Part shown: positions 1-64,000 of the stretch, piece after piece | Layout of the letters: each line of letters begins with the position of its first letter | How positions within the stretch are numbered: position 1 is the stretch's first letter | NCBI GenBank assembly: GCA_003164925.1 | Contig: PLRV01000036.1 | Coordinates: 1-64,000, forward strand | Direction: 5' to 3' | Origin: Caulobacteraceae bacterium | GTDB taxonomy: Bacteria; Pseudomonadota; Alphaproteobacteria; Caulobacterales; Caulobacteraceae | DNA length: 64,000 nucleotides | The notes under the pieces: generated by a model | Seen by the model: the letters and a program-made list of their open reading frames with translations, nothing else | What the model was told of the DNA's origin: nothing | Database searches by the model: none | Program-made: the position numbers and the translations under genes

Positions 1-687
1 GAGCGCCATCCGGACGCGGCCATGGTGGGATCGCTACAGCTGGCCGCCGAGCGCCCGGGCTTTCTAGACGGGGCCGGCGACTGCTACCACGCGTCCGGCT
101 TCGCCTGGCGCGGGTTGTACGGCGCCGGCGTGGATCGCGCGCCGCCTACTGGAGAGGTGTTCGCGCCCTGCGCCGCGGCGGCCCTCTATCGCGCCGACCT
201 GTTTGGGGCCCTGGGCGGCTTCGACGAGGACTTCTTTTGCTATCATGAGGATGTCGATCTGGCTTTTCGCCTGCGTCTGGCCGGCTGGCGCTGCGTGCAG
301 AGCCGCGAGGCCCGCGTCGCCCATGTGGGTTCGGCTTCGACCGGCCGAGCGTCGGATTTCGCGGTGTTTCACGGCGCGCGCAATCGCCTGTGGACATTCG
401 CCAAGACCATGCCCCTGCCCCTGCTGATCCTGCTCGTCCCGGCCCATGCGGCCGTCTCTCTGCTGGTGATCGCCCAGGCCGCCCGCAAGGGCGTGTTGAC
501 GGCGACTGTCCGGGGCATGGCCGCCGGGCTTGAGGGCCTTCCCGCTGTCTGGCGTAAACGCGCCGCCGTGCAGCGCACCCGGCGCGTGTCGCTGATCCGT
601 CTTTTGGGCGCCTTCACCTGGTCGCCGCTGAAGATGGTCGGTCGCGATGGCGATGTGCGTCCGTGGCGGCAGACGCGGCGGCGATGA
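1..687 (+). CDS. Glycosyltransferase family 2, C-terminal part (5' end outside window)
   Basis: The reading frame is open from the first base and ends at TGA 685-687, so the N-terminal catalytic half lies upstream of the window. The visible part has the GT2 rhamnosyltransferase-like pattern: a PCAAAALYRADLF stretch, then GGFDEDFFCYHEDVDL with the acidic HEDVDL element near the acceptor site, then the conserved GARN motif. A hydrophobic segment (LPLLILLVPAHAAVSLLVI) suggests membrane association near the C terminus. Family knowledge: such enzymes add deoxyhexoses or related sugars to lipid-linked or LPS-type glycans from nucleotide-sugar donors on the cytoplasmic face. Donor and acceptor cannot be read from sequence. 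It heads the polysaccharide island that follows. Confidence 0.85.
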   Translation, partial: ERHPDAAMVGSLQLAAERPGFLDGAGDCYHASGFAWRGLYGAGVDRAPPTGEVFAPCAAAALYRADLFGALGGFDEDFFCYHEDVDLAFRLRLAGWRCVQSREARVAHVGSASTGRASDFAVFHGARNRLWTFAKTMPLPLLILLVPAHAAVSLLVIAQAARKGVLTATVRGMAAGLEGLPAVWRKRAAVQRTRRVSLIRLLGAFTWSPLKMVGRDGDVRPWRQTRRR

Positions 688-723
688 CGTGATGTCAGGT
701 GTTTTTGGGCGAGTTCCAGGGGG

Positions 724-1013
724 TCAGGTCACTTTGACGTCGCAGAACTCGCCACCGGTCAGGACCACGGCGACCGGGAGGCCCAGGCCGTTGGTTCTCA
801 GATGAATCTTGGTCGAAAAGCCACCTCGCGAGCGGCTAAGGCCTTCGCCCTGAGCGCCCGCTTTTTTTGGGCGCCAGCGGCATGCTGATGCGCACGCACG
901 ATGGTCAAGTCGATCATCTGCACGCTGTCCTGGCCCTCGCCACCATCGTTGAGGGCGGTCAGCCGCCTCGGCGGACCTCCGCCTCGGCCGCTCAGCACGG
1001 AACTGTGCGGCAC
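724..1013 (-). pseudogene. IS5-family transposase relic (internal fragment, frameshifted)
   Basis: Read on the minus strand, this stretch gives GGEGQDSVQMIDLTIVRAHQHAAGA followed, after a frame change, by SRGGFSTKIHLRTNGLGLPVAVVLTGGEFCDVK. These are adjacent conserved pieces of IS5-type DDE transposases. The frame changes near the T-run (plus strand about 858-867) between AHQHAAGA and SRGGFS. Both the N-terminal helix-turn-helix part and the C-terminal third are missing. No intact terminal repeats are visible, so this is a decayed remnant between the GT2 gene and the methyltransferase gene. Confidence 0.75.
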
Positions 1014-1041
1014 CGAGAAATTCGTCCTCCTCCCGCGACCG

Positions 1042-3087
1042 CTATTTCTTCACTCCAATAAACTCGAAGCCAAGCGCCACATCGCCCTGTGCCGCATCGG
1101 GAATGTCGCGGACGAGTTCGAACGCTTCACGGGACTCGCTAGACCACAGATCCGTCCATATCCTTTCGAGTTCCAGCAAGGTCATCGCTTCGAATCTTTC
1201 AACGGTTTTTTGCGGACAGTGCAGCCTGACCATGCGCATGAAGTCATGGGCCGTCCACGCGACGGTTTTTTCGACGGAGAAATTCTCCGAGACGGTGCAC
1301 GATGTTTCCTCGAAATAGGGCGTGAACCACCTGCTGACGCCGGCGCGGGTCGCGTTGTAGTAATGGGCGAAATCATGCTGAGGCTGGAGGAAGGCGGTGT
1401 GAATGATGATCTGCCCTCCTTTCTTGCAAACACGACCGAGTTCGCTGGCGGCCTTGACAGGGTCGCTGAGGTGCTCGAACACGTTCAAGGATATGACCGT
1501 TTGGAAGGTCTCATCGCGGAAGGGAAGAGACATGCCGTCGCCCACGACGTCTGTATTCGGGCACAGGATATAATCGAAATCGACCATGAAATAAGTATTC
1601 GCTGGCTGCGGCCCGCAACCCATGTTGAGCGAAAGTCCGCCGTTTTTCCTCGCCATCTCAAGGAATGCCTGCGGCAGCTCAAAGCCCTGCCGATCCGGAT
1701 CGACCCTATTGATGGAAAGATCGTCATGAAAGACCGGCCGCCCGCTGATGGTGCGATAAGAGCGCTTGCAGCCCCGGCATTTGATCACGTCCGCGCCGTA
1801 TGAAAGCCGCTGTGACGCACATTTAGGACATTGCAGCAGATCCCGTATCCATTTGGGCCTGGCCTCGGCGCTGAAGTCCCCGTCTCTCGCCGTGTCGGCC
1901 GCGCCCACCTGTGCGGTTCCGTACCATTCGCGGTTCACCATCTCTTCAAGGCGCCTTGAAGGAGGCCGTACACTCTTTTTCAGGAGGGCGGCGGTTTTCC
2001 GAACCGCGTTGAACGAGGCTCTGCGCAGATCTCGAAAGAACAGTTTTGCAAAATTTCGATTCTTAAGTTGATTGAGCTCCGCCGCCAGCAAGGCGTGCTG
2101 TTCTTCCAGCGTCTGAATTTTGAGTGATGCGCCCGCGAGGGCCGGCTCCAGCCGGGTGTGCTGTTCTTCCAGCGCTTGAATTTTTAGGGATGCGCCCGCG
2201 AGGGCCGGCTCCAATATGGATGTCGTCTTCCAGAAATTTGCATCAACAAGCTCTCTCATTTCCTGAAGGTCGAAGGCTTTCCCGCGGGTGGTCTTCACCT
2301 GGATCGAGAGGGGCGCATTGGCCGGCTTCTTGCGCGCCACAACGCAAATGTTTGGTGTGAGCGGGATATCGGATGCGTCCGGAAGCATCCTCTTGTAGGT
2401 CCAGTAGGCGACTTCACGGGCCAATATTTCCGACCGATACTTGAAATGCTCCCGACTGTAATGCTCTTGCCCCTCCTCCGTCGGGAGGAAATCCTCACGC
2501 CGGGGCTCGCGCGGAGGGAACGCCTCGCCGATCCCGATCTCGCGGAACCCGGCGCTTTCCAGCAGATCCGAGATCGAGTGGGTGGTAAAACTGCAATAGT
2601 GCGTCCAGTCAATATACCGGAAATGAAGCCCCACCGGGCAACTGGCGTTGGGAACCTGCAAAAACAACGTTCCCTCAGGGGCTAACGTCTCGAAGGCCAG
2701 GGACAGAAGGTCCAGCGTCCTTTCAGTTGGAACATGCTCGAGCACGTCGATCATGTATATCAATGAAAAATGGCCGGCCGGGGACTTTTTCAGGAATTGG
2801 AAGGCGTCCGCCACCTCCGCGTCGAGCGAGAAGCTCCGCGCGGTGTTCACGAGTTCGGAACAGGAATCGATGCCCTTGAGTGAAGTGTAACCCGCCTTAT
2901 GCAAGGACAGCAGAGCCATGCCGTTGCTGCAACCAAGCTCCAGGATCGGCGCGTTCTTGTCCGCAGGAAGTACGTTACGCAACGTGTCGAAGAAATACCT
3001 GTCCATCTTGTCTATGTAGGCAGGGTCGGAGTGGTCGTGCCATTTCTTGTAATGAGCGGCGTAGTCGATCTGCCTGTGTTCTGTCAT
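1042..3087 (-). CDS. Protein with two SAM-methyltransferase domains joined by a coiled coil and zinc ribbon
   Basis: This 681-residue protein has two class I SAM-dependent methyltransferase domains. The first spans about residues 20-245, with motif I ILELGCSNG at 48-56 and YMIDVLEHVP at 111-120. Residues 290-345 are a predicted coiled coil containing a near-perfect 21-residue duplication. A CPKC...CRGC four-cysteine ribbon (C420, C423, C437, C440; Trm112-like spacing) leads into the second methyltransferase, with LNMGCGPQ at about 487-494 and LNVFEHLSDP at about 534-543. Similar fused methyltransferases with coiled coils occur in O-antigen loci, where WbdD-type proteins cap and length-limit chains. 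That role is only inferred here, and no kinase domain is visible. The next gene is divergent. Confidence 0.8.
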   Translation of the reverse strand: MTEHRQIDYAAHYKKWHDHSDPAYIDKMDRYFFDTLRNVLPADKNAPILELGCSNGMALLSLHKAGYTSLKGIDSCSELVNTARSFSLDAEVADAFQFLKKSPAGHFSLIYMIDVLEHVPTERTLDLLSLAFETLAPEGTLFLQVPNASCPVGLHFRYIDWTHYCSFTTHSISDLLESAGFREIGIGEAFPPREPRREDFLPTEEGQEHYSREHFKYRSEILAREVAYWTYKRMLPDASDIPLTPNICVVARKKPANAPLSIQVKTTRGKAFDLQEMRELVDANFWKTTSILEPALAGASLKIQALEEQHTRLEPALAGASLKIQTLEEQHALLAAELNQLKNRNFAKLFFRDLRRASFNAVRKTAALLKKSVRPPSRRLEEMVNREWYGTAQVGAADTARDGDFSAEARPKWIRDLLQCPKCASQRLSYGADVIKCRGCKRSYRTISGRPVFHDDLSINRVDPDRQGFELPQAFLEMARKNGGLSLNMGCGPQPANTYFMVDFDYILCPNTDVVGDGMSLPFRDETFQTVISLNVFEHLSDPVKAASELGRVCKKGGQIIIHTAFLQPQHDFAHYYNATRAGVSRWFTPYFEETSCTVSENFSVEKTVAWTAHDFMRMVRLHCPQKTVERFEAMTLLELERIWTDLWSSESREAFELVRDIPDAAQGDVALGFEFIGVKK
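2089..2214 (-). repeat. In-gene tandem duplication, 2 x 63 bp, encoding three coiled-coil heptads each
   Basis: Two adjacent 63-bp units (2152-2214 and 2089-2151) encode 21-residue repeats that differ only at a few positions (LEPALAGASLKIQALEEQH versus LEPALAGASLKIQTLEEQH). Twenty-one residues equals three heptads, so the duplication lengthens the coiled coil without disturbing its register. Confidence 0.85.
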
Positions 3088-3357
3088 CGATTCAACCGGT
3101 CTTGAGGCTTGCGGGCAATTTCAGGGGGTCGTCTACACCGGCTTTCCCTTGACGTCGAGCGTCGAGCCGAGCGAGTTCTCCAAGACCGGAAAGTTTGAAC
3201 AGGAAGCGCCTTCAGGCGCGACTTGCCGAACGAAGGCGGCCCGAGTTCGCGGCGCTGGCGACTCGGGGCCTCAGCTTGACATGCCCGTGAAATTTGGACT
3301 TGATAATCGATGAGAGCTCAACACGGTGTTACACACTTTATAGCGGAAAATTACGAC

Positions 3358-4419
3358 GTGCCCAAACTATCCATCATAGTGCCGATCTTTCAAAAGGAAA
3401 AATTTCTTTCGAAATGCTTGGATTCCATTTGCGCACAGTCGCTCTCTGACTTTGAAATTATCTGCGTGAATGATGGCTCAACGGACGGGAGCTCTGAAAT
3501 TCTGGGCAAGCATGCCGCTTCAGATGCGCGAATTGTGATTCACTCAAAGCCAAACGGCGGCGTCTCATCAGCCAGAAACGCCGGCGTGAGTCTAGCGTCC
3601 GGCCAATACATTACATTCGTGGACCCGGACGATCATCTGATTGATCCCTTTGCGTATGAAAACATGATCAAGATAGCCGAGGCGGAAGGTTCCGATATTG
3701 TTTTTTCGTTTTTTCATGATTGCGATGAAAACTTGCAGGTCTTCAACGACCGCTTCGCGGGCTTCGATTCGCGTTCGGCTGCAACCCCTTGGGAAAAGGC
3801 CCGCTTCATAGAGTTTGGGTATCCTTGGCAGAAAATATATGAGGCAAATTTTTACAAGAACTCAAAAATTGCATTCCCTGCAGATATAGTATTTGAGGAC
3901 AATCCGGTAAATATAAAACTAATCATTTCGGCCCGCCGCATCGGCGTCTACCCGAATTATATATTTAATTACGTGCACCACGGCGAATCCATTACGGCGC
4001 AGCGAAGCCTGAAAGCATTTGACATGTTTTCGGCCGTTGCCCTGATGGAAGATTACGTGAGCGACTCGAAAGTTACGGATCGTGAATTCATCACCCGCTA
4101 TCTTGATTATCGCCTTGAGCTCCTTGCTTGGGGATATTATTCCCTGCCTCCCGCGATCGAGCATAAACGGCGTTATATCGAGCGTTGGGAAAAGGTTCTC
4201 ACGCCTCGGGACCTTCGGCGGCTGCGAGACCGTCCTCAAAGAAGGTTTGGTGACATCTACAAGTACCTGGCTACGGGCCGCGCACAATTTCTGGTCCTTG
4301 ACGAGTGGGGTCGCGCAATGCCCCGCGCACTTTACTGGCCTATCCGGCAAGTCTATTCACTTGCGGCTATCTTCAATCTGTCGTTCGCGTGGCGTAGAAT
4401 CCTTGCCGAGCCAGCCTGA
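3358..4419 (+). CDS. Glycosyltransferase family 2 (EpsH-like)
   Basis: This is a GT-A fold glycosyltransferase. The product opens with PKLSIIVPIFQKEKFLSKCLDSI, followed by VNDGSTDGS (the DD-type nucleotide-sugar binding region), GVSSARNAG, and FVDPDDHL as the metal-binding DxD-like motif, all typical of the GT2 A domain. The C-terminal 150 residues are variable and presumably bind the acceptor. I chose GTG 3358 because family members start just before the KLSIIVP strand. An in-frame ATG at 3310 would add 16 unconserved residues and lacks a clear ribosome-binding site. Base composition here is visibly AT-richer than the window average, suggesting horizontal acquisition. It probably forms a unit with the next two genes. 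Confidence 0.85.
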   Translation: MPKLSIIVPIFQKEKFLSKCLDSICAQSLSDFEIICVNDGSTDGSSEILGKHAASDARIVIHSKPNGGVSSARNAGVSLASGQYITFVDPDDHLIDPFAYENMIKIAEAEGSDIVFSFFHDCDENLQVFNDRFAGFDSRSAATPWEKARFIEFGYPWQKIYEANFYKNSKIAFPADIVFEDNPVNIKLIISARRIGVYPNYIFNYVHHGESITAQRSLKAFDMFSAVALMEDYVSDSKVTDREFITRYLDYRLELLAWGYYSLPPAIEHKRRYIERWEKVLTPRDLRRLRDRPQRRFGDIYKYLATGRAQFLVLDEWGRAMPRALYWPIRQVYSLAAIFNLSFAWRRILAEPA

Positions 4420-4533
4420 TCGAAGCGAGATCGCGAACGGAATCAATCCAGCCCGATGAGGCTGCGGAGCAGCGCGCCGATAGAGCCGGCGCGTCGCGCC
4501 AACAACGAACCAAGATTTAGCAGTAGGGGCCCG

Positions 4534-6534
4534 ATGAGCGAGAGCGTTTATTCCTTTGATATCTTCGATACACTTCTCTCGAGAAACACCCTTACGGCTA
4601 AAGGGATCTTTGCGCTCATGCGGCAGGCGATCAAGGCCGACCCGGCTTATCCGATGGCCTTGAGGACCCATTTTTTCGATATTCGCATCAGCGCCGAAGA
4701 AACCGCCCGTCACCTTGTCGCCAAGGAAGAAACCACGCTTCAGGAAATCTACGGCGTCATTGAACAACAGTACGGCTTGCCGCCTTCGGCAACACAAACG
4801 CTGATGGCGCTCGAAGAGCGGCTGGAGATTGAAAACGTCTACCCGGTGAATGAAACGATTTTCCGCATCAAGTGTCTTCTCGCCACGGGAGGCCGGGTTG
4901 TTCTCATCAGCGATATGTATCTGCCGCTCGCTACGGTGACGGCTATGGTCGCGAAAGTCGCTCCGGAATTCGCGTCACTTCCCGTGTATCTGTCGAGCGA
5001 AATCGGACTCCAGAAGGCGCGCGAAAGTCTTTACAGGCACGTGTTGGAAAAGGAGGGCATAGCGCCCCAGCAACTGCGCCATACCGGCGATAACCCTACC
5101 TCTGACTTCGAGGCGCCCTCGCGCCTGGGGATCAAGGCCGAGCTCTTCCAGGAGACGCGGCTCACAAGCCTGGAACGCACCGTCATAGCGGACTTCGCGC
5201 GCGAGTACGACCTGACCCGCCAGCTGGTCGGTGGAACCGCGCGCAAAATGCGCCTTCATCTCTCGCGAGAAAACCGCTTCACCGCCGCGGCGGCGTTTTT
5301 TGGACCAATTCTCTACGGCTTCGTCCATGACTCTCTCAAGCGCATCTTGGCCTCGGGAAAGAAACGCGTCTATTTCGTCTCCCGCGACGGGCAGCCGCTC
5401 AAGATCATCGCGGACGAAATCATCGCCGTTCACGGCTATGAACTTGAAACCCATTATATCTACGGCTCCCGTCAGGCTTGGCGGCAAGCGGCGATTTTCG
5501 AGCCTCGTTATGATCTGCACTGGCTTGGCGAGAATTTCACCCAATCCAAGTTCACCCTCCGGCAAGTGCTGGAGCGGCTGGACGACGATGTGGAAAAGAT
5601 TTTCTCACTGCTCCCGGAGAGCGCGAAGACCAACGAGTCTCTCGGCGCGATCCCCAGCGAAGATCAGATCGCGCGCGTACGCGAGGCGATGGCCAGCCAT
5701 GCTCCCTTGCGCGAGTTCATCATCGAAAGATCCCGCGTCAAGCGCCGAAATGCAGTTGAGTATTTCAGAAAATCCGGACTGCTCGATTCCACGCCCTACG
5801 CCGTCATTGACATTGGCTGGACGGGTAAGATGCAGCATTGCCTATACTCGATCCTGCAGTCTGAGGCTCCAGGGGTGCAGCTGGAAGAATTCTATTTTGG
5901 CTTGGACGATCGAGCCGGCGCTCTCGAGAGCGATACAGATAACCGCAAACACCATTATTACATAGACCTGGTTCTTTCAGGTGAATATCTTTTCCCAAAT
6001 CATCTTGAACTGTTCGTATCCGGAGATCACGGCAGGTGTTCAGGTTACAGTGACGATTGCGAGCCGACATTCTCAGGTGATGGTCGATATTTATTGGACT
6101 GGGGGGTGCGCGAATATTATGATTGTTTGCGGCTATTCTCGCGAGAATACGCGCGGGTAAGCCGCTTAACTCGCTATGAGGAAAAGTTCCGGCATTTAAC
6201 AAAAGAGCTTGAGTGGTATCTTCTCAATCCCACCGAAGAAATGGCGGTGCTGTTTGGATCGTTGCCGTTTTCTGAGGACCAGAACGATGCTCTGCTTGCT
6301 GAAGTCGCTCCGGCGCTTAGCGTCGGCGATGCCCGCGCCGCCGCGCGCGGAGAGCTCAAGTTGCGCTGGGAGGCCGCGTCCTATTTGCGGAGTTCGGCCT
6401 GTGCCAGGCACATTCTCCGGGAAAGGGGCGGCGGGCCTTTCTCGAGGCTACAGCGTGTCAGGCGAATCTTGAGGCTGGGGCGTGTCAGGCAAAAACTGGT
6501 CCGGCTGTGGGCTTGGCTCGCGAAACGGAGTTGA
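4534..6534 (+). CDS. HAD-superfamily protein of polysaccharide loci (COG5610-like)
   Basis: This protein of about 666 residues starts SVYSFDIFDTLLSRN, the first HAD motif (nucleophile Asp9). The residue two positions later is Phe rather than Asp, as in dehalogenase-like HADs. Further motifs are VVLISDMYLP (motif II) and HTGDNPTSDFEAP (motif IV). This matches the large COG5610-type predicted hydrolases that sit among glycosyltransferases in capsule and O-antigen clusters. The C-terminal 400 residues form a second domain with a VYFVSRDGQPLKIIAD stretch that itself resembles HAD-linked sequence. ATG 4534 is preferred over 4456 because the conserved domain begins at once and AGGGG lies just upstream. 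The next gene starts 2 nt after its stop. The substrate is unknown. Confidence 0.75.
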   Translation: MSESVYSFDIFDTLLSRNTLTAKGIFALMRQAIKADPAYPMALRTHFFDIRISAEETARHLVAKEETTLQEIYGVIEQQYGLPPSATQTLMALEERLEIENVYPVNETIFRIKCLLATGGRVVLISDMYLPLATVTAMVAKVAPEFASLPVYLSSEIGLQKARESLYRHVLEKEGIAPQQLRHTGDNPTSDFEAPSRLGIKAELFQETRLTSLERTVIADFAREYDLTRQLVGGTARKMRLHLSRENRFTAAAAFFGPILYGFVHDSLKRILASGKKRVYFVSRDGQPLKIIADEIIAVHGYELETHYIYGSRQAWRQAAIFEPRYDLHWLGENFTQSKFTLRQVLERLDDDVEKIFSLLPESAKTNESLGAIPSEDQIARVREAMASHAPLREFIIERSRVKRRNAVEYFRKSGLLDSTPYAVIDIGWTGKMQHCLYSILQSEAPGVQLEEFYFGLDDRAGALESDTDNRKHHYYIDLVLSGEYLFPNHLELFVSGDHGRCSGYSDDCEPTFSGDGRYLLDWGVREYYDCLRLFSREYARVSRLTRYEEKFRHLTKELEWYLLNPTEEMAVLFGSLPFSEDQNDALLAEVAPALSVGDARAAARGELKLRWEAASYLRSSACARHILRERGGGPFSRLQRVRRILRLGRVRQKLVRLWAWLAKRS

Positions 6535-6536
6535 AT

Positions 6537-7508
6537 ATGAAAACCGCAACAGAAAAGCCGCCAGCTTCGATCAGCGTGATCATCCCGGTTTACAATGTCG
6601 AGTCCTATCTAAGGCAATGCCTGGATTCTGTCGTAGATCAGACGTTTCCATCGCTGGAGATCATCTGTGTGAATGACGGCTCTACAGACGGGAGCTTAAG
6701 CGTCCTGAACGAATACGCTTCTCGGGACGGACGCATCGTTGTCCTCGACAAGCTCAACGGGGGGTTGTCGTCAGCGCGCAACGCCGGGCTGAATGCGGCG
6801 CGCGGAAAATATGTCCTCTTTCTGGACTCGGACGATTTCATCGATCTCGAGCTTTGCGCGCGCGCCTACGAGAAGGCGGAAGCGCTGCAAGCGGAGCTGA
6901 TTTTTTTCAATGTCGCCTCCTTCACGAAAGAGTGCGTCTTCGCGGATTGCTTTTTCAGGTATCCCGATGTCAATGGCGTGTTTCGCCCTGTCGACAAACC
7001 GCTCTTTCTCATGCAGGTGAGTGCGTGGAACAGGCTTTACAGGCGAGACATGATCGGGGACGTTCGCTTTGTTGAAGGCCTATACTTTGAAGACAATCCC
7101 TTCTCCGCTGAGATAAACCTGCGCGCACAAAGGGCCGGCCTGATAAATCAGGCGCTTTACTTCTACCGGCGGGACAGTCAGGCATCGATCACCAGCGATG
7201 AGCGGAAAGCGGCGGGCATTTTCGCGACCTTTGATGAGGTCAAGAAGGTGATCGGACGATATGGCGCAGACGGAAAACCCTATGCTTCGGCGTGGGCTGC
7301 GAGCGAGCTGGTCAACTACAAGAATAGGTTCAACGCGTTGCCGGCCGCGCGCCGAGGCGAGTTTGTCGCCGCCGCTCGATCTGGGCTCCGCGGCGCCGAT
7401 TGGGCGTCCATGCTGGAGGACGCCCGTGAATATGACCACAAGTTCTGGCCCTGGAGTCGCGCGGACGAACGGCTTATTCGTTGCCTCAGGTGGAGCGGTT
7501 TTTCGTGA
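6537..7508 (+). CDS. Glycosyltransferase family 2
   Basis: This GT2 protein of about 323 residues has ISVIIPVYNVESYLRQCLDSV at the start, VNDGSTDGSLSVL, GGLSSARNAGL and LDSDDFIDL (DxD-like metal and donor site). It is a close relative of the GT2 gene at 3358, with the same order of motifs and the same EDNPFSAEI acceptor-side element, so the pair may be paralogues. ATG 6537 is chosen because CGGAG sits 7-8 nt upstream, although an upstream in-frame ATG exists at 6507. The start lies immediately after the HAD gene stop, implying co-transcription. It probably adds a residue to the same surface glycan. Confidence 0.85.
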   Translation: MKTATEKPPASISVIIPVYNVESYLRQCLDSVVDQTFPSLEIICVNDGSTDGSLSVLNEYASRDGRIVVLDKLNGGLSSARNAGLNAARGKYVLFLDSDDFIDLELCARAYEKAEALQAELIFFNVASFTKECVFADCFFRYPDVNGVFRPVDKPLFLMQVSAWNRLYRRDMIGDVRFVEGLYFEDNPFSAEINLRAQRAGLINQALYFYRRDSQASITSDERKAAGIFATFDEVKKVIGRYGADGKPYASAWAASELVNYKNRFNALPAARRGEFVAAARSGLRGADWASMLEDAREYDHKFWPWSRADERLIRCLRWSGFS

Positions 7509-7642
7509 CCGCCTAAACCCATCGCGCTCCAGACACCGCCGCCCGTCAGCTCCGGTGCAGTCCGGGCACCACCGTTGACCCCGCCCGCGCTACACGGTTG
7601 AGTGGTGGTCAGCTGCAGTGGGAGAGCCCGTGAAGGTTCCGG

Positions 7643-7788
7643 TCATATTCGGCGCGATCGCCGCCTATAGGCGGGCAAGCGCTGGCCGTTGATGAAGACC
7701 ATGCCCGTGGCCTGCATGTATAGGGCGCCATCGGCGGCGGCGAAGGGGTCTCCAGCTGGAACGTCGCCGCCCAGGTGCGGTTCGATGG
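7643..7788 (-). pseudogene. Possible 3' remnant of an unidentified gene next to the IS elements
   Basis: On the minus strand a frame ending at TGA (7643-7645) reads HTIEPHLGGDVPAGDPFAAAD then GALYMQATGMVFINGQRLPA, which looks coding in composition but has no start and is cut by the IS material beginning near 7789. I do not recognise the family. The rest of 7509-7810 shows no other supportable gene. Confidence 0.3.
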
Positions 7789-7809
7789 TGTGCAGCGGCG
7801 TGGAACAAG

Positions 7810-7833
7810 GGCTCTGACGCAATTTTGGTGAAG
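7810..7833 (+). repeat. Left terminal inverted repeat of the ISL3 element
   Basis: This 24-bp end begins GGCTCTGAC and matches the inverted right end at 21 of 24 positions. It lies just beyond the 3' end of the transposase gene. Confidence 0.85.
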
Positions 7834-7844
7834 GCCGGCCGGAA

Positions 7845-9347
7845 TCAGCTGGCGGTCATGCGGGCCTGGAGAAGATCCAGTTTGCCGCGGCCGTACATCT
7901 GGCGTTTCACGAGCTTGAGCTTGGTAATCTGTCCCTCGGCCTGGGCGTTGGACCACGCTGTGTCGATTGCGGCGTACACCGCCGCACGGTCACGGGCGAG
8001 GCCGCGCGCGAAGGACGCGACTAAGCTGCCGCCCGCCCTTTCCAGCCAGCTGTCCAGGGCTGCCGTCTTCTTTTTCCGGATCATCGCGTGGAAGGCCTCA
8101 ACGATCTCTCGCGCCTCCACCAACGCCGGCGCCGCGGCCTCGATCGCGGCCACCGTCACCGTCTGAGCGCGGGACAGGTCGTCTCGCGCCGTGGTCATCA
8201 AGCGAGCGACGGTACGGGCAGAGGGAGTGCGCTTGAGGCGTTCCAGGTTGGCCTCGTCCGCGCGGCGCCGGCGGATCGCCCACTCGGTGACGACTCTGCG
8301 GCTTCCTCGGAAGCCAAGGCCGCGCAGTTCGCGCCACAGCGCGGCGCTGTTGTGCTTTCCAGCCGTCCACTGAGCATCGAGCCACGGGAGGTGCCGTTCC
8401 AGGGAGCTCTCACGAGGCATGAAAACCTCAGAGCGCTGTCCGCGGAGCACGCGCCGCACAAGGCCGCGGCTATGGCCTGTGCGCCGCACGATCTCCTTGA
8501 TCGGCGCGCCTGCCTTCGACAACTCCATCACCGCGGCGTTGACGTCCTCACGGCGGAGATAGCCTTCGTATTGGAGCTTTTCGGCTGCGGTGAGAAGCGT
8601 CGGATCGATGGTCGCGGCGCCCAGCGCCTCGCGGATCTGGCGCATGCTGCTGCGGGTCGCCGCAAGAAAGGCCTGGCTGGCGTTCTCCATCAGGTGCCAC
8701 CGGTCGGCGACCTGCATGGCGTCGGGAAGCGCCCGCGCCGCCGCCAACGCGTAAGCGCCTCCTCGGTCGCGTGTGACCACCTCGATCTGCGGCTGGGTGG
8801 CGAGCCAGGCCTGGGCTGTGGCAGGCTCCCGGTCCGGCAACAGGCTAATGGTGCGGCGGCGCTCCAGATCGCAGATGAGCGTGCCGTAGCGATGATTTCG
8901 CTTCCACGCCCAGTCGTCGATCCCTATCGCCCGTGGCGGTTCGAAGGCCGGGGTTCCGCGCCGCCGGACCAATCGCAATAGGGTGTCATTGCTCAACGGC
9001 AGCATCAAGCGCCTTGCAAAGCTCGCCGCAGGCCGCCCTCCGAGCGCCAAGCCAAGATGGTGAGCCAGTTCATCCAATCGGGCAGTCCTACGCGACCAGG
9101 GCGCCGCCGACTCAACTCGCTCGGTGAAAATCCGCCGCGGACAGAGCGCCGTGTCGCACCGAAACCGACGAGCGACAAATTGCAGCCGTACAGTCCGGCC
9201 GCTCAATGGAAGATCGGCGAGCATACGGACGTAACGGCTGTGGACCCGTCGCGATGCCGCGCCACAATCGGGGCAGGCCGTCTCAGCCCCACCGGAGCGC
9301 ACCGTAATCACAGCACTGCCGACCTCGACTTGGGTATCGACCAGCAC
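7845..9347 (-). CDS. ISL3-family transposase
   Basis: This 500-residue DDE transposase has the ISL3 architecture. An N-terminal zinc ribbon (ACPDCG near C25/C28, then RFRCDTALCP) is followed by a helix-turn-helix-like DNA-binding region. The catalytic core includes IGIDDWAWKRNHRYGTLICD (first Asp), VVTRDRGGAYALAA (second Asp) and VADRWHLMEN. It closes with SNAQAEGQITKLKLVKRQMYGRG, the conserved ISL3 C-terminal signature holding the catalytic Glu. The start is GTG 9347, since no ATG is available and the conserved LVDTQVEVG follows directly. The frame is uninterrupted and full length, so the enzyme is probably functional. Confidence 0.93.
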   Translation of the reverse strand: MLVDTQVEVGSAVITVRSGGAETACPDCGAASRRVHSRYVRMLADLPLSGRTVRLQFVARRFRCDTALCPRRIFTERVESAAPWSRRTARLDELAHHLGLALGGRPAASFARRLMLPLSNDTLLRLVRRRGTPAFEPPRAIGIDDWAWKRNHRYGTLICDLERRRTISLLPDREPATAQAWLATQPQIEVVTRDRGGAYALAAARALPDAMQVADRWHLMENASQAFLAATRSSMRQIREALGAATIDPTLLTAAEKLQYEGYLRREDVNAAVMELSKAGAPIKEIVRRTGHSRGLVRRVLRGQRSEVFMPRESSLERHLPWLDAQWTAGKHNSAALWRELRGLGFRGSRRVVTEWAIRRRRADEANLERLKRTPSARTVARLMTTARDDLSRAQTVTVAAIEAAAPALVEAREIVEAFHAMIRKKKTAALDSWLERAGGSLVASFARGLARDRAAVYAAIDTAWSNAQAEGQITKLKLVKRQMYGRGKLDLLQARMTAS

Positions 9348-9433
9348 AAAGCCGGCCGGAATGAGTGTGGATGGTCGTAGCGATCGCTACCATGGACTGA
9401 TTCCCTTGCTGTCGAAGGGAGTCGGCGCCGCAA

Positions 9434-9457
9434 CTTCATCAAGATTGAGTCAGAGCC
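9434..9457 (-). repeat. Right terminal inverted repeat of the ISL3 element
   Basis: Reverse-complement partner of the left end. It is immediately followed by the second copy of the 8-bp target duplication at 9458-9465. Confidence 0.85.
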
Positions 9458-9465
9458 GAACAAGG

Positions 9466-9655
9466 ACCCCCTAACGGGGTGATAGGCGCCGAAGAGGGAC
9501 CCCTCATTCCGATGGTTTAGGCACGGCCGCTTGGGTTCAGCCAGGCGGTCAAGATCGGGATGTTGATAGTGGAGACGGTGGTTCGGATCCGCCGGGAGCA
9601 CGCGGCGGGCAAGTCTATCAAGGCGATCTCTCGGGACCTGAGGCTGTCGCGCAAG
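9466..9655 (+). mobile_element. IS21-type element relic: left end and start of istA
   Basis: After the ISL3 element come GGACCCC-type repeated motifs characteristic of the left ends of IS21 relatives. At 9560 an istA-like start follows: MLIVETVVRIRREHAAGKSI, then KAISRDLRLSRK, the N-terminal helix-turn-helix of IS21 transposases. The frame loses IstA similarity at 9655/9656, where DUF1919 coding sequence (opposite strand) begins. The matching piece of the IS21 end probably lies left of the ISL3 insertion (about 7789-7810, starting TGTGCAG), so the ISL3 element would have landed inside an older, truncated IS21 copy. The similarity is clear but the exact ends are inferred. Confidence 0.65.
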
Positions 9656-10248
9656 GACTCTTTGTGGAGGGTGAAGGGGGCGATAGGGGAGCGGAAGTTA
9701 ACGGTCTGGCCAGTGATTTGCCAAAGGGTCAGGCCGTCAGGGACAGTTTCACTGTCGCAGGCGACGGTGCGCGCCCAAGGGTATGGCGCATCAAAGCGGC
9801 CCTCCTTCAAGAAGCCAATCTTCTGGGCAAAGGGCAGCGCGTCGAATTGGGCTAAATGCGCCGCTGTGAATCCGTCGCGGTCGCAGATCTTGATGAGCAA
9901 GTCCTCGTCATTGGCCGGAAGCCTGGCGACGCGGCGCTCCCACTTCGCCCGCGCTTCGTCCTCGCTGGCGTAGTGCATGAACTGAATCTCAATGTCGCCC
10001 AGCAACCCGACCGGATAGGGACGCGGCCCGTGACTTGACCCTGACCGAAAGGTGAGGGGCCGGGCCAGCGTCCGGCGCAAGTCGCTCAATAACGCCAGAT
10101 AGTCGTCTGGGTAGAACCACAGTCCAACGGTCGGGGTGTTATAGGGCAACCCGCGCTCGCGGTAATAGTCTGCGCCCCAGCAGTTATTCGAAATAATAGC
10201 CAGGTCGCCCATGGCCAATATGTTGGTGCGGGCGGCAGTCTTTTGCAA
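9517..10248 (-). CDS. DUF1919-family protein with an IS-derived C-terminal tail
   Basis: The N-terminal 198 residues match the DUF1919 pattern of exopolysaccharide loci: AIISNNCWGADYYRERGLPY, then NTPTVGLWFYPDDYLALLSD, and later IQFMHYASEDEARAKWERR. DUF1919 proteins are putative glycan-modifying enzymes without a settled reaction. From about residue 199 (LRDSLRSREIALIDLP onward) the frame reads the antisense of the IS21 istA fragment, so the native C terminus has been replaced. The annotated start is TTG 10248; ATG 10212 (MGDLAIISNN) is an alternative. The gene lies just downstream, on the same strand, of the large glycosyltransferase gene. Activity may survive because most of the domain is present. 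Confidence 0.65.
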   Translation of the reverse strand: MQKTAARTNILAMGDLAIISNNCWGADYYRERGLPYNTPTVGLWFYPDDYLALLSDLRRTLARPLTFRSGSSHGPRPYPVGLLGDIEIQFMHYASEDEARAKWERRVARLPANDEDLLIKICDRDGFTAAHLAQFDALPFAQKIGFLKEGRFDAPYPWARTVACDSETVPDGLTLWQITGQTVNFRSPIAPFTLHKESLRDSLRSREIALIDLPAACSRRIRTTVSTINIPILTAWLNPSGRA

Positions 10249-10419
10249 GACATATTATTTAATCTGCTGATGGCCTCAAAGCACCACGTCCGCGACCCAG
10301 GCCATCGCCAGGCCTGCCCCTTTGTACGTTCCTTGCCTATCACCTTGCGGACCAAGCCCGCTAACGCCATCCTCGACAAACTCAGCAGCTTGCCTGCACC
10401 TTCCGTCTGAGTCAGTGCA

Positions 10420-13400
10420 CTAGCGCGTTTGAAGCGCTGCGGCCCCTTTTCCCGCCACGCGGCGGAGATGGTCGAGGATCAAGCGGGGGGGATAGCCGCG
10501 TCTGGAGACTTCACTGATCCACCCGGACAGGTCCGTGTTCAGGGGATTGTCCCGCAAAAGCTGCACTTTCACGAAAGGCACGCCCAGATCGAGGAGGTTT
10601 CGCCAGGGGTGCAAGGTGGGGTTGCCGACGCGCGCCTTCAGTTGCCCGCAGCCAACCACGGCCCCCACTTCGAACCCTTGAGACTTGAACATGCGCGCTA
10701 TGGGTACTTCGTAGTTCTCGATGATGGCAGTCTTGTCGTTAAGCGGGAGCACGCCCCCCCAGAATGATCTGAAGGTCTCCGAACGCAGCGCCGCCTGGCG
10801 GAAGCAGACAAACCAACTTTGAAAATGCCGCTCGATTTCAAGGCTTTCGGCCACGCCCCAGACGTCCCATGGAACCGCCTGCATCCGTCCAAACAGGGTG
10901 CCCAGGTCGCCGACCGGTCCATAGACGCTGTCATTAGCGATGATCACCTCATCGCAGTTGAGCAGTTGCGGAAAGAGCTCCAGAGCCAACGCCCAGCCAG
11001 AGAAATCCCGGCCCAAGTTCTGTCGGCACACGGTGCCCGCCAGGATAGGCTCGACTTCGGCTACGGCGGCAGCATCCAATTCGGAAGAGGAAATCAGGAT
11101 CGGGTCCACACCGGAGCGCTTCAGCGCTGACAAATAGTGGACCACATAGGGATCGATGCGGTCGTCCGGGTCGAAATGGACGAACAGGCACGCGCGGCGA
11201 CCAATCCAGTCGGCCGCCACGGGCTTCAACACCCGATAGCCCAATCCACAATCGGAAATAAGGCGGAAACCCTGACCGTATGGCGGTTGATCCCGGACGC
11301 TGGATTGACGACTTTGAAAATCTTCGACCAGGCGCTGGGCGGCATTGACGAAGTCTTGGATCGGCTCGATGCGGGCCGACCCGCCCGCCTCGAACGCCGC
11401 CAAGCCCCTCCCGTCGCTCGGCCAAGGGCCAAGGGCCGCCGATCCCGCCGCAGGCGCGGTGACCGGTGTGGCGCACTCGCCCAGCGCCTTGGCGAGCCAA
11501 AGCGCTATATTCTGATCGGTCGTAACGAATACATCGTCCTTGCTGCAGAGCGCCGGCATGGCGGCGCCGTCCAGAACCTGGAGGCGACATTGCGCCTTCC
11601 TGGGCAGGCTGAAGCGGCTCTGCAGAAGCATGCGGAACTGCAGCTCCGATGGCCCCGGAGACACATCCGTCGCGATAACCCGTACTGGAGCCCCCGCCGC
11701 CGCCAGGGCGCCGATAAGGGCGAAGTCAGCGGCCATGCTGTCGGACAGGGGTTCGCCGGAGACACGGCCGATGAAAACACTGATCGCTGGCGGCCCCTGC
11801 TCCCACCGCAGATCCAGCCGTTCGGGCTTTTTGAGGCGTCCCCGTGATGCTGCCCGCGTATGCTTGGCCGAGGACTCGCCCCGCCGCATAGCTTGAACGG
11901 ACATTCCCGCTTTTACCAAGGCGCGATTAGTCGCGTTTCGAAAGCCATGCCGGTGCCAAGCGCTAACGAATTTGGCGCGTAACGACTGATCACTAGCCAT
12001 GCGGATCGCGCGAAATAAGCGAAGACCGATTGTATTTTCGCGCGCCCAACGCTTTTCGTCGACCTCTCTCGAGCGCTGCAAGAACGCCGCGTATGCGGCC
12101 GCCATGCCTAGTCCACTCGGATCATGTCGCAGATAAGCGCGTGCGCTGCGTGCATGATCTTCCCACTTATTGCCCGTGCGCAACATCGAGTCGGCACTTA
12201 CGCGGTACCAGAACAAAGGCCTAGGCACGACCTCAAGTAACGCCCCCGTGAGGACCGCTTCAGCAAACAGCTCCCAGTCCTCGTGCCCCACGCCGTAATC
12301 AGTCGTATGGCCGCCGTGCCGCAGAAACTCGTCGCGCTTCCAAAGCGCATTGGCGTCCCCAAAAACGTTATGGTAGATGCCCGCGCCCGAAGCGCCGCCA
12401 AGCGGTAGCCAAAGGCGCGATGGCGTCGCCTCCGGCTCGTCCGTGAACGGCGCCGCCATACAAGTCAGGATATCCGCGCCGCTGCGCAAGGCGGCCGACA
12501 CAAACGTCTCGACCTCGTCCGGCATGGCGATGTTATCATCGTCCATGAACATCAAGTACTGCCCTCGCGCCGCTTCAGCCGCTCGGTTACGAGCCGCGCC
12601 AAGGTAGCTGTTGGTCTGACGAATGATTTGCCAGTTACGAGCCCGGAATTCCGGCTCCAAATTGTCCAAGAATTGCCGCGCAATCGCTGACGGACTCCCG
12701 TCGTCCACCAGCACGACTTCTATGTTGGAATAGGACTGCGTCCGGATCGAAGCTAGCGCTTGCGCCAGATATTGCGGCCGATTGTAATGGACAAGGCAAA
12801 TGCTGACGAGCGGCTTCCCCTCTATATCACCCCGGGAGACATCGGCCGGCAATACAGGCGCGCGGCGTGTTTGCGTCACCTCCTGAAGCCAGCCTTTCCA
12901 CTGCTCCCTGACGCCATCCCGCGGTTGCGCCATGCGCACCGATGGGGAGCCATACGTCATGGCGTTCTGAAGGCAATTCGACAGGGCTTGCGGCGTTGGC
13001 GCGAAGAGACACGCATCGGCGTCATCTGGATGCACGAGCTCGGCGATGCCGCCGACCCGACTGGCGACGAAATGCACGCCATGGTGCAGGCATTCCAAAA
13101 CCGTGTAAGGGGAGTTTTCGGATAGGGACGCAATTACCGCAAGCACGCCGGGCTGCAGCAGCTCACTCAAGGCCTGGTCCTTGTTCTTGTCGGTCACGAC
13201 GTCGACGCGAACACCCCAGTCCCGTGTCCGCTCAGCGATATAGGTCAGCGAATTAAAGCCTGCGGAAACGACGCCGGCCTTTCCGAGAAACCGTATGGAT
13301 TGCAACTTGCTCCGCTCGCCGGCCTCCATCCGGCCGACGGCATCGCAAAACAGCTTCAACCCTTTGCGCACCTCCAGACGCCCAAAGAACACGATGGTTG

Positions 13401-14598
13401 TGGCCGGCTGCGCTTGCATCAGGAAGCTGTCCGAAGAAGGCTCCAACACGTTGGGCATGAGATTTTGAATGATCCGCAACTGGTCCGGCACCACCCATTT
13501 GCGACCTCGCATCCAGTCAATCAGGTAACGGCTGGGGCTGATCACCCAGTCTGCACGACGTACGCTTTCCCGTTCCATGAAGTCGCGCTCAACTGCGTCA
13601 AGGGAGTCAGGAAGCGCCCTGTTGCCCTCAGTCGCCCAAGACTCAGGGCTGTGCGTGTTGATGGCGACAACCAGATCGTTAAACGCCAGTCCCTGCCCCT
13701 TCGCCGTCAGGACGTAGTAGGCGAGCCCCATCCATTCCGGAAAAATCGCTAGATCGAATGACTTTTCGTTACGCTCGAGCCACCGATAGACGCGCCAGGG
13801 CAATTGGCGGGCGCGAGAGGCTCCAAGGGCCGGGAACATTTCAAGTTGAGTCTCGTCAAGCGCCAAAAACTTGACGCCAAGGCCGGCGTAATGCTCCCGC
13901 CAGTACGAAACCGGTTCGCTCTCCGTATACATGCCAAGTGCATAGGCGATGGTTACGTCGACGCCCCACTCCGCCAGCTGTTGGGCCAAAGCGGCGAACG
14001 CGGTGCCAATCCCGCCATTGCAGATAGGACCGTGGATGTCTGGAGTGACAATCACCACACGCAGGCCGGGGAACAGATTTTGTCGCACCCAGCCCAGTTC
14101 GCGCGCCCTCGGAATAGGCGCCTTCGCACCCAATGCGCCAACGCTCGCCGATTCTGATGTTTTGGGCGGGGCCGGCGCGGTTGGCGCGCCGCATCGCGCG
14201 TCCGTCAGAGGCGATTGCCGCGGTCGCCTCAGGGCGCTCAACCACCAGTTCAGCGCACGCAGCGGCCTCCTTACGCGCCAGAAACGTAATGCCGTGAGCA
14301 TTCGCATTTCGTTGCGGGCTCCTTCATATCCTTCCTGCAGCCGCGCCCGCTCGGCGGTTTCTGCATCGCCGCTGGAGCGGCAAAGAATCACGACCGGACG
14401 CTCGATTGACACGAACAAGTCTTGACCGGGAATCGATGGCCGCGACCGTTTCATGGAATATGGACAGCAGTCGGAAGGAGCTACGTTCACCCAAAGGATC
14501 GCGATAGGACAAGCGTAGGCCGCTGTGAGGCGCGCCAGCACACAGCTTCGAAGTGACATACAATCAGGCCCCCGATGAGGTAGGCACGCGTGCGCCAA
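10420..14598 (-). CDS. Giant multidomain glycosyltransferase: GT4 - GT2 - RgpF-like
   Basis: This frame of up to 1392 residues joins at least three glycan-synthesis modules. Residues about 175-560 are a GT4 (GT-B) enzyme: VVIVTPDIHGPICNGGIGTA, VFFGRLEVRKGLKLF, and ENSPYTVLECLHHGVHFVAS as the retaining-GT E-x7-E region. Residues about 595-830 are a GT2 enzyme: VSICLVHYNRPQYLAQAL, VLVDDGSP, LGAARNRA, FMDDDN, GHEDWELF. Residues about 935-1100 are unassigned, and 1135-1390 resemble rhamnan synthesis protein F (CLFVHFDPDDRIDPYVVHYL, NLGRDFSGWA, ANDSVYGPV). The true start is uncertain: ATG at residue 14, 49 or 98 is possible, and LTALRFWRVRRPLRALNWW resembles the usual linker before such GTs. It probably builds several linkages of one exported polymer. 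Confidence 0.8.
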   Translation of the reverse strand: MAHACLPHRGPDCMSLRSCVLARLTAAYACPIAILWVNVAPSDCCPYSMKRSRPSIPGQDLFVSIERPVVILCRSSGDAETAERARLQEGYEGARNEMRMLTALRFWRVRRPLRALNWWLSALRRPRQSPLTDARCGAPTAPAPPKTSESASVGALGAKAPIPRARELGWVRQNLFPGLRVVIVTPDIHGPICNGGIGTAFAALAQQLAEWGVDVTIAYALGMYTESEPVSYWREHYAGLGVKFLALDETQLEMFPALGASRARQLPWRVYRWLERNEKSFDLAIFPEWMGLAYYVLTAKGQGLAFNDLVVAINTHSPESWATEGNRALPDSLDAVERDFMERESVRRADWVISPSRYLIDWMRGRKWVVPDQLRIIQNLMPNVLEPSSDSFLMQAQPATTIVFFGRLEVRKGLKLFCDAVGRMEAGERSKLQSIRFLGKAGVVSAGFNSLTYIAERTRDWGVRVDVVTDKNKDQALSELLQPGVLAVIASLSENSPYTVLECLHHGVHFVASRVGGIAELVHPDDADACLFAPTPQALSNCLQNAMTYGSPSVRMAQPRDGVREQWKGWLQEVTQTRRAPVLPADVSRGDIEGKPLVSICLVHYNRPQYLAQALASIRTQSYSNIEVVLVDDGSPSAIARQFLDNLEPEFRARNWQIIRQTNSYLGAARNRAAEAARGQYLMFMDDDNIAMPDEVETFVSAALRSGADILTCMAAPFTDEPEATPSRLWLPLGGASGAGIYHNVFGDANALWKRDEFLRHGGHTTDYGVGHEDWELFAEAVLTGALLEVVPRPLFWYRVSADSMLRTGNKWEDHARSARAYLRHDPSGLGMAAAYAAFLQRSREVDEKRWARENTIGLRLFRAIRMASDQSLRAKFVSAWHRHGFRNATNRALVKAGMSVQAMRRGESSAKHTRAASRGRLKKPERLDLRWEQGPPAISVFIGRVSGEPLSDSMAADFALIGALAAAGAPVRVIATDVSPGPSELQFRMLLQSRFSLPRKAQCRLQVLDGAAMPALCSKDDVFVTTDQNIALWLAKALGECATPVTAPAAGSAALGPWPSDGRGLAAFEAGGSARIEPIQDFVNAAQRLVEDFQSRQSSVRDQPPYGQGFRLISDCGLGYRVLKPVAADWIGRRACLFVHFDPDDRIDPYVVHYLSALKRSGVDPILISSSELDAAAVAEVEPILAGTVCRQNLGRDFSGWALALELFPQLLNCDEVIIANDSVYGPVGDLGTLFGRMQAVPWDVWGVAESLEIERHFQSWFVCFRQAALRSETFRSFWGGVLPLNDKTAIIENYEVPIARMFKSQGFEVGAVVGCGQLKARVGNPTLHPWRNLLDLGVPFVKVQLLRDNPLNTDLSGWISEVSRRGYPPRLILDHLRRVAGKGAAALQTR

Positions 14599-14841
14599 TA
14601 AATTGACTCACTAGATTCAACTGATTTTGGCAAGCGAATCTTGGTCGACAATCGCCGTCGTTTTTTGGTCGCGTCGCAGGGTGTGGTGTAGTTGGCCGGC
14701 AGTAGCGGACGCTCGCGAAGCGCGGGCCCGAGGGTTGCATAACGCGCTCGCCCCGCGCCAACGCCAAGCCGCCATGCGGCCTTGTGAAAGCCATGACCCT
14801 CTGCTAGGTCACGCAGCCGCAGCCGCCCTGAAAGTGAGTTG

Positions 14842-15657
14842 ATGCGCCTATCGGGCCGAACAAGCTACTTTTCTGAATTCGCGGAAACTCGGCGCGATTT
14901 TGTCGAGGCCTTCAGAAGGTTTCCACTCGCCTTAAGCCTTGCCTGGCAGGACATTCTTAGTCGGTATAGAGGCTCTGTGCTTGGTCCGTGGTGGATTACC
15001 ATGATGACCATGACCTTGGTTCTTGGCCTCGGCATCAACTACGCGGCGCTGTTTCATCAGAAGATCAGGGACTTGCTGCCGTTCGTGGCTGTGGGCCTGG
15101 TGGTGTGGGGTTTCCTCAGCGCCGCCATTTCCGAGGGCGGCGACGCCTTCGTCATGGGCGGCGCCATGATCAAACAATCGGCCCTGCCGCTGCCGATGTT
15201 CATCCTGCGCACCTTGGCCAGAAACGCGATCAACCTGGCCCATCAGGTGGTGATCATCGTGGCGGTGTTGCTCTGGTTCAAGATATTCCCCGGACCGCAG
15301 GTGCTGTGGGCTTTCGTCGGTCTGGCGCTGATGTTCGTCAATCTGAGCTGGATTGGGCTGCTGCTGGCGATGCTGGCCACCCGCTTCCGCGACATGCCGC
15401 AGATCGTGGCCGCGATTCTGCAGCTTGTATTCTTTCTGTCGCCGATTTTCTGGACCCCGACGGCGGCGATGAAGAACAGTCTTTTCGTGGCCGCCAATCC
15501 TTTCTATTTCTCGATTCAAAGCGTGCGCGAGCCCCTGCTGCACGGGGACATGCCTTGGCAGACCCTGACCTTCCTCGTCCCGATCGCCATTGTGGGCTGG
15601 ATCGTCACGGTGCTGGTCTACAACCAGACCCGTCGCCGGGTCGTCCACTACCTGTGA
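14842..15657 (+). CDS. wzm: Polysaccharide ABC exporter permease (Wzm/TagG type)
   Basis: A membrane protein of about 271 residues of the ABC-2 polysaccharide exporter class. It has the cytoplasmic start DILSRYRGSVLGPWWITMM, which is highly typical of Wzm/KpsM/RfbD permeases. About six hydrophobic segments follow, with PIFWTPTAA and NPFYFSIQSVREPLL near the end. With the adjacent ATPase it would flip a completed lipid-linked glycan across the inner membrane. ATG 14842 is preferred over the overlapping TTG 14839; AAAGTGAG lies upstream. The ATPase gene begins 9 nt after the stop, forming an operon. The 240-bp gap upstream separates it from the divergent giant glycosyltransferase and shows no clear gene. 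Confidence 0.9.
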   Translation: MRLSGRTSYFSEFAETRRDFVEAFRRFPLALSLAWQDILSRYRGSVLGPWWITMMTMTLVLGLGINYAALFHQKIRDLLPFVAVGLVVWGFLSAAISEGGDAFVMGGAMIKQSALPLPMFILRTLARNAINLAHQVVIIVAVLLWFKIFPGPQVLWAFVGLALMFVNLSWIGLLLAMLATRFRDMPQIVAAILQLVFFLSPIFWTPTAAMKNSLFVAANPFYFSIQSVREPLLHGDMPWQTLTFLVPIAIVGWIVTVLVYNQTRRRVVHYL

Positions 15658-15666
15658 GCTGACATC

Positions 15667-16431
15667 TTGGCCGACATCACCGTCAGCGACCTTTCGCTGC
15701 ACTTCCCCCTGATCGGGACCGACACCCAGTCGCTCAAGCGCTACCTTAAGCAGGTCGCCATCGGCGGCAGCCTGGCGCGCAAGAACCACTCCAACCAGAA
15801 TACCTTGACGGCGCTGCGTCATGTCAGCCTGTCGTTGCAGGCCGGCGATCGTCTTGGCCTGATCGGCTCCAACGGCTCGGGCAAGACCACGCTGCTGCGA
15901 TGCCTGTGCGGGGCCTATGCCCCGGACGAGGGTTATGTGGAGGTCAATGGCCGCATCGCCTCCCTGCTCGACCTCAGCATGGGCATCGATCCATCCGCCA
16001 CGGGACTGGAGAATATTCGCTTGCGAGGGCTGGTGGCGGGACTATCGCCCCGGGAAATCCGCGCCAAGATCGATGAGATCGCCGATTTCAGTGGCTTGGG
16101 CCCATTCCTGGCCATGCCGATGAAGACCTACTCCTCGGGCATGCAGGCGCGGTTGGCGTTCGCCACGGCGACCTCGGTGGAGGCCGAAATTCTGCTGATG
16201 GACGAATGGCTGGCTGTGGGCGACGCCGATTTCCGCCAGCAGGCCCAATTGCGTCTGACGTCTCTTGTGGAGCAGGCCCATATTCTGGTGATCGCCTCGC
16301 ACGATCCCAACATGATCCGCTCGCTATGCAACAAGGTCATGCGTATGGACCATGGCCGCGCCTCCGAAGTGGTGGACATCGACGGCATGGAGGCGCTGAT
16401 GGCGCGCCCGGCGCCCGGTTCGACCCTTTGA
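15667..16431 (+). CDS. wzt: Polysaccharide ABC exporter ATP-binding protein (Wzt type)
   Basis: This 254-residue ATPase is the partner of the permease just upstream. It has Walker A GSNGSGKTTLLR, the ABC signature YSSGMQARLAFA, Walker B ILLMDEWLAVGDADF and the H-loop VIASHDPNMI. It lacks the C-terminal carbohydrate-binding extension found in long Wzt proteins. By family analogy, export therefore probably does not depend on a modified non-reducing end. The start is TTG 15667, since the protein otherwise opens correctly with ADITVSDLSLHFPL and no ATG is available. The first 50 residues contain the lengthened A-loop region typical of TagH/Wzt. Confidence 0.92.
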   Translation: MADITVSDLSLHFPLIGTDTQSLKRYLKQVAIGGSLARKNHSNQNTLTALRHVSLSLQAGDRLGLIGSNGSGKTTLLRCLCGAYAPDEGYVEVNGRIASLLDLSMGIDPSATGLENIRLRGLVAGLSPREIRAKIDEIADFSGLGPFLAMPMKTYSSGMQARLAFATATSVEAEILLMDEWLAVGDADFRQQAQLRLTSLVEQAHILVIASHDPNMIRSLCNKVMRMDHGRASEVVDIDGMEALMARPAPGSTL

Positions 16432-16557
16432 GCGGCAAAGTCGCAGCAAACGCTAGGGTTGTGGCGCGGTCAAAAAGAGGTTCACCGCAAGCAGAACACC
16501 GTCTATCAGGGCGGTGAGGGGCGCAACGGATGCTCCCGGCGACGCGGGGTTTGATCG

Positions 16558-17430
16558 GTGAAGGGCATTCTGCTGGCGGGCGGTAGCGGTACGCGTCTTC
16601 ATCCCCTGACCGGCGCGCTGTCGAAGCAGATGCTGCCCGTGTACGACAAGCCCATGCTGTACTACCCGCTGTCCGCCCTGATGCTGGCGGGCCTGCGGGA
16701 TATTCTGATCATCTCAACCCCGGCGCACACGCCGATCCTGGAGTCGATGCTCGGCGACGGGGGCCAGTGGGGCCTGCGCCTGAGCTACGCCGTGCAGCCC
16801 AAGCCCGAGGGCATCGCCCAGGCCTTTCTGATCGCGGCGGAGTTCCTGGACGGCGAGGGCAGTTGCCTAGTGCTGGGCGACAACATCTTCTATGGCCACG
16901 GCCTGGAGGATCTGCTGCGCCGCGCCGCGGGCCGCCAAAGCGGAGCGACGGTGTTCGGCTATCAGGTCGCCGATCCCGAACGCTATGGCGTGATCGAGAT
17001 GGATCGCGAGGGCCGCGCTTTGTCGCTTGAGGAGAAGCCGACGTCGCCCCGGTCGAACATCGCCGTGACCGGGCTCTATTTCTACGACTCACAGGTGGTT
17101 GACATCGCGCGAAACCTGAAGCCATCGGCGCGGGGCGAGTTGGAGATCACCGACGTAAATCGCCGTTACATGGACCAGGGCGCGTTGATCGTGGAGAAGA
17201 TGGGACGCGGCTACGCCTGGCTCGACACCGGCACGCCGGATTCCCTGCTGCAGGCCGCGCAGTTCGTGCAAACGATCGAGCATCGGCAAGGACTGAAGAT
17301 CGCCTGTCCCGAGGAGATCGGCTATCGCAATGGCTGGATCAGCGCGCGCGATCTCGCCGCGCAGGTCGAGCGGACTCCGAACTCGGAATATTGCCGATAC
17401 CTGACACGCCTGCTGAGCGAAACGATCTGA
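16558..17430 (+). CDS. rmlA: Glucose-1-phosphate thymidylyltransferase RmlA
   Basis: RmlA makes dTDP-glucose from dTTP and glucose-1-phosphate, the first step of dTDP-L-rhamnose and related deoxysugar synthesis. The 290-residue protein opens [20 protein letters not shown], the nucleotidyltransferase signature with the pyrophosphorylase Gly-rich loop, then [29 protein letters not shown] and [10 protein letters not shown]. Length and motifs fit the full family. The start is GTG 16558. An apparent rmlB relic and a convergent rmlC follow immediately, so this was once a fuller rml group; rmlB and rmlD must be supplied elsewhere if dTDP-rhamnose is made. Confidence 0.95.
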
Positions 17431-17438
17431 TCGGGCGT

Positions 17439-17525
17439 CATGGACTTGACCACAGAAGGGCCGCCGCCGAGAGCGTCGGCCGGACGAAGACCGTGCTCGT
17501 TGCCGGCGGGGGCCGGCTTTATCGG
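17439..17525 (+). pseudogene. Apparent 5' relic of rmlB / NAD-sugar epimerase
   Basis: Just after rmlA, one frame reads TVLVAGG and the neighbouring frame continues AGFIG, so the two combine to VLVAGGAGFIG, the Rossmann fingerprint at the N terminus of RmlB-type dehydratases. One extra G in the run near 17505-17509 breaks the frame, and a stop follows right after FIG. The position between rmlA and rmlC is where rmlB often sits. Only about 30 nt carry recognisable similarity, so this is suggestive rather than proven. Confidence 0.5.
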
Positions 17526-18083
17526 CTAAAGGCTGAAAATCTTTGGCAGGTGCTTGAGCGGCGGGGCCTTGGCGTCCTTGTCCGAGACCAGCGGCTCGGC
17601 GCCGTTCAGCGGCCATTGGATGCCCAGATCCGGATCGGTAGGGGAAACCCCGCCGTCATGCGCGCGCGAATAGTAGGCTGTGACCTTGTAGAGGAACTCG
17701 ACATCGTCGGTCAGGGTGCAGAAGCCGTGCAGGAAGCCCGGCGGAATCCACAACTGACGCCAATTGTCCTCGCTCAGCTCCGTGGTGATGTGGCGGCCGA
17801 AGGTGGGCGATCCGTGGCGGATATCCACGGCCACATCGAACACCGCGCCGCGCGTGACCCGCACTAGCTTACCCTGGGCGAAAGGCGGCGCCTGGTAGTG
17901 CAGGCCGCGGATCACCCCGCGCCGGGTCGAGCGGGAGTGATTGTCCTGGACGAAGACGATAGGGCCGACGGCCGCGTCGAACGTGTCCTGACGGAAGGTC
18001 TCCGAGAAAAAGCCGCGGGCGTCGCCATGGCGGGCCGGCGTGAACAACAGCGGACCTTGGATATCGAAGGTGTCGACCTGCAT
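17526..18083 (-). CDS. rmlC: dTDP-4-dehydrorhamnose 3,5-epimerase RmlC
   Basis: A cupin-fold epimerase acting on dTDP-4-keto-6-deoxyglucose in the dTDP-L-rhamnose pathway. Key stretches are TPARHGDARGFFSETFR, FVQDNHSRSTRRGVIRGLHYQ (with the catalytic His in LHYQ), FDVAVDIRHGSPTFG, WIPPGFLHGFCTL and TAYYSRAHDGG. ATG 18083 gives a 185-residue protein matching the family length; longer upstream frames are unconserved. It is transcribed convergently to rmlA and lies 13 nt downstream of the PseB-type gene on the same strand, so those two are probably co-transcribed. Confidence 0.95.
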   Translation of the reverse strand: MQVDTFDIQGPLLFTPARHGDARGFFSETFRQDTFDAAVGPIVFVQDNHSRSTRRGVIRGLHYQAPPFAQGKLVRVTRGAVFDVAVDIRHGSPTFGRHITTELSEDNWRQLWIPPGFLHGFCTLTDDVEFLYKVTAYYSRAHDGGVSPTDPDLGIQWPLNGAEPLVSDKDAKAPPLKHLPKIFSL

Positions 18084-18096
18084 CGGGGCTCCCGCC

Positions 18097-19158
18097 TCAA
18101 CCCTTGAGGGCTGAGGCCAGTAGCAGTTGCAAGCCGCGCGCGTCCAGGCCTTCGGGGTTGCGGTCCGAGGCGTAGGAGAAGCCCTCCGGCGCCGCCCGGC
18201 CGCCGTGATCCAGATAGTGGCGCCGCCGCGCCACATAGGCATCGGGCAGGATCACATAGCGATCGTCCAGTTCCACGGTGGAGCGGGCGTCGTCCTCGGG
18301 CACCATAATCTCATGCAGCTTCTCGCCCGGACGGATGCCCACCACCTTATGCGGCAGATGCGGCGCGATGGCGGTGGCCAGCTCGGTGGTCTTCATCGAC
18401 GGAATCTTCGGGACGAAGATCTCGCAGCCCTGCATCAGCTCCAGGCTGGACAGGACGAAGTTCACCCCCTGCTCCAGGGTGATCCAGAAGCGCGTCATGC
18501 GCTCGTCCGTGATGGGCAGGGACGTCGCGCCTTCGGCCGCCAGCTTCTGGAAGTAGGGCGCCACCGATCCGCGCGATCCCACCACATTGCCGTAGCGCAC
18601 CACGCAAAACCGCGTGCCCGCGTCCCCGGCCATGGCCTCGGCCGCGCAGAAGATCTTGTCCGAAGCCAGCTTGGAGGCGCCGTAGAGGTTGATCGGATTG
18701 GCCGCCTTGTCGGTGGACAGGGCCACGACCTTCTTCACCCGTTGGGCGATGGCCGCATTGACCACGTTCTCGGCGCCCATGACGTTGGTTTTGATGCACT
18801 CGAAGGGATTGTACTCGGCGACGGTCACATGCTTGAGCGCCGCGGCGTGGATCACATAGTCCACCCCCCGCATGGCCGTCTCCAGTCGCGCTTGGTCGCG
18901 CACATCGCCTATGAAGTAGCGCATGAACGGGTAGTGTTCTGTCCCGAACACCTGGGCCATCTCGTATTGCTTGAGCTCGTCGCGGCTGTAGATGATCAGC
19001 TTCTTGGGCGTGAACTGGCGGCAGACCATCTCGACCATGGCCCGGCCGAACGAGCCGGTGCCCCCCGTGATCAACACGGTCTTGCCATCGAGATTCGCCA
19101 TCGGCGAGCGGAAGTCGCGCATGGGAATGGCGGCGGGCAGCGGCAGAGCGGCCGACAT
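18097..19158 (-). CDS. pseB: UDP-GlcNAc 4,6-dehydratase, PseB/FlaA1-type
   Basis: A 353-residue short-chain dehydrogenase-like enzyme. It has the Rossmann motif TVLITGGTGSFG, then FIGDVRD, HAAALKHVTVAEYNPFE and ALSTDKAANPINLYGASK (the Thr/Asp/Lys and Tyr catalytic region of extended SDRs). The family converts UDP-GlcNAc to UDP-4-keto-6-deoxy sugars and initiates pseudaminic acid or bacillosamine-like paths. ATG 19158 is taken as start, but ATGs at residues 13 and 20 are possible, and the enzyme fold starts at about residue 21. No pseC, pseH, pseG or pseI is adjacent. The divergent DegT aminotransferase at 19423 could act on its product. The exact sugar product is inferred. Confidence 0.85.
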   Translation of the reverse strand: MSAALPLPAAIPMRDFRSPMANLDGKTVLITGGTGSFGRAMVEMVCRQFTPKKLIIYSRDELKQYEMAQVFGTEHYPFMRYFIGDVRDQARLETAMRGVDYVIHAAALKHVTVAEYNPFECIKTNVMGAENVVNAAIAQRVKKVVALSTDKAANPINLYGASKLASDKIFCAAEAMAGDAGTRFCVVRYGNVVGSRGSVAPYFQKLAAEGATSLPITDERMTRFWITLEQGVNFVLSSLELMQGCEIFVPKIPSMKTTELATAIAPHLPHKVVGIRPGEKLHEIMVPEDDARSTVELDDRYVILPDAYVARRRHYLDHGGRAAPEGFSYASDRNPEGLDARGLQLLLASALKG

Positions 19159-19174
19159 GGCGATCCTCGAATCC

Positions 19175-19280
19175 CAGAGCCTGATGGCTTCATCTTGAAG
19201 CCTGAATCAGGCCCTGAATATTGGCTTCCAGAGCACGATTCAGCGTTCAGGCGATTCGCCTAAAGCCATCGTGCTCTAGA
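19175..19280 (-). repeat. Family A intergenic palindromic repeat, copy 1
   Basis: A roughly 105-bp element in inverted orientation relative to the copy at 49777. It contains a 10-bp inverted repeat (AGAGCACGAT at 19230-19239 and ATCGTGCTCT at 19268-19277) around an inner AGGCGA-T-TCGCCT hairpin, plus several GANTC sites. It lies in the divergent region between pseB and the aminotransferase gene. The 19281-19422 remainder holds a TTAA-N7-CTAA sequence and no gene. Confidence 0.7.
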
Positions 19281-19301
19281 CCCATGGTCGCGAGAACATG
19301 G

Positions 19302-19316
19302 TTAACCACGCCCTAA
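19302..19316 (+). promoter_or_regulatory. Possible CtrA-like site (TTAA-N7-CTAA)
   Basis: TTAACCACGCCCTAA lies about 107 bp upstream of the aminotransferase start. The CtrA consensus of Caulobacterales is TTAA-N7-TTAA, so one base of the second half is off. A single near-match is weak evidence on its own. Confidence 0.25.
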
Positions 19317-19422
19317 GGTTCTGCGGTTTGGGTTTTGTTAAAAATCGGGAGGCGTCGGCCCAGGCTGTGCTAATCGGGGCCGCCGCCTTGGCCCGTACGG
19401 CGCGCATGCGAGGACCCAACCC

Positions 19423-20538
19423 ATGGATTTCATCGATCTCAAGGCTCAGCAACGCCGGATCCGCAAGGAATTGGATGCCGCCATCGGTCGGGTGCTGGAT
19501 CATGGAGCCTATGTCATGGGCCCCGAAGTGCGCGCCTTCGAGGCTGCGCTGGCCCATTTCGGCCAGGCCAAGCTGGCCTTATCGTGCGCCAACGGCACCG
19601 ACGCGGTGGTGTTGCCGCTGATGGCCTGGGGCGTGGGGCCGGGCGACGCGGTGTTTTGCCCCAGCTTCACCTTTGCCGCCACTGCCGAGGTGGTGCCCTG
19701 GACCGGCGCGACGCCGGTATTCGTCGACATCCTGCCGGACACCTACAACCTCGATCCGGCGCATCTCGAGCTTGCTATCGAGGAAACGCTCAAGGCCGGC
19801 AAGCTCAAGCCCAAGGCCGTGATCGCCGTGGACCTGTTCGGCCAACCCGCCGACTATCCCAAGATCGCGCAGATCTGCCGCAAACACGGGCTGAAGCTTT
19901 TGGCCGACAGCGCCCAGGGCTTCGGCTGCACGCTGGGCGGTCAACACCCGCTGCATTGGGCCGACGCCACGGCCACCAGCTTCTTTCCGGCCAAGCCGCT
20001 CGGCTGCTACGGCGACGGCGGGGCTGTGCTGGTCAATGACCAGGGCCTGTGGGACGTGATGGATTCCCTGCGCATCCACGGCAAGGGGACCGACAAGTAC
20101 GACAATGTGCGCATCGGCATGAACAGCCGGCTCGACACCCTGCAGGCGGCGGTGCTGCTGGAAAAGCTGAAGCTGTTCGCCGAGGAGATCGTGCTGAGAA
20201 ACCAGGTCGCCGACCGCTATGCGCGCGGCCTGACGGGCCTGGCGGTATGGCCCAAGGTGATCGAAGGCGGCGTTTCCACCTGGGCCCAGTACACCATCGA
20301 GCACCCCGACCGCGACGGTTTGGCGGCGCACCTCAAGGCGCAAGGCATCCCCACGGCCGCCTACTATCCGCGCCCGACGCACATGCAGTCGGCCTATGTG
20401 GATTTCCCCGTGGCGGGCGGTCATCTGCCGGTGACCGAGGCTAAGGCCAAGCTCGTGCTGTCGCTGCCCATGCACCCCTATTTGAGCCACGTCGACCAGG
20501 ACCTGATCGTCGAAGCGATCCGGGGGTATGGCGGGTAG
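19423..20538 (+). CDS. DegT/DnrJ/EryC1/StrS-family sugar aminotransferase
   Basis: A 371-residue PLP-dependent aminotransferase that aminates keto-sugars on nucleotide carriers. It has the N-terminal FIDLKAQQRRI common to WlbE/WbpE-like members, SCANGTDAV, PSFTFAATAEVV, LADSAQGFG with the PLP-contacting Asp, and TSFFPAKPLGCYGDGG with the Schiff-base Lys, then GMNSRLDTLQAAVL. It probably supplies an amino sugar for the surrounding polysaccharide island, possibly using the product of the divergent PseB-type dehydratase. The precise substrate (for example a 3-keto uronate or a 4-keto sugar) cannot be assigned from sequence. Confidence 0.92.
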   Translation: MDFIDLKAQQRRIRKELDAAIGRVLDHGAYVMGPEVRAFEAALAHFGQAKLALSCANGTDAVVLPLMAWGVGPGDAVFCPSFTFAATAEVVPWTGATPVFVDILPDTYNLDPAHLELAIEETLKAGKLKPKAVIAVDLFGQPADYPKIAQICRKHGLKLLADSAQGFGCTLGGQHPLHWADATATSFFPAKPLGCYGDGGAVLVNDQGLWDVMDSLRIHGKGTDKYDNVRIGMNSRLDTLQAAVLLEKLKLFAEEIVLRNQVADRYARGLTGLAVWPKVIEGGVSTWAQYTIEHPDRDGLAAHLKAQGIPTAAYYPRPTHMQSAYVDFPVAGGHLPVTEAKAKLVLSLPMHPYLSHVDQDLIVEAIRGYGG

Positions 20539-20582
20539 CCTCTATCCGCACATCCTGACGCGCGCCGCCCCCAAGAAAGATA

Positions 20583-20646
20583 TGAACCACGAAGATCACC
20601 AAGGACACGAAGGAAACACCGAGCTCTTGGTGCTCTTCGTGGTTCA
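20583..20646. terminator. Perfect 12-bp hairpin, terminator-like, part of a dispersed repeat
   Basis: TGAACCACGAAG (20583-20594) pairs perfectly with CTTCGTGGTTCA (20635-20646), with an inner CACCAAGG/TTGGTG stem, and ATTTT follows. It lies just after the aminotransferase gene and can serve as its terminator. AACCACGAAG-type palindromes are dispersed in many bacterial genomes, so it may also be a repeat copy. Confidence 0.6.
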
Positions 20647-20687
20647 ATTTTCTGGCCGCAGAATCCTATGATCTGGGTCTCAGCCCT

Positions 20688-20912
20688 CTAGTGGCCTGGC
20701 GGCGGGACCCGTTCCACGTGCGGGCCTCCGCAGCGCGCGAACTCCTTTGTGTACGTATCGCGGCAGTACTTCAGCACCATGGGCTGGACGCATTTTATGG
20801 GCTGTCCCAGCCTGTCGCGGCAGGGCGCGGCTGCGGAGGATGGACTTGAGACGTCGGCGGCGCCGACGAACGCCAGGATGGTCGCGAAAACGAGGGTCAG
20901 GCGCGTGTTCAT
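20688..20912 (-). CDS. Small secreted Cys-containing protein of unknown function
   Basis: ATG 20912 gives 74 residues: MNTRLTLVFATILAFVGAAD looks like a signal peptide, with SSAAA as a possible cleavage region. A short mature part follows (CRDRLGQPIKCVQPMVLKY, then CRDTYTKEFARCGGPHVERV) with four cysteines that could form two periplasmic disulfides. A longer frame to 21092 adds low-complexity basic sequence and is not preferred. I do not recognise a family. It stands alone, convergent with the aminotransferase gene. Confidence 0.5.
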   Translation of the reverse strand: MNTRLTLVFATILAFVGAADVSSPSSAAAPCRDRLGQPIKCVQPMVLKYCRDTYTKEFARCGGPHVERVPPPGH

Positions 20913-21207
20913 GCGGCTGATGTTGACGGGAGTCTGGCGGCGAGACAATCGCGGCCTGGACGTGCCCTTAAGTCCATGGCGAGCAGTTTTGCTCTGGCGC
21001 TCCGACAGCTCAAGGCTCGCCTTCGGCGACCGCGCAGCGGCGGCTCCGCAGGAGCCGGCCTTGACCTGCCGGACTGCCAGAGCTTGGATCATCCATGGAA
21101 TTCAGGGCGGGGTGGCTTTCGGGGAAAGCTAAATGAGCGCGGACTCCGATAGGTGTCCGATGAATGATCCGTAGCGGGCCGCGTCCGCGACTATGTAGGT
21201 TTGAGCG

Positions 21208-21699
21208 ATGAACTCAACCAAACCGCAAATAATGATCCGCGAGTACAGGGCGGACGATGCGCCAGCCATGGCGCAGCTCTTTTATGATTCTACGCATAGC
21301 CTCGGCCCTCGTCGTTACACGCCGGAGCAGGTGTCGGCCTGGGCTCCGGCTCCGGCCGATCCGGGCGACGTACACACACGCGCCAGCGACGGGCGAACAA
21401 CGTTTGTGGCCATCGACGCCGCCGAGGAGGTTGTGGCTTATGGAGACCTGGAGGTCGACGGGCACATCGACCACCTCTACTGCCGGCCCGATGCGGCGGG
21501 CGCGGGCGTGGCGTCGGTCCTCCTCGATGAGCTGATTTCGCGGGCTAGGTTGGCGGGGGTTCCTAAGCTTTATGTCGAGGCCAGCGAATTGGCCCGGTCC
21601 CTCTTCGAGCGGAAAGGGTTCACGCTGCTTCGCCGATGCAACTTTGAAGTCCGCGGCGTCCCCATCCACAACTACGCGATGCAGCGTTTCTTAAATTAA
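21208..21699 (+). CDS. GNAT-family N-acetyltransferase
   Basis: A 163-residue GNAT protein. It starts IMIREYRADDAPAMAQLFYD, typical of the first strand and helix. The acetyl-CoA loop is in the YCRPDAAGAGVASVLLDELI segment (RxxGxG-like), and LYVEASELARSLFERKGFTLL is the C-terminal region. The family transfers acetyl from acetyl-CoA to amines of small molecules or proteins; the target is unknown. It is flanked by gaps of over 100 bp on both sides and appears monocistronic. Confidence 0.88.
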   Translation: MNSTKPQIMIREYRADDAPAMAQLFYDSTHSLGPRRYTPEQVSAWAPAPADPGDVHTRASDGRTTFVAIDAAEEVVAYGDLEVDGHIDHLYCRPDAAGAGVASVLLDELISRARLAGVPKLYVEASELARSLFERKGFTLLRRCNFEVRGVPIHNYAMQRFLN

Positions 21700-21824
21700 C
21701 GGGGGTATCGCCTTTTTCACCCAATCCCACATTCCCCTCCCGCGCACCCTGCCTAGGGTTTCCCCTAAACTTCGCCTATATAGTCTCACTCTGAGCATAA
21801 GTCAGGCGCGGCCAGGACAGCCGG

Positions 21825-23873
21825 ATGGAACCGTTCTTTTCGCTCTATAGCCACGGCATGTTGCGCGTGGGCGCTGCGCCGATCCGCATCAGCCTGGCTG
21901 ATCCGGCGGCCAACGCCCGGCAGGTAATCGCCACCCTCGCCGAGGCCGACACGGCGGGCGTGGGTCTGGCGGTGTTTCCCGAGCTGTGCCTGTCGGGCTA
22001 CGCCATCGACGACCTGTTGCAGCAGACCGTGGTGCTGGACGGCGTGCTGGAGGCCGTCGAGCAGGTGCGGGCGGCCAGCGCGGACCTGGGTCTTGTCTGC
22101 GTGGTCGGCGCGCCGCTGCGTCATGGCCAGAAGCTGTACAACTGCGCCGTGGTGATCGCTGGCGGCCAGGTGCTGGGGGTGGTTCCCAAGTCCTATCTGC
22201 CGTCCTATCGCGAATTCTATGAGCGGCGCCATTTCACGCCGGGGCTGGGTGTGGAAGGCCAGAGCATCGCCCTGAAAAGCGGCTCCGCGCCCTTCGGAAC
22301 GGACCTGATCTTCGCCGCCGCCGACTATCCCGACTTCGTGCTGGGCGTGGAGATCTGCGAGGACCTGTGGGCGCCCGAGCCGCCGTCGGGCCGCCTGGCC
22401 ATGGCCGGGGCCACGGTGATCGCCAACCTGTCGGCCTCCAACATCATCATCGGCAAGGCCGAGGTGCGGCGGACCCTGTGCCGGGCCCAGTCGATGCGCG
22501 GGATCGGCGCCTATGTCTACGCCGCCTCCGGCTGGGGCGAGTCGACCACCGACCTGGCGTGGGACGGCCATGCCCTGGTCTATGAGAACGGCGCCCTGCT
22601 GGCCGAGTCCGAGCGTTTCGCCCGTGAGCCCAAGCTGCTCACCGCCGACGTGGACCTGGAGCGATTGGTCGCCGAGCGCCTGCGGGTGCAGACCTTCCAC
22701 GAAGGCGCCGAGCGTTCGGGCGCGGGGCGGGTGCGGCGTGTGGAGTTCGCCTTCAAGCCTGCCGATCGCCGCGTGGCCTTGGAGCGCGCCGTCGAGCGCT
22801 TCCCCTTCGTCCCGTCAGACCCGGCGCGTCTGTATGACGACTGCTACGAGGCCTATAACATCCAGGTGCAGGGCCTGGTGCGGCGCCTGGACGCCACAAG
22901 CGGGGGTCGTGGCGGCGGCAAGGTCGTGATCGGGGTGTCGGGCGGGCTGGATTCCACCCAGGCGCTGATCGTGGCGGCCCGCGCCTTCGATCTTCTGGGC
23001 TGGCCGCGCTCGCATATCCATGCCGTGACCCTGCCCGGCTTCGCCACCGGGGAGGCGAGCAAGGGCTACGCCTGGGCCCTGATGCGGGCGCTCGGCGTCT
23101 CGGCCCAGGAAATCGATATCCGCCCCGCGGCGATGCAGATGTTCAAGGACATCGGCCATCCGTTCGGCGAAGGCGAGGCGGTCTACGACCTGACCTTCGA
23201 GAATGTGCAGGCGGGATTGCGCACAGACTATCTGTTCCGCCTGGCCGGGCAGATCGGCGGCTTCGTCGTGGGCACGGGTGATTTGTCGGAGCTGGCGCTC
23301 GGCTGGTGCACCTATGGCGTGGGCGACCACATGAGCCACTACAACGTCAATGCGTCGGTTCCCAAGACCCTGATCCAGCATCTGATCCGCTGGGTGGCGG
23401 CCGAGGGCTTGCTGGGCGACGCGGCCGGGCCGATCCTGCTCGACATCGCCGGCGCGCAGATCAGCCCCGAACTGATTCCCGCTGACGCCCAGGGCCAGAC
23501 CCAGTCCACCGAGGCCGTGGTCGGCCCCTATGCCCTGCAGGATTTCACGCTCTACTATGTGCTGCGTTATGGGCTGAAGCCGGCCAAGATCGCCTTTCTG
23601 GCCCAGCACGCCTGGGCCGACGCGGGGAGGGGCGCTTGGCCGCCGAACTTCCCATTGGGCGCGCGCGAGGCCTATGATCTGGCGACGATCAAATCCTGGA
23701 TGAAGGTGTTCCTGTTCCGCTTCTTCACCATCAGCCAATACAAACGCTCGGCGGTTCCCAACGGGCCGAAGATCTCGTCGGGCGGCTCGCTGTCGCCGCG
23801 CGGCGACTGGCGTGCGCCCTCGGACGGAGCGGCGGCGGCGTGGATCGCGGCGCTCGATGAAATCCCGGACTGA
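21825..23873 (+). CDS. nadE: Glutamine-dependent NAD+ synthetase
   Basis: Converts nicotinate adenine dinucleotide to NAD+ using ATP and ammonia released from glutamine. The 682-residue protein has an N-terminal carbon-nitrogen hydrolase (amidase) domain with the Glu-Lys-Cys triad at E53 (FPELCLSGY), K122 (VVPKSYLPS) and C178 (GVEICEDLW). The synthetase domain has the PP-loop [14 protein letters not shown]. Its length matches the long, mycobacterial-like NadE class. ATG 21825 follows a 125-bp spacer that probably holds the promoter. The downstream hydrolase gene overlaps its end by 14 nt. Confidence 0.96.
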
Positions 23874-24858
23874 GACCTCATTCTTCGGGCGATGGCCGGC
23901 GCGCCTGGCCGGCGCCGTGCGCTTGCCCGCTTCGCCCGCCGCCACGGACAAGACCCATGACCGGACCGTGGACGGCTTCTCCGATCGGTTCTGGATCTCC
24001 GCCGAAGGGCTGGACCTGCACGCGCGCGACTATGCGCCGGCGTCCGGCCCCGCCTGCCTGCCCGTGATCTGCCTGCACGGCCTGACGCGCAACGCCCGCG
24101 ATTTCGAGGCCTTGGCGCCGCATCTGGCGGCTCGGGGCCGGCGGGTGCTGGCGTTGGACGTGCGCGGGCGCGGGCGGTCGGCCCGGGACCCTGAGCCCAT
24201 GCGCTATCAGCCGGCGGTCTATGCCGCCGATGTGCTGGCCCTGATGGACGGCGCCGGGATCGCGCGGGCCTGTTTCATCGGCACCAGCATGGGCGGGCTG
24301 ATCACCATGGCGCTGGCGGCTCTGCGGCCCTTGGCCGTAGCGGCGGCGGCGCTGAACGATGTGGGGCCTGAGTTGGCGCCGGAGGGCTTGGCGCGGATCG
24401 CCGGCTATGCCGGCAAGGGACCTGAGGCGCACGATTGGGCCGGGGCGGCCGACTATGCCCGTTTCGTCAATGCGTCGGCCTTTCCCGACTATGGGCCCGA
24501 ACAATGGGGCGCTTTCGCCCGGCGTCTATTCACGTCGAAGGACGGGGTTCCGGTGCTGGACTACGATCCGGCCATCGCCCAGGCGTTCAAGGCCCCCGAA
24601 GGGGGCAAGGCCGCGCCGCCGGTGAACCTGTGGCCCTTGTTCCAGGGCCTGGCCTTCACGCCCCAGGCTCAGGCGCGGCCGCTTTTGACCCTCCGCGGCG
24701 CCCTGTCCGACCTTCTGGCGCCGGGAACGGTGCAGAAAATGAAGCTCATGGCCCCGCACATGGCCTTCGCCGAGGTTCCTCGCGTGGGCCACGCACCCAT
24801 GTTGGACGAGCCAGAAGCGCTGGCGGCGCTGGACGCCTGGTTGGACGCCGCGCCTTAG
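23860..24858 (+). CDS. Alpha/beta-fold hydrolase
   Basis: A hydrolase of about 332 residues. It has CLHGLTRNARDFEALAPHLA (oxyanion-hole HG), VRGRGRSARDP, the nucleophile elbow GTSMGGLIT and the catalytic His in VGHAPMLDEPEAL. The fold resembles esterases and epoxide or dienelactone-type hydrolases; the substrate is unknown. ATG 23860 overlaps the last codons of nadE and is preferred because the coupling is tight; GTG 23968 (before DGFSDRF) would give a shorter protein beginning at the conserved fold. No signal peptide is obvious. Confidence 0.88.
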   Translation, partial: KSRTETSFFGRWPARLAGAVRLPASPAATDKTHDRTVDGFSDRFWISAEGLDLHARDYAPASGPACLPVICLHGLTRNARDFEALAPHLAARGRRVLALDVRGRGRSARDPEPMRYQPAVYAADVLALMDGAGIARACFIGTSMGGLITMALAALRPLAVAAAALNDVGPELAPEGLARIAGYAGKGPEAHDWAGAADYARFVNASAFPDYGPEQWGAFARRLFTSKDGVPVLDYDPAIAQAFKAPEGGKAAPPVNLWPLFQGLAFTPQAQARPLLTLRGALSDLLAPGTVQKMKLMAPHMAFAEVPRVGHAPMLDEPEALAALDAWLDAAP

Positions 24859-25029
24859 GATGATCGCCTCTGCAGGGCGGGGGGCGATTCCTTCGGCGAT
24901 TCCCCGCTCAAGCCCGCCGCCTTGTCACGCCGGCGCCCATCGCTTCCCCGTCCCGCTCATTCATGGGATCGTCACCGGCGGCCGGATAGTCTCTGCTAAA
25001 TCCAGGCTCAGCCGACTCAGGAAACGCTC

Positions 25030-25212
25030 ATGAAGCCGCCCATTAAACGCCTGGCCGATATCAAGCCGTCATCGGCGAAGGGGGCTGACCAAACCGGCGC
25101 CTATGCGCGGCCCACGCCGAAGGTGTCGAGACTGAAGACCGGCAAGGTGCTGACCGATGCCGAGAAGGCTGCGTTCCTGGCGTCGCGGCCGGACTTGATC
25201 TCGAAATCCTAA
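25030..25212 (+). CDS. Small conserved-looking hypothetical protein
   Basis: Sixty codons with a good ribosome-binding site (AGGAAA 8 nt before ATG). The product is basic and polar (MKPPIKRLADIKPSSAKGAD, later VLTDAEKAAFLASRPDLI), without membrane segments or known motifs. Codon usage resembles neighbouring genes. It ends convergently with the MFS gene, and a short inverted repeat covers the junction. Function unknown. Confidence 0.55.
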   Translation: MKPPIKRLADIKPSSAKGADQTGAYARPTPKVSRLKTGKVLTDAEKAAFLASRPDLISKS

Positions 25213-25227
25213 ACATCGGGGTTTAGG
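25208..25227. terminator. Possible bidirectional hairpin between convergent genes
   Basis: CCTAAAC (25208-25214) pairs with GTTTAGG (25221-25227) around a 6-nt loop, covering the stop codon of the small gene and sitting against the 3' end of the MFS gene. There is no T-run, so activity is uncertain. Confidence 0.35.
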
Positions 25228-26704
25228 CGGCCGAAACGCCCCGGCTTGGCTTGCGGCCGCTCATCTCATGGCCGACGTCGCGGGCCAGGGTGGCGAAGGG
25301 CCAGGCCGACAAGGCGCACAGCAGACCCGACAGCACGATCGCGATCTTGAAGTCGAGCAGGCCGAGGGAAGTGGCGCCGCGCAGGGCCTGGCTGACGCTC
25401 AGCATCAGGGCCCCGAGCGCTACGCCCATGCTGATGCCGATCTGCAGGCACAGGGAAGACAGCACCGAGGCCGAGGAGCGCTGTTCGGGCGTCACCTCGG
25501 CGAAACTGGTCATGCTGGTGGCGCTTAGCTGCAAGGAGCGGCTGCCGCCGGCGGCGCATAGCAGCAGGCCCGTAAAGACGAGCGGGAGGCCCGGCGAGAT
25601 AATCGCGCACGCCGCCAGCGCCAATCCGGCGATCACCGCATTCCATGTGAGCACGGAGCGCAGGCCAAACCGGCGAATAATCGGCGTGGTGACCGTTTTG
25701 GCGATCAGGTTGGCGGCCATATAGAGCAGCAGCATCAGGCCCGACTGCACTGGGCTGAGGCCGTAGCCGATCTGGAACATCAGGGGCAGCAGGAACGGGC
25801 CGGCGGAGATAGCGGCGCGGGCAGGCAGGCCGCCGATCACGGCGCTGATGAAGAAGGTGTGCTGGCGCAGGATCTCCAAATCGACCAGCGGGTGGGCCGC
25901 GCGGTCCAGATGGCGGATCGCCGCCCAGCCGACGGCCAGGCCCAGCCCCAAAAGGCCCAGCCCTTCCCACAACGTCATCAGGCCAGGACCTTGGCGGGCG
26001 CTGATCAGGTCCACCGCGCTGGTCAGGCTGGCCAGCGCCACGGCCATCAAGGCAAAGCCCCGCCCGTCGAAAGGCCGCCGTTCCTCCGGTTTTTGGTCGG
26101 GCAGGAGGGCGAGCACCAGGACGATCCAGATCAGGCCCAGCGGCAGGTTGACATAGAACACCCAGCGCCAGGAGGCGGCCTCGGTGATGAAGCCGCCGAG
26201 CGGCGGGCCCAGCACCGGGGCGAACAGAGCAGGCCACACCAGGGTCGACAGGGCGAGCATCAGCTCGCTCTTCTGCGCCGTGCGCAACACCACCAGTCGC
26301 CCCACCGGCGACATCATGGCCGCGGCGGCGCCCTGCAGGATGCGGGCGGCCACGAAGGCGGAGAAGTTGGGGGCCAGGCCGCACAGCATGGAGGCGATCA
26401 CGAACACGCCGATGGCCCCGACGAACAGATTGCGCGCGCCCCACCGGTCGGCCAGCCAGGCGCTGGCGGGCAGGCAGGCCGCCATGGCCAGGACATAGGA
26501 CGTCACCCCCAGGCTCATGCGGGCGGGATTGAGATGGAAGGTGGAGGCCATCTGGGGCAGAGCGGTGACGATGATCGTCGCGTCCAACTGCTCCATGAAG
26601 AAGGCGCCGGCCACGATCAGGGCGATCAGAATGGCGCGCCCGCCCACCAGGGGCGCGAGGCGATCGGCCAAGCTCGAAGGAGATTTGTGTTCGGCTACAG
26701 CCAT
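25223..26704 (-). CDS. MFS drug/efflux transporter, DHA2 (EmrB/QacA) type
   Basis: A 493-residue, predicted 14-helix major facilitator protein. It has the DHA2 start FFMEQLDATIIVTALPQMA (motif D1-like), LADRWGARNLFVGAI (motif A), RILQGAAAAMMSPVGRLVVLR and LGPPLGGFITEAASWRWVFYVNLPLG (motif C), all characteristic of EmrB-like proton-coupled exporters. No membrane-fusion partner (EmrA) or TetR regulator is adjacent, so substrate and control are unknown. It faces the divergent threonine dehydratase gene across a 55-bp gap. Confidence 0.93.
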   Translation of the reverse strand: MAVAEHKSPSSLADRLAPLVGGRAILIALIVAGAFFMEQLDATIIVTALPQMASTFHLNPARMSLGVTSYVLAMAACLPASAWLADRWGARNLFVGAIGVFVIASMLCGLAPNFSAFVAARILQGAAAAMMSPVGRLVVLRTAQKSELMLALSTLVWPALFAPVLGPPLGGFITEAASWRWVFYVNLPLGLIWIVLVLALLPDQKPEERRPFDGRGFALMAVALASLTSAVDLISARQGPGLMTLWEGLGLLGLGLAVGWAAIRHLDRAAHPLVDLEILRQHTFFISAVIGGLPARAAISAGPFLLPLMFQIGYGLSPVQSGLMLLLYMAANLIAKTVTTPIIRRFGLRSVLTWNAVIAGLALAACAIISPGLPLVFTGLLLCAAGGSRSLQLSATSMTSFAEVTPEQRSSASVLSSLCLQIGISMGVALGALMLSVSQALRGATSLGLLDFKIAIVLSGLLCALSAWPFATLARDVGHEMSGRKPSRGVSAA

Positions 26705-26759
26705 GATTGCCCTAAGGCCTCGCCATCGTTAGGTTGCGCGACTTTTTCCGGCTTAGCCA

Positions 26760-27962
26760 ATGAACCTGACCTTTGAATCGATCAAGGCCGCCGCCGCGCG
26801 GTTGGACGGGCATATCGAAAAGACGCCCCTGCGCCGGTCGCGGACCTTGTCCGAGATCACCGGCGCGGACGTGTGGGTGAAGTTCGAAAACCAGCAGTTC
26901 ACCGCCGCTTATAAGGAGCGCGGGGCGCTCAACAAGCTGCTGCAACTGAGTGAGACCGAAAAGCGGCGCGGCGTGATCGCCGCCTCGGCGGGCAACCATG
27001 CCCAGGGCCTGGCCTATCACGGCGCCCGTCTGGGCATCCCGGTGACGATCATCATGCCGCGCACGACCCCCTTCGTGAAGGTGGAGCAGACCCGCAACTT
27101 CGGGGCGGACGTGGTGCTGCACGCGGATACCTACGACGAGGCCTCCGAATACGCCATGACGCTGGGCGAAGAGCGCCAGATGGTGTTCGTCCACCCTTTC
27201 AACGACGTGGACGTGATGGCCGGCCAGGGCACCATCGCCCTTGAGATGCTGGAGCAGGCGCCGGACCTCGAGATGCTGCCCGTGCCCATCGGCGGCGGCG
27301 GACTGATCTCGGGGGTGGCCACCGCAGCCAAGGCGATCAAGCCCGATATCCGCATCATCGGCGTGGAGCCGGCGATGTATCCCTCGTTCCAGGCGCGCAT
27401 GCGCGGGCAGACGGCCGTGGCCGGCGGCCAGACCATCGCCGAGGGCATCGCGGTCAAGACCGTGGGCGAGCTGACCTTCGCCATCGCGCGGCCCTTGATC
27501 GAGGACGTGCTGTTGATCGAGGAGCCGGCGTTCGAGCGGGCCATCGCCCTGTACTGCAACGTGGAAAAGACCATCGCCGAGGGCGCCGGCGCGGCCTCGC
27601 TGGCGGCGCTATTGTCCTATCCCGAGCTGTTCAAGGGCCGGTCCTGCGGCCTGATCCTGACCGGCGGCAATATCGACACGCGTCTCCTGGCCTCGGTGCT
27701 GACGCGCGAGCTGGTGCGCGCCCAGCGCATTGTCAGCCTGCGGTTCGTGGGCGACGACCGTCCCGGCCTGTTGGCCACCGTGTCGCTGACCATCGGAACC
27801 CATGGGGCCAACATCATCGAGGTGGCGCACAATCGCCTGTCCCTGGACGTGCCCGCCAAGGGCGCGGAGTTCGATGTGATGATCGAGACGCGCGATGCGC
27901 GCCACACCGAGGAGATCATCAACGCCCTGACCGCGGCGGGCTGTCCGCCGCGCATGCTGTGA
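26760..27962 (+). CDS. ilvA: Threonine ammonia-lyase with C-terminal ACT domain
   Basis: A PLP enzyme deaminating L-threonine (and serine) to 2-oxobutyrate. It has KFENQQFTAAYKERGALNKL with the PLP lysine at K52, AASAGNHAQGLAYHGA (the phosphate-binding SAGNHAQG), and the Gly-rich loop VPIGGGGLISG. Residues about 330-400 (RFVGDDRPGLLATVSLTIG) form an ACT regulatory domain. The 400-residue single-ACT type is usually grouped with catabolic or short IlvA enzymes rather than the two-ACT biosynthetic form. It is followed within 9 nt by an FKBP lipoprotein gene. Confidence 0.93.
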   Translation: MNLTFESIKAAAARLDGHIEKTPLRRSRTLSEITGADVWVKFENQQFTAAYKERGALNKLLQLSETEKRRGVIAASAGNHAQGLAYHGARLGIPVTIIMPRTTPFVKVEQTRNFGADVVLHADTYDEASEYAMTLGEERQMVFVHPFNDVDVMAGQGTIALEMLEQAPDLEMLPVPIGGGGLISGVATAAKAIKPDIRIIGVEPAMYPSFQARMRGQTAVAGGQTIAEGIAVKTVGELTFAIARPLIEDVLLIEEPAFERAIALYCNVEKTIAEGAGAASLAALLSYPELFKGRSCGLILTGGNIDTRLLASVLTRELVRAQRIVSLRFVGDDRPGLLATVSLTIGTHGANIIEVAHNRLSLDVPAKGAEFDVMIETRDARHTEEIINALTAAGCPPRML

Positions 27963-27970
27963 GGCCCCGC

Positions 27971-28492
27971 ATGACATTTCGCACGCTTCTCGTCCCCGGC
28001 TTGGCGCTCTTGGTCTTGTCCGCCTGCGGCCCAGCCATGAAGCCCCAGCTCAAGGCGACGGACGTCCAGGCCGGCCAGGCCTTCCTGGCGGCCAACGCCA
28101 AGGATCCCGCCGTGCATACCCTGGCCGATGGGCTCGAGTACAAGATCGTGACGACGGGCCCGGCGGATGGCGCCCATCCGCGTCCGCAGGACGAGGTGAA
28201 GGTCAATTACGAGGGCCGCCTCTTGGGTCCCGCCGGCGCACCCCTCACGGGGCGCGTGTTCGATAGCTCCTTCGCGCGCGGCCAGCCGGCTGACTTCCCC
28301 CTGCAGGGTCTGGTGGCGGGCTGGGTGGAGGCGCTGCAGCTGATGCGGCCGGGCGACGAATGGATGCTCTATATCCCGGCCAAGCTGGCCTATGGCGACG
28401 ATCCGCCCCCCGGCGCGCCCATCCCGCCCGGCGCCGTGCTGATCTTCCGCATCCAGCTCTTGGGCGTTCTGCAGCATGAGGGTGCGCAATAG
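27971..28492 (+). CDS. FKBP-type peptidyl-prolyl isomerase lipoprotein
   Basis: A 173-residue secreted lipoprotein. The signal peptide MTFRTLLVPGLALLVLSACG ends in the lipobox LSAC, so Cys19 would be lipidated. The FKBP domain follows, with VKVNYEGRLL, FDSSFARGQPADFPLQGLVAGWVEAL, MRPGDEWMLYIPAKLAYGD and GAVLIFRIQLL, covering the prolyl-isomerase active-site strands. It probably assists folding of outer-membrane or periplasmic proteins. ATG 27971 begins the signal peptide cleanly. Close spacing to ilvA suggests co-transcription without an obvious functional link. Confidence 0.92.
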   Translation: MTFRTLLVPGLALLVLSACGPAMKPQLKATDVQAGQAFLAANAKDPAVHTLADGLEYKIVTTGPADGAHPRPQDEVKVNYEGRLLGPAGAPLTGRVFDSSFARGQPADFPLQGLVAGWVEALQLMRPGDEWMLYIPAKLAYGDDPPPGAPIPPGAVLIFRIQLLGVLQHEGAQ

Positions 28493-28549
28493 GACGCCTG
28501 GCCTCCAAAGGCTTTGGTTCGTGCACTGTTTTTGATCTAGGCTCGAGCC

Positions 28550-29722
28550 ATGATCGACGCGGAGGCCATTGCGGCCCGCAGCCTTGAGGTGCTCGAGCGC
28601 CTGGTGGGATTCGACACCACCTCGCGCCTCTCCAACTTGCCGTTGATCGCCTATGTCGAGGCGCAACTCGCAGAGCTCGGAATCGCGAGCACGCGCGTGC
28701 CGAGCGCGGACGGGACCAAGGCCAACCTCTACGCCCGCGTCGGGCCGGCGGCGCCGGGCGGGGTGGTGCTGTCGGGCCATACGGATGTCGTGCCGGTGGA
28801 CGGCCAGGCCTGGGACTCCGATCCCTTCGTCCTGGCCCGCCGGGGCGAGCGGCTGTACGGGCGGGGAACCTGCGACATGAAGGGCTTTCTCGCCCTGGCC
28901 CTGGCCGCCGCTCCCGCCCTGGCCCGGGCCGACCTCAAACGCCCTGCATGGCTGGCCTTTTCCTATGACGAGGAGGTTGGCTGCCTCGGCGCGCCGGACA
29001 TGATCGCGGTGCTGGCCCGTGAGGAGCCGCGGCCCGCCACGGTGGTGGTGGGCGAGCCGACCAACATGCAGGCGGTGCGCGGGCACAAGGGCATCGCGGT
29101 GTTCAAGGTGACCGTGACCGGACGCGAGGCCCATTCCAGCCTAACCCACCTGGGCGTCTCGGCGGTGATGGCGGCGGTTTCGCTGATGGCTTCGCTGAAG
29201 GCCTTGGCCGAGCGGCTGGAGCTTGAGGCCAATCCGGCCTCGCCCTTCTCGCCTCGCTGGCCCACCTTGACCATCGGCCAGGTGCAGGGCGGCACGGCGG
29301 TCAACATTCTGGCGCGGGAGTGCCAGTTCGTGTTCGACCTCAGATGCCCGCCGGGCATCGATCCCTTGGCGGTGCTGGGGCCCTTCTTCGAAGAAGCGCG
29401 CGGGCTGGACGCCGAGCTCAAGGCCCAGGCGCCCGAGGCGGGGGTGGCCGTCGCCCGCCGCTCGCTGACGCCCGCCTTCGCCCCGGAAGAGGACGGCCAG
29501 GCCGAACGTCTGGCCCGTAGCCTGGCCGGCGACAACGGCCCAGCGCGTGTGGTGTCCTACGCCGCCGAGGCCGGGCAGTTTCAGCAGGCCGGCTTTTCCA
29601 CCGTGATCTGCGGCCCGGGCTCCATCGACCAGGCCCATCAGCCCAATGAATATGTCGAGATCAGCCAGATGCAGCGGGGCGCCGCCTTCATGGCGCGGCT
29701 GGTGCAGGCGCTGGAGGATTAG
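28550..29722 (+). CDS. argE: Acetylornithine deacetylase (M20 family)
   Basis: A zinc/cobalt amidohydrolase removing acetyl from N-acetylornithine in arginine synthesis. It has VVLSGHTDVVPVDG (H77, D79), GRGTCDMKGFLALAL (D109), YDEEVGCLGAPDMI (E141/E142) and VVGEPTNMQAVRGHKGIAVF, plus the dimerisation-domain motif GREAHSS. The 390-residue length and the GEPTNM motif fit ArgE best; closely related M20 deacylases (DapE-like) remain possible. The last 35 nt overlap the convergent glycosyltransferase gene. Confidence 0.9.
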   Translation: MIDAEAIAARSLEVLERLVGFDTTSRLSNLPLIAYVEAQLAELGIASTRVPSADGTKANLYARVGPAAPGGVVLSGHTDVVPVDGQAWDSDPFVLARRGERLYGRGTCDMKGFLALALAAAPALARADLKRPAWLAFSYDEEVGCLGAPDMIAVLAREEPRPATVVVGEPTNMQAVRGHKGIAVFKVTVTGREAHSSLTHLGVSAVMAAVSLMASLKALAERLELEANPASPFSPRWPTLTIGQVQGGTAVNILARECQFVFDLRCPPGIDPLAVLGPFFEEARGLDAELKAQAPEAGVAVARRSLTPAFAPEEDGQAERLARSLAGDNGPARVVSYAAEAGQFQQAGFSTVICGPGSIDQAHQPNEYVEISQMQRGAAFMARLVQALED

Positions 29723-30734
29723 GACCCGCAGGAAGAGCCAACGCGTCCCGCACGGCTTCGAAAGCCTGATCGGGCGATATGGCCATCACGCCGCGCATAT
29801 CGTGCAGGATGCGGTGGCGCTCGCCCAGCGGGTGCCATTTCTTGGGGACGTTATGATCGCCGAACACCGCGACGCAGGGTAGTCCGCAGGACGCCGCCAG
29901 GTGCAAGGGTCCGCTGTCATGGCCGATGAAGAGCGCGCCGCGGCGCATGACCGCGCCGCTGCCGCGCGGAGAGAGCCGGCCGCATTGGTCGAGCGTCGGC
30001 CCACTCCAGGCCCCCGCCAGGCGTCCGGCCCGCTCGGAATCCTCGGCCGCGCCGATGAATACTAGTCCATGGCCGGGCAGGGCCTGCGAGACCTTGGTCA
30101 GCAGCGCGGTCCAGTTGGCTTCGCCCCAGTCCTTGGTCTTGACCTTGCCGCCGGTATTGATGGCGATGAACGGCGCGCCGCCCAGGGGTTCAAGCGCGAC
30201 GTCTCCGGCCGCCTTTTCCTTGCCGGTCAGGTTCAGGTCCCAATTGGCCTTGTCCTGCAGATCCAGCGGGCCCAGGGGCGCCAGGCAACGGGCCAGGCGT
30301 TCGACTTCACGCTCCACCTCGCCGGTGCGCCGGTCGCGCCGTCCGTGCGCCAGATCGGGCCGCAGAGGCACGCCCATGAGCCGCTTGAAGCCGCACAGCC
30401 GAAAGAACATCCAGTCGCGCCAGTTGGACCACAGCGAGCGGCCCTCGGTCAGGTAGATCAGGGTGTCCGCGTTCAAGGCCTTCAGCGCGCGCCGCAGCGC
30501 CGCCAGCGCGCGCAGGTCACGCTCTCCCACGGCATAGCGAACCACGTCGTGAATAAATCCACCGTCGCGCAGGATGGATTCGGACGGCGCGGCGATGCTC
30601 GAGACGGGGATATTGGTGAGCAGGATTCTCCGTGCGTCCGGAAACGCCCTCACAATCTGATGAAAGCAAGGCAGGCAATTGACCGTGTCGCCCAGGCTGC
30701 CCAGACGGAAGATGACAATCGTGTCGCGCGCCAT
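29688..30734 (-). CDS. Glycosyltransferase family 9 (heptosyltransferase-like)
   Basis: A 348-residue GT-B enzyme of the ADP-heptose:LPS heptosyltransferase family. It has the N-terminal IVIFRLGSLGDTVNCLPCF, AINTGGKVKTKDWGEANWTALL at the linker, and LFIGHDSGPLHLAASCGLPCVAVFG, the hallmark donor-binding motif. The usual KPWP/KxWP motif appears as TKDWGEANW. It probably acts in LPS-core or surface-glycan assembly with the divergent cluster at 31056-37657. Its 3' end overlaps argE. Confidence 0.9.
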   Translation of the reverse strand: MARDTIVIFRLGSLGDTVNCLPCFHQIVRAFPDARRILLTNIPVSSIAAPSESILRDGGFIHDVVRYAVGERDLRALAALRRALKALNADTLIYLTEGRSLWSNWRDWMFFRLCGFKRLMGVPLRPDLAHGRRDRRTGEVEREVERLARCLAPLGPLDLQDKANWDLNLTGKEKAAGDVALEPLGGAPFIAINTGGKVKTKDWGEANWTALLTKVSQALPGHGLVFIGAAEDSERAGRLAGAWSGPTLDQCGRLSPRGSGAVMRRGALFIGHDSGPLHLAASCGLPCVAVFGDHNVPKKWHPLGERHRILHDMRGVMAISPDQAFEAVRDALALPAGPNPPAPAPAAP

Positions 30735-31055
30735 CGTTTAGGCTCCGGCCAACGACCGGTCAGCCCGCTGAAATGAAAATGCCCGGAGGGATGGGAGGCA
30801 AGAGTTCTCCTGTGCTTTTCATCCCGATGATCAATCCGTGCGCATTATCCCGCAAATGCGAGAATTTTGTGGGTCGGGTGATGGTTGATCTTTTTTGGGG
30901 GGCCGCGCCAGGTTTGTATGGATTGGAGTGCGCGGTTCATTTGGATGGAGTTTGCCGAGTATGGCGGTTAGTTGCTCCGCCCCGCATTTTCGCAGGCCCT
31001 GGCCGAAGAGCGCCGCGGCCATAATCCGATCCGTCCCGGCTTGCGGAGCGGCGTG
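30735..31055. other. Divergent intergenic region, no gene seen
   Basis: About 320 bp between the GT9 gene (leftward) and the GT4 gene (rightward). An in-frame ATG at 30972 could extend the GT4 protein by 28 residues, but they look unconserved. It presumably carries both promoters; I see no convincing -35/-10 pair or operator. Confidence 0.5.
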
Positions 31056-32282
31056 ATGGCCCGCACCACGGCGTCAGGCAGCCGATTACTGCACCTCATA
31101 GGCTCGATCGACCCGGCGCAGGGCGGCCCGGTCGAGGCCTTGACCCAGCTTTACCGGGTTTATCTGCCACAGGGCGTGGACATAGAGGTGGCGACGCTCG
31201 ATCAACCGGATGCGCCTTTTCTCAAGAGCTATCCTTTCAAGGTTCACGCCCTTGGGCGCGCCGGCGCCACTGAACAATGGGCGACGACCAAACTGCCGTG
31301 GGTCCGGTATCGCTATTCACCCCTTTATGCGCGCTGGCTGAGGCAGAACCTGCACCGGTTTTCCGCGGTCATCGTGCATGGCCTTTGGACCTACACCACC
31401 TCGGGCGCCGTCGGTCCCATGCTCGAGGCCAAGACGCCGTACCTTGTCTTTACCCACGGCGCGCTGGATCCCTGGTTTCGGCGGGCCTATCCCCTCAAGC
31501 ATGCGATCAAGCAACTGGTCTGGTGGATAGGCGATGGGCGGCTGCTCAATCACGCCCGGCGCGTACTGTTCACGACCGAGGAGGAGAGGCTCCTCTCCCG
31601 CGACGCCTTTTTCCCCTACGCTGTCCACGAAAGGGTTGTGGGCTATGGCATCGCCGATCCCCCGCCGCCCTCGCCCGCGCAGGCGGAGGCCTTCCGGCAA
31701 ATCACGCCCGAACTCGCCGGCCGCCGTTATCTGCTCTATCTCAGCCGCATTCATCCCAAAAAGGGCTGCGATCTTTTGATCCAGGCCTTCGCCGACATCG
31801 CCCGCCGCGATCCGGGCCTCGATCTGGTCATGGCCGGACCCGACGGGACAGGCTGGAGCGGCGCGTTGAAGGCGATCGCTGCGCGCGAGGGGATTGGCGA
31901 CCGCATTCACTGGCCCGGCTCCTTGCACGGAGACGCCAAATGGGGCGCCTATAGGGGGTGCGAAGCCTTTGTCCTGCCCTCGCATCAGGAGAACTTCGGC
32001 ATCGTCGTGGCCGAGGCCCTGGCCTGCGGCAAGCCGGTCCTCGTCAGCAACAAGGTCAACATCTGGCGTGAGGTGGAGGCGGACGGCGCCGGCCTAGTGG
32101 AGGACGACACCTTGGCCGGAACCCGGGCGCTGCTGAACGCCTGGGCGGATCAGGGCGAGGAGGCGCAGCGCGCGCGGGGATTGGCCGCCCGGGCCTGTTT
32201 TGTTGAGCGGTTCGACATCCGCAAGACGTCCGAGGACATACTCAGCGTGATCAGCGAGGTCCTGCCCGATGTCGATCCTTGA
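31056..32282 (+). CDS. Glycosyltransferase family 4
   Basis: A GT-B fold retaining glycosyltransferase of about 408 residues. It has LLHLIGSIDPAQGGPVEALTQL at the N-terminal acceptor side, VFTHGALDPWFRR, LLYLSRIHPKKGCDLLIQAF, and PSHQENFGIVVAEALACGKPVL with the E-x7-E motif contacting the nucleotide sugar. ATG 31056 has GCGGAG upstream. The acetyltransferase gene overlaps its 3' end by 14 nt, so they are coupled. By context it works in the same glycan as the downstream WcaF-like and WaaE-like enzymes; the linkage is unknown. Confidence 0.92.
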   Translation: MARTTASGSRLLHLIGSIDPAQGGPVEALTQLYRVYLPQGVDIEVATLDQPDAPFLKSYPFKVHALGRAGATEQWATTKLPWVRYRYSPLYARWLRQNLHRFSAVIVHGLWTYTTSGAVGPMLEAKTPYLVFTHGALDPWFRRAYPLKHAIKQLVWWIGDGRLLNHARRVLFTTEEERLLSRDAFFPYAVHERVVGYGIADPPPPSPAQAEAFRQITPELAGRRYLLYLSRIHPKKGCDLLIQAFADIARRDPGLDLVMAGPDGTGWSGALKAIAAREGIGDRIHWPGSLHGDAKWGAYRGCEAFVLPSHQENFGIVVAEALACGKPVLVSNKVNIWREVEADGAGLVEDDTLAGTRALLNAWADQGEEAQRARGLAARACFVERFDIRKTSEDILSVISEVLPDVDP

Positions 32283-32826
32283 AGCCCGCGCCGCCTACGA
32301 CGGCGGACCGAGCTTTTCCCTCGGGCATCGGCTCTACCGCGCCATTTGGGCGATCGCCTGGGGCCTGCTGGCGTCATGGACCCCGCCGCCCTTGCACCGA
32401 TGGCGTATTTTCCTCCTGAACCTCTTCGGCGCCAGGGTGCATCCGAGCTGCCATATCTATGGCAGCACGCGGGTCTGGCGCCCCAAGCTGCTGCACATGG
32501 AGGCGGGCTCGACCCTCGGGCCGCGCGTGAACTGCTATTGCATGGCCCAGATCACCCTGAAGGCGCGGGCGATCGTCTCTCAGGACGCCACGCTGTGCGC
32601 GGGAACCCACGATGTGGCCGATCCCCATTTTCAACTGCAGGCCCGTCCCATCACGATCGGCCAGGGGGCCTGGGTGGCGGCCGAGGCCTTCGTCGGTCCG
32701 GGCGTAAGCGTGGGCGCCGGCGCGGTCCTGGGGGCCAGGGCCGTGGCGTTCAAGGATCTCGCGGCCTGGACGATCTACGTCGGCAACCCGTGTGCGGCGC
32801 TCAAGCCGCGCACCATCCGCACCTGA
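32269..32826 (+). CDS. Putative colanic-acid-type acetyltransferase (WcaF-like, left-handed beta-helix)
   Basis: A 185-residue hexapeptide-repeat O-acetyltransferase. SLGHRLYRAIWAIAWGLLASW is the typical WcaF-like N-terminal amphipathic segment. GARVHPSCHIYGSTRVWRP begins the beta-helix, and ATLCAGTHDVADPHFQL has the catalytic His in AGTHD. ITIGQGAWVAAEAFVGPGVSV and GARAVAFKDLA follow. It would decorate a sugar of the polymer with acetyl from acetyl-CoA. It sits between GT4 and GT2 genes with start/stop overlap, indicating one operon. Confidence 0.9.
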   Translation: MSILEARAAYDGGPSFSLGHRLYRAIWAIAWGLLASWTPPPLHRWRIFLLNLFGARVHPSCHIYGSTRVWRPKLLHMEAGSTLGPRVNCYCMAQITLKARAIVSQDATLCAGTHDVADPHFQLQARPITIGQGAWVAAEAFVGPGVSVGAGAVLGARAVAFKDLAAWTIYVGNPCAALKPRTIRT

Positions 32827-32842
32827 GCTTGAGGGGCGCGCC

Positions 32843-33625
32843 GTGACGCAATCTCCTCGCCTGGCCGCGGTCATCCTGACCAAGAACGAGGAGCGTAACC
32901 TGGCGACCTGCCTGGCCGCGGTCACGCAGGGCGTTGCTGTGGTGGTGGTCGACTCCGGGAGTACGGACGCAACCCTCGACATCGCCCGGGCTCACGGCTG
33001 CGAAATCCTGACGCGGGATTGGACCGGTTTTGCAGACCAGCGCAATTTTGCGTTGCGCGCGCTTGCGAGCCGGTTCGACTGGCTGGTTTTCATCGATGCT
33101 GACGAGACTTTTCCGCCGGCCATATGGGATTGGGCCGAGGCCAACCTGGATGAGCCTAAGGCCGCCGACGTAGTTTATTTGTCCCAGCGCATCCACATAG
33201 GCGGGCGCATGCTCCGGCGCGCGCCGCACTATCCCATATACCACCCCCGCATCGTCCGGCTTCGCCCCGACGTGTTCGTCAATAATCGAAGCGGCCACGG
33301 GGAAACCGTGCGCGAAGGTTTATCCCTGCGTTATCTGGACATTCCCTATCACCACCACATCATCGGCCGGGACCTGGGCTCCTGGCTGCACAAACATGTG
33401 GGCCTGGCGCTTATGGAGGCCCGGGCGCAGCCGTCCACCGGAATGCTCACGGCGCGCGCGCGCCTCAACGCCATGATGCCGACGGGTCCCCTGCGCCCGC
33501 CCGCCCGGTTCTTTTTTCACTACGTCGTGTGCGGCGGATGGCGTGATGGAAGGCCAGGCTTCATCTATTCGGCGCTCTACGCCTGGTATGAATTGACGAA
33601 GTGGCTCGCCGCCCTGCAGGTCTAG
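32843..33625 (+). CDS. Glycosyltransferase family 2, WaaE/KdtX-like
   Basis: A 260-residue GT2 enzyme. It has LAAVILTKNEERNLATCLAAV, VVVVDSGSTDATLDIA, TRDWTGFADQRNFAL and WLVFIDADETFPP, the signature set of WaaE/KdtX LPS-core beta-glucosyltransferases and related enzymes. The C-terminal FFFHYVVCGGWRDGRPGF is also conserved in that group. The start is GTG 32843, with GAGG upstream and the conserved VILTKNE at residue 9; an ATG-free upstream extension is not supported. Likely role: core or repeat-unit glucosylation. Confidence 0.9.
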   Translation: MTQSPRLAAVILTKNEERNLATCLAAVTQGVAVVVVDSGSTDATLDIARAHGCEILTRDWTGFADQRNFALRALASRFDWLVFIDADETFPPAIWDWAEANLDEPKAADVVYLSQRIHIGGRMLRRAPHYPIYHPRIVRLRPDVFVNNRSGHGETVREGLSLRYLDIPYHHHIIGRDLGSWLHKHVGLALMEARAQPSTGMLTARARLNAMMPTGPLRPPARFFFHYVVCGGWRDGRPGFIYSALYAWYELTKWLAALQV

Positions 33626-33664
33626 CGGGCGGCGGGGCGAGATCGGCATGTTCGGGGCTAGGAT

Positions 33665-34111
33665 ATGATGGTGCGGCTGCAAGGGCTACTGTCTTCACAG
33701 CTGGCGTTGTTCCTGCTGGTCGGCGGGACGGCGGCCGGGGTCCAGTGGTTGGCGCGTTTTCCGCTTAACCGGGTGATGCCCTTCGCCGCCGCGGTCGTGG
33801 TGGCTTACGCGATCGGCATGTTCATCGCCTTCGAGCTGAACCGCCGCTTCGTGTTCCCTGAAGGGGGCGACGCCAGGCACAGGCAATTTGTCCGCTTCTT
33901 CCTGGTCAACATCTTGTCCTTCGCCACGGTGTGGGCTGTGTCTGTCGTGCTGGGGTCCGTGATCCTGCCGCGGTTCATGAGCCTGCAGGCGGCCGAGGCT
34001 GTGGGGCACGGCCTGGGGGTGCTGTCGCCGGCCCTGGCCAGCTACTTCCTGCACAAACACTTCACTTTCCGGGCGACGCCGGCGGCCGCGAGCGCGGGAA
34101 CAGGGCCATGA
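33665..34111 (+). CDS. GtrA-family small membrane protein
   Basis: A 148-residue integral membrane protein with four predicted helices: LALFLLVGGTAAGVQWLA, AAAVVVAYAIGMFIAFELNRRFVF, FFLVNILSFATVWAVSVVLGS and ALASYFLHKHFTF. The NRRFVF and HKHFTF ends are GtrA hallmarks. GtrA proteins are implicated in flipping or anchoring polyprenyl-phosphate sugars; the mycobacterial member Rv3789 belongs to the arabinan pathway. The ATGA overlap with the HAD-UbiA gene fits a role with the DprE-type genes that follow. A start at 33665 or 33668 is equivalent. Confidence 0.9.
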   Translation: MMVRLQGLLSSQLALFLLVGGTAAGVQWLARFPLNRVMPFAAAVVVAYAIGMFIAFELNRRFVFPEGGDARHRQFVRFFLVNILSFATVWAVSVVLGSVILPRFMSLQAAEAVGHGLGVLSPALASYFLHKHFTFRATPAAASAGTGP

Positions 34112-35562
34112 CCGGACCGTCCCGAGGCGCGTCGCCCTTGATCGTGGACCTGGACTTCACCCTGCTGCGCACCGACAGTCTGTGGGAGCAGTTCACCGCC
34201 TTGTTCTTTCGCCGCCCGTGGGACGCTCTGTGCGCTCTGTGCGCCCTGGCGACGCTGGGCCGCGGCCGGGCGCAGTTCAAGGCGCGGATCGTCGAGCTGG
34301 TCGACCTGGACCCGGCCGCCCTGCCTTACCGCCAGGAGCTGGTCGACTACCTCAAGGCGCAAAAGGCGCAGGGTCGCCGCGTGCACCTGGCCACGGCCGC
34401 CGATCGCCGCACCGCCGAGGCGGTGGCTGCCCACGTGGGCCTGTTCGATACGGTGGAAGCCAGCGACGGCGCCCACAATCTCAAGGGCCAGGGCAAGGCC
34501 GAGCGTCTGGCTGAGCGGTTTCCCTCCGGTTTCGTGTACGCTGGCGACCATGCCGCCGATCTCAAGGTGTGGGCTGGCGCCGAGGCCATCGTCCTGGCCG
34601 GCGCCAGCCCAAGCGTGGCGCGCCGAGCTCGGGCCCTGGGCAAGCCGATCGAGGCGGAATTCAAGGGCCCCCGGGCCGGCTTGAAGGTATGGCGCAAGGC
34701 CCTGCGGCTGCACCAATGGGCCAAGAACATCCTGGTGTTCGTGCCCCTGCTCCTGGCCCATCGCTACCGAGACCTCCACGCCGACGCCATGGTCGCGGCC
34801 GCATTTGTGGCCATGGGGCTGGTCGCCTCGGCCACCTATGTCATCAACGACCTGGCCGATCTGGCCGCCGACCGGCGCCACGCCGCCAAGCGGCGGCGGC
34901 CGTTCGCCGCGGGCGACCTCAGCATCGCCCAGGGCGCGGGCGCGGTGGCTTGCCTGTTCGCGGCCGGCTTCGGCCTGGCGGCGGCGCTGTCGCCCGCGCT
35001 GCTGCTCGGGCTGGCCGCCTACACCGTGCTGACGCTGAGCTACACCTTCCGGCTCAAGCGCCTGGCGCTGATCGATGTGGCCACCCTGGGCCTGCTCTAC
35101 ACCACCCGCATCGTGATCGGCGGTTTGGTGGCCCAGGTGCCGCTGTCGGTGTGGCTGTTGACCTTCTCGATGTTCTTTTTCTTCTCGATCTCCCTGGCCA
35201 AGCGCTACGCCGAGATCTTCGCCATGGCGGCCAAGGCGCGCGTCGGGGCTATCGCCGGGCGCGGCTATCGGGCCGACGACGGACCGGCCGTCCTGGCGCT
35301 GGGCGTCGGGGCCACGGTCGCCTCGGTGCTGATCGTGGTCATCTACCTGACCGACGAGGCTTTTCCGTCGAAGATCTATCATCATCCCAACTGGCTGTGG
35401 GCGGCCCCGTTCCTGTTGATGCTGTGGTCCAGCCGGGTCTGGCTGCTGGCGGGCCGCGGCGAGATGGACGAGGACCCTGTGGCCTTCGCCCTGCGCGATC
35501 GGTTCAGTTGGGCCCTGGCGGTCCCGCTGCTGCTGGCGTTTGCGCGCGCCGTCATTCGATGA
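34108..35562 (+). CDS. HAD phosphatase - UbiA prenyltransferase fusion (polyprenyl-P-phosphoribose synthase-like)
   Basis: A 484-residue fusion. Residues 10-175 are a HAD-type hydrolase with nucleophile motif VDLDFTLL (D14, D16), ATAADRRTAE and YAGDHAADLKVW. Residues about 190-484 are a UbiA-family membrane prenyltransferase with NDLADLAADRRH (N247, D248, D251, D255) and LIDVATLGLLYTTRIVIGG (D323). In mycobacteria the UbiA protein Rv3806c joins phosphoribosyl pyrophosphate to decaprenyl phosphate, and a separate phosphatase then dephosphorylates the product. Here both activities appear fused. Start and stop codons overlap both neighbours (ATGA), so the four genes are translationally coupled. 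Substrate specificity is inferred from context. Confidence 0.88.
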   Translation: MTGPSRGASPLIVDLDFTLLRTDSLWEQFTALFFRRPWDALCALCALATLGRGRAQFKARIVELVDLDPAALPYRQELVDYLKAQKAQGRRVHLATAADRRTAEAVAAHVGLFDTVEASDGAHNLKGQGKAERLAERFPSGFVYAGDHAADLKVWAGAEAIVLAGASPSVARRARALGKPIEAEFKGPRAGLKVWRKALRLHQWAKNILVFVPLLLAHRYRDLHADAMVAAAFVAMGLVASATYVINDLADLAADRRHAAKRRRPFAAGDLSIAQGAGAVACLFAAGFGLAAALSPALLLGLAAYTVLTLSYTFRLKRLALIDVATLGLLYTTRIVIGGLVAQVPLSVWLLTFSMFFFFSISLAKRYAEIFAMAAKARVGAIAGRGYRADDGPAVLALGVGATVASVLIVVIYLTDEAFPSKIYHHPNWLWAAPFLLMLWSSRVWLLAGRGEMDEDPVAFALRDRFSWALAVPLLLAFARAVIR

Positions 35563-36893
35563 GCGCGCCGTTCGTCTCTCAGTCCTACCGTTCCTGGGGC
35601 GGCGTGACCCGCACGGCGCGCCCGGTCGCGCATCCGAAGTGGCGCCAGGAGCTGGCCGGCCTTCTCGGAGGGGCCAGAGACCGGGGCGACGTGCTCGGGG
35701 TGGGCCTGGGGCGCTCCTATGGCGACAGTGGGCTGGATGCGGGCGGGCGCCTGATCTGCGGCCGGGGCTTGGACCGGTTCATGGCCTTCGACCCGCAAAC
35801 CGGAGTCCTTCGCGCCGAGGCCGGCGCCAGCTTGGACGACATCCTGCAGCTGGTGGCGCCGCGCGGGTGGTTCTTGCCCACCACGCCAGGGACGCGCTTT
35901 GTCACCCTGGGCGGGGCGGTGGCCAACGACGTGCATGGCAAGAACCACCACCGGGCCGGCTCGTTCGGCCTGCATGTGCGCCGGCTTGGCCTGATCCGTT
36001 CGGACCGGGGGGCCCTGGAGCTGTCCAGAGAGCAGGAGCCCCAGCTGTTCTTCGCCACTCTGGGCGGGTTGGGCCTGACGGGCTTCATCGCGTGGGTGGA
36101 GCTGCAGTTGGCGCCCACGCCGAGCAGCTTTCTGGATCAGGAGGCCATCGGTTTCTCCGGCTTGGACGGTTATTTCGACCTGCTGGCCGACAGCCACGAC
36201 CGATTCGAGCATGTGGCGGCCTGGATCGATTGCTCGGCCACAGGCGGCGGCCTCGGCCGCGGCGTCATGTTCCGCGCCAACTGGTCGGCCGAGGGCGGCC
36301 TTGTTACCCATGAGCGACGCCTGAAGCTGACCCTGCCGCTGGAGGCTCCGGGCTGGGTGCTGAACCGATGGTCGGTGGGGGCGTTCAACAGCCTTTATTA
36401 CAGCGTGCATGGCTCGCGCCACGGCTTGCGGCGCATACCCTACGCCGCCGGCTTCTATCCGCTGGACGCCATCGGCGGTTGGAATCGGCTGTACGGGCGG
36501 GCCGGATTTTTCCAGCATCAGAGCGTCATTCCCGAGGGGGTCGCGCGGGAAGCCGTGCGCAAAATGCTCGAGCGAATCTCCGCCTCGGGCCAGGGCTCCT
36601 TCCTGGCGGTGCTCAAGAGCTTCGGCGGTAAGGATTCCGGCGGCCTGGTCAGCTTTCCCAGACCCGGCGCCTCCCTGGCGCTGGACTTCCCCAATCGCGG
36701 GGCCGAGACCCTGGATCTGCTCGACCGGCTCGACGCCATCGTGGCGGACGCCGGCGGCCGTATCTACCCGGCCAAGGACGGACGCATGTCCGCCGCCATG
36801 TTCCAGCAGGGCTATCCGCGCTGGCGCGCGCTGGAAGCCCTGCGCGATCCATCCTTTCAATCCGCCTTCTGGCGCCGGGTCACCCAATCATGA
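35559..36893 (+). CDS. dprE1: DprE1-like FAD-dependent oxidase (decaprenylphosphoryl-ribose 2'-oxidase family)
   Basis: A 444-residue FAD enzyme expected to oxidise C2' of a polyprenyl-phosphoryl ribose. GVGLGRSYGDSGLD and TTPGTRFVTLGGAVANDVHGKN followed by HHRAGSFG form the PP-loop/VAO-type FAD site and closely resemble actinobacterial DprE1. The C-terminal YPAKDGRMS retains the active-site Lys (K406, like K418 of M. tuberculosis). The Cys387 equivalent, in the segment GASLALDFP, is Ala374. It starts inside the stop of the UbiA gene and overlaps the next gene by 4 nt. Gram-negative homologues include Azorhizobium NoeO-type proteins. It may be called an FAD-binding oxidoreductase elsewhere. 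Confidence 0.88.
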   Translation: MSAPFVSQSYRSWGGVTRTARPVAHPKWRQELAGLLGGARDRGDVLGVGLGRSYGDSGLDAGGRLICGRGLDRFMAFDPQTGVLRAEAGASLDDILQLVAPRGWFLPTTPGTRFVTLGGAVANDVHGKNHHRAGSFGLHVRRLGLIRSDRGALELSREQEPQLFFATLGGLGLTGFIAWVELQLAPTPSSFLDQEAIGFSGLDGYFDLLADSHDRFEHVAAWIDCSATGGGLGRGVMFRANWSAEGGLVTHERRLKLTLPLEAPGWVLNRWSVGAFNSLYYSVHGSRHGLRRIPYAAGFYPLDAIGGWNRLYGRAGFFQHQSVIPEGVAREAVRKMLERISASGQGSFLAVLKSFGGKDSGGLVSFPRPGASLALDFPNRGAETLDLLDRLDAIVADAGGRIYPAKDGRMSAAMFQQGYPRWRALEALRDPSFQSAFWRRVTQS

Positions 36894-37657
36894 AAAGCAG
36901 CAACGCGGCCCCCATGGGCGTGATCATTCTCGGCGCGAGCTCCGCCATAGCCGAGGCGGTCGCTCGTAGGCTGGCGACCAAGGGCGTGCGGCTGGGCCTC
37001 GTGGCGCGCGACGCCGTCAAGCTCGCCGCCATAGGGGACGATCTGCGCATACGCGGCGCGCCGCAGATCGCGGTGCGGGCCTGGGATCTGGCGGCCGGTC
37101 CCGCTCCGGGCGCCTTGGCCGAACTGGCCCAGGAGATGGGCGGCGCCGATACGGTGCTGATCGCCTACGGCCTCCTGGGCGACCAGGCCCTAGCCGAGGC
37201 CGACGGGGCAGCGGCGCTGGAGCTGCTCCAGGTCAATTTCACCAGCGCCGTGTCGTGGGCGCTGGAGTCCAGCCGCGTGCTGGCGACGATATGCGGCGCG
37301 CACGGGCTGGTGGTGGGCCTGGGCAGCGTGGCTGGGGACAGGGGCCGCAAATCCAACTTCGTCTATGGCGCGGCCAAGGGCGGATTGGCCCTGGCGTTGC
37401 AGGGCATGGCTCACCGCTCCGCCCTGACTGGCGCCCCTCGCGGGATGGTGGTCAAGCTCGGCTTCGTGGATACGCCGATGACGGCGGGCTTCAAGAAAGG
37501 CGGTCCGCTTTGGTCTACGCCAGATCAGGCGGCGGCGGCGATCGTGCAGGCGATGGCCCGGCCCAAGGCCATCGTCTATGCGCCATGGTTCTGGCGCTGG
37601 ATCGCCTTGATCATCCGCCTTCTGCCCGAGGCGGTGTTCAATCGCGCGGACCTCTGA
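36890..37657 (+). CDS. dprE2: DprE2-like SDR (decaprenylphosphoryl-2-keto-ribose reductase family)
   Basis: A 255-residue short-chain dehydrogenase. It has the NAD(P) motif GVIILGASSAIAEAVARRL, the LQVNFTSA strand and the catalytic Ser-Tyr-Lys set at S146 (GLGSVAGDRGR), Y159 and K163 (VYGAAKGGL). The SVAGDRGRxSNxxYGxxK pattern is characteristic of DprE2. It would reduce the keto intermediate made by the DprE1-like enzyme to the arabino epimer, completing polyprenyl-phosphate arabinofuranose. ATGA-type coupling with the upstream gene supports joint action. The C-terminal hydrophobic WFWRWIALIIRLLPEAVF may anchor it at the membrane. Confidence 0.88.
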   Translation: MKSSNAAPMGVIILGASSAIAEAVARRLATKGVRLGLVARDAVKLAAIGDDLRIRGAPQIAVRAWDLAAGPAPGALAELAQEMGGADTVLIAYGLLGDQALAEADGAAALELLQVNFTSAVSWALESSRVLATICGAHGLVVGLGSVAGDRGRKSNFVYGAAKGGLALALQGMAHRSALTGAPRGMVVKLGFVDTPMTAGFKKGGPLWSTPDQAAAAIVQAMARPKAIVYAPWFWRWIALIIRLLPEAVFNRADL

Positions 37658-37684
37658 GGCGAATTACGCAAATGTCCGCAAACC

Positions 37685-37751
37685 CCATCAGGCCCTGGCT
37701 TCAAATCTGTGGAGCCTGATCAGGCTTCGAGATGAAGCCATCAGATTCTAG
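37685..37751 (+). repeat. Family A intergenic repeat, partial copy 2
   Basis: CCTGATCAGGCTTCGAGATG (37716-37735) followed by AAGCCATCAGA matches the 3' half of the family A element seen at 19175 and 49777, with a few substitutions. It sits between the convergent dprE2-like gene and the gene at 37748 and could form a GCCTGATCAGGC hairpin. Confidence 0.6.
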
Positions 37752-38332
37752 GAATCGAGGCCGGGCAGGGGCAATACTCCGAATAGAGCCGCTGTGATCC
37801 GCCCGTTAGGGTCCGTGACCGTGGGGGTCTGCTGCCTCAACATAAATTTGTGGTCCGGGTCGCTCTTGAGGATGGTGATCTCTTCGATGGCGTCTTGCTT
37901 CACCCGGTCCGGCGCACCCGTCCAGTTGTTCAAGATGAACATGACGCGCCAGATCGCGCGCGGGCCCGCGTAGGGCGTGATGGAATAGCTGATGTCTAAG
38001 GCGTTCTGGCCCTCGGCCGTGAGATGGCCGTGCAGCAGCCGGTCGGCGTAGGCCAGCCGCAGCCAGCCGCTCACCTCGCCAGGCTGCGATCGCACAAGGT
38101 TGAGGGCGGCGGCTCTTTGCCGGGCGCCGTCGCGACCCTGAGGGTCCTGTTGTTCGATCAGACGTTCCTGCTGCATGGGATTGGGCAGCGGCCAGGTCGC
38201 CCCGCAGCATCCCGCGGGCGCGACGAAACTTTCGGCGAAGAGCCAAATTCCATAAGCGGCCCCGAGGGCGCCAATTGCGCCCAGGACCCAGATATTGCCG
38301 CGTGCCGGCGCCATTTTTTGAGGCGTTCCCAT
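37748..38332 (-). CDS. Membrane-anchored hypothetical protein near the exopolysaccharide locus
   Basis: A 194-residue protein. A single N-terminal hydrophobic segment (IWVLGAIGALGAAYGIWLF) suggests a periplasmic domain anchored to the inner membrane. The soluble part contains LVRSQPGEVSGWLRLAYADR, which resembles one tetratricopeptide-like helical pair, and ends with QTPTVTDPNGRITAALFGVL. I do not recognise a family. It is divergent from the OPX export gene 110 bp away, so it may share a regulatory region with the exopolysaccharide operon. A periplasmic accessory role is only a guess. Confidence 0.6.
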   Translation of the reverse strand: MGTPQKMAPARGNIWVLGAIGALGAAYGIWLFAESFVAPAGCCGATWPLPNPMQQERLIEQQDPQGRDGARQRAAALNLVRSQPGEVSGWLRLAYADRLLHGHLTAEGQNALDISYSITPYAGPRAIWRVMFILNNWTGAPDRVKQDAIEEITILKSDPDHKFMLRQQTPTVTDPNGRITAALFGVLPLPGLDS

Positions 38333-38442
38333 GTGGATGGCGTCTCAGCTGTAAATAAACGGTTTTATGGACGGCGTCGCGAGCGTTCTTTCTGCATCGT
38401 ACAGGTTAGGGCCTTGATGTCACATCATTATCAGGAGGGGCG

Positions 38443-39033
38443 ATGACGCGCCACATTGTGTTCCGTGCGCTGATTTTGGCCTTTTTGGGACTGTTTTTCG
38501 CGGGCGCAGTCCTGGCCGCCGCCCCTTCGCCCGTCTCAGAAGGATCGCCAGCGGCGACTGAGGCGGACGCTCAATTCGAATATCATCTTGGGGCGGGCGA
38601 CAAGCTGCGCATCGTGGTGTTCGGCGAGGACTCCCTTTCGGGAGAATTCTTCGTGTCCGGCGGCGGCAAGGTGTCCCTTCCGTTGATCGGCGACGTCGAC
38701 GCAACCGGCCTGACCATTCCGCAACTGCAAAAGGCGATCGAACAGAAGCTGGCGGATGGCTATCTAAAGCAGCCACAAGTCAGCGCCGAGGTGGAGAACT
38801 ATCGGCCCTTCTACATTCTCGGCGAGGTGATGAAGCCGGGCGAATACCCCTACACCAACGGCCTTACGGTGCTGAACGCCGTCGCCACCGCCGAGGGCTT
38901 CACCTACCGCGCGGACACACGCAAGGTGTACATCAAGCGCGCCACCAGCCTTGGCGAGACCCAAATGCCGTTGACGACGGCCACGCCGGTGCTGCCCGGC
39001 GACACTATCAGGATCGGCGAACGGTTCTTCTAG
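38443..39033 (+). CDS. Outer-membrane polysaccharide export protein (OPX, Wza/GumB-like)
   Basis: A 196-residue secreted protein. The signal peptide FRALILAFLGLFFAGAVLAA is followed by the Poly_export domain (YHLGAGDKLRIVVFGEDSLS, then VSLPLIGDVDATGLT) and one SLBB domain (YILGEVMKPGEYPYTNGLTV). There is no lipobox and no C-terminal amphipathic helix, so it is a short OPX that probably relies on a separate outer-membrane barrel, for which the BBP2 protein at 40018 is a candidate. It works with the Wzc-like protein at 41357 to move a Wzy-made polymer to the cell surface. RBS AGGAGG precedes ATG 38443. Confidence 0.92.
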   Translation: MTRHIVFRALILAFLGLFFAGAVLAAAPSPVSEGSPAATEADAQFEYHLGAGDKLRIVVFGEDSLSGEFFVSGGGKVSLPLIGDVDATGLTIPQLQKAIEQKLADGYLKQPQVSAEVENYRPFYILGEVMKPGEYPYTNGLTVLNAVATAEGFTYRADTRKVYIKRATSLGETQMPLTTATPVLPGDTIRIGERFF

Positions 39034-39504
39034 GATTGAATCCTCCAGCTCCGGCATTTGACCCCCTCAGAAGCGATGGCCGGCGGGCCGCCGCAGTCGA
39101 TACGGCTGAAGATCAAATGCAGCCCCAATTCGGGGTGGAATAGACCTAGCTGTACCGTAGCGCCGCGGACGTGAGCCGCCGCCGACTGACGGCTGAAACG
39201 CGGGACGCACCGTCTGATTCAGGTAGCTGGCCGTTCTGTGCACGTGTATGTGCCCGAGTTGTGGGCGCTGCACCGCGATAATGGCCGATGATCATGTATA
39301 TTATTCGAGCATTGAGTCTTTTCAGGCTCTGACATCTTTTTCCAGGCGATACATTGATCCGGTGAAGCGCTAATGTCACAGGCGAATGCATGACCAGCGC
39401 GGCGTTAATTGTGATGTATGCTTGGTCATTCGCTCGAGGCAGATGAATATTTTTTGCACAACAATGGCCATTAGGCCGAATGTTGTGTTTGGAGGGCTCG
39501 AATA
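39034..39504. other. AT-richer intergenic region upstream of the Gly-rich protein, with a hairpin
   Basis: About 470 bp without a supportable gene. Base composition becomes AT-rich from about 39280, with many short A/T tracts typical of promoter DNA. At 39457-39487 a near-palindrome (CACAACAATGGCC and GGCCGAATGTTGTG around ATTA) ends about 17 nt before the 39505 start codon. It could be an operator or a 5'-UTR hairpin. No riboswitch class is recognised. Confidence 0.5.
39457..39487 (+). promoter_or_regulatory. Near-palindrome just upstream of the 39505 start
   Basis: A 31-bp inverted repeat with one bulged base, located between an AT-rich stretch and the ribosome-binding site GGAGGG. Position suits a repressor operator or a translation-control hairpin for the Gly-rich secreted protein. 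Confidence 0.4.
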
Positions 39505-39945
39505 ATGGCTATTCACAAAACCGCCTTGGCGGCTGCGATGATTGTGGGGATGGCGTCCGCCGGATCCGCTGCTCTGGCCGAACCCAGTTCAGCAGAGACC
39601 AGTCTGACCGCCTCTTTGGAGGCCGCGCTCAAGAGTTTGGATAGTGCGGCGCCCGAAGAGAAGACCAAGGACAAGCTCCAGCAGGTGATCGCTCGAATTC
39701 TCGCGCTGTCGGACGCCACGCCTGTTGAAAAGCAGGCGGCGCTCGAAGCGGTGGCCGCGGCGGACGCCCACGACGAGTCAGGCTTCCCAGCCGAAACTCG
39801 GCCTGCGCTGACGGTTGAACTCGCCGCCATTTTGGGAAGCGACGTCACCGCTTCCGGCGGCGGCGCAGGCGGCAGCGCCGGCTTTGGCACGGCCGGCTTG
39901 GGCGGTGGCGGCGGCGGCGGGACGAGCGTCTACAGCCACAGTTAA
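39505..39945 (+). CDS. Secreted protein with Gly-rich C terminus, exopolysaccharide locus
   Basis: A 146-residue protein. A signal peptide (AALAAAMIVGMASAGSAALA-like) is followed by an acidic, Ala-rich helical region (SLEAALKSLDSAAPEEKTKD, later EAVAAADAHDESGFPAETRP) and a glycine-rich tail ending GGGGGGGTSVYSHS. I recognise no family. The gene has a strong RBS (GGAGGG), its own AT-rich leader with a hairpin, and sits between the OPX gene and the BBP2 barrel, so it probably serves polymer export or becomes a matrix component. Overexpression relative to neighbours would fit the strong RBS, but that is inference. Confidence 0.65.
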   Translation: MAIHKTALAAAMIVGMASAGSAALAEPSSAETSLTASLEAALKSLDSAAPEEKTKDKLQQVIARILALSDATPVEKQAALEAVAAADAHDESGFPAETRPALTVELAAILGSDVTASGGGAGGSAGFGTAGLGGGGGGGTSVYSHS

Positions 39946-40017
39946 GGCGAAATGGCGCTCGGGGCTCGTCGAGGGGACGGCTCTGAGCTAGCGCCGCGTA
40001 ACGAGAAGGGGATAGGC

Positions 40018-41310
40018 ATGGCGTTCAAAGCCCTGTCTGGTGTTGTGGCGTATGCCGCCGCTTTGTTGATGGCGGGTCAGGCCTTAGCCCAGGCGCAAGA
40101 CAATTACTTTTCGCGAGATCGAAACATCAGCGTTCGCGAGCGAGCGCGGCCCGGATATGACGCTCTGGGCATGCCGCTAAGCGGCTTCATCGCCTATCCA
40201 AAGATCGAGCTGGGCGTTCAGGAGAACACCAACATCTATGGCGCGGCCGCCAACCCGACGGCCGACACGGTTGGGATAATCAGTCCTGAGATCAACCTAG
40301 CCTCACGTTGGTCGCGCAATAGCCTTACGTTCTTCGCGCGCACCCAGACCCGCGCCTATGCCTCCCATTCCGGGGAAGACACCACCGATTGGCAAACCGG
40401 TGGGACAGGTCGGCTGGATCTTGGCGCTTCGACAATCTCTTTCCAGGGCGACTACGGCTATCTGGCCGAACCGCGGACGGCCGTCATCAGCCAGACCTCG
40501 ACCAGTTTCGCGACGCTGCACCCTATCGAATATTACCTGGGCGAGACCGATTTGGACGCCCGCCACACCTTCAACCGGCTGCAGATTGAAGGCGAGGCCT
40601 CGTACAAGAGCTACCAGTTCCAGAACGGAACCAATGCAGCAGACCAGCTCGTTCTTGAAAGCCCGCTGGACTATGACCGCATGGTCGCCTCGGCCAAGGC
40701 AGGATATGCGGTCAGCCCCGACACGGCGATCTACGCCTCGTTCCGCTATAATACGATCTCCTATCCGAATAACTCCGCCACGGTCACGACCAACGGCGCG
40801 AGCCGCAATTCCAGCGGTGAGAGCTATGACGTTGGCGCCAATTTCGACCTTACCCAGCTTATCCGCGGCGACGCCCAGTTCGGCTATTTGCACCAGCAGT
40901 TCGACTCCCCGCTGTTCAAGCCGCTGGACGGATTCCATGCCCTGGCCAAGGTGGAGTGGTTCCCCACCGAGTTGGCCACGGTGACCGTCAGCGGAGAGCG
41001 CGACGTCAACGCCGCAACCTTGCCCGGCTCGGCCTCGATGATCAGCGGAGTCGCCTCAGGACAGGTCGATTACGAACTGCTCCGCAACGTCATCCTCACG
41101 GGAATCGCGCGCTATCAGGACGACGCCTTTCAGGGCGTCGATCGTGATGACCACATCGTCGATGTGGCGATCAGCGCGGACTATCTGCTTAACCGCGGCG
41201 TCGGCGTCCACTTGGCGTACGACTATCTGACCCAGGATTCATACGGCGTGAATCGGGGCGTAACTTTCAACGACAACCGGGTCACCCTCTCGACGACCCT
41301 TCAGTATTGA
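40018..41310 (+). CDS. Outer-membrane beta-barrel protein (BBP2-type, exopolysaccharide locus)
   Basis: A protein of about 430 residues. The signal peptide AYAAALLMAGQALA is cleaved before QAQDNYFSR. The rest consists of alternating amphipathic strands (for example LTFFARTQTRAYASH, YKSYQFQNG, AIYASFRYNTISYP) and ends in the outer-membrane C-terminal signature RVTLSTTLQY with a final aromatic residue. This is the putative beta-barrel porin 2 type (PF10082), common in Wzy-dependent exopolysaccharide loci. It is a plausible secretion pore complementing the short OPX protein. ATG 40018 is chosen for the signal peptide and the upstream GAAGGGGA. Confidence 0.85.
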   Translation: MAFKALSGVVAYAAALLMAGQALAQAQDNYFSRDRNISVRERARPGYDALGMPLSGFIAYPKIELGVQENTNIYGAAANPTADTVGIISPEINLASRWSRNSLTFFARTQTRAYASHSGEDTTDWQTGGTGRLDLGASTISFQGDYGYLAEPRTAVISQTSTSFATLHPIEYYLGETDLDARHTFNRLQIEGEASYKSYQFQNGTNAADQLVLESPLDYDRMVASAKAGYAVSPDTAIYASFRYNTISYPNNSATVTTNGASRNSSGESYDVGANFDLTQLIRGDAQFGYLHQQFDSPLFKPLDGFHALAKVEWFPTELATVTVSGERDVNAATLPGSASMISGVASGQVDYELLRNVILTGIARYQDDAFQGVDRDDHIVDVAISADYLLNRGVGVHLAYDYLTQDSYGVNRGVTFNDNRVTLSTTLQY

Positions 41311-41356
41311 CCCGAGCTTACCCGTCGGTGGCTGGCCCAGACTAGGTTTGATCTCA

Positions 41357-43615
41357 ATGAACATCCAAAGCCTGGATAGAAGGCGCGACCCGGTGGAGCA
41401 GCCCCAGGGCGGAGATCTCGATCTCCTCCAGCTGATCTCCACCTTTCGTCGGCGGTTGCGGCTGTATGCGGCTGTTGTCGCCGCGGTTGTCGTTGGCGCG
41501 GTGGTGTTCAGCTACGAACAGACTCCTCGCTATACGGCCACGTCCTACGTGATGATCGATACGCGCAAGCATGACGTGTCCAGCGTCAATGCCGTGCTGT
41601 CGGGACTGCCGCCCGACTCCAGCGCGGTCGACACCGAGGTGGAGGTCCTGAAGTCGCGCTCCCTGGCGACCCGCGTCGCCCAAGCGCTCAAACTGGACCA
41701 GGATCCCGAGTTCAATCCCAGGCTCGCCAAGCGGCCTCTGATTGGCGAAATTCTGGGCGCGCCGAGTTCCGCGATTCACGCCCTGTTCAAGGCCACGGTT
41801 CCGCAGCAGCAGTCTCTGATCGCCAATACCGCCGCCGTCGATCTCGAGAACCGGCGCGTCCTGGACAGCGTGGTGGATTCGCTGTTGAGGCGGCTGACGA
41901 TTCGTCGATCGGGCCTCACCTATGTGATCGGCATCAACTTCGAGTCCGAAAATCCGACCAAGGCGGCGCTGATCGCTAACACCTTCGCCGACGACTACCT
42001 GCTGCAGCAGCTCGAAGCCAAGTTCGACGCGACCAAGCAAGCCAGCGTCTGGCTGCAGGAGCGGCTTGGCGATCTGCGCAACCAGGTCGAAACGGCGGAG
42101 GAGGCGGTCGCCCAGTATCGCGCCGCTAACGGGCTGATGAGCGCCGTGGGTTCGAACCTGACCGAACAGGAAGTGTCGAACCTGAACCAGCAACTCGCCG
42201 TTGCTCAGGCCGACGCCGCCGAGCAAGAGGCCAAGGTTCGCACCGCCAAGCAGCAGATGGCGAATGGCTCCAACGGCGAAGACGTCGCCGCGGCGCTCGA
42301 TTCCGAGGTGGTGAAGGGCCTCCGCGCCCAGCGCGCCGATATCAGCGGCAAGCTGGCGGATCTGCAAACCAAGTACGGATCGCGCCACCCCGAGGTGCAG
42401 CGCATCCAACGCCAACTGGCCGATATCGACAACCAGATTCAGCTCGAGATCAACCGCAACGTTTCCAACCTGGACGCCCAGGCCCAGGTCGCCCGCCAGC
42501 GCATGGCGTCGATCCAGGGCAGCCTCGCCCAGGCCCGCGGCACGCTCGCGGGCAACAACGTGGCTACGGTCAAACTCAACGAGCTTGAGCGCAACGCCGA
42601 ATCCGTACGCACCCTCTATGAGAGCTTCCTCGGCCGGTTCAAGGAAACCACGAGCGAGCAGGGCATGGAGGAATCCGACGCCCAGGTCGTATCCCGCGCC
42701 AAGATCCCGACGTCGCCGAGCTATCCCAAGAAAGGCATGAATGCCGTCCTGGGTCTGCTGTTCGGCATGCTGGTCGGAACCGGCGTGATCTTCCTGGCGG
42801 AGGCTCTGGACAATGGCATTGCCACGTCCGAGGACGTCGAGCGGTTCTTCAACGTCGCCAGCCTCGGTTCTGTGCCGCTACTGTCATCGACTGGAACGAC
42901 GCGCGAGACGGGCCTGTCGCCGGCGGAATCCATCATTGAAAAGCCCCTGTCGGCGTTCGCGGAAGCCTTCCGTAACTTGCGGACATCGATCATCTATTCC
43001 CGCGTCGACAAGCCGATCCGCATTATCGCGATCACCTCCGCCCTACCGGGGGAAGGGAAGACCACCACTGCGTTCTGTCTGGGCCGCACCATGGCCATGT
43101 CGGGCAGCCGCACCGTGGTGGTGGACTGCGACGTTCGTCGCCGAAATATCAACCGCCTCCTGGGCGAAGAGCCGACAGTGGGTCTGATGGAAGTCCTAAC
43201 CGGGGCCGCCACCTTGGACGAGGCCCTCGTCGCCGATCGCGCGTCCGGCGCCTGGTTCCTGCCTCTGGCCCGCAGCGCCTTCACGCCGAAGGATCTGTTC
43301 GGTGGGGCCGCCATGAACAATCTGCTGATCGAGTTGCAGAAGCGCTTCGAGTTCGTCATTCTGGATACCGCGCCGGTCATTCCCGTGGCCGATACCCGCT
43401 CCTTGGCCCCTAAGGCGGACGTGGTCGTGGTGCTCGCCCGGTGGCGCAGTACGCCGCGCAAGGCGGTGCAGGCGGCCTTCGACATGTTGAACTCGGTCGG
43501 AGCCGACATCGCCGGCATCGCCATGACCCAGGTGGATATGCGTCAACAGGCCAAGTACGGCTACGGCGACGCGGGCTATTATTATCGCGCTTACCGCAAG
43601 TACTATGCACAATGA
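41357..43615 (+). CDS. Polysaccharide co-polymerase / bacterial tyrosine kinase (Wzc-like)
   Basis: A 752-residue chain-length regulator fused to a BY-kinase. Domains: Wzz region with TM1 (about 36-54), a long periplasmic coiled coil (about 220-400), a GNVR-like region, and TM2 (461-481). The cytoplasmic kinase has Walker A SALPGEGKTT (561-570), Walker A' VVDCDVRR (588-595) and Walker B FVILDTAPV. The C-terminal YGYGDAGYYYRAYRKYYAQ is the tyrosine cluster that is autophosphorylated in this family. It pairs with the OPX protein and the Wzy-like polymerase to control polymer length and export. ATG 41357 is preferred over TTG 41348. Its stop overlaps the next start (ATGA). Confidence 0.93.
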   Translation: MNIQSLDRRRDPVEQPQGGDLDLLQLISTFRRRLRLYAAVVAAVVVGAVVFSYEQTPRYTATSYVMIDTRKHDVSSVNAVLSGLPPDSSAVDTEVEVLKSRSLATRVAQALKLDQDPEFNPRLAKRPLIGEILGAPSSAIHALFKATVPQQQSLIANTAAVDLENRRVLDSVVDSLLRRLTIRRSGLTYVIGINFESENPTKAALIANTFADDYLLQQLEAKFDATKQASVWLQERLGDLRNQVETAEEAVAQYRAANGLMSAVGSNLTEQEVSNLNQQLAVAQADAAEQEAKVRTAKQQMANGSNGEDVAAALDSEVVKGLRAQRADISGKLADLQTKYGSRHPEVQRIQRQLADIDNQIQLEINRNVSNLDAQAQVARQRMASIQGSLAQARGTLAGNNVATVKLNELERNAESVRTLYESFLGRFKETTSEQGMEESDAQVVSRAKIPTSPSYPKKGMNAVLGLLFGMLVGTGVIFLAEALDNGIATSEDVERFFNVASLGSVPLLSSTGTTRETGLSPAESIIEKPLSAFAEAFRNLRTSIIYSRVDKPIRIIAITSALPGEGKTTTAFCLGRTMAMSGSRTVVVDCDVRRRNINRLLGEEPTVGLMEVLTGAATLDEALVADRASGAWFLPLARSAFTPKDLFGGAAMNNLLIELQKRFEFVILDTAPVIPVADTRSLAPKADVVVVLARWRSTPRKAVQAAFDMLNSVGADIAGIAMTQVDMRQQAKYGYGDAGYYYRAYRKYYAQ

Positions 43616-45066
43616 GGCTGGAGCCTGAGGGCTCCGCCCTGAAGTCAGAATCACGCTCTACATATTTAAATCCTGAGCACGAGCCGGCGTTTCGGCGATC
43701 CCACCCAGACCAATCATGGTCCAGGCTCAGCCGGTTAATGCCCTCCGCGGACGATGCGGCAGTCTTCAGCTTTGTCATTCTGCTCTACGTCGAGCACTTG
43801 ATCTTCGGGGCGAACAGGGGCGACCTTTCCCTGTTTTTCGCCATTCTGCACCTGCTCATTCTGCTTGCCGCCCTGGCGACGCGGGCCAGCCGTCGGGCCC
43901 TGGACGCCGCGCCGCTGGTTGTTCCCGGAGGGCTCTTTGCTCTTGTTCTGGCCGGCGCCTTCTTCACCCTGCTGCCGCTGGGCGGGCGGATCGGCCACCC
44001 CCTATGGAGCTATGTATCCGCGTCCGGCGGCAGCGTGTCCCTGGATCCGGCGGCTACGCGGGTTGAGATCGTCAAGCTGTTGGGGCTCGCGGCGGTGTTC
44101 GCCGTGGGCATCGTCTTCGGGGCCAAGCGCGAACGGGCCGAGGCCATGATCCGGGCTTTGTCCTATGTCGGCGGAGCGTTCGCCGTCTGGGCTTTCCTCA
44201 GTTGGTCAAACGATCCCGACACCATATTCGGCACAGCTCGCTTCTACGGCAGCGGTCGGCTGGCGGCCGCCTTCCTGAGCGCAAACAGCGCAGCCACCTT
44301 GTTCGCCTGCCAGAGCGTGCTGCAATTGTGCCTGGCGATCCGCGCCGTCCAGCGCGCGCCCAAACCGTTCTTTTCAAAGCGGGCCTGGATGGAAATGAAG
44401 GGCCTGCCCGCGGCGTTGATTTTGCTGTTCATTAACGTCAGTTGCCTGCTCCTTACCCAGTCACGCGCCGGGGTGACGGCCGCCTTCGCCGCCATGGCCC
44501 TGGCCATCGCCCTGTTCGCCCTGGTGCGCACCGATCGCCGCAGCGCCGTGGGCGGTGTCATGGGCGTGGGTGGATTGCTGCTCTGCGCCGCCGCAGGCCT
44601 TGTATTGTTGAAAGGCCAATCCCTTCTGGGCCGCATGTCCGACAATCCCCTGATGGACGGGCGGCTGGCCTATTTCGGAGCCTATTGGCGCACGGTGCAA
44701 GCCTCGCCCTGGTGGGGTTATGGCCTCGGGGCGTTCGCTTCGGTCAAATATCAGAGCATCACTGCGCCTACGGCGGTCCTGATGGGCGCCCTAGGCGCCG
44801 CTCACAATGTCTATCTGCAATGGCTTCTGCAAACCGGCGTCATCGGCTTTGTCCCGATGATGGGCTGTCTGGCCGTCATCCTCGCCACGATCCTGAACGG
44901 TTTTCGGCGCCGATCCCGGCAACAGGTGGTGATGATCGTCGCCCTCGCCGTCACGGTCGTTTTTGCCTTCCACGGCATGACCGACTACGCCTTGGAGGAG
45001 CCGTCTCTAGCGGTCTCCTTCGCGGCGTTGCTGGGCTTGGCCTATGGCGTCGCCACCCGGACCTAG
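43612..45066 (+). CDS. O-antigen ligase/polymerase-like membrane protein (Wzy-like)
   Basis: A protein of up to 484 residues with about 10-12 hydrophobic helices and a large periplasmic-type loop. The Wzy_C/O-antigen ligase hallmark appears in LLLTQSRAGVTAAF, and PWWGYGLGAF with HNVYLQWLLQTGVIGF is the conserved ligase/polymerase motif containing the functional His. It probably polymerises lipid-linked repeat units at the periplasmic face under control of the Wzc-like protein. The ATGA overlap at 43612 supports coupling; ATG 43738 (before PSADDAAVF) is an alternative start that drops an unconserved polar leader. Confidence 0.88.
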   Translation: MRLEPEGSALKSESRSTYLNPEHEPAFRRSHPDQSWSRLSRLMPSADDAAVFSFVILLYVEHLIFGANRGDLSLFFAILHLLILLAALATRASRRALDAAPLVVPGGLFALVLAGAFFTLLPLGGRIGHPLWSYVSASGGSVSLDPAATRVEIVKLLGLAAVFAVGIVFGAKRERAEAMIRALSYVGGAFAVWAFLSWSNDPDTIFGTARFYGSGRLAAAFLSANSAATLFACQSVLQLCLAIRAVQRAPKPFFSKRAWMEMKGLPAALILLFINVSCLLLTQSRAGVTAAFAAMALAIALFALVRTDRRSAVGGVMGVGGLLLCAAAGLVLLKGQSLLGRMSDNPLMDGRLAYFGAYWRTVQASPWWGYGLGAFASVKYQSITAPTAVLMGALGAAHNVYLQWLLQTGVIGFVPMMGCLAVILATILNGFRRRSRQQVVMIVALAVTVVFAFHGMTDYALEEPSLAVSFAALLGLAYGVATRT

Positions 45067-45136
45067 TTTGGCTCAGAAATTCGCCTGCGGCTTGTGGAGA
45101 GCACGGAGCGAATTTCTGAATCTCAAGCCGCACTAG
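45065..45136. repeat. Family B intergenic palindrome, copy 1
   Basis: CAGAAATTCGC (45074-45084) pairs with GCGAATTTCTG (45108-45118), and the unit ends in CGCACTAG, matching the CACTAG end of the other family B copies. It directly follows the Wzy-like stop codon and may act as a terminator. Confidence 0.6.
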
Positions 45137-45148
45137 AAATGTACGATT

Positions 45149-45225
45149 CTAGTGTGCTTTTTGGATCTGAAGGTCGCTCCTCGGTCTACCCAAAGTGCGG
45201 GCGAACTTCAGATCCAGCACACTAG
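45149..45225. repeat. Family B intergenic palindrome, copy 2
   Basis: CTAGTGTGCT (45149-45158) pairs with AGCACACTAG (45216-45225), and GGATCTGAAG/CTTCAGATCC extends the stem. It resembles the element at 48972-49044 in its ends and in the GATCTGAAGTTCGCTCC core. It lies 20 bp from the sugar transferase stop codon. Confidence 0.75.
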
Positions 45226-45245
45226 GCCAATCACGCCCGCGCCGC

Positions 45246-45923
45246 TCAGTAGGATCCGCGACTGAAAATCACCGCGGGAACGGTCGCGATCAGTATTTTG
45301 ATGTCGAGCAAAGGGCCGCGGTTTTGGGCGTAGATTACATCCATGGCAACCCGTGAGCGGTAAGACGCGTCGTTTCTTCCGCTTACCTGCCAAAGACCCG
45401 TCAGGCCCGGCCGAACTGAGCAATAGTGACAGAACCTGCGCCCATAGCGCCAAACCTCCGCCTGGATGATCGGGCGCGGACCCACGAGGGTCATGTCGCC
45501 TATCAATACATTGAAAAGCTGAGGTAATTCGTCGAGGCTCAACTTGCGGAGCACCCCGCCGATCGAGGTTATCCGCGGATCAACCCTTAGCTTGTGGTCG
45601 CGCTCCCATTCGGCCCGAGCGCTGGGCGAACTGTCCAATAGCGCCATGAGCCGCGCCTCGGCGTCGACACACATCGAACGGAATTTGAAGCAGCGGAACA
45701 CCTTTCCGCCAAAGCCCAGACGGGATTGGGAAAACAGGATCGGCCCGCCGTCCTCAAGATAGACGAGAAGAGCCGTCGCCGCGATCACCGGAGCCAGGAA
45801 GACGATCATCAGGGCGCTGAGGCCAATGTCGAACAGTCTGCCCCGCCAGGACTTGCCCAGCCGAAGGGTCCTCGGGCTCAACACCCGTGATCGCGGCCTA
45901 TGGAATAATTGTACTTGCAGCAT
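45246..45923 (-). CDS. Initiating sugar-phosphate transferase (WcaJ/ExoY-type)
   Basis: A protein of about 225 residues transferring a hexose-1-phosphate to undecaprenyl phosphate. A single hydrophobic segment (GLSALMIVFLAPVIAATALLV) precedes the catalytic domain: GPILFSQSRLGFGGKVFRCFKFRSM, then DPRITSIGGVLRKLSLDELPQ, LVGPRPI and RPGLTGLWQVSGRN, all diagnostic of the bacterial sugar transferase family. It lacks the extra N-terminal helices of long WbaP/WcaJ members. ATG 45923 with GGAAAC upstream is preferred over TTG 45971. It presumably starts the repeat unit polymerised by the Wzy-like protein next door. Confidence 0.92.
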   Translation of the reverse strand: MLQVQLFHRPRSRVLSPRTLRLGKSWRGRLFDIGLSALMIVFLAPVIAATALLVYLEDGGPILFSQSRLGFGGKVFRCFKFRSMCVDAEARLMALLDSSPSARAEWERDHKLRVDPRITSIGGVLRKLSLDELPQLFNVLIGDMTLVGPRPIIQAEVWRYGRRFCHYCSVRPGLTGLWQVSGRNDASYRSRVAMDVIYAQNRGPLLDIKILIATVPAVIFSRGSY

Positions 45924-46283
45924 CAGTTTCCAAGCCCGTTGCTCGGCACAATCAAAGGACACCTTCGCCAAAAGGGTGTCTATCCGATTCAGGCGTTGGC
46001 CGATTTCTTGTCATCCAAACGTGAGGGATCGGCCTTATTACAGAGCTATTGCCGGAATTTGCGGCGCCAAGCTCGGCATCGTTTGTACAAGCAAAGACAT
46101 GGCCGTCCGCCAGCCGTTCGGAAAATGGAGGATTGAGGCCACGCCAGCCGTGGGCGATGGGCGTCAAAGCTGGCGCCGGACGATGTCTCGCCCGGTCTAA
46201 AAACCGCTCTAACCTTGTGATTTAAAGTCAGATTCAGCGGCCAGCCCAGCACAAGCCGTTGCGCTCTAGGCTTGGCGCTGGGT
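45924..46283. other. Intergenic region without a supported gene
   Basis: About 360 bp. Short open frames on both strands show no conserved features or ribosome-binding sites. Part of 46205-46275 (AGTCAGATTCAGCGG and nearby) faintly recalls family A repeats but is too diverged to call. The promoter of the sugar transferase gene should lie here. Confidence 0.5.
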
Positions 46284-46670
46284 CTACGGCGAGCGGGGGA
46301 ACGCCTGTCGAAACCCGGTGACGATCAGGGGGGCCGCGACGGCCAGAATGCCGCCCAGATCCGCCACCCAATGGTCGAAATTGCCTTTGCGCGGGCCGGG
46401 CAACAGCCAACGTACAGCTTCCAACAGAGTCGCGAGCAAGGCGGTGTCGCGCAGCACGCGCAGCACAGGCGCGCGGTATCGCGCCGCGCAAAACGCCAAA
46501 GCGACCAGGTAAAAGGCGGCGAAGTGCTCCAGATTGTTCGAATAGAGGAGACGCGGCAACCACGCGGAGGGCCCAAGAGACGCCAAGGTCACGGCGGCGA
46601 TGAACGTCACGCAGATCGCCCTTACGGCGATTGCCTGGGGATGGTTGTGGGGAAGCTTGGGTCCGTCCAT
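46284..46670 (-). CDS. VanZ-like membrane protein
   Basis: A 128-residue protein with four hydrophobic segments. The VanZ-like features are NNLEHFAAFYLVALAFCAAR (conserved His in a helix start), EAVRWLLPGPRKGNFDHWVADLGGILA with the FDHWVADLGG element, and a short cytoplasmic C terminus. VanZ-like proteins are small membrane proteins of unclear function, often found near exopolysaccharide genes. It is on the same strand as the sugar transferase but separated by 360 bp, and its biological role here is unknown. Confidence 0.85.
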   Translation of the reverse strand: MDGPKLPHNHPQAIAVRAICVTFIAAVTLASLGPSAWLPRLLYSNNLEHFAAFYLVALAFCAARYRAPVLRVLRDTALLATLLEAVRWLLPGPRKGNFDHWVADLGGILAVAAPLIVTGFRQAFPRSP

Positions 46671-46789
46671 TCACCCTCCCGCGCGCCGAGTCATCGATCG
46701 CAAGCCAGACCCCGAATCCGGCCGCAAAACAAGACGATCCGTCGAGGCCTCCAACGCGTCGGGTGGCCGGAAGGTCCGGCCAGGGCGGC

Positions 46790-47347
46790 CTATTTGGGCG
46801 CCCGTTTGGCCAGGATGCGTTGCAGGGTGCGTCGATGCATATTCAATCGACGGGCCGTCTCGGACACATTGTGCCCGCACAGTTCATACACCCGTTGGAT
46901 ATGCTCCCATCGCACCCTGTCCGCCGACATGGGATTCTCAGGCGGGGCCGGTATATCGTCTCCGCGGGCCAGAAGGGCCCGCACCACGTCGTCGGCGTCC
47001 GCGGGTTTGGGCAGGTAATTGACCGCACCGGCCTTCACCGCCGCCACTGCGCTGGCTATGTTCCCATAGCCCGTCAGCATGATGACGCGCGCGTCCGGCC
47101 GAGCGGCGTGGATGGCTTCCACAACCGCCAGGCCGTTTCCATCCTCCAGCCGCATGTCCACCACGGCGAAGGCCGGCGCGCCGGCCCTGACGGCGGCCAT
47201 CGCCTCGTGCAAGCTGCCGGCCAGCGTGACCTGAAACCCCCGGCCTTCGAGCGCCCGTCCCAGGCGCGTTCGCAGGGGCGCATCGTCGTCCAGTAAAAGC
47301 AGGGTCTTGTCCGTGAGGTCCGCGACTGCGGCGGCCAGTTCGGTCAT
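46790..47347 (-). CDS. regA: Redox response regulator RegA/ActR/PrrA
   Basis: A 185-residue response regulator. The receiver domain has LLLLDDDAPLRTRL, the phospho-acceptor D64 in AVVDMRLEDGNG, LTGYGNIASAVAAVKAGAVNYLPKP and a proline linker. A Fis-type helix-turn-helix ends it: ERVRWEHIQR-like entry, then VYELCGHNVSETARRLNMHR and RTLQRILAKR, nearly invariant in RegA orthologues. It controls respiration, cytochrome and carbon genes in response to redox state signalled by RegB. ATG 47347 matches family length; a TTG 47413 start would add 22 residues. It lies downstream of regB on the same strand with a 250-bp gap carrying a repeat. Confidence 0.95.
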   Translation of the reverse strand: MTELAAAVADLTDKTLLLLDDDAPLRTRLGRALEGRGFQVTLAGSLHEAMAAVRAGAPAFAVVDMRLEDGNGLAVVEAIHAARPDARVIMLTGYGNIASAVAAVKAGAVNYLPKPADADDVVRALLARGDDIPAPPENPMSADRVRWEHIQRVYELCGHNVSETARRLNMHRRTLQRILAKRAPK

Positions 47348-47477
47348 GTGATTAATTCGCTGTGCAACTCGAACGCGCGCCCCATCATGATCCGCACCCG
47401 ATGGATTACTCAAGGCCGCGTTTCGTCAAAGTCCAATAAAGCGCCCGCGAAGCCGTCTCGCGGCCGTCCGACCGGTT

Positions 47478-47596
47478 CTGGAGCAGGATCGTTTCAGGCT
47501 GAATCAGCCTGAACCGTGAATCCCATTCTAAATCAAAAATGTAGAGCCTGATTCACGCCCCGAACCGTTCAGGTTCGAGGCGATCGGGCTTTAGGC
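47478..47596 (+). repeat. Family A intergenic repeat, diverged copy 3
   Basis: Between regB and regA. It contains TCAGGCTGAATCAGCCTGA, a perfect-ended palindrome with a central GAATC site, and GAGCCTGATTCACG aligning to the other family A copies. The order of blocks matches the copy at 49777 although the sequence has drifted. Confidence 0.55.
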
Positions 47597-47597
47597 C

Positions 47598-48938
47598 CTA
47601 ATAGGCTGGCGGCGCCTCTATGTCGTCGCGCGCCCAGCGGACCGTCACCACAGCGCCTCCGGACCGATGGTTGCGGAACTCCACATGCGCGCCGGTCCGC
47701 TCCAGCAGCGTCTTGGCGATGAAGAAGCCCAGGCCCATGCCCAAGCGGCCGGTGGGTGAGCCTTCTCCGCCCGGGCGGCTGGTGACATAGGGCTCGCCGA
47801 GCTTGGCGAAGATGTCCGGCGAGAACCCCGGGCCGTCGTCGCGCACCTCGATCACCACACTGTCGTCATCGTAACGTCCGATCAGGCGCACCTCCGAGCG
47901 GGCGAAATCGACTGCGTTGTCGATGAAGGACGTCAGGGCGCGCGACAGCTCGGGCCGCCGGACCAGTTCGATCGGCTCGGCGCCCGGCGGCCCGACCACG
48001 CTCCATTCCACATGCACCCGCTCGCCGTCGATATGCGGCTCCAGCGCCTGCTCCAACAGTTGCGCCAAGCTTACCCGGGCGTGGACCGCGTCGCCGGTCT
48101 CGGGCGCCGCGGCCAGGCGGTGCAGGATGTCCCGGCAGCGTCTGGCCTGGGACGAGACCAATTCAGCGTCCTCCCGCAGCGGGCCTTCGGGACTGGCCAG
48201 CGCCATCTCCTTGGCCACCACCGCGATGGTCGCCAACGGCGTGCCCAGTTCATGGGCCGCCGCCGCCGCCAGGGCGCCCAGCGCCGAGATGCGTTGCTCG
48301 CGATGCAGCACCGTCTCGGCCTCATGCAGCGCCAGCTCCATGCGCGCCGCGTCCGCCGCGGAACCCCAGGCGTAGGCCGACGTCAGGATGACCCCCACGG
48401 CGATGGCCGCCGCCTCTCCAATCCGGTACAGCCGCGGTGTTTCCATTATCTGGCCCGCCAGCCAGGGCAGGGGCTCGCGGAATACGCTCAGGGTTAGGGC
48501 CACGCCGATGGCGAGGGCCGCCAGCATCACCGTGAAGCGACCCTGTAAGGTCACCGCCGCCAGGATGACGGGCCCGATCAGCAGGACCGCGAAGGGGTTG
48601 TCGATCCCGCCCGTCAGATAGAGCATCCCGCCCAATTGGGCGATGTCGAAGGTGAGCTGCAGCACCGCCTCCCATTGGCTCGACACCCTTTGCGGCGGCA
48701 CGCACAGAACTAGGGCCAGGTTCGCCACGGTGGACAGGCCGATCAGGCCCAGGCACCCCAGGAGGGGAAAATCAAAGCCCAGGCCGAAGCGCACGATGAC
48801 CAGGGCGGCGAGCTGGCCGCCGATAGCCAGCCAGCGCAGCAGGATCAGGGTGCGCGGCCTCAGACGCTCGCGCGGCTGCACATCTTGCCGTAACGGGGCG
48901 AGAGCCTTATCCAAGCGGACCATGTCCTCGAGCGGCAT
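47598..48938 (-). CDS. regB: Redox sensor histidine kinase RegB/ActS/PrrB
   Basis: A 446-residue membrane kinase with six predicted N-terminal helices. It has the conserved GGIDNPF loop (110-116) implicated in quinone sensing, the H-box LGALAAAAAHELGTPLATI with phospho-His H229, the redox-active Cys in ARRCRDIL (C268), and the ATPase domain (FIDNAVDFA, DDGPGFSP, GLGFFIAKTLLE). These are the defining RegB features. It phosphorylates RegA under reducing conditions and is inhibited by oxidised quinone or Cys oxidation in studied species. The senC gene is divergent, the usual neighbourhood. Confidence 0.95.
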   Translation of the reverse strand: MPLEDMVRLDKALAPLRQDVQPRERLRPRTLILLRWLAIGGQLAALVIVRFGLGFDFPLLGCLGLIGLSTVANLALVLCVPPQRVSSQWEAVLQLTFDIAQLGGMLYLTGGIDNPFAVLLIGPVILAAVTLQGRFTVMLAALAIGVALTLSVFREPLPWLAGQIMETPRLYRIGEAAAIAVGVILTSAYAWGSAADAARMELALHEAETVLHREQRISALGALAAAAAHELGTPLATIAVVAKEMALASPEGPLREDAELVSSQARRCRDILHRLAAAPETGDAVHARVSLAQLLEQALEPHIDGERVHVEWSVVGPPGAEPIELVRRPELSRALTSFIDNAVDFARSEVRLIGRYDDDSVVIEVRDDGPGFSPDIFAKLGEPYVTSRPGGEGSPTGRLGMGLGFFIAKTLLERTGAHVEFRNHRSGGAVVTVRWARDDIEAPPAY

Positions 48939-48971
48939 CGATCAGAAATGAATCCCGACGGTTGTTGGAGT

Positions 48972-49044
48972 CTAGTGTGCTGGATCTGAAGTTCGCTCCG
49001 CGCTCCCCACAAGCCGGGGGCGAATTTCTCAATCGCCACACTAG
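48972..49044. repeat. Family B intergenic palindrome, copy 3
   Basis: CTAGTGTG (48972-48979) pairs with CACACTAG (49037-49044). The interior shares TGGATCTGAAGTTCGCTCC with copy 2 and GGGGGCGAATTTCT-type sequence with copy 1, so it links the two forms. It lies in the divergent regB-senC promoter region. Confidence 0.75.
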
Positions 49045-49171
49045 CCCGAACCGGCGCGACGGCTCAGCGCATCCTTGAATTTAAGATGAGATTGGCGGAT
49101 CGGAAGTTGCATAAGGCCGTCATTCGTTCGCGCCGCCCCGGCGGCGGCTCCCAAACCGAGGCTAAGCTCAC

Positions 49172-49777
49172 ATGAAGCCTGCGCGCACCCCTTTGTTGTT
49201 AGCCGCGGTATGCGTCGCGCTGCTGGCCGCCAGCGCCTGTGGCCCCATCGGACCGCCCGGCGGGCAGGGCGCGGCGTCGGGCCAGCCCCTGGTCGGGGGA
49301 CCCTTCCAGCTCGTGGACCAGAACAACCGGCCGGTCGACCAGCATTTGCTGGACGGCAAGTGGACGGCCGTTTTCTTCGGCTACACCTTCTGCCCGGATG
49401 TGTGTCCCACCACCTTGACCACCCTGGGCCAAGCTCAGTCGCTGCTGGGCGAGAAGGCCGGCCGGCTGCAGGTGGTGTTCATCTCGGTGGACCCCGGCCG
49501 CGACACGCCCAGCCAATTGAAGGCTTATCTGTCGAGCCCGGTGTTCCCCAAGGGGACCGTGGGCCTGACCGGCTCGCCCGCCCAGGTCGCCCAAGCCGCC
49601 AAGGCTTACAAGGTGTTCTATCAGCAGGAGGGCTCCGGCGACGGCTATTCGGTCGACCACACGGCGGCCATCTATTTGATGGACCCCCACGGAAAATTTA
49701 ATCGCGGGCTTGCCGAGAACCTTAAACCGGACGAGTTCGCGCACCAGATATCTGAGGCGATGGCCCAAGGCGCGTAG
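49172..49777 (+). CDS. senC: SCO1/SenC/PrrC-family copper chaperone lipoprotein
   Basis: A 201-residue protein. Its signal peptide ends in ALLAASACG (lipobox ASAC), so it is probably membrane-tethered in the periplasm. The thioredoxin-like domain has the copper-binding CxxxC in YTFCPDVCPTTL and the third ligand His in SVDHTAAIYLMDP. The family delivers copper to the CuA centre of cytochrome c oxidase and is linked to Reg signalling as PrrC/SenC. It is divergent from regB, matching the canonical alphaproteobacterial reg locus except that regA follows regB rather than senC. Confidence 0.93.
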   Translation: MKPARTPLLLAAVCVALLAASACGPIGPPGGQGAASGQPLVGGPFQLVDQNNRPVDQHLLDGKWTAVFFGYTFCPDVCPTTLTTLGQAQSLLGEKAGRLQVVFISVDPGRDTPSQLKAYLSSPVFPKGTVGLTGSPAQVAQAAKAYKVFYQQEGSGDGYSVDHTAAIYLMDPHGKFNRGLAENLKPDEFAHQISEAMAQGA

Positions 49778-49880
49778 AGCACGATGGTTTGGACACAATC
49801 GCCTGAGCACTAAATCGCGCCCTTGATTCAAGCAATGTGGAGTCTGATTCAGCCTTCAAGACGAAACCGTCAGGCTCCGG
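49777..49880 (+). repeat. Family A intergenic repeat, copy 4
   Basis: Starts AGAGCACGATGG immediately at the senC stop, continues through ATCGCCTGAGC and ends GGAGTCTGATTCAGCCTTCA then AGACGAAACCGTCAGGCTCC. It aligns over about 100 bp with the reverse complement of copy 1 at 19175-19280. It holds GANTC sites and lies between senC and phaZ. Confidence 0.7.
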
Positions 49881-49980
49881 CGCCCCCTGCCCCTCGCCCT
49901 CGGAACCTCGTTCACGTTTTTGTACTAACCTTGTTCAGCGTCGCGACCCTGCGGCGCGGGCGCGCGCGGACCGGACAACC

Positions 49981-51249
49981 ATGCTGTATGCTCTCCACGA
50001 AGCCGCTTATTACGCCGCAGAACCGCTGAACCGCATGGCCGGGGCGGCCAGCCGGTTCTGGAGTTCGCCGCTCAATCCCGCCGCCTCCACCGAGGGCGGC
50101 CGAACCCTCTACGCCGCCGCCTCGGTCCTGGGCAACATGACGCGCCGTTACGGCAAGCCGGACTGGCGCATCGACGATGTGCAGGTCGATGGCCGCACCG
50201 TCGGCGTACAGATGCAGACCGCCTGGAAGTCGCCCTGGGTGAAGATGCAGCACTTCGTCAAGAGCGGCGCCGACCTGGCCGCCGCCGGCCGTTCGGGGCC
50301 TGGCCCCGCCGTATTGATCGTCGCGCCCCTGTCGGGCCACTACGCCACCCTGCTGCGCGGCACGGTGCGGGCCTTCCTGCAGGACCACGACGTGTACATC
50401 TCCGACTGGTCCAACGCCCGCAACGTGTCCCTGATGGAGGGCCGTTTCGACTTTCACGACTTTGTCGACCACGTCAGGGCCATGATCTCGGCCATTGGAC
50501 CCAACACCCATGTGCTGGCGGTGTGTCAGCCCGGACCGCCGGTGATGGCCGCCGCCGCGCTGATGGCCGAGGACAAGGACCCGCTGCGCCCGGCGTCCAT
50601 GATCTTCATGGGCTCGCCCATCGACGCTCGCCTGTCGCCCACCGTGACCAACAAGATCGCCGAGGACCGGCCGTTCACCTGGTTCCAGCAGCAGATGATC
50701 TACACCGTGCCGCCGCCCTACATGGGCATGATGCGCCGGGTCTATCCGGGCTTTGTACAGCTCTACAGCTTCATGAAGATGAACGAGGCCCAGCACGTGA
50801 ACGCCCACTGGCGTTATTTCGAGGATTTGGTGAAGGACGACGGCGAAAGCACCGACAAGCACCGGGAGTTCTACGACGAGTACCTCTCGGTGCTGGACCT
50901 GACCGAGGAGTTCTACCTGCAGACCGTCGACATCGTGTTCCAGAAACATCTGCTGCCCAAGGGCGAGCTGGTCCATCGGGGACGGGCGGTGAAGCCGGCC
51001 GTCATCACCGACATCGCCCTGATGACCATCGAAGGCGCCCATGACGATATTTCCGGCGTCGGCCAGACCCAGGCCGCGCATGCCCTGTGTCCCTCCATCC
51101 CCGACTCGATGAAGGCGCTCTATGTCCATCCGGAAGTGGGCCACTACGGGGTGTTCAACGGCAGCCGCTTCCGCAACGACATCTATCCGCAGGCCAGGGA
51201 CTTCATCGCCCGCAACGATGCGGCGGCCAGCCGCGCCGTGGCGGCTTGA
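49981..51249 (+). CDS. phaZ: Intracellular polyhydroxybutyrate depolymerase (PhaZ1-type)
   Basis: A 422-residue enzyme that mobilises intracellular PHB granules to 3-hydroxybutyrate units. The N terminus (YALHEAAYYAAEPLNRMAGA) and the lipase-box variant VCQPGPPVMAA with the nucleophilic Cys (C182, the position of Cys183 in Ralstonia PhaZ1) are diagnostic, as are VYISDWSNARNV, SPTVTNKIAEDRP and HPEVGHYGVFNGSRFR with the catalytic His. No signal peptide is present, consistent with cytosolic action. ATG 49981 is chosen from the conserved start; longer frames are unconserved. PHA synthase genes are not in this window. Confidence 0.95.
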   Translation: MLYALHEAAYYAAEPLNRMAGAASRFWSSPLNPAASTEGGRTLYAAASVLGNMTRRYGKPDWRIDDVQVDGRTVGVQMQTAWKSPWVKMQHFVKSGADLAAAGRSGPGPAVLIVAPLSGHYATLLRGTVRAFLQDHDVYISDWSNARNVSLMEGRFDFHDFVDHVRAMISAIGPNTHVLAVCQPGPPVMAAAALMAEDKDPLRPASMIFMGSPIDARLSPTVTNKIAEDRPFTWFQQQMIYTVPPPYMGMMRRVYPGFVQLYSFMKMNEAQHVNAHWRYFEDLVKDDGESTDKHREFYDEYLSVLDLTEEFYLQTVDIVFQKHLLPKGELVHRGRAVKPAVITDIALMTIEGAHDDISGVGQTQAAHALCPSIPDSMKALYVHPEVGHYGVFNGSRFRNDIYPQARDFIARNDAAASRAVAA

Positions 51250-51281
51250 TCGCAACGCCGGACTGGTCTCTTAGCTAAGGC

Positions 51282-52034
51282 ATGGGCCTCTTTCGCGCAC
51301 CCAGCCTCACGCCCGGCGACCTGATCGAGGTGGCCGGCTCGCCTGTGCGTCTGAAGGTCAACGCCAGGGCGCGCAGGGTCAGCCTGCGCGTGGATCCGCG
51401 CAAGCGGGAGGTGGTGGCCACGGCGCCCAGCCAGCGGCGCCTGGGCGAGGCCGTCGCCTTCGCCGGCCAGCGCGCCGACTGGATCGCCCAGCAACTGCGC
51501 GCCTTGCCGCAAGCCGAGCCTGTGAGCCCCGGCGACGTGCTGGAGGTGCTGGGCGAGACGCATCGGCTGGTCGCGGCCCGCACGCGGCTGGAGGCGGGCT
51601 TCCGCGAGGACGCGCAGCTCGGCCCGGTGCTGGCCGCCTTTGGCTCGGGCGACGCCTTCGGCCGCGCGGCCCTGCGCCTGCTGAAGCGCCAGGCGCTGGA
51701 GGTGCTGAGCGAGCGCACGGCCCATTACGCCGCGACGCTGGGCCGGCCGACCCCACAGGTGAGCATCGGCGACGCCAAGGCCCGCTGGGGTTCTTGCCGG
51801 CCGCCGCGCACGGGGCTCAAGGCCGACACGGGAGCGATCCGCTACAACTGGCGTCTGGTGCTGGCGCCCTATGCGGTGGCCGACTACGTCGCCGCCCACG
51901 AATGCGCCCACCTGATCGAGGCCAACCACGGCCCGAAGTTCTGGGCGGTGGTGGAGGCCATCTACGGCTCGCAGAAGGGCCCGCGCGACTGGCTCAAGCG
52001 CCATGGCAACCGGCTGCATGGGTTCGGGCGGTGA
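51282..52034 (+). CDS. YgjP/WLM-type zinc metallopeptidase (DUF45)
   Basis: A 250-residue cytosolic protein. The C-terminal HECAHLIEANH (HExxH at 206-210, third ligand H216) is preceded by KARWGSCRPPRTGLKADTGA, RYNWRLVLAPYAVADYVAAH, the full signature of YgjP-like (DUF45) SprT-related metallopeptidases. The N-terminal half (VKVNARARRVSLRVDPRKRE) fits the family. The substrate is unknown. The gene follows phaZ by 32 bp and may be co-transcribed. Confidence 0.9.
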   Translation: MGLFRAPSLTPGDLIEVAGSPVRLKVNARARRVSLRVDPRKREVVATAPSQRRLGEAVAFAGQRADWIAQQLRALPQAEPVSPGDVLEVLGETHRLVAARTRLEAGFREDAQLGPVLAAFGSGDAFGRAALRLLKRQALEVLSERTAHYAATLGRPTPQVSIGDAKARWGSCRPPRTGLKADTGAIRYNWRLVLAPYAVADYVAAHECAHLIEANHGPKFWAVVEAIYGSQKGPRDWLKRHGNRLHGFGR

Positions 52035-52099
52035 GACCGGTTCAGTCGCCTGACGTCGGCGCGAGCTCCCCTGCCTGCGGGGGAGCTGTCCCGAAGGGA

Positions 52100-52147
52100 C
52101 TGAGGGGGCGTTGATCAAGCGCCGCGCCTTGGTGCGCGCCCCCTCAG
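52100..52147. terminator. Convergent-gene hairpin CTGAGGGGGCG / CGCCCCCTCAG
   Basis: An 11-bp perfect stem (52100-52110 with 52137-52147) between the convergent metallopeptidase and pbp1A genes, overlapping the pbp1A stop codon. The flanking GGGGGAGCTGTCCCGAAGGG resembles a dispersed Caulobacterales-type repeat. It may terminate both transcripts; no U-tract is visible on the plus strand. Confidence 0.5.
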
Positions 52148-54183
52148 AAAAACTCAGGCGCCGGCTTTTTCTGCGCGGGGTCCACCGGCGCGGCGTCCGG
52201 CTTGGGCGTTTGGGGATCCGGTTGCGGGGGCGCGCCGTTTTGCAGGAGGTCGCCGATGGCGTCCTGGCCCGAGGCGGCGGTTTCGTCCGGCGTGGCGGGG
52301 GGCGGGGCGCCGCCGGGGATGGCCTGGGCCTTCAGGCGCGGCAGGGCCTGGCTCATGAAAGTCTTCCAGATACGCGCGGGCATGGTTCCGCCGGTGACGC
52401 CGCGCATGGGGGTGTTGTCGTCGCGCCCGGTCCAGACGGCGGTCACGAAACCGCCGGTGTAGCCCACGAACCAGGCGTCGCGGTAATCGCTGGTGGTGCC
52501 GGTCTTGCCGGCCAGGTCGTAGCCCGCAATGCGCGCGCCGGCGCCGGTGCCCGAGATCAGCACCTCGCGCAGCATCTGGTTCATGTACTGCAGGGCGGGC
52601 GAGCCGATCACCTGGGTGCGGGCCTGCTTTTCCACATTGCGGTCGTACAGCACCTGGCCGGTGGTGGTGCGGATGCGCTCGATGCCATAGGCCTTCACTC
52701 CCATTCCGCCATTGGCGAAGGCGTCGTAGGCCTGGGCCATTTCAAGGGGGCTGACCTCCACCGCGCCCAGGGCCATGGACGGGTCGGTCTGGATCGGCGA
52801 GGTGATGCCCAGGCGGTGGGCGGTGCGGGCCACATTGCCGGTGCCCACTTCATTGGCCAGGCGCACGGCCACGGTGTTGATCGAGTGGGCCAGGGCGATC
52901 TGCAGGGTGATCGGCCCCATGAACTCCTTCTCGAAGTTCTTGGGCTGCCAGTTGCCGATCGTGATCGGTTCGTCCACCACCGGCGTATCGGGTCTCCGGC
53001 CATTCTCCATGGCCGTCAAGTAAACGAAGGGCTTGAAGGAGGAGCCGGCCTGGCGTTTGGCGTCCGCGGCCCGGTCGAACTGGCTGTCGGCGTAGTCGAC
53101 CCCGCCGACGTAGGCCCGCACCCGTCCCTCGCCGTCCAGGGCCACCAGGGCGGTCTGCTGGATGCCGTGGGCCTTGCCCTCGGGCGATTGCACTTGGCGC
53201 TCGGCGGCCTCGGCGGCGGCCTGGATCGGCAGGTCCAAGGTGGTCTCCACCACCAGGTCCTGCTGCAGGGGATTGTCCTTGGTCTGGCCGACGATGGAGC
53301 GGACTTCCGCGTCGACCCAGTCGACGAAGTATTGCGCCCTTTGGCTGGACAAGGTGCGCGACACCCGCACCGGCTGGGCGAAGGCGGCGTCGCGCTGGGC
53401 CGGCGTGATGGCGCCGGTGGCGACCATATTGTCCAGCACCACGGTGGCGCGCCGCTCAGCGCGGGCGGTGTCGGAAATGGGGCTGTAGCGCGCCGGACCC
53501 TTCATCAGCCCGGCCAGCAGGGCCGCCTCGCCGACGGTGAGCTGGGAGGCGGGCTTGTCGAAGTAGCGCTGGGATGCGGCCTCGATGCCGTAGGCGCCCG
53601 CGCCGAAATAGACCCGGTTCAGATAGAGGCTGAGGATCTCCTTCTTGGAGAACTTCATCTCCAGCCACACCGCCAGGATCAGCTCCTGCACCTTGCGGCG
53701 GATGGTCTGCTGCGGGCTGAGGAACAGGTTGCGCGCCAGCTGCTGGGTGATGGTGGAGGCGCCCTGGGCGAAGCGGCGTTCGCGCGCGTCCACGAACACC
53801 ATGCGCACCATGCCGATCGGGTCGAAGCCGAAGTGATGGTAGAAACGCTTGTCCTCGATGGCGATGAAGGCGTCCGGCACATAGGTCGGCAGTTCGTCCA
53901 GGTTCACCGGCGGCGTGAATTGGCTGCCGCGCACGGCCACCAGGGCGCCCGAGCGATCGAGATAGGAGATCGAGGGGGTGCGCTGGACCTGATAAAGCTT
54001 GGAGGTGTCGGGCAGGCCGGTGGCGAACACCGCCAGGAATCCGACCAGGAAGATCAGGCCCCATACGCCCGCGACGACGCCCCAATACAGGATCGATTGG
54101 GTCCGGGTGCGTCCGGCTCCGCCCTTGGAGCCGCCGCCATTGCCCCCGCCCGGGGTCCCGCCGCCTGATCGCCCGTTCGCCAT
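52144..54183 (-). CDS. Penicillin-binding protein 1A (bifunctional peptidoglycan synthase)
   Basis: A class A PBP of about 679 residues. After a Gly-rich cytoplasmic tail and one TM (LYWGVVAGVWGLIFLVGFLAV) comes a GT51 transglycosylase domain (IAIEDKRFYHHFGFDPIGMV with the catalytic Glu, then GASTITQQLARNLFL and KEILSLYLNRVYFG). The transpeptidase domain has SxxK in AGSSFKPFVYL, SxN in AHSINTVAV and KTGTT. It polymerises and crosslinks peptidoglycan in the periplasm. ATG 54183 has GGGAG upstream and is preferred over the longer frame to 54216. The Pro-rich C-terminal tail is non-catalytic. Confidence 0.95.
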   Translation of the reverse strand: MANGRSGGGTPGGGNGGGSKGGAGRTRTQSILYWGVVAGVWGLIFLVGFLAVFATGLPDTSKLYQVQRTPSISYLDRSGALVAVRGSQFTPPVNLDELPTYVPDAFIAIEDKRFYHHFGFDPIGMVRMVFVDARERRFAQGASTITQQLARNLFLSPQQTIRRKVQELILAVWLEMKFSKKEILSLYLNRVYFGAGAYGIEAASQRYFDKPASQLTVGEAALLAGLMKGPARYSPISDTARAERRATVVLDNMVATGAITPAQRDAAFAQPVRVSRTLSSQRAQYFVDWVDAEVRSIVGQTKDNPLQQDLVVETTLDLPIQAAAEAAERQVQSPEGKAHGIQQTALVALDGEGRVRAYVGGVDYADSQFDRAADAKRQAGSSFKPFVYLTAMENGRRPDTPVVDEPITIGNWQPKNFEKEFMGPITLQIALAHSINTVAVRLANEVGTGNVARTAHRLGITSPIQTDPSMALGAVEVSPLEMAQAYDAFANGGMGVKAYGIERIRTTTGQVLYDRNVEKQARTQVIGSPALQYMNQMLREVLISGTGAGARIAGYDLAGKTGTTSDYRDAWFVGYTGGFVTAVWTGRDDNTPMRGVTGGTMPARIWKTFMSQALPRLKAQAIPGGAPPPATPDETAASGQDAIGDLLQNGAPPQPDPQTPKPDAAPVDPAQKKPAPEFF

Positions 54184-54313
54184 GTTCAGAAAGTCTCCCG
54201 GCGCGGCCCCGCCCATGGCGCGCTGTTTATCCTAATCCAAAGGCCCTGCTCCAGCGATTAAAGCCCGCTCTGGTTTGACTCAAAGTTAAGCGAGGCTCGG
54301 TTAGGGTGCAGCC

Positions 54314-56068
54314 ATGACCGGGATAGTCGACGTTCTGGAAGGTTTGGACCGCCCCGCCGCCGTGATGGCCGCGGATGGCGTGCTCGTCTGCGCCAACGAG
54401 GCCTGGCGCAAGAGTGAGCCGCCCGCGCATCTGCTGGCCCGGCTTGGCTCCGGCGGGCGCCTGGAAGCGGACGGCGGCCTGGTGTGGACCGTTCGCGCCC
54501 TGCCAGGGGGCGAACGCCTGATGCTGGCCGAACCCGCCGTGGTCCAGGGCCTGCATGGGCGCGAGCGTTACCTGGCGGCCCTCAGTCACGAGCTGCGCAC
54601 GCCCCTGAGCGGGGTGATCGGCATGGCCGGCCTTCTGGCCGACACGCCCCTGAACGCGGATCAGAGAACCTACGTCCAGGCCCTGCGCCAGACCGGCGCG
54701 CACCTCTTGGGCCTGGTCAACGACGTGCTCGACCTGGCCAAGCTGGAAAGCGGCCAGATAGACCTGGAGCCAGCGCCGCTGGACATCGAGCTTTTGCTGC
54801 AGGGCGTGTGCGAGCTGCTCAGCCCCCGCGCCCACGAAAAGGGTCTGGAAATCGCTTGGGCCGCCACGGGCTGCCCCGCACGCATCATGGCCGACGAAGG
54901 CCGGTTGCGTCAGATTCTGTTCAACCTCGCCGGCAACGCCGTCAAGTTCACCGAACAGGGCGGGGTGCTGATCCTCGCCGAGGCGATGGGCGAGGAGGAC
55001 GGCGAGACCACGCTTCGTTTCAGCGTGCGCGACACCGGCCCTGGCGTGCCCTCCCATGAGCAGGCGCGCATCTTCGAGGAGTATGTACGCGCGCCTGGCC
55101 ATACCGCCCGCCTGGAGGGCACCGGCCTGGGCCTGGCCATCGTTCGCCGCCTGGCGACCGCGCACGACGGCGCCATCGGCCTGGACAGCCCCGCCGAGGG
55201 CGGCGCGGAATTCTGGTTTCAGGCGCGCTTTCCCATTGCCGTCGCCGCCCCCGCGCGCCGCCCCCTGGAGGGGCTGACGGTGCTGGTGGTCTCGCCCAGC
55301 GTCATCGTGCGCACCGCCGCCGCGGCGCAGATCGAGGCCAGCGGCGGACGGGCCAGGGTCTGCGAGCGGGCGCCCGAAGACCTTGAGGCCGATCTCGTCT
55401 TGCTGGATCGCGCCTTGGCTCAGGCGCCGCCGCCCGCCCGTCCGACCCTGGTGCTGCTCAAGCCCGAACGACGGGGCGAGCTGGAGAGCCTAAGAGCGCG
55501 CGGCTTTGCCGGCTATCTGATCAAGCCGCTGCGGCGGGCGTCCCTGGCCGAGCGGATCCTGGCGGCGGTCGGGCGCGGCGCGCAGGCGGCCGAACCGGCG
55601 CGTCCGGCGGAGGACGATCGGTTGGCGCCGGCCTGCGCGGCGGGCGTGCGCGTGCTGTTGGCCGAGGACAATCCCATCAACGCCCTCCTGGCGCGCACCC
55701 TGCTGGAGCGCGAGGGCTGCGCGGTGGACTGCGTGGTCAACGGGCTGGATGCGCTGGAGGCCGGCAAGAACGGGACGCACGACCTGATCCTCATGGACCA
55801 GCGGATGCCGGGCATGGACGGGGTGCAGGCGGCCAAGGCCTTGCGCGCCGCGGGCGTCAAGACGCCGATCGTGGCCCTGACCGCCGACGCTTTCGAGGAC
55901 GACCGCAAGGCGTGCCTTAACGCCGGCATGAACGATTTCCTGGCCAAGCCGTTGGAGGCGGGCGCCCTGCGCGGGGTGCTGGGCCGCTGGGCCAGGCCCC
56001 AGGCTCCTGCGACCCAGGCTCCTGCGGCCTTTACGCCAGAGGGACAGCAGGACAAGCTCGCCTCCTGA
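54314..56068 (+). CDS. Soluble hybrid sensor histidine kinase with two receivers, one degenerate
   Basis: A 584-residue protein without membrane segments. Residues 1-78 are a short PAS-like input. The HisKA domain has LAALSHELRTPLSGVIG with phospho-His H92, and the HATPase has ILFNLAGNAVKFTEQG, VRDTGPGVP and EGTGLGLAIV. A first receiver-like domain (about 335-430) has lost its acidic pocket (VLVVSPSV in place of a DD pair). The C-terminal receiver is intact: VLLAEDNPIN, D495 in LILMDQRMPGMDG, and the Lys in LAKPL. It likely passes phosphate to an unlinked phosphotransfer protein. The signal is unknown. Confidence 0.93.
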   Translation: MTGIVDVLEGLDRPAAVMAADGVLVCANEAWRKSEPPAHLLARLGSGGRLEADGGLVWTVRALPGGERLMLAEPAVVQGLHGRERYLAALSHELRTPLSGVIGMAGLLADTPLNADQRTYVQALRQTGAHLLGLVNDVLDLAKLESGQIDLEPAPLDIELLLQGVCELLSPRAHEKGLEIAWAATGCPARIMADEGRLRQILFNLAGNAVKFTEQGGVLILAEAMGEEDGETTLRFSVRDTGPGVPSHEQARIFEEYVRAPGHTARLEGTGLGLAIVRRLATAHDGAIGLDSPAEGGAEFWFQARFPIAVAAPARRPLEGLTVLVVSPSVIVRTAAAAQIEASGGRARVCERAPEDLEADLVLLDRALAQAPPPARPTLVLLKPERRGELESLRARGFAGYLIKPLRRASLAERILAAVGRGAQAAEPARPAEDDRLAPACAAGVRVLLAEDNPINALLARTLLEREGCAVDCVVNGLDALEAGKNGTHDLILMDQRMPGMDGVQAAKALRAAGVKTPIVALTADAFEDDRKACLNAGMNDFLAKPLEAGALRGVLGRWARPQAPATQAPAAFTPEGQQDKLAS

Positions 56069-56098
56069 TTTGCGCGGCTCCCGCGCGCGGGACGCCCG

Positions 56099-57478
56099 AT
56101 GACCACTGCCGTTCAAGCCGAACCCAATAAGCCCCGCGCCAAGCTGCACGACATGGGCGCGGTGATCAAAGCCCTGCGCCGGCCACGGGTGCTGATCATG
56201 CTGATGCTCGGCTTCTCCTCGGGCATCCCCTTCATGCTCACGGCCAATACCCTGGGCTTCTGGCTGCGCGACGCGGGACTAAAGTTGGGCGCGATCAGCG
56301 CCCTGTCCTGGGTGGGTCTGGCCTATTCGCTGAAGTTTTTGTGGGCGCCGGTGGTCGACCGGGCGGATCTGCCCTTTCTGGGCCGGCTCGGCCGGCGGCG
56401 GGGCTGGATCGTCGCCGCCCAGGTGCTGGTGGGCGCGGGCCTTTTGGCCATGGCCCTCACCGGGCCGCAAAGGAACATCCTGGCCTTCGCCGGCCTGGCC
56501 CTGCTCGTGGCCTTCGCCTCGGCCACCCAGGACATCGTGCTGGACGCCTGGCGCATCGAGATGGCCGAAACCGCCGAGGAGCTGGGCCTGCTCACCGCCG
56601 CCTATCAGCTAGGCTATCGGATAGCTCTGCTGGCCACGGTGTCATGGGTTCTGATCCTGGCCCAGTTCGCGGGGTGGAATCTGTCCTATGGGGTGATGGC
56701 GGCCTGCATGCTGGTGGGGGTGGCCGCGATCCTGATGGCCCAGGAGCCGGCGCGGGCCGATGCCGTGATGCACGCCAAGTCCGACGCCGCGCCCTTGTGG
56801 ACGCCGCGCGGCTTCTTCGATGCGGTGGCCGGGCCCTTCGTCGAATTCTTCAAGACCCACAGGCTGTTCGGCTTGGTGATGCTCTTGACCATCACCCTGT
56901 ACCATCTGTCCGACTATCTGCGCGGGCCGATCGTCAACCCGTTCTACCATGACGTGGGCTATTCCAAGGTCGTGGTGGGCCTGATGCGCACCAGCGTGGG
57001 CCTGTGGGCCAGCGTGGCCGGTGTGGCCGCGGGCGGCCTCTGTTCCCTGCGCATCGGATTCTTCAAGACCCTGATCATCGGGGCGGTGCTGCAGCCCATC
57101 GGCATCGGCGCCTTCGCCCTGGTGGCCCTGCGCGGCGCCCCGGACCTGCCGCTGTTCGCCGCCGTCAACGCCATGGACGACTTCGCCATCGGCTTTTCGG
57201 GCGTCGCGCTCGTGGCCTACATGTCGAGCTTGACCAACCTGGGCTATGTGGCCAGCCAGTATGCCGTGATGAGCTCGGCGCTGGCCTGGACCGGCAAGAC
57301 GCTGAAGGGCTTTTCCGGCTTCGTCATCGAGGCCCTGCAGCAGGGCCGCGACCTGATGCACGCCTACGCCCTGTTCTACCTGGGCGTGGCCGCGCTGGGC
57401 CTGCCGGCCGTGGCACTGTGCTTCGTGCTGGCCCACGTCGCCCAGACCCGCGCAGCCAAGGTCGCCGCGCAGGCCTGA
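56099..57478 (+). CDS. ampG: AmpG-like muropeptide permease (MFS)
   Basis: A 459-residue, 12-14-helix transporter of the AmpG type. It has LMLGFSSGIPFMLTANTLGFWLRDAGL (the AmpG N-terminal signature), SLKFLWAPVVDR, RRRGWIVAAQV and ATQDIVLDAWRIE. AmpG imports GlcNAc-anhydroMurNAc peptides from the periplasm for cell-wall recycling and, in some species, beta-lactamase induction. The start ATG 56099 lies 30 bp after the hybrid kinase gene. Two AmpG-like paralogues are common in this group, so the numbering of this one is unknown. Confidence 0.88.
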   Translation: MTTAVQAEPNKPRAKLHDMGAVIKALRRPRVLIMLMLGFSSGIPFMLTANTLGFWLRDAGLKLGAISALSWVGLAYSLKFLWAPVVDRADLPFLGRLGRRRGWIVAAQVLVGAGLLAMALTGPQRNILAFAGLALLVAFASATQDIVLDAWRIEMAETAEELGLLTAAYQLGYRIALLATVSWVLILAQFAGWNLSYGVMAACMLVGVAAILMAQEPARADAVMHAKSDAAPLWTPRGFFDAVAGPFVEFFKTHRLFGLVMLLTITLYHLSDYLRGPIVNPFYHDVGYSKVVVGLMRTSVGLWASVAGVAAGGLCSLRIGFFKTLIIGAVLQPIGIGAFALVALRGAPDLPLFAAVNAMDDFAIGFSGVALVAYMSSLTNLGYVASQYAVMSSALAWTGKTLKGFSGFVIEALQQGRDLMHAYALFYLGVAALGLPAVALCFVLAHVAQTRAAKVAAQA

Positions 57479-57484
57479 TCGGCG

Positions 57485-59803
<2,319 letters not shown>

Positions 59804-59976
59804 GAGGGATCGTCGGGCCTTGTAAAACTGGGCCCCAACCTAGCCAGCGGGGCGTGGCGCCACAACGGGCTTGCGGTGTAAAACGACCTCGTCAGTCCGA
59901 TTGCATGGCGCCGCTCCGGTTGATTTTCCCGTTCAGGGCAGGCAAGCCGGAGCAGAACGCAGGAAAGACGGGCCAA

Positions 59977-60765
59977 GTGGCGTCAATCAACATCAGAATC
60001 GGCGTGGCCGGCGCCTCGGGGCGCATGGGCCAGGCGGTGACGGCCCTGGCCTCGGCGCGCCCGGGTTTGGAGATCGCCGCCCTGTTCGACCGGCCCGACG
60101 CGGCGGGCGGCGCGTCGGCCGGCGGGATCCTGACCGACCGAGACCATGCGCTGGAGACCTGCGACGTGATCGTGGATTTCACCAGCGGCTCGGCCTCGGC
60201 CGAACTGGCCGCCCTGTGCGCTAAGCGCGGCGGCCCAGCCCTGGTGATCGGGTCCACCGGCTTTTCCGAGGCGGATGAGGCGATGGTGCGCGCGGCGGCC
60301 GAGCGGACCGCCATCGTCAAGTCCGGCAACTATTCCCTGGGCGTGAACGTGCTGCTCGGCCTGGTGGCCCAGGCGGCGGCGGCGCTGAAGGCGCGCGACT
60401 TCGACATCGAGGTGTTTGAGGCCCACCACAAGCGCAAGGTCGACGCGCCCTCGGGTACGGCGCTGATGCTGGGCCAGGCGGCGGCCCAGGCGCGCGGATC
60501 GGACCTGAAGGCGCTGGAGGTGCGCGCGCGCGACGGCATTACAGGGCCGCGCGAGGAAGGGACCATCGGCTTTTCGGTGGTTCGCGGCGGTGGGATCGTG
60601 GGCGAACACAGCGTGATCTTCGCCGGCGAGGAGGAGATCCTCACCCTGTCGCATTCGGCCCGCGACCGCGGTCTGTTCGCCCGGGGCGCGCTCGAGGCCG
60701 CCCTGTGGGTCGCCGGGCGAGGACCTGGGCTCTACGACATGCAGGACGTGCTGGGGTTTAAATAG
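59977..60765 (+). CDS. dapB: 4-hydroxy-tetrahydrodipicolinate reductase
   Basis: DapB reduces the dihydrodipicolinate intermediate in lysine and diaminopimelate synthesis. The 262-residue protein has the dinucleotide-binding [53 protein letters not shown] and the diagnostic [16 protein letters not shown]. The start GTG 59977 with AGGAAAGACGG upstream is chosen because family members begin a few residues before the [10 protein letters not shown] loop; a longer in-frame extension to 59854 is unconserved and overlaps the maeB promoter region. It is divergent from maeB. Confidence 0.95.
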
Positions 60766-60802
60766 CGCGGATTAACCGCGGGTCCTTCGTGGTTGGATTT
60801 TT

Positions 60803-61255
60803 CTACCGTCCCGTCGACCCGAACCCGCCCGCGCCGCGCGCCGTCTCGTCCAGGCTGTCGGTCTCCAGCCAGCTCGCCTGCAGCAGCGGCGCCACGATCA
60901 TCTGGGCGATGCGTTCGCCGCGCTGGATGACGAAGTCCTCCTGGCCGAGGTTGATCAGGATCACTTTCACCTCGCCGCGATAGTCGCTGTCGATGGTGCC
61001 GGGCGTATTGAGGCAGGTGACGCCGTGCTTGACCGCCAGGCCCGAGCGGGGCCGCACCTGCACCTCGAACCCCTGAGGAATGGCCATGCACAGGCCCGTG
61101 GGAACCAGGGCCCTCGCGCCGGGCGCCAAGATTATGGGCTCATGCTGCGGCGGCGCCGCGCGCAGGTCCATGCCCGCCGAGCCATGAGTTTCATAGGCCG
61201 GCAGGGGCAGGCCCTCGGCGTGGGGCAGGCGGAGGACGGCGATCTGAGGGGTCAT
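60803..61255 (-). CDS. dut: Deoxyuridine triphosphatase
   Basis: A 150-residue homotrimeric dUTPase that hydrolyses dUTP to dUMP. All five motifs are visible: [10 protein letters not shown] (1), [12 protein letters not shown] (2), [13 protein letters not shown] (3, with the catalytic Asp), [10 protein letters not shown] (4) and the flexible C-terminal [11 protein letters not shown] (5). It keeps uracil out of DNA and feeds thymidylate synthesis. It lies just downstream of coaBC on the same strand with a 200-bp gap, the common alphaproteobacterial dfp-dut pairing. Confidence 0.97.
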
Positions 61256-61277
61256 GTGTTTCCGTGGTTTGGGTGGA

Positions 61278-61297
61278 TCAGCATCTTCAGATGCTGA
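61278..61297. terminator. Short perfect hairpin between coaBC and dut
   Basis: TCAGCATCT and AGATGCTGA pair over 9 bp with a 2-nt loop, 20 bp upstream of dut. The AAGC/GATGCTGA type recalls other short palindromes in the window. It may attenuate read-through from coaBC or be a repeat fragment. Confidence 0.35.
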
Positions 61298-61456
61298 ATC
61301 GGCTGTGAGGCCTTGCCGAGATTGGAGCTTTGGACTTGGTCTTGGTCAAGGACGGCGCGTCGCGCCGCCGCTGCGCGGTCGCCACAGGCGATCCTTGAGC
61401 AAGGCCAAGCCCAAAGCGATGCTGGCTGGCATGGCTTAAGGCAGCGTGCGCCGATT

Positions 61457-62653
61457 TCAGACCAGCGCTTGGACGATTCTCTCGGCCAGCCTGCGCGCCA
61501 CCTCGGCCTTGGAGGCCATGGGCCAGGATTCAGCCCCCTCGTGGGTGATCAGGTTGACCGTGTTCTCGTCTCCCCCCATCACCCCGGCCTGGCTCACGTC
61601 GTTGGCTATGATCCAGTCGCAGCCCTTGCGCGCCAGCTTGGCGCGGGCGTTGGCCTCAAGGTCGTTGGTCTCCGCCGCGAAGCCCACCACCAGGCGCGGT
61701 CTTTGCGCGCCGGCCTTGGACAGGGTCGCGAGGATGTCCGGGGTCTCGACAAGTTGCAGGGTCGGCGCTCCGGTCTGGCCTTTCTTCAGCTTCAGGCCCT
61801 CGGTCTGCGCCGGCTTCCAGTCGGCCACGGCGGCGGTGAGAACCGCCACATCCGCGGGCAGGGCGGCCTGGCAGGCGGCCAGCATCTGGTCGGCCGTCTC
61901 CACCTGCACGCGCTTGACGGCCGGCGGCGCGGCAAGGCCGGTGGGGCCGGACACCAGGGTCACATCCGCCCCCAGCCGGGCCAGGGCCTCGGCAATGGCG
62001 TAGCCCTGCTTGCCGCTGGAGCGGTTGGTGAGCAGGCGCACCGGATCGATCGGCTCCACGGTGGGGCCGGCGGTGACCAGGGCGCGCTTTCCCAGCAGGG
62101 GCCGGGCGGCGGGACCGGCCAGGGCGGCCATGAAGGCCTCGAAGATGACTGGCGGCTCGGCCAGGCGTCCCGGCCCGAACTCGCCGCAGGCCATGGCGCC
62201 CTCGTCCGGCCCCACGAACAGCACCCCGCGCGCCTTAAGGGTCGCCAGATTGGCCTGGGTGGCCGCATGCAGCCACATGCGCAGGTTCATGGCCGGCGCC
62301 ATCAGCACCGGCTTGTCGGTGGCCAGAAGGGTGGTGGAGGCCAGATCGTCGGCCAGGCCGGCGGCGGCCTTGGCCATCAGGTCGGCGGTGGCCGGGGCGA
62401 CGACCACCAGATCGGCCGAGCGCGACAGCTCGATATGGCCCATGCCGGAGTCGTCGGTAAGGGCGAACAGGTCCTGATAGACTTTGTCCTCGCACAGGGC
62501 CTCCAGCGACAGGGGCGTGACGAACTGGGCGCCCGCGCGGGTGAGGATCGGGCGCACGGCGACGCCCGCCTTGCGCAGCAGGCGCACGAGCTCCAGCGCC
62601 TTATAGGCCGCCACGCCGCCGCCGACGATCAGAAGCACCCTTTGGCCGGACAC
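61457..62653 (-). CDS. coaBC: CoaBC: phosphopantothenoylcysteine decarboxylase / PPC synthetase
   Basis: A 398-residue bifunctional coenzyme A enzyme. The N-terminal flavoprotein CoaC half has VLLIVGGGVAAYKALELV, the catalytic NLRMW-type MAPAMNLRMWLHAATQ, and GEFGPGRLAEP. The C-terminal CoaB half has RALVTAGPTVEPIDPVRLLTNRSSGKQG and FAAETNDLEANARAKLARKG with the CTP-dependent synthetase motifs. It converts 4'-phosphopantothenate to 4'-phosphopantetheine in two steps in the cytosol. It is divergent from the lipoprotein gene at 62803, sharing a 149-bp region with a LexA-type box. Confidence 0.97.
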   Translation of the reverse strand: MSGQRVLLIVGGGVAAYKALELVRLLRKAGVAVRPILTRAGAQFVTPLSLEALCEDKVYQDLFALTDDSGMGHIELSRSADLVVVAPATADLMAKAAAGLADDLASTTLLATDKPVLMAPAMNLRMWLHAATQANLATLKARGVLFVGPDEGAMACGEFGPGRLAEPPVIFEAFMAALAGPAARPLLGKRALVTAGPTVEPIDPVRLLTNRSSGKQGYAIAEALARLGADVTLVSGPTGLAAPPAVKRVQVETADQMLAACQAALPADVAVLTAAVADWKPAQTEGLKLKKGQTGAPTLQLVETPDILATLSKAGAQRPRLVVGFAAETNDLEANARAKLARKGCDWIIANDVSQAGVMGGDENTVNLITHEGAESWPMASKAEVARRLAERIVQALV

Positions 62654-62741
62654 GCTTTTTCCTCAACCGCTCAGGCTTTCCCTCAAGCGTACAGGGCGCG
62701 TCATAGCGTTTTTCGAGGGGTATGGACAAATGCCGCCTTTT

Positions 62742-62756
62742 GTTCTTTATTTGTTC
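62742..62756 (+). promoter_or_regulatory. LexA-type SOS box GTTC-N7-GTTC
   Basis: GTTCTTTATTTGTTC exactly matches the alphaproteobacterial LexA consensus GTTC-N7-GTTC. It lies 46 bp upstream of the 62803 start codon, where a repressor would block transcription, and about 90 bp from the divergent coaBC start. A chance match is possible but the T-rich flank and position support function. Confidence 0.65.
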
Positions 62757-62802
62757 CAGGTGTGTGAGCGGTCGGAAGGGACCGCAGGTGGAGGGCTAGG
62801 CA

Positions 62803-63468
62803 ATGTCTTGGAGTGTGATGTTCGGGTGCGCGCGAGCCGGACGTTCGGCGGGCCGCGATTGGGGCCTTGGCGTAAGTCTTCTGGCGATTGTTTCGTTGAG
62901 TTTGGGCGCATGCGATGCGGCGCCGTCGGCCAGTCCGGCGCGGACGCACACGGCCAACGAGGGTTCAGGCCCGCTTTATGCGGACGGCGGCGCCCAGCCG
63001 GTCGCCTATAGCTCCACCGTCCGCCCGCAGACGAGCGCGGCCTATGGCGGGGCGTCCGCGTCCACGGCCGATCTGGACGCCGATGCGCCGCGCTATCATG
63101 GCAAGCCGATCTGGGCGGCCAATCGCAACCACTCCAGCCAGGACAACGCCGACTATCAGTTCAAGAAAAACGGGGCGGACCTGGACGCGGACAGCGAGGA
63201 TGCGTTCATCGCCAAGGCGCACGCCTTTGTGGATCATCCGCCGCAAGGGGCTGAGACGCTCAAGCGGTCCAACGGCGACACCCTGGTCTATGACGCCAAG
63301 AGCAATCTGTTCGCGGTGGTGGCCAAGGACGGCGCCCCGCGCACCATCTTCAAGCCGCGCGATGGGGCCAGCTATTGGGCCCAACAGAAGGCCGATCTGG
63401 ACAAGCCCTATACCGGCTATCGCACAGCGGCGCGCAAGGCCCCCGGCGGGGGGGACGACAATGGTTAG
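62803..63468 (+). CDS. Lipoprotein with polymorphic-toxin-nuclease-like (BECR-type) domain
   Basis: A 221-residue protein. A hydrophobic signal region ends in the lipobox SLSLGAC (C37), so it is probably a lipoprotein. After a Ser/Ala-rich linker, residues about 105-215 read YQFKKNGADLDADSEDAFIA, GDTLVYDAKSNLFAVVAKDG, PRTIFKPRDGASYWAQQKAD. This resembles the C-terminal nuclease domains of Rhs/CDI-type polymorphic toxins in the Barnase/EndoU/ColicinE5/RelE superfamily, where the usual form is H-F-x-KHG...GDxVRY...FGVVSKDGxxRTxFKP. The assignment is from pattern memory, not a search. An SOS box precedes it and the next gene overlaps by 8 nt. RBS GGAGGGC supports ATG 62803. Confidence 0.65.
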   Translation: MSWSVMFGCARAGRSAGRDWGLGVSLLAIVSLSLGACDAAPSASPARTHTANEGSGPLYADGGAQPVAYSSTVRPQTSAAYGGASASTADLDADAPRYHGKPIWAANRNHSSQDNADYQFKKNGADLDADSEDAFIAKAHAFVDHPPQGAETLKRSNGDTLVYDAKSNLFAVVAKDGAPRTIFKPRDGASYWAQQKADLDKPYTGYRTAARKAPGGGDDNG

Positions 63469-63859
63469 GGCGGGCGCAATGTTGAGGACTGGATGGATGT
63501 TATTACTGTCAGGGTCTTTGGCGGCGGCGGCCATTGGCGGGATCGCGCACGCCCAGGTCCACTACAGTTGCAACGAACCCTTGGGCAATATGCAAATCTG
63601 CCGGGATTCGGACGGCAATAGCTACACGGTCATGCGCGACGCCGTGGGCGCGACGATCAGCGACAGTCAAGGCCGCACCGCTCACGTCCAGACCGATCCG
63701 ATCGGCGGGACGACCATCCAACAGGAGGATGGCTCGGTGGTGCGTGGCCGCACCGACGCCTTTGGCAATACCACCTATGAAGACGAGCAGGGTCGGCAAA
63801 CCCAATGCCATAGATCGCCCATCGCCTTGCCGGGGCAGACTGAGGAGGACTGCCAGTAG
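63461..63859 (+). CDS. Small secreted protein with YD-like repeats
   Basis: A 132-residue protein overlapping the lipoprotein gene by 8 nt. The signal peptide MLLLSGSLAAAAIGGIAHA is cleaved before QVHYSC. The mature part has short repeats of the form DxxGxT: RDSDGNSYTVMRDAVGATIS, DSQGRTAHVQTDPIGGTTIQ, DAFGNTTYEDEQGRQT. These resemble the YD/RHS-type beta-strand repeats. Cysteines near both ends could form a disulfide. No family is recognised with certainty. Overlap with the upstream gene indicates a two-gene transcription unit under the same control; ATG 63479 is an alternative start. Confidence 0.6.
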   Translation: MVRAGAMLRTGWMLLLSGSLAAAAIGGIAHAQVHYSCNEPLGNMQICRDSDGNSYTVMRDAVGATISDSQGRTAHVQTDPIGGTTIQQEDGSVVRGRTDAFGNTTYEDEQGRQTQCHRSPIALPGQTEEDCQ

Positions 63860-63909
63860 GAGCCGGGGCGCCGGGGGCGGTGATGGGCCTGACCCAGCTA
63901 AGCCGCCCT

Positions 63910-64000
63910 CTATCGGGTAAGAACCGTTCGGCGCGGGGCGAAGGCGGCCGTGGGCGCATAGGGCTGAAAACCGGTCGCCAGGCCGATCATGTCCGCCCCC
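63910..64000 (-). CDS. Possible 3' end of a gene continuing beyond the window
   Basis: On the minus strand a frame open to the window edge reads ADMIGLATGFQPYAPTAAFA and ends RRTVLTR at a stop in 63910-63912. Composition and codon use look coding, but only 29 codons are visible, so no product can be named. It is convergent with the small secreted protein gene. Confidence 0.35.
   Translation of the reverse strand, partial: GADMIGLATGFQPYAPTAAFAPRRTVLTR

Follow-up and report, generated by a model that had tools for sequence, protein, structure and literature searches.

Closest described systems

In mycobacteria, decaprenyl-phosphate-arabinose is made by a pathway of Rv3806c, Rv3807c, DprE1, DprE2 and Rv3789. 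The epimerisation by DprE1 and DprE2 has been shown by others in mycobacteria, and DprE1 is a tuberculosis drug target. In Citrobacter youngae O1/O2, a three-component pentofuranose system consists of ORF15 (PPPRS-PRP), ORF14 (MATE) and ORF12 (GT136), and ORF15 is a polyprenyl-phosphoribose synthase for which both steps were demonstrated biochemically, according to the sections of PMC11127046 that treat this system. In the same sections, Rv3807c, the phosphatase of mycobacteria, has no relation to the HAD family, and DprE1/E2 homologues go with the machinery where the glycan contains arabinofuranose (Araf). These sections also cover the D-Araf pathway of the Pseudomonas aeruginosa type IV pilin, which resembles the locus described here in being a Gram-negative PPPRS-based Araf donor route, and differs in that its enzyme lacks a PRP domain and its acceptor is pilin. 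Azorhizobium caulinodans noeCHOP are proposed rhizobial D-arabinose precursor genes; in the relevant part of PMC2443382 the role of noeC, noeH and noeO is assigned by similarity to mycobacteria. The likeness to noeCHOP is one of description, and unlike the present genes they lie in a nod operon and serve Nod factor as acceptor (PMC2443382, same part).

A four-gene cassette in an exopolysaccharide cluster

The window is a stretch of 64,000 nucleotides from a Caulobacteraceae bacterium (contig PLRV01000036.1). Its ORF reading shows four open, intact genes on the forward strand at 33665-37657, joined by three 4-nt ATGA overlaps (34108-34111, 35559-35562 and 36890-36893), exactly where the original prediction had placed them. 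The first gene (33665..34111) encodes a GtrA/DPMS transmembrane protein of 148 aa, a proposed flippase (PF04138, 7.2e-17). The second (34108..35562, 484 aa) encodes a predicted HAD phosphoribose phosphatase fused to a UbiA-fold polyprenyl-phosphate phosphoribosyltransferase (PF12710, 1e-8; PF01040, 1.2e-19). The third (35559..36893, 444 aa) encodes a DprE1-like FAD oxidase (FAD_binding_4, 1.2e-13), which would carry out the 2-oxidation of polyprenyl-P-ribofuranose, and the fourth (36890..37657, 255 aa) a DprE2-like SDR (adh_short, 2e-20), which would reduce the 2-keto sugar to arabinofuranose. Domain, family and residue matches agree with these four identities, which had been proposed from the translations. 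Gene integrity, family assignment, catalytic residues and conserved linkage are established here.

Directly upstream and in the same orientation lie a family 4 glycosyltransferase gene (30972..32282; PF00534, 1.6e-29; best NCBIfam model HpsP, below cut-off), probably the first gene of the same transcription unit, a WcaF-like acetyltransferase gene that overlaps both neighbours (32269..32826; PRK10502, 4.8e-46, below cut-off), and a family 2 glycosyltransferase gene that ends 39 nt before gtrA (32792..33625; PF00535, 2.3e-16). One promoter-like match (33336-33363) lies within this GT2 gene upstream of gtrA, which makes the extent of the transcription unit less certain. Downstream, also on the forward strand, are genes for a Wza-type polysaccharide export protein (38443..39033; PF02563, 2.4e-22), a Wzc-type chain-length determinant and tyrosine autokinase (41348..43615; Wzz, GNVR and AAA_31 domains; TIGR01005, 4.4e-111, below cut-off), and a Wzy_C-type polymerase or ligase with nine predicted TM segments (43441..45066; PF04932, 1.2e-17). 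The start of the last ORF is uncertain because it overlaps wzc.

It is very likely that the cassette makes a polyprenyl-phosphate-D-arabinofuranose donor inside an exopolysaccharide cluster, a confidence that covers the donor and not the acceptor. The fused protein would convert PRPP and polyprenyl phosphate to polyprenyl-P-ribofuranose, and the DprE1 and DprE2 homologues would oxidise and then re-reduce C2, giving polyprenyl-P-arabinofuranose. GtrA, as predicted flippase, would carry the lipid-linked sugar over to the periplasmic face, and a transferase would then put arabinofuranose on a glycan. The simplest acceptor would be the polymer of the Wza/Wzc/Wzy cluster around the cassette. The arabinofuranose product in this organism, the flippase role of GtrA and the acceptor are what we infer from these genes; GtrA proteins serve hexose systems too, which counts against this reading. 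The original prediction was of a lipid-linked arabinofuranose donor for a surface glycan or glycoprotein; the evidence backs its donor half well, and the acceptor is a proposal. If correct, this is a compact four-gene arabinofuranose route of flippase, fused synthase-phosphatase, oxidase and reductase set in an exopolysaccharide cluster. Arabinofuranose would then be expected in one of the organism's surface glycans, and the question becomes which transferase uses the donor.

The reaction order is that of mycobacteria, and UbiA, DprE1 and DprE2 are homologous; unlike here, the mycobacterial Rv3807c is separate and not HAD, and the mycobacterial lipid is decaprenyl. Like the Citrobacter system, the cassette lies within a surface-glycan cluster and has an N-terminal HAD domain fused to UbiA with all tested residues kept, but DprE1/DprE2 homologues take the place of the SDR epimerase ORF13 of O2, and GtrA that of the MATE protein. 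The route is of a published kind, judging from the sections of PMC11127046 on such systems.

There is an appreciable, if minority, chance that the donor is made as proposed and the acceptor is not the exopolysaccharide, being instead an ABC-transporter-type O-polysaccharide, a protein or a pilin. Upstream, at about 1-19 kb of the window, is another glycan cluster, which contains ABC2_membrane, ABC ATPase, RgpF-domain and GT2 genes, and Citrobacter ribofuranose goes onto an O-polysaccharide that is apparently ABC-transporter-dependent (PMC11127046, in the same sections). However, the cassette follows the GT4, acetyltransferase and GT2 genes in the same orientation and precedes wza/wzc/wzy, and no GT-C gene ties it to either cluster.

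Distribution and linkage

DprE1 matches occur in 45 of the 385 genomes of the class that were searched. In the family they occur in 1 of 37 genomes, the source genome itself; the 36 others gave no match at 1e-30, and for this reason the cassette looks acquired in this lineage. The route had been called actinobacterial in style, a framing that found no support on comparison: the count of 45 genomes in the class means that the route is not especially actinobacterial, the fused enzyme has Citrobacter and alphaproteobacterial affinity, and the fusion is a characterised one.

Around DprE1 matches in other genomes of the class, a DprE2 homologue was found within 5 kb in 20/20 stretches and a UbiA homologue in 18/20; these stretches were picked by hand from the 44 non-self matches, as better-scoring and mostly on longer contigs, and are not a random draw. 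The linkage of DprE1, DprE2 and UbiA is more than chance. From the other side, half of the loci with a long UbiA ORF (16/32) have no DprE1 within 5 kb. Automatic gene lists of the loci sometimes picked wrong frames and served as maps only.

In the DprE1 tree, the window protein groups with those of Kaistia, Ancylobacter, three Rhodopseudomonas, a Caulobacterales MAG and a contig filed as Streptomyces (8 rows, 97). A genome of the same order (G037) stands apart from it and joins Henriciella, in keeping with the alphaproteobacterial source originally stated.

Search for the arabinofuranosyltransferase

The observation that no arabinofuranosyltransferase is obvious in the window was borne out, and it holds for the remainder of the contig that was read as well: about 82 kb, made up of the window and L056, contain no unassigned multi-TM ORF of at least 150 aa that could be a GT-C candidate. 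A complete three-component extracytoplasmic pentofuranosylation system has a lipid-sugar flippase, for which GtrA is a candidate here, and a linked GT-C transferase; no such transferase being found, the locus was filed as a donor cassette only. Neither the A1 GT-C set nor a protein of L063 that resembles ORF12 in length and layout alone had a match in the source genome, an empty answer that carries little weight in a search run without a positive control; for the ORF12-like protein, this is a further difference from Citrobacter.

Searching the genome for PMT_2/PMT turned up a GT-C gene on contig C3 and another on contig C21. The C3 protein has strong matches (60-61% identity) in three same-genus genomes, one of them only 79% complete; the C21 protein has matches of 65% identity in two of them (G002, G003) and two partial pieces in the third (G001). 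These genomes gave no DprE1 match. Both proteins were rejected as dedicated arabinofuranosyltransferases, being present in same-genus genomes without the cassette, and the C3 gene also because it adjoins a GT2+GtrA gene, which led us to read it as part of a hexose Gtr system. Even so, a PMT_2-type protein may use a pentofuranose donor: PMT_2-like proteins resembling C3 (phmmer 1e-13 to 3e-19) are encoded no more than about 4 kb from the UbiA homologue in five loci (L093, L094, L099, L102, L112), and in L093 such a protein adjoins DprE1 too.

Elsewhere in the genome, a GT87 match on C5 was set aside as a fragment with an in-frame stop. Contig C52 carries, beside a GT2 gene, one for a GT-C-like protein to which a GtrA domain is fused; a comparison with the ORFs of 74 cassette loci gave this protein no homologue at 1e-3. 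Among other cassettes, L038 has a GT87 gene adjoining it. Four other 20-kb cassette stretches (L043, L044, L048, L049) have no linked multi-TM candidate, so an unlinked transferase is plausible.

There is a slim chance that the transferase using the donor belongs to none of the recognised GT-C pentofuranosyltransferase families, and is instead the cluster's Wzy_C-type enzyme, say, or a GT-C fold outside all family models, like the C52 GT-C-GtrA protein. If so, the cluster would lead to a new kind of arabinofuranosyltransferase on an exopolysaccharide. PMT_2-type proteins that adjoin related UbiA genes elsewhere make a PMT_2-type user more likely and lower this chance.

It is unlikely that the cassette is incomplete or stranded, its donor genes acquired and the transferase lost or never arrived, leaving little or no arabinofuranose on a glycan. 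The single occurrence of DprE1 in the family, the lack of a GT-C candidate along the contig as far as it was read and the broken GT87 gene would fit such a history. Against it, none of the four genes is damaged, their active sites are conserved and they overlap tightly, the four stretches named above likewise have no linked candidate, and either of the two PMT_2 proteins may be the user.

The DprE1 and DprE2 homologues

The oxidase scores 325 bits against the DprE1 family NF053785 (cut-off 500) and 57 against the next NCBIfam family. Its best PDB match is DprE1 (4.8e-70), far ahead of xylitol oxidase (1.1e-7), so it is closer to DprE1 than to sugar-alcohol oxidases. Since 325 is below the cut-off, it is called a DprE1 homologue and not an equivalog. 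H126, K353 and K406 align with H132, K367 and K418 of DprE1, which we take to be important residues of that enzyme, and are kept; N385 and C387 are replaced by S372 and A374, and H320 aligns with Y335 of M. tuberculosis DprE1. The natural alanine at the C387 position, another difference from mycobacteria, is a measure of how far the DprE1 family has spread beyond them.

The SDR also falls below its equivalog cut-off, with 148.6 bits against the DprE2 family NF053786 (cut-off 250). Among NCBIfam models it scores highest with PRK07102, an SDR family without a name (220, cut-off 267), though DprE2 is its best PDB match (2.1e-23) and the only solved one at 1e-20 or better, which speaks against a closer tie to generic SDRs. 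The signatures first noticed, GKNHHRAGSFG of DprE1 and the S146/Y159/K163 triad of DprE2, were both found in the translations, the triad exactly. In the broad sense both proteins are homologues, the SDR by its triad, its best solved relative and the 4-nt overlap of its gene with dprE1.

The sub-cut-off scores, the changed N385 and C387 positions, and the other epimerase and FAD-oxidase genes that occur with related loci would all suit an oxidase and reductase acting on another sugar or position, with an exported sugar other than arabinofuranose. This is very improbable, as the best solved matches are the DprE1/DprE2 pair and both travel with a phosphoribosyl lipid synthase.

The fused HAD-UbiA protein

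The fused protein scores 590 bits with NF006088 ("UbiA family prenyltransferase"), well over the 351 required; decaprenyl-phosphate phosphoribosyltransferase scores 131, UbiA 34 and CyoE 27. It matches PDB 8j8j at 1.7e-24. In a tree it separates from the other two proteins of the UbiA family that the genome encodes, and with the NCBIfam scores this places it outside the quinone and haem clades. An ordinary quinone or haem UbiA beside an unrelated sugar-alcohol oxidase and SDR, which the general Pfam domains alone would allow, can be dismissed in view of the NCBIfam and PDB rankings and this split.

A Citrobacter youngae homologue (L061), whose residue numbers coincide in alignment with the published ORF15 numbering, is identical to the fused protein at 199 of 479 aligned residues (42%). 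All seven mutated residues of ORF15 are kept: D14, the HAD nucleophile, aligns with D18 of ORF15, and loop II (N247, D248, D251, D255) and loop IV (R366, E369) are identical and carry the same numbers. HAD is fused N-terminally to UbiA in one ORF, as in ORF15. The protein is most likely a polyprenyl phosphoribose synthase of the ORF15 type, a PPPRS that carries a PRP domain. The fusion had been expected to combine two mycobacterial steps; it unites the same steps and not the same enzymes, Rv3807c being unrelated to the HAD family.

Trees place the fused enzyme with Citrobacter ORF15 and alphaproteobacterial relatives. In the PRP-UbiA tree it groups with L059 and L090 (94), a grouping unresolved in a repeat tree of 23 selected rows and two paralogues; the rooting of the first tree was discarded, as one of its two outgroup rows (L001) was in a wrong frame. 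These nearest relatives have no DprE1/E2 nearby, and the DprE1 and PRP-UbiA halves of the cassette may differ in history, with support too weak to claim it. GtrA adjoins PRP-UbiA in L037, L041, L059 and L090 as well, and in L090 it lies directly upstream with the same 4-nt overlap.

Identity of the cassette enzymes

The three enzymes of the cassette were compared with solved structures and family models. The fused HAD-UbiA protein, P0002, scores 590 bits against NF006088 (cut-off 351) and 131 bits against the decaprenyl-phosphate phosphoribosyltransferase model, under its cut-off of 207; the UbiA and CyoE models give 34 and 27 bits. Its closest solved structure is 8j8j, a decaprenyl-phosphate phosphoribosyltransferase (1.7e-24). 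P0002 is identical at 199 of 479 aligned positions to a Citrobacter youngae homologue (L061), which is taken as ORF15, the fused synthase/phosphatase of C. youngae O1, or a very near relative, because the ORF15 residues named in PMC11127046 sit at identical numbers in L061. Aligned through L061, all seven residues mutated in that study are also present in P0002. There, ORF15-containing membranes converted PRPP to farnesyl-P-ribose, whereas membranes with D18A yielded the 5-phosphate and a small amount of dephosphorylated product (PMC11127046).

The closest solved structures to the oxidase, P0003, are those of DprE1 (4.8e-70), with L-galactono-1,4-lactone dehydrogenase far behind at 4.3e-9. Residues H126, K353 and K406 correspond to the conserved H132, K367 and K418 of DprE1, the aligned chain carrying the M. 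tuberculosis residue numbers, while S372 and A374 occupy the positions of N385 and C387, the latter being the attachment point of benzothiazinones. For the SDR, P0004, DprE2 (2.1e-23) is the sole solved match at 1e-20 or better, and the S146/Y159/K163 triad lies at the positions originally predicted. The predicted DprE1 and DprE2 identities hold as best solved matches, but both proteins score below the NCBIfam equivalog cut-offs (325 bits against 500 for P0003, 148.6 against 250 for P0004), and so they are classed as homologues, with most likely DprE1- and DprE2-like functions, rather than as members of those equivalogs.

The route itself is already known: PMC11127046 describes conversion of PRPP to polyprenyl-P-ribofuranose by the fused enzyme and ties DprE1/E2 homologues to Araf-containing glycans, there is the mycobacterial precedent, and the Azorhizobium noe genes are another (PMC2443382). 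The GtrA/PRP-UbiA/DprE1/DprE2 arrangement within an exopolysaccharide cluster is unreported among the titles and abstracts listed from the open-licence literature.

Genomic setting

The window is positions 1-64000 of contig C26 (82,216 bases) in a genome of 3.44 Mb (G000). The four cassette ORFs (33665-37657, plus strand) are intact and, as originally described, joined by three 4-nt ATGA overlaps. Directly upstream, on the same strand at 30972-33625, are genes for a family 4 glycosyltransferase, a WcaF-like acetyltransferase and a family 2 glycosyltransferase (GT2). Because all seven genes share one orientation and overlap or are separated by short gaps, they likely form a single transcription unit. 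A pattern scan placed none of its terminator-like sites in the interval 33085-38130, although its overall total (5) does not differ from that of shuffles (5.7). It also gave one plus-strand promoter-like match at 33336-33363, within the GT2 gene (3 such matches in the whole scan, 0.9 in shuffles). Downstream of the cassette lie genes for an export protein, a beta-barrel protein, a Wzc-type kinase and a Wzy_C protein, with a bacterial sugar transferase on the opposite strand; the locus is an exopolysaccharide cluster.

A second glycan cluster occupies 1-19263. It encodes an ABC exporter, an RgpF-domain multi-GT protein, nucleotidyltransferase and dTDP-sugar isomerase enzymes and, at 7845-9347, an ISL3-type transposase.

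Search for the transferase

The expectation that no arabinofuranosyltransferase would be obvious in the window was borne out, also for the following 18 kb: among ORFs of at least 150 aa, none was GT-C-like without another assignment. The multi-TM ORFs listed were ABC2_membrane, MFS, Wzy_C, acetyl-CoA-transporter-like, histidine kinase and the cassette UbiA.

The proposed genome-wide GT-C search yielded candidates, but nothing like the ORF12-like protein of a Citrobacter locus (L063) or the GT-C proteins from beside related cassettes (set A1). Two PMT_2 proteins are encoded elsewhere, one adjoining a GT2+GtrA gene, and both are strongly matched in three same-genus genomes without the cassette. 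They may nonetheless use the donor, since proteins resembling them are encoded near UbiA homologues in five loci (L093, L094, L099, L102, L112). Contig C52 encodes, next to a GT2 gene, a protein of 665 aa (L127 9515-11512, minus strand) that has about 10 TM segments and ends in a GtrA domain of 120 residues. It is apparently a GT-C-like transferase fused to its putative flippase, and a search of the 74 cassette loci fetched via DprE1 or PRP-UbiA gave no homologue of it at 1e-3. The genome has four GtrA matches in all. A GT87 fragment with an in-frame stop (C5:45213-45500, in L116) is probably a remnant; the gene beside it looks by eye like one for a MazF/PemK-type toxin.

The Citrobacter protein (L063 12834-14789, minus strand) is 651 aa long, has multiple TM segments and matches DUF7024 over residues 515-647. 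Its length and layout fit ORF12/GT136, for which PMC11127046 gives a C-terminal carbohydrate-binding part at 503-652, and DUF7024 may therefore be that module.

Distribution and origin

At 1e-30, 2 of 61 genomes contain a DprE1 match, this one and G037 of the same order; within the family the count is 1 of 37, and none of three other genomes of the genus has one. PRP-UbiA (1e-20) is found in the same two, of 41. Class-wide, 45 of 385 sampled genomes, own counted, have DprE1 at 1e-50. Around 20 of the 44 non-self matches, hand-picked from the better-scoring ones, DprE2 lies within 5 kb in all 20, a UbiA homologue in 18 and GtrA in four, with a fifth GtrA (L043) detected by Pfam alone. The UbiA homologue is unfused, about 300 aa, in L042, L046, L047, L048 and L052.

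A pattern scan of species genomes with P0002 alone, which covers close relatives only, gave 54 loci distributed among Pseudomonadota, Acidobacteriota, Bacteroidota, Gemmatimonadota, Actinomycetota, Chloroflexota and others; in the weaker ones the match is confined to the UbiA part. With ORF lengths of 430 aa or more used as a proxy for the fusion, and some neighbourhoods clipped by contig ends, DprE1 and DprE2 each lie within 5 kb in 16 of the 32 loci with such an ORF; for the 22 with a shorter ORF (unfused or cut) the counts are five and four.

In a DprE1 tree of 42 rows, the window sequence falls in a group of Rhizobiales plus one Caulobacterales MAG (97*), apart from same-order G037. This placement and the patchy presence suggest that the cassette was gained horizontally. 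Base composition gives no support, since the cassette genes (66-70% G+C) are not below the window's 65%.

L067, a contig labelled Streptomyces sp. AcH 505, carries a cassette that nests beside Rhodopseudomonas sequences in the same tree. The ORFs of L067 have a third-position G+C of about 0.56-0.73, low for Streptomyces, and the contig is probably a contaminant.

Other genes near related cassettes

In 13 of the 74 loci (L036, L037, L041, L042, L060, L062, L064-L067, L083, L084, L090) the neighbourhood of the cassette includes a gene pair for an extended-SDR epimerase-like protein and a PRK07233-type FAD oxidoreductase. Twelve of these loci also show GtrA; in L090 the pair occurs without DprE1/E2. 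The pair, which was looked for and not found in the window, may serve a second lipid-linked sugar modification. In nine acidobacterial loci (L073-L077, L081, L086, L089, L092), very large proteins, mostly 1040-1194 aa with about 10-12 TM segments and RND-like by size only, are encoded within about 9 kb of PRP-UbiA.
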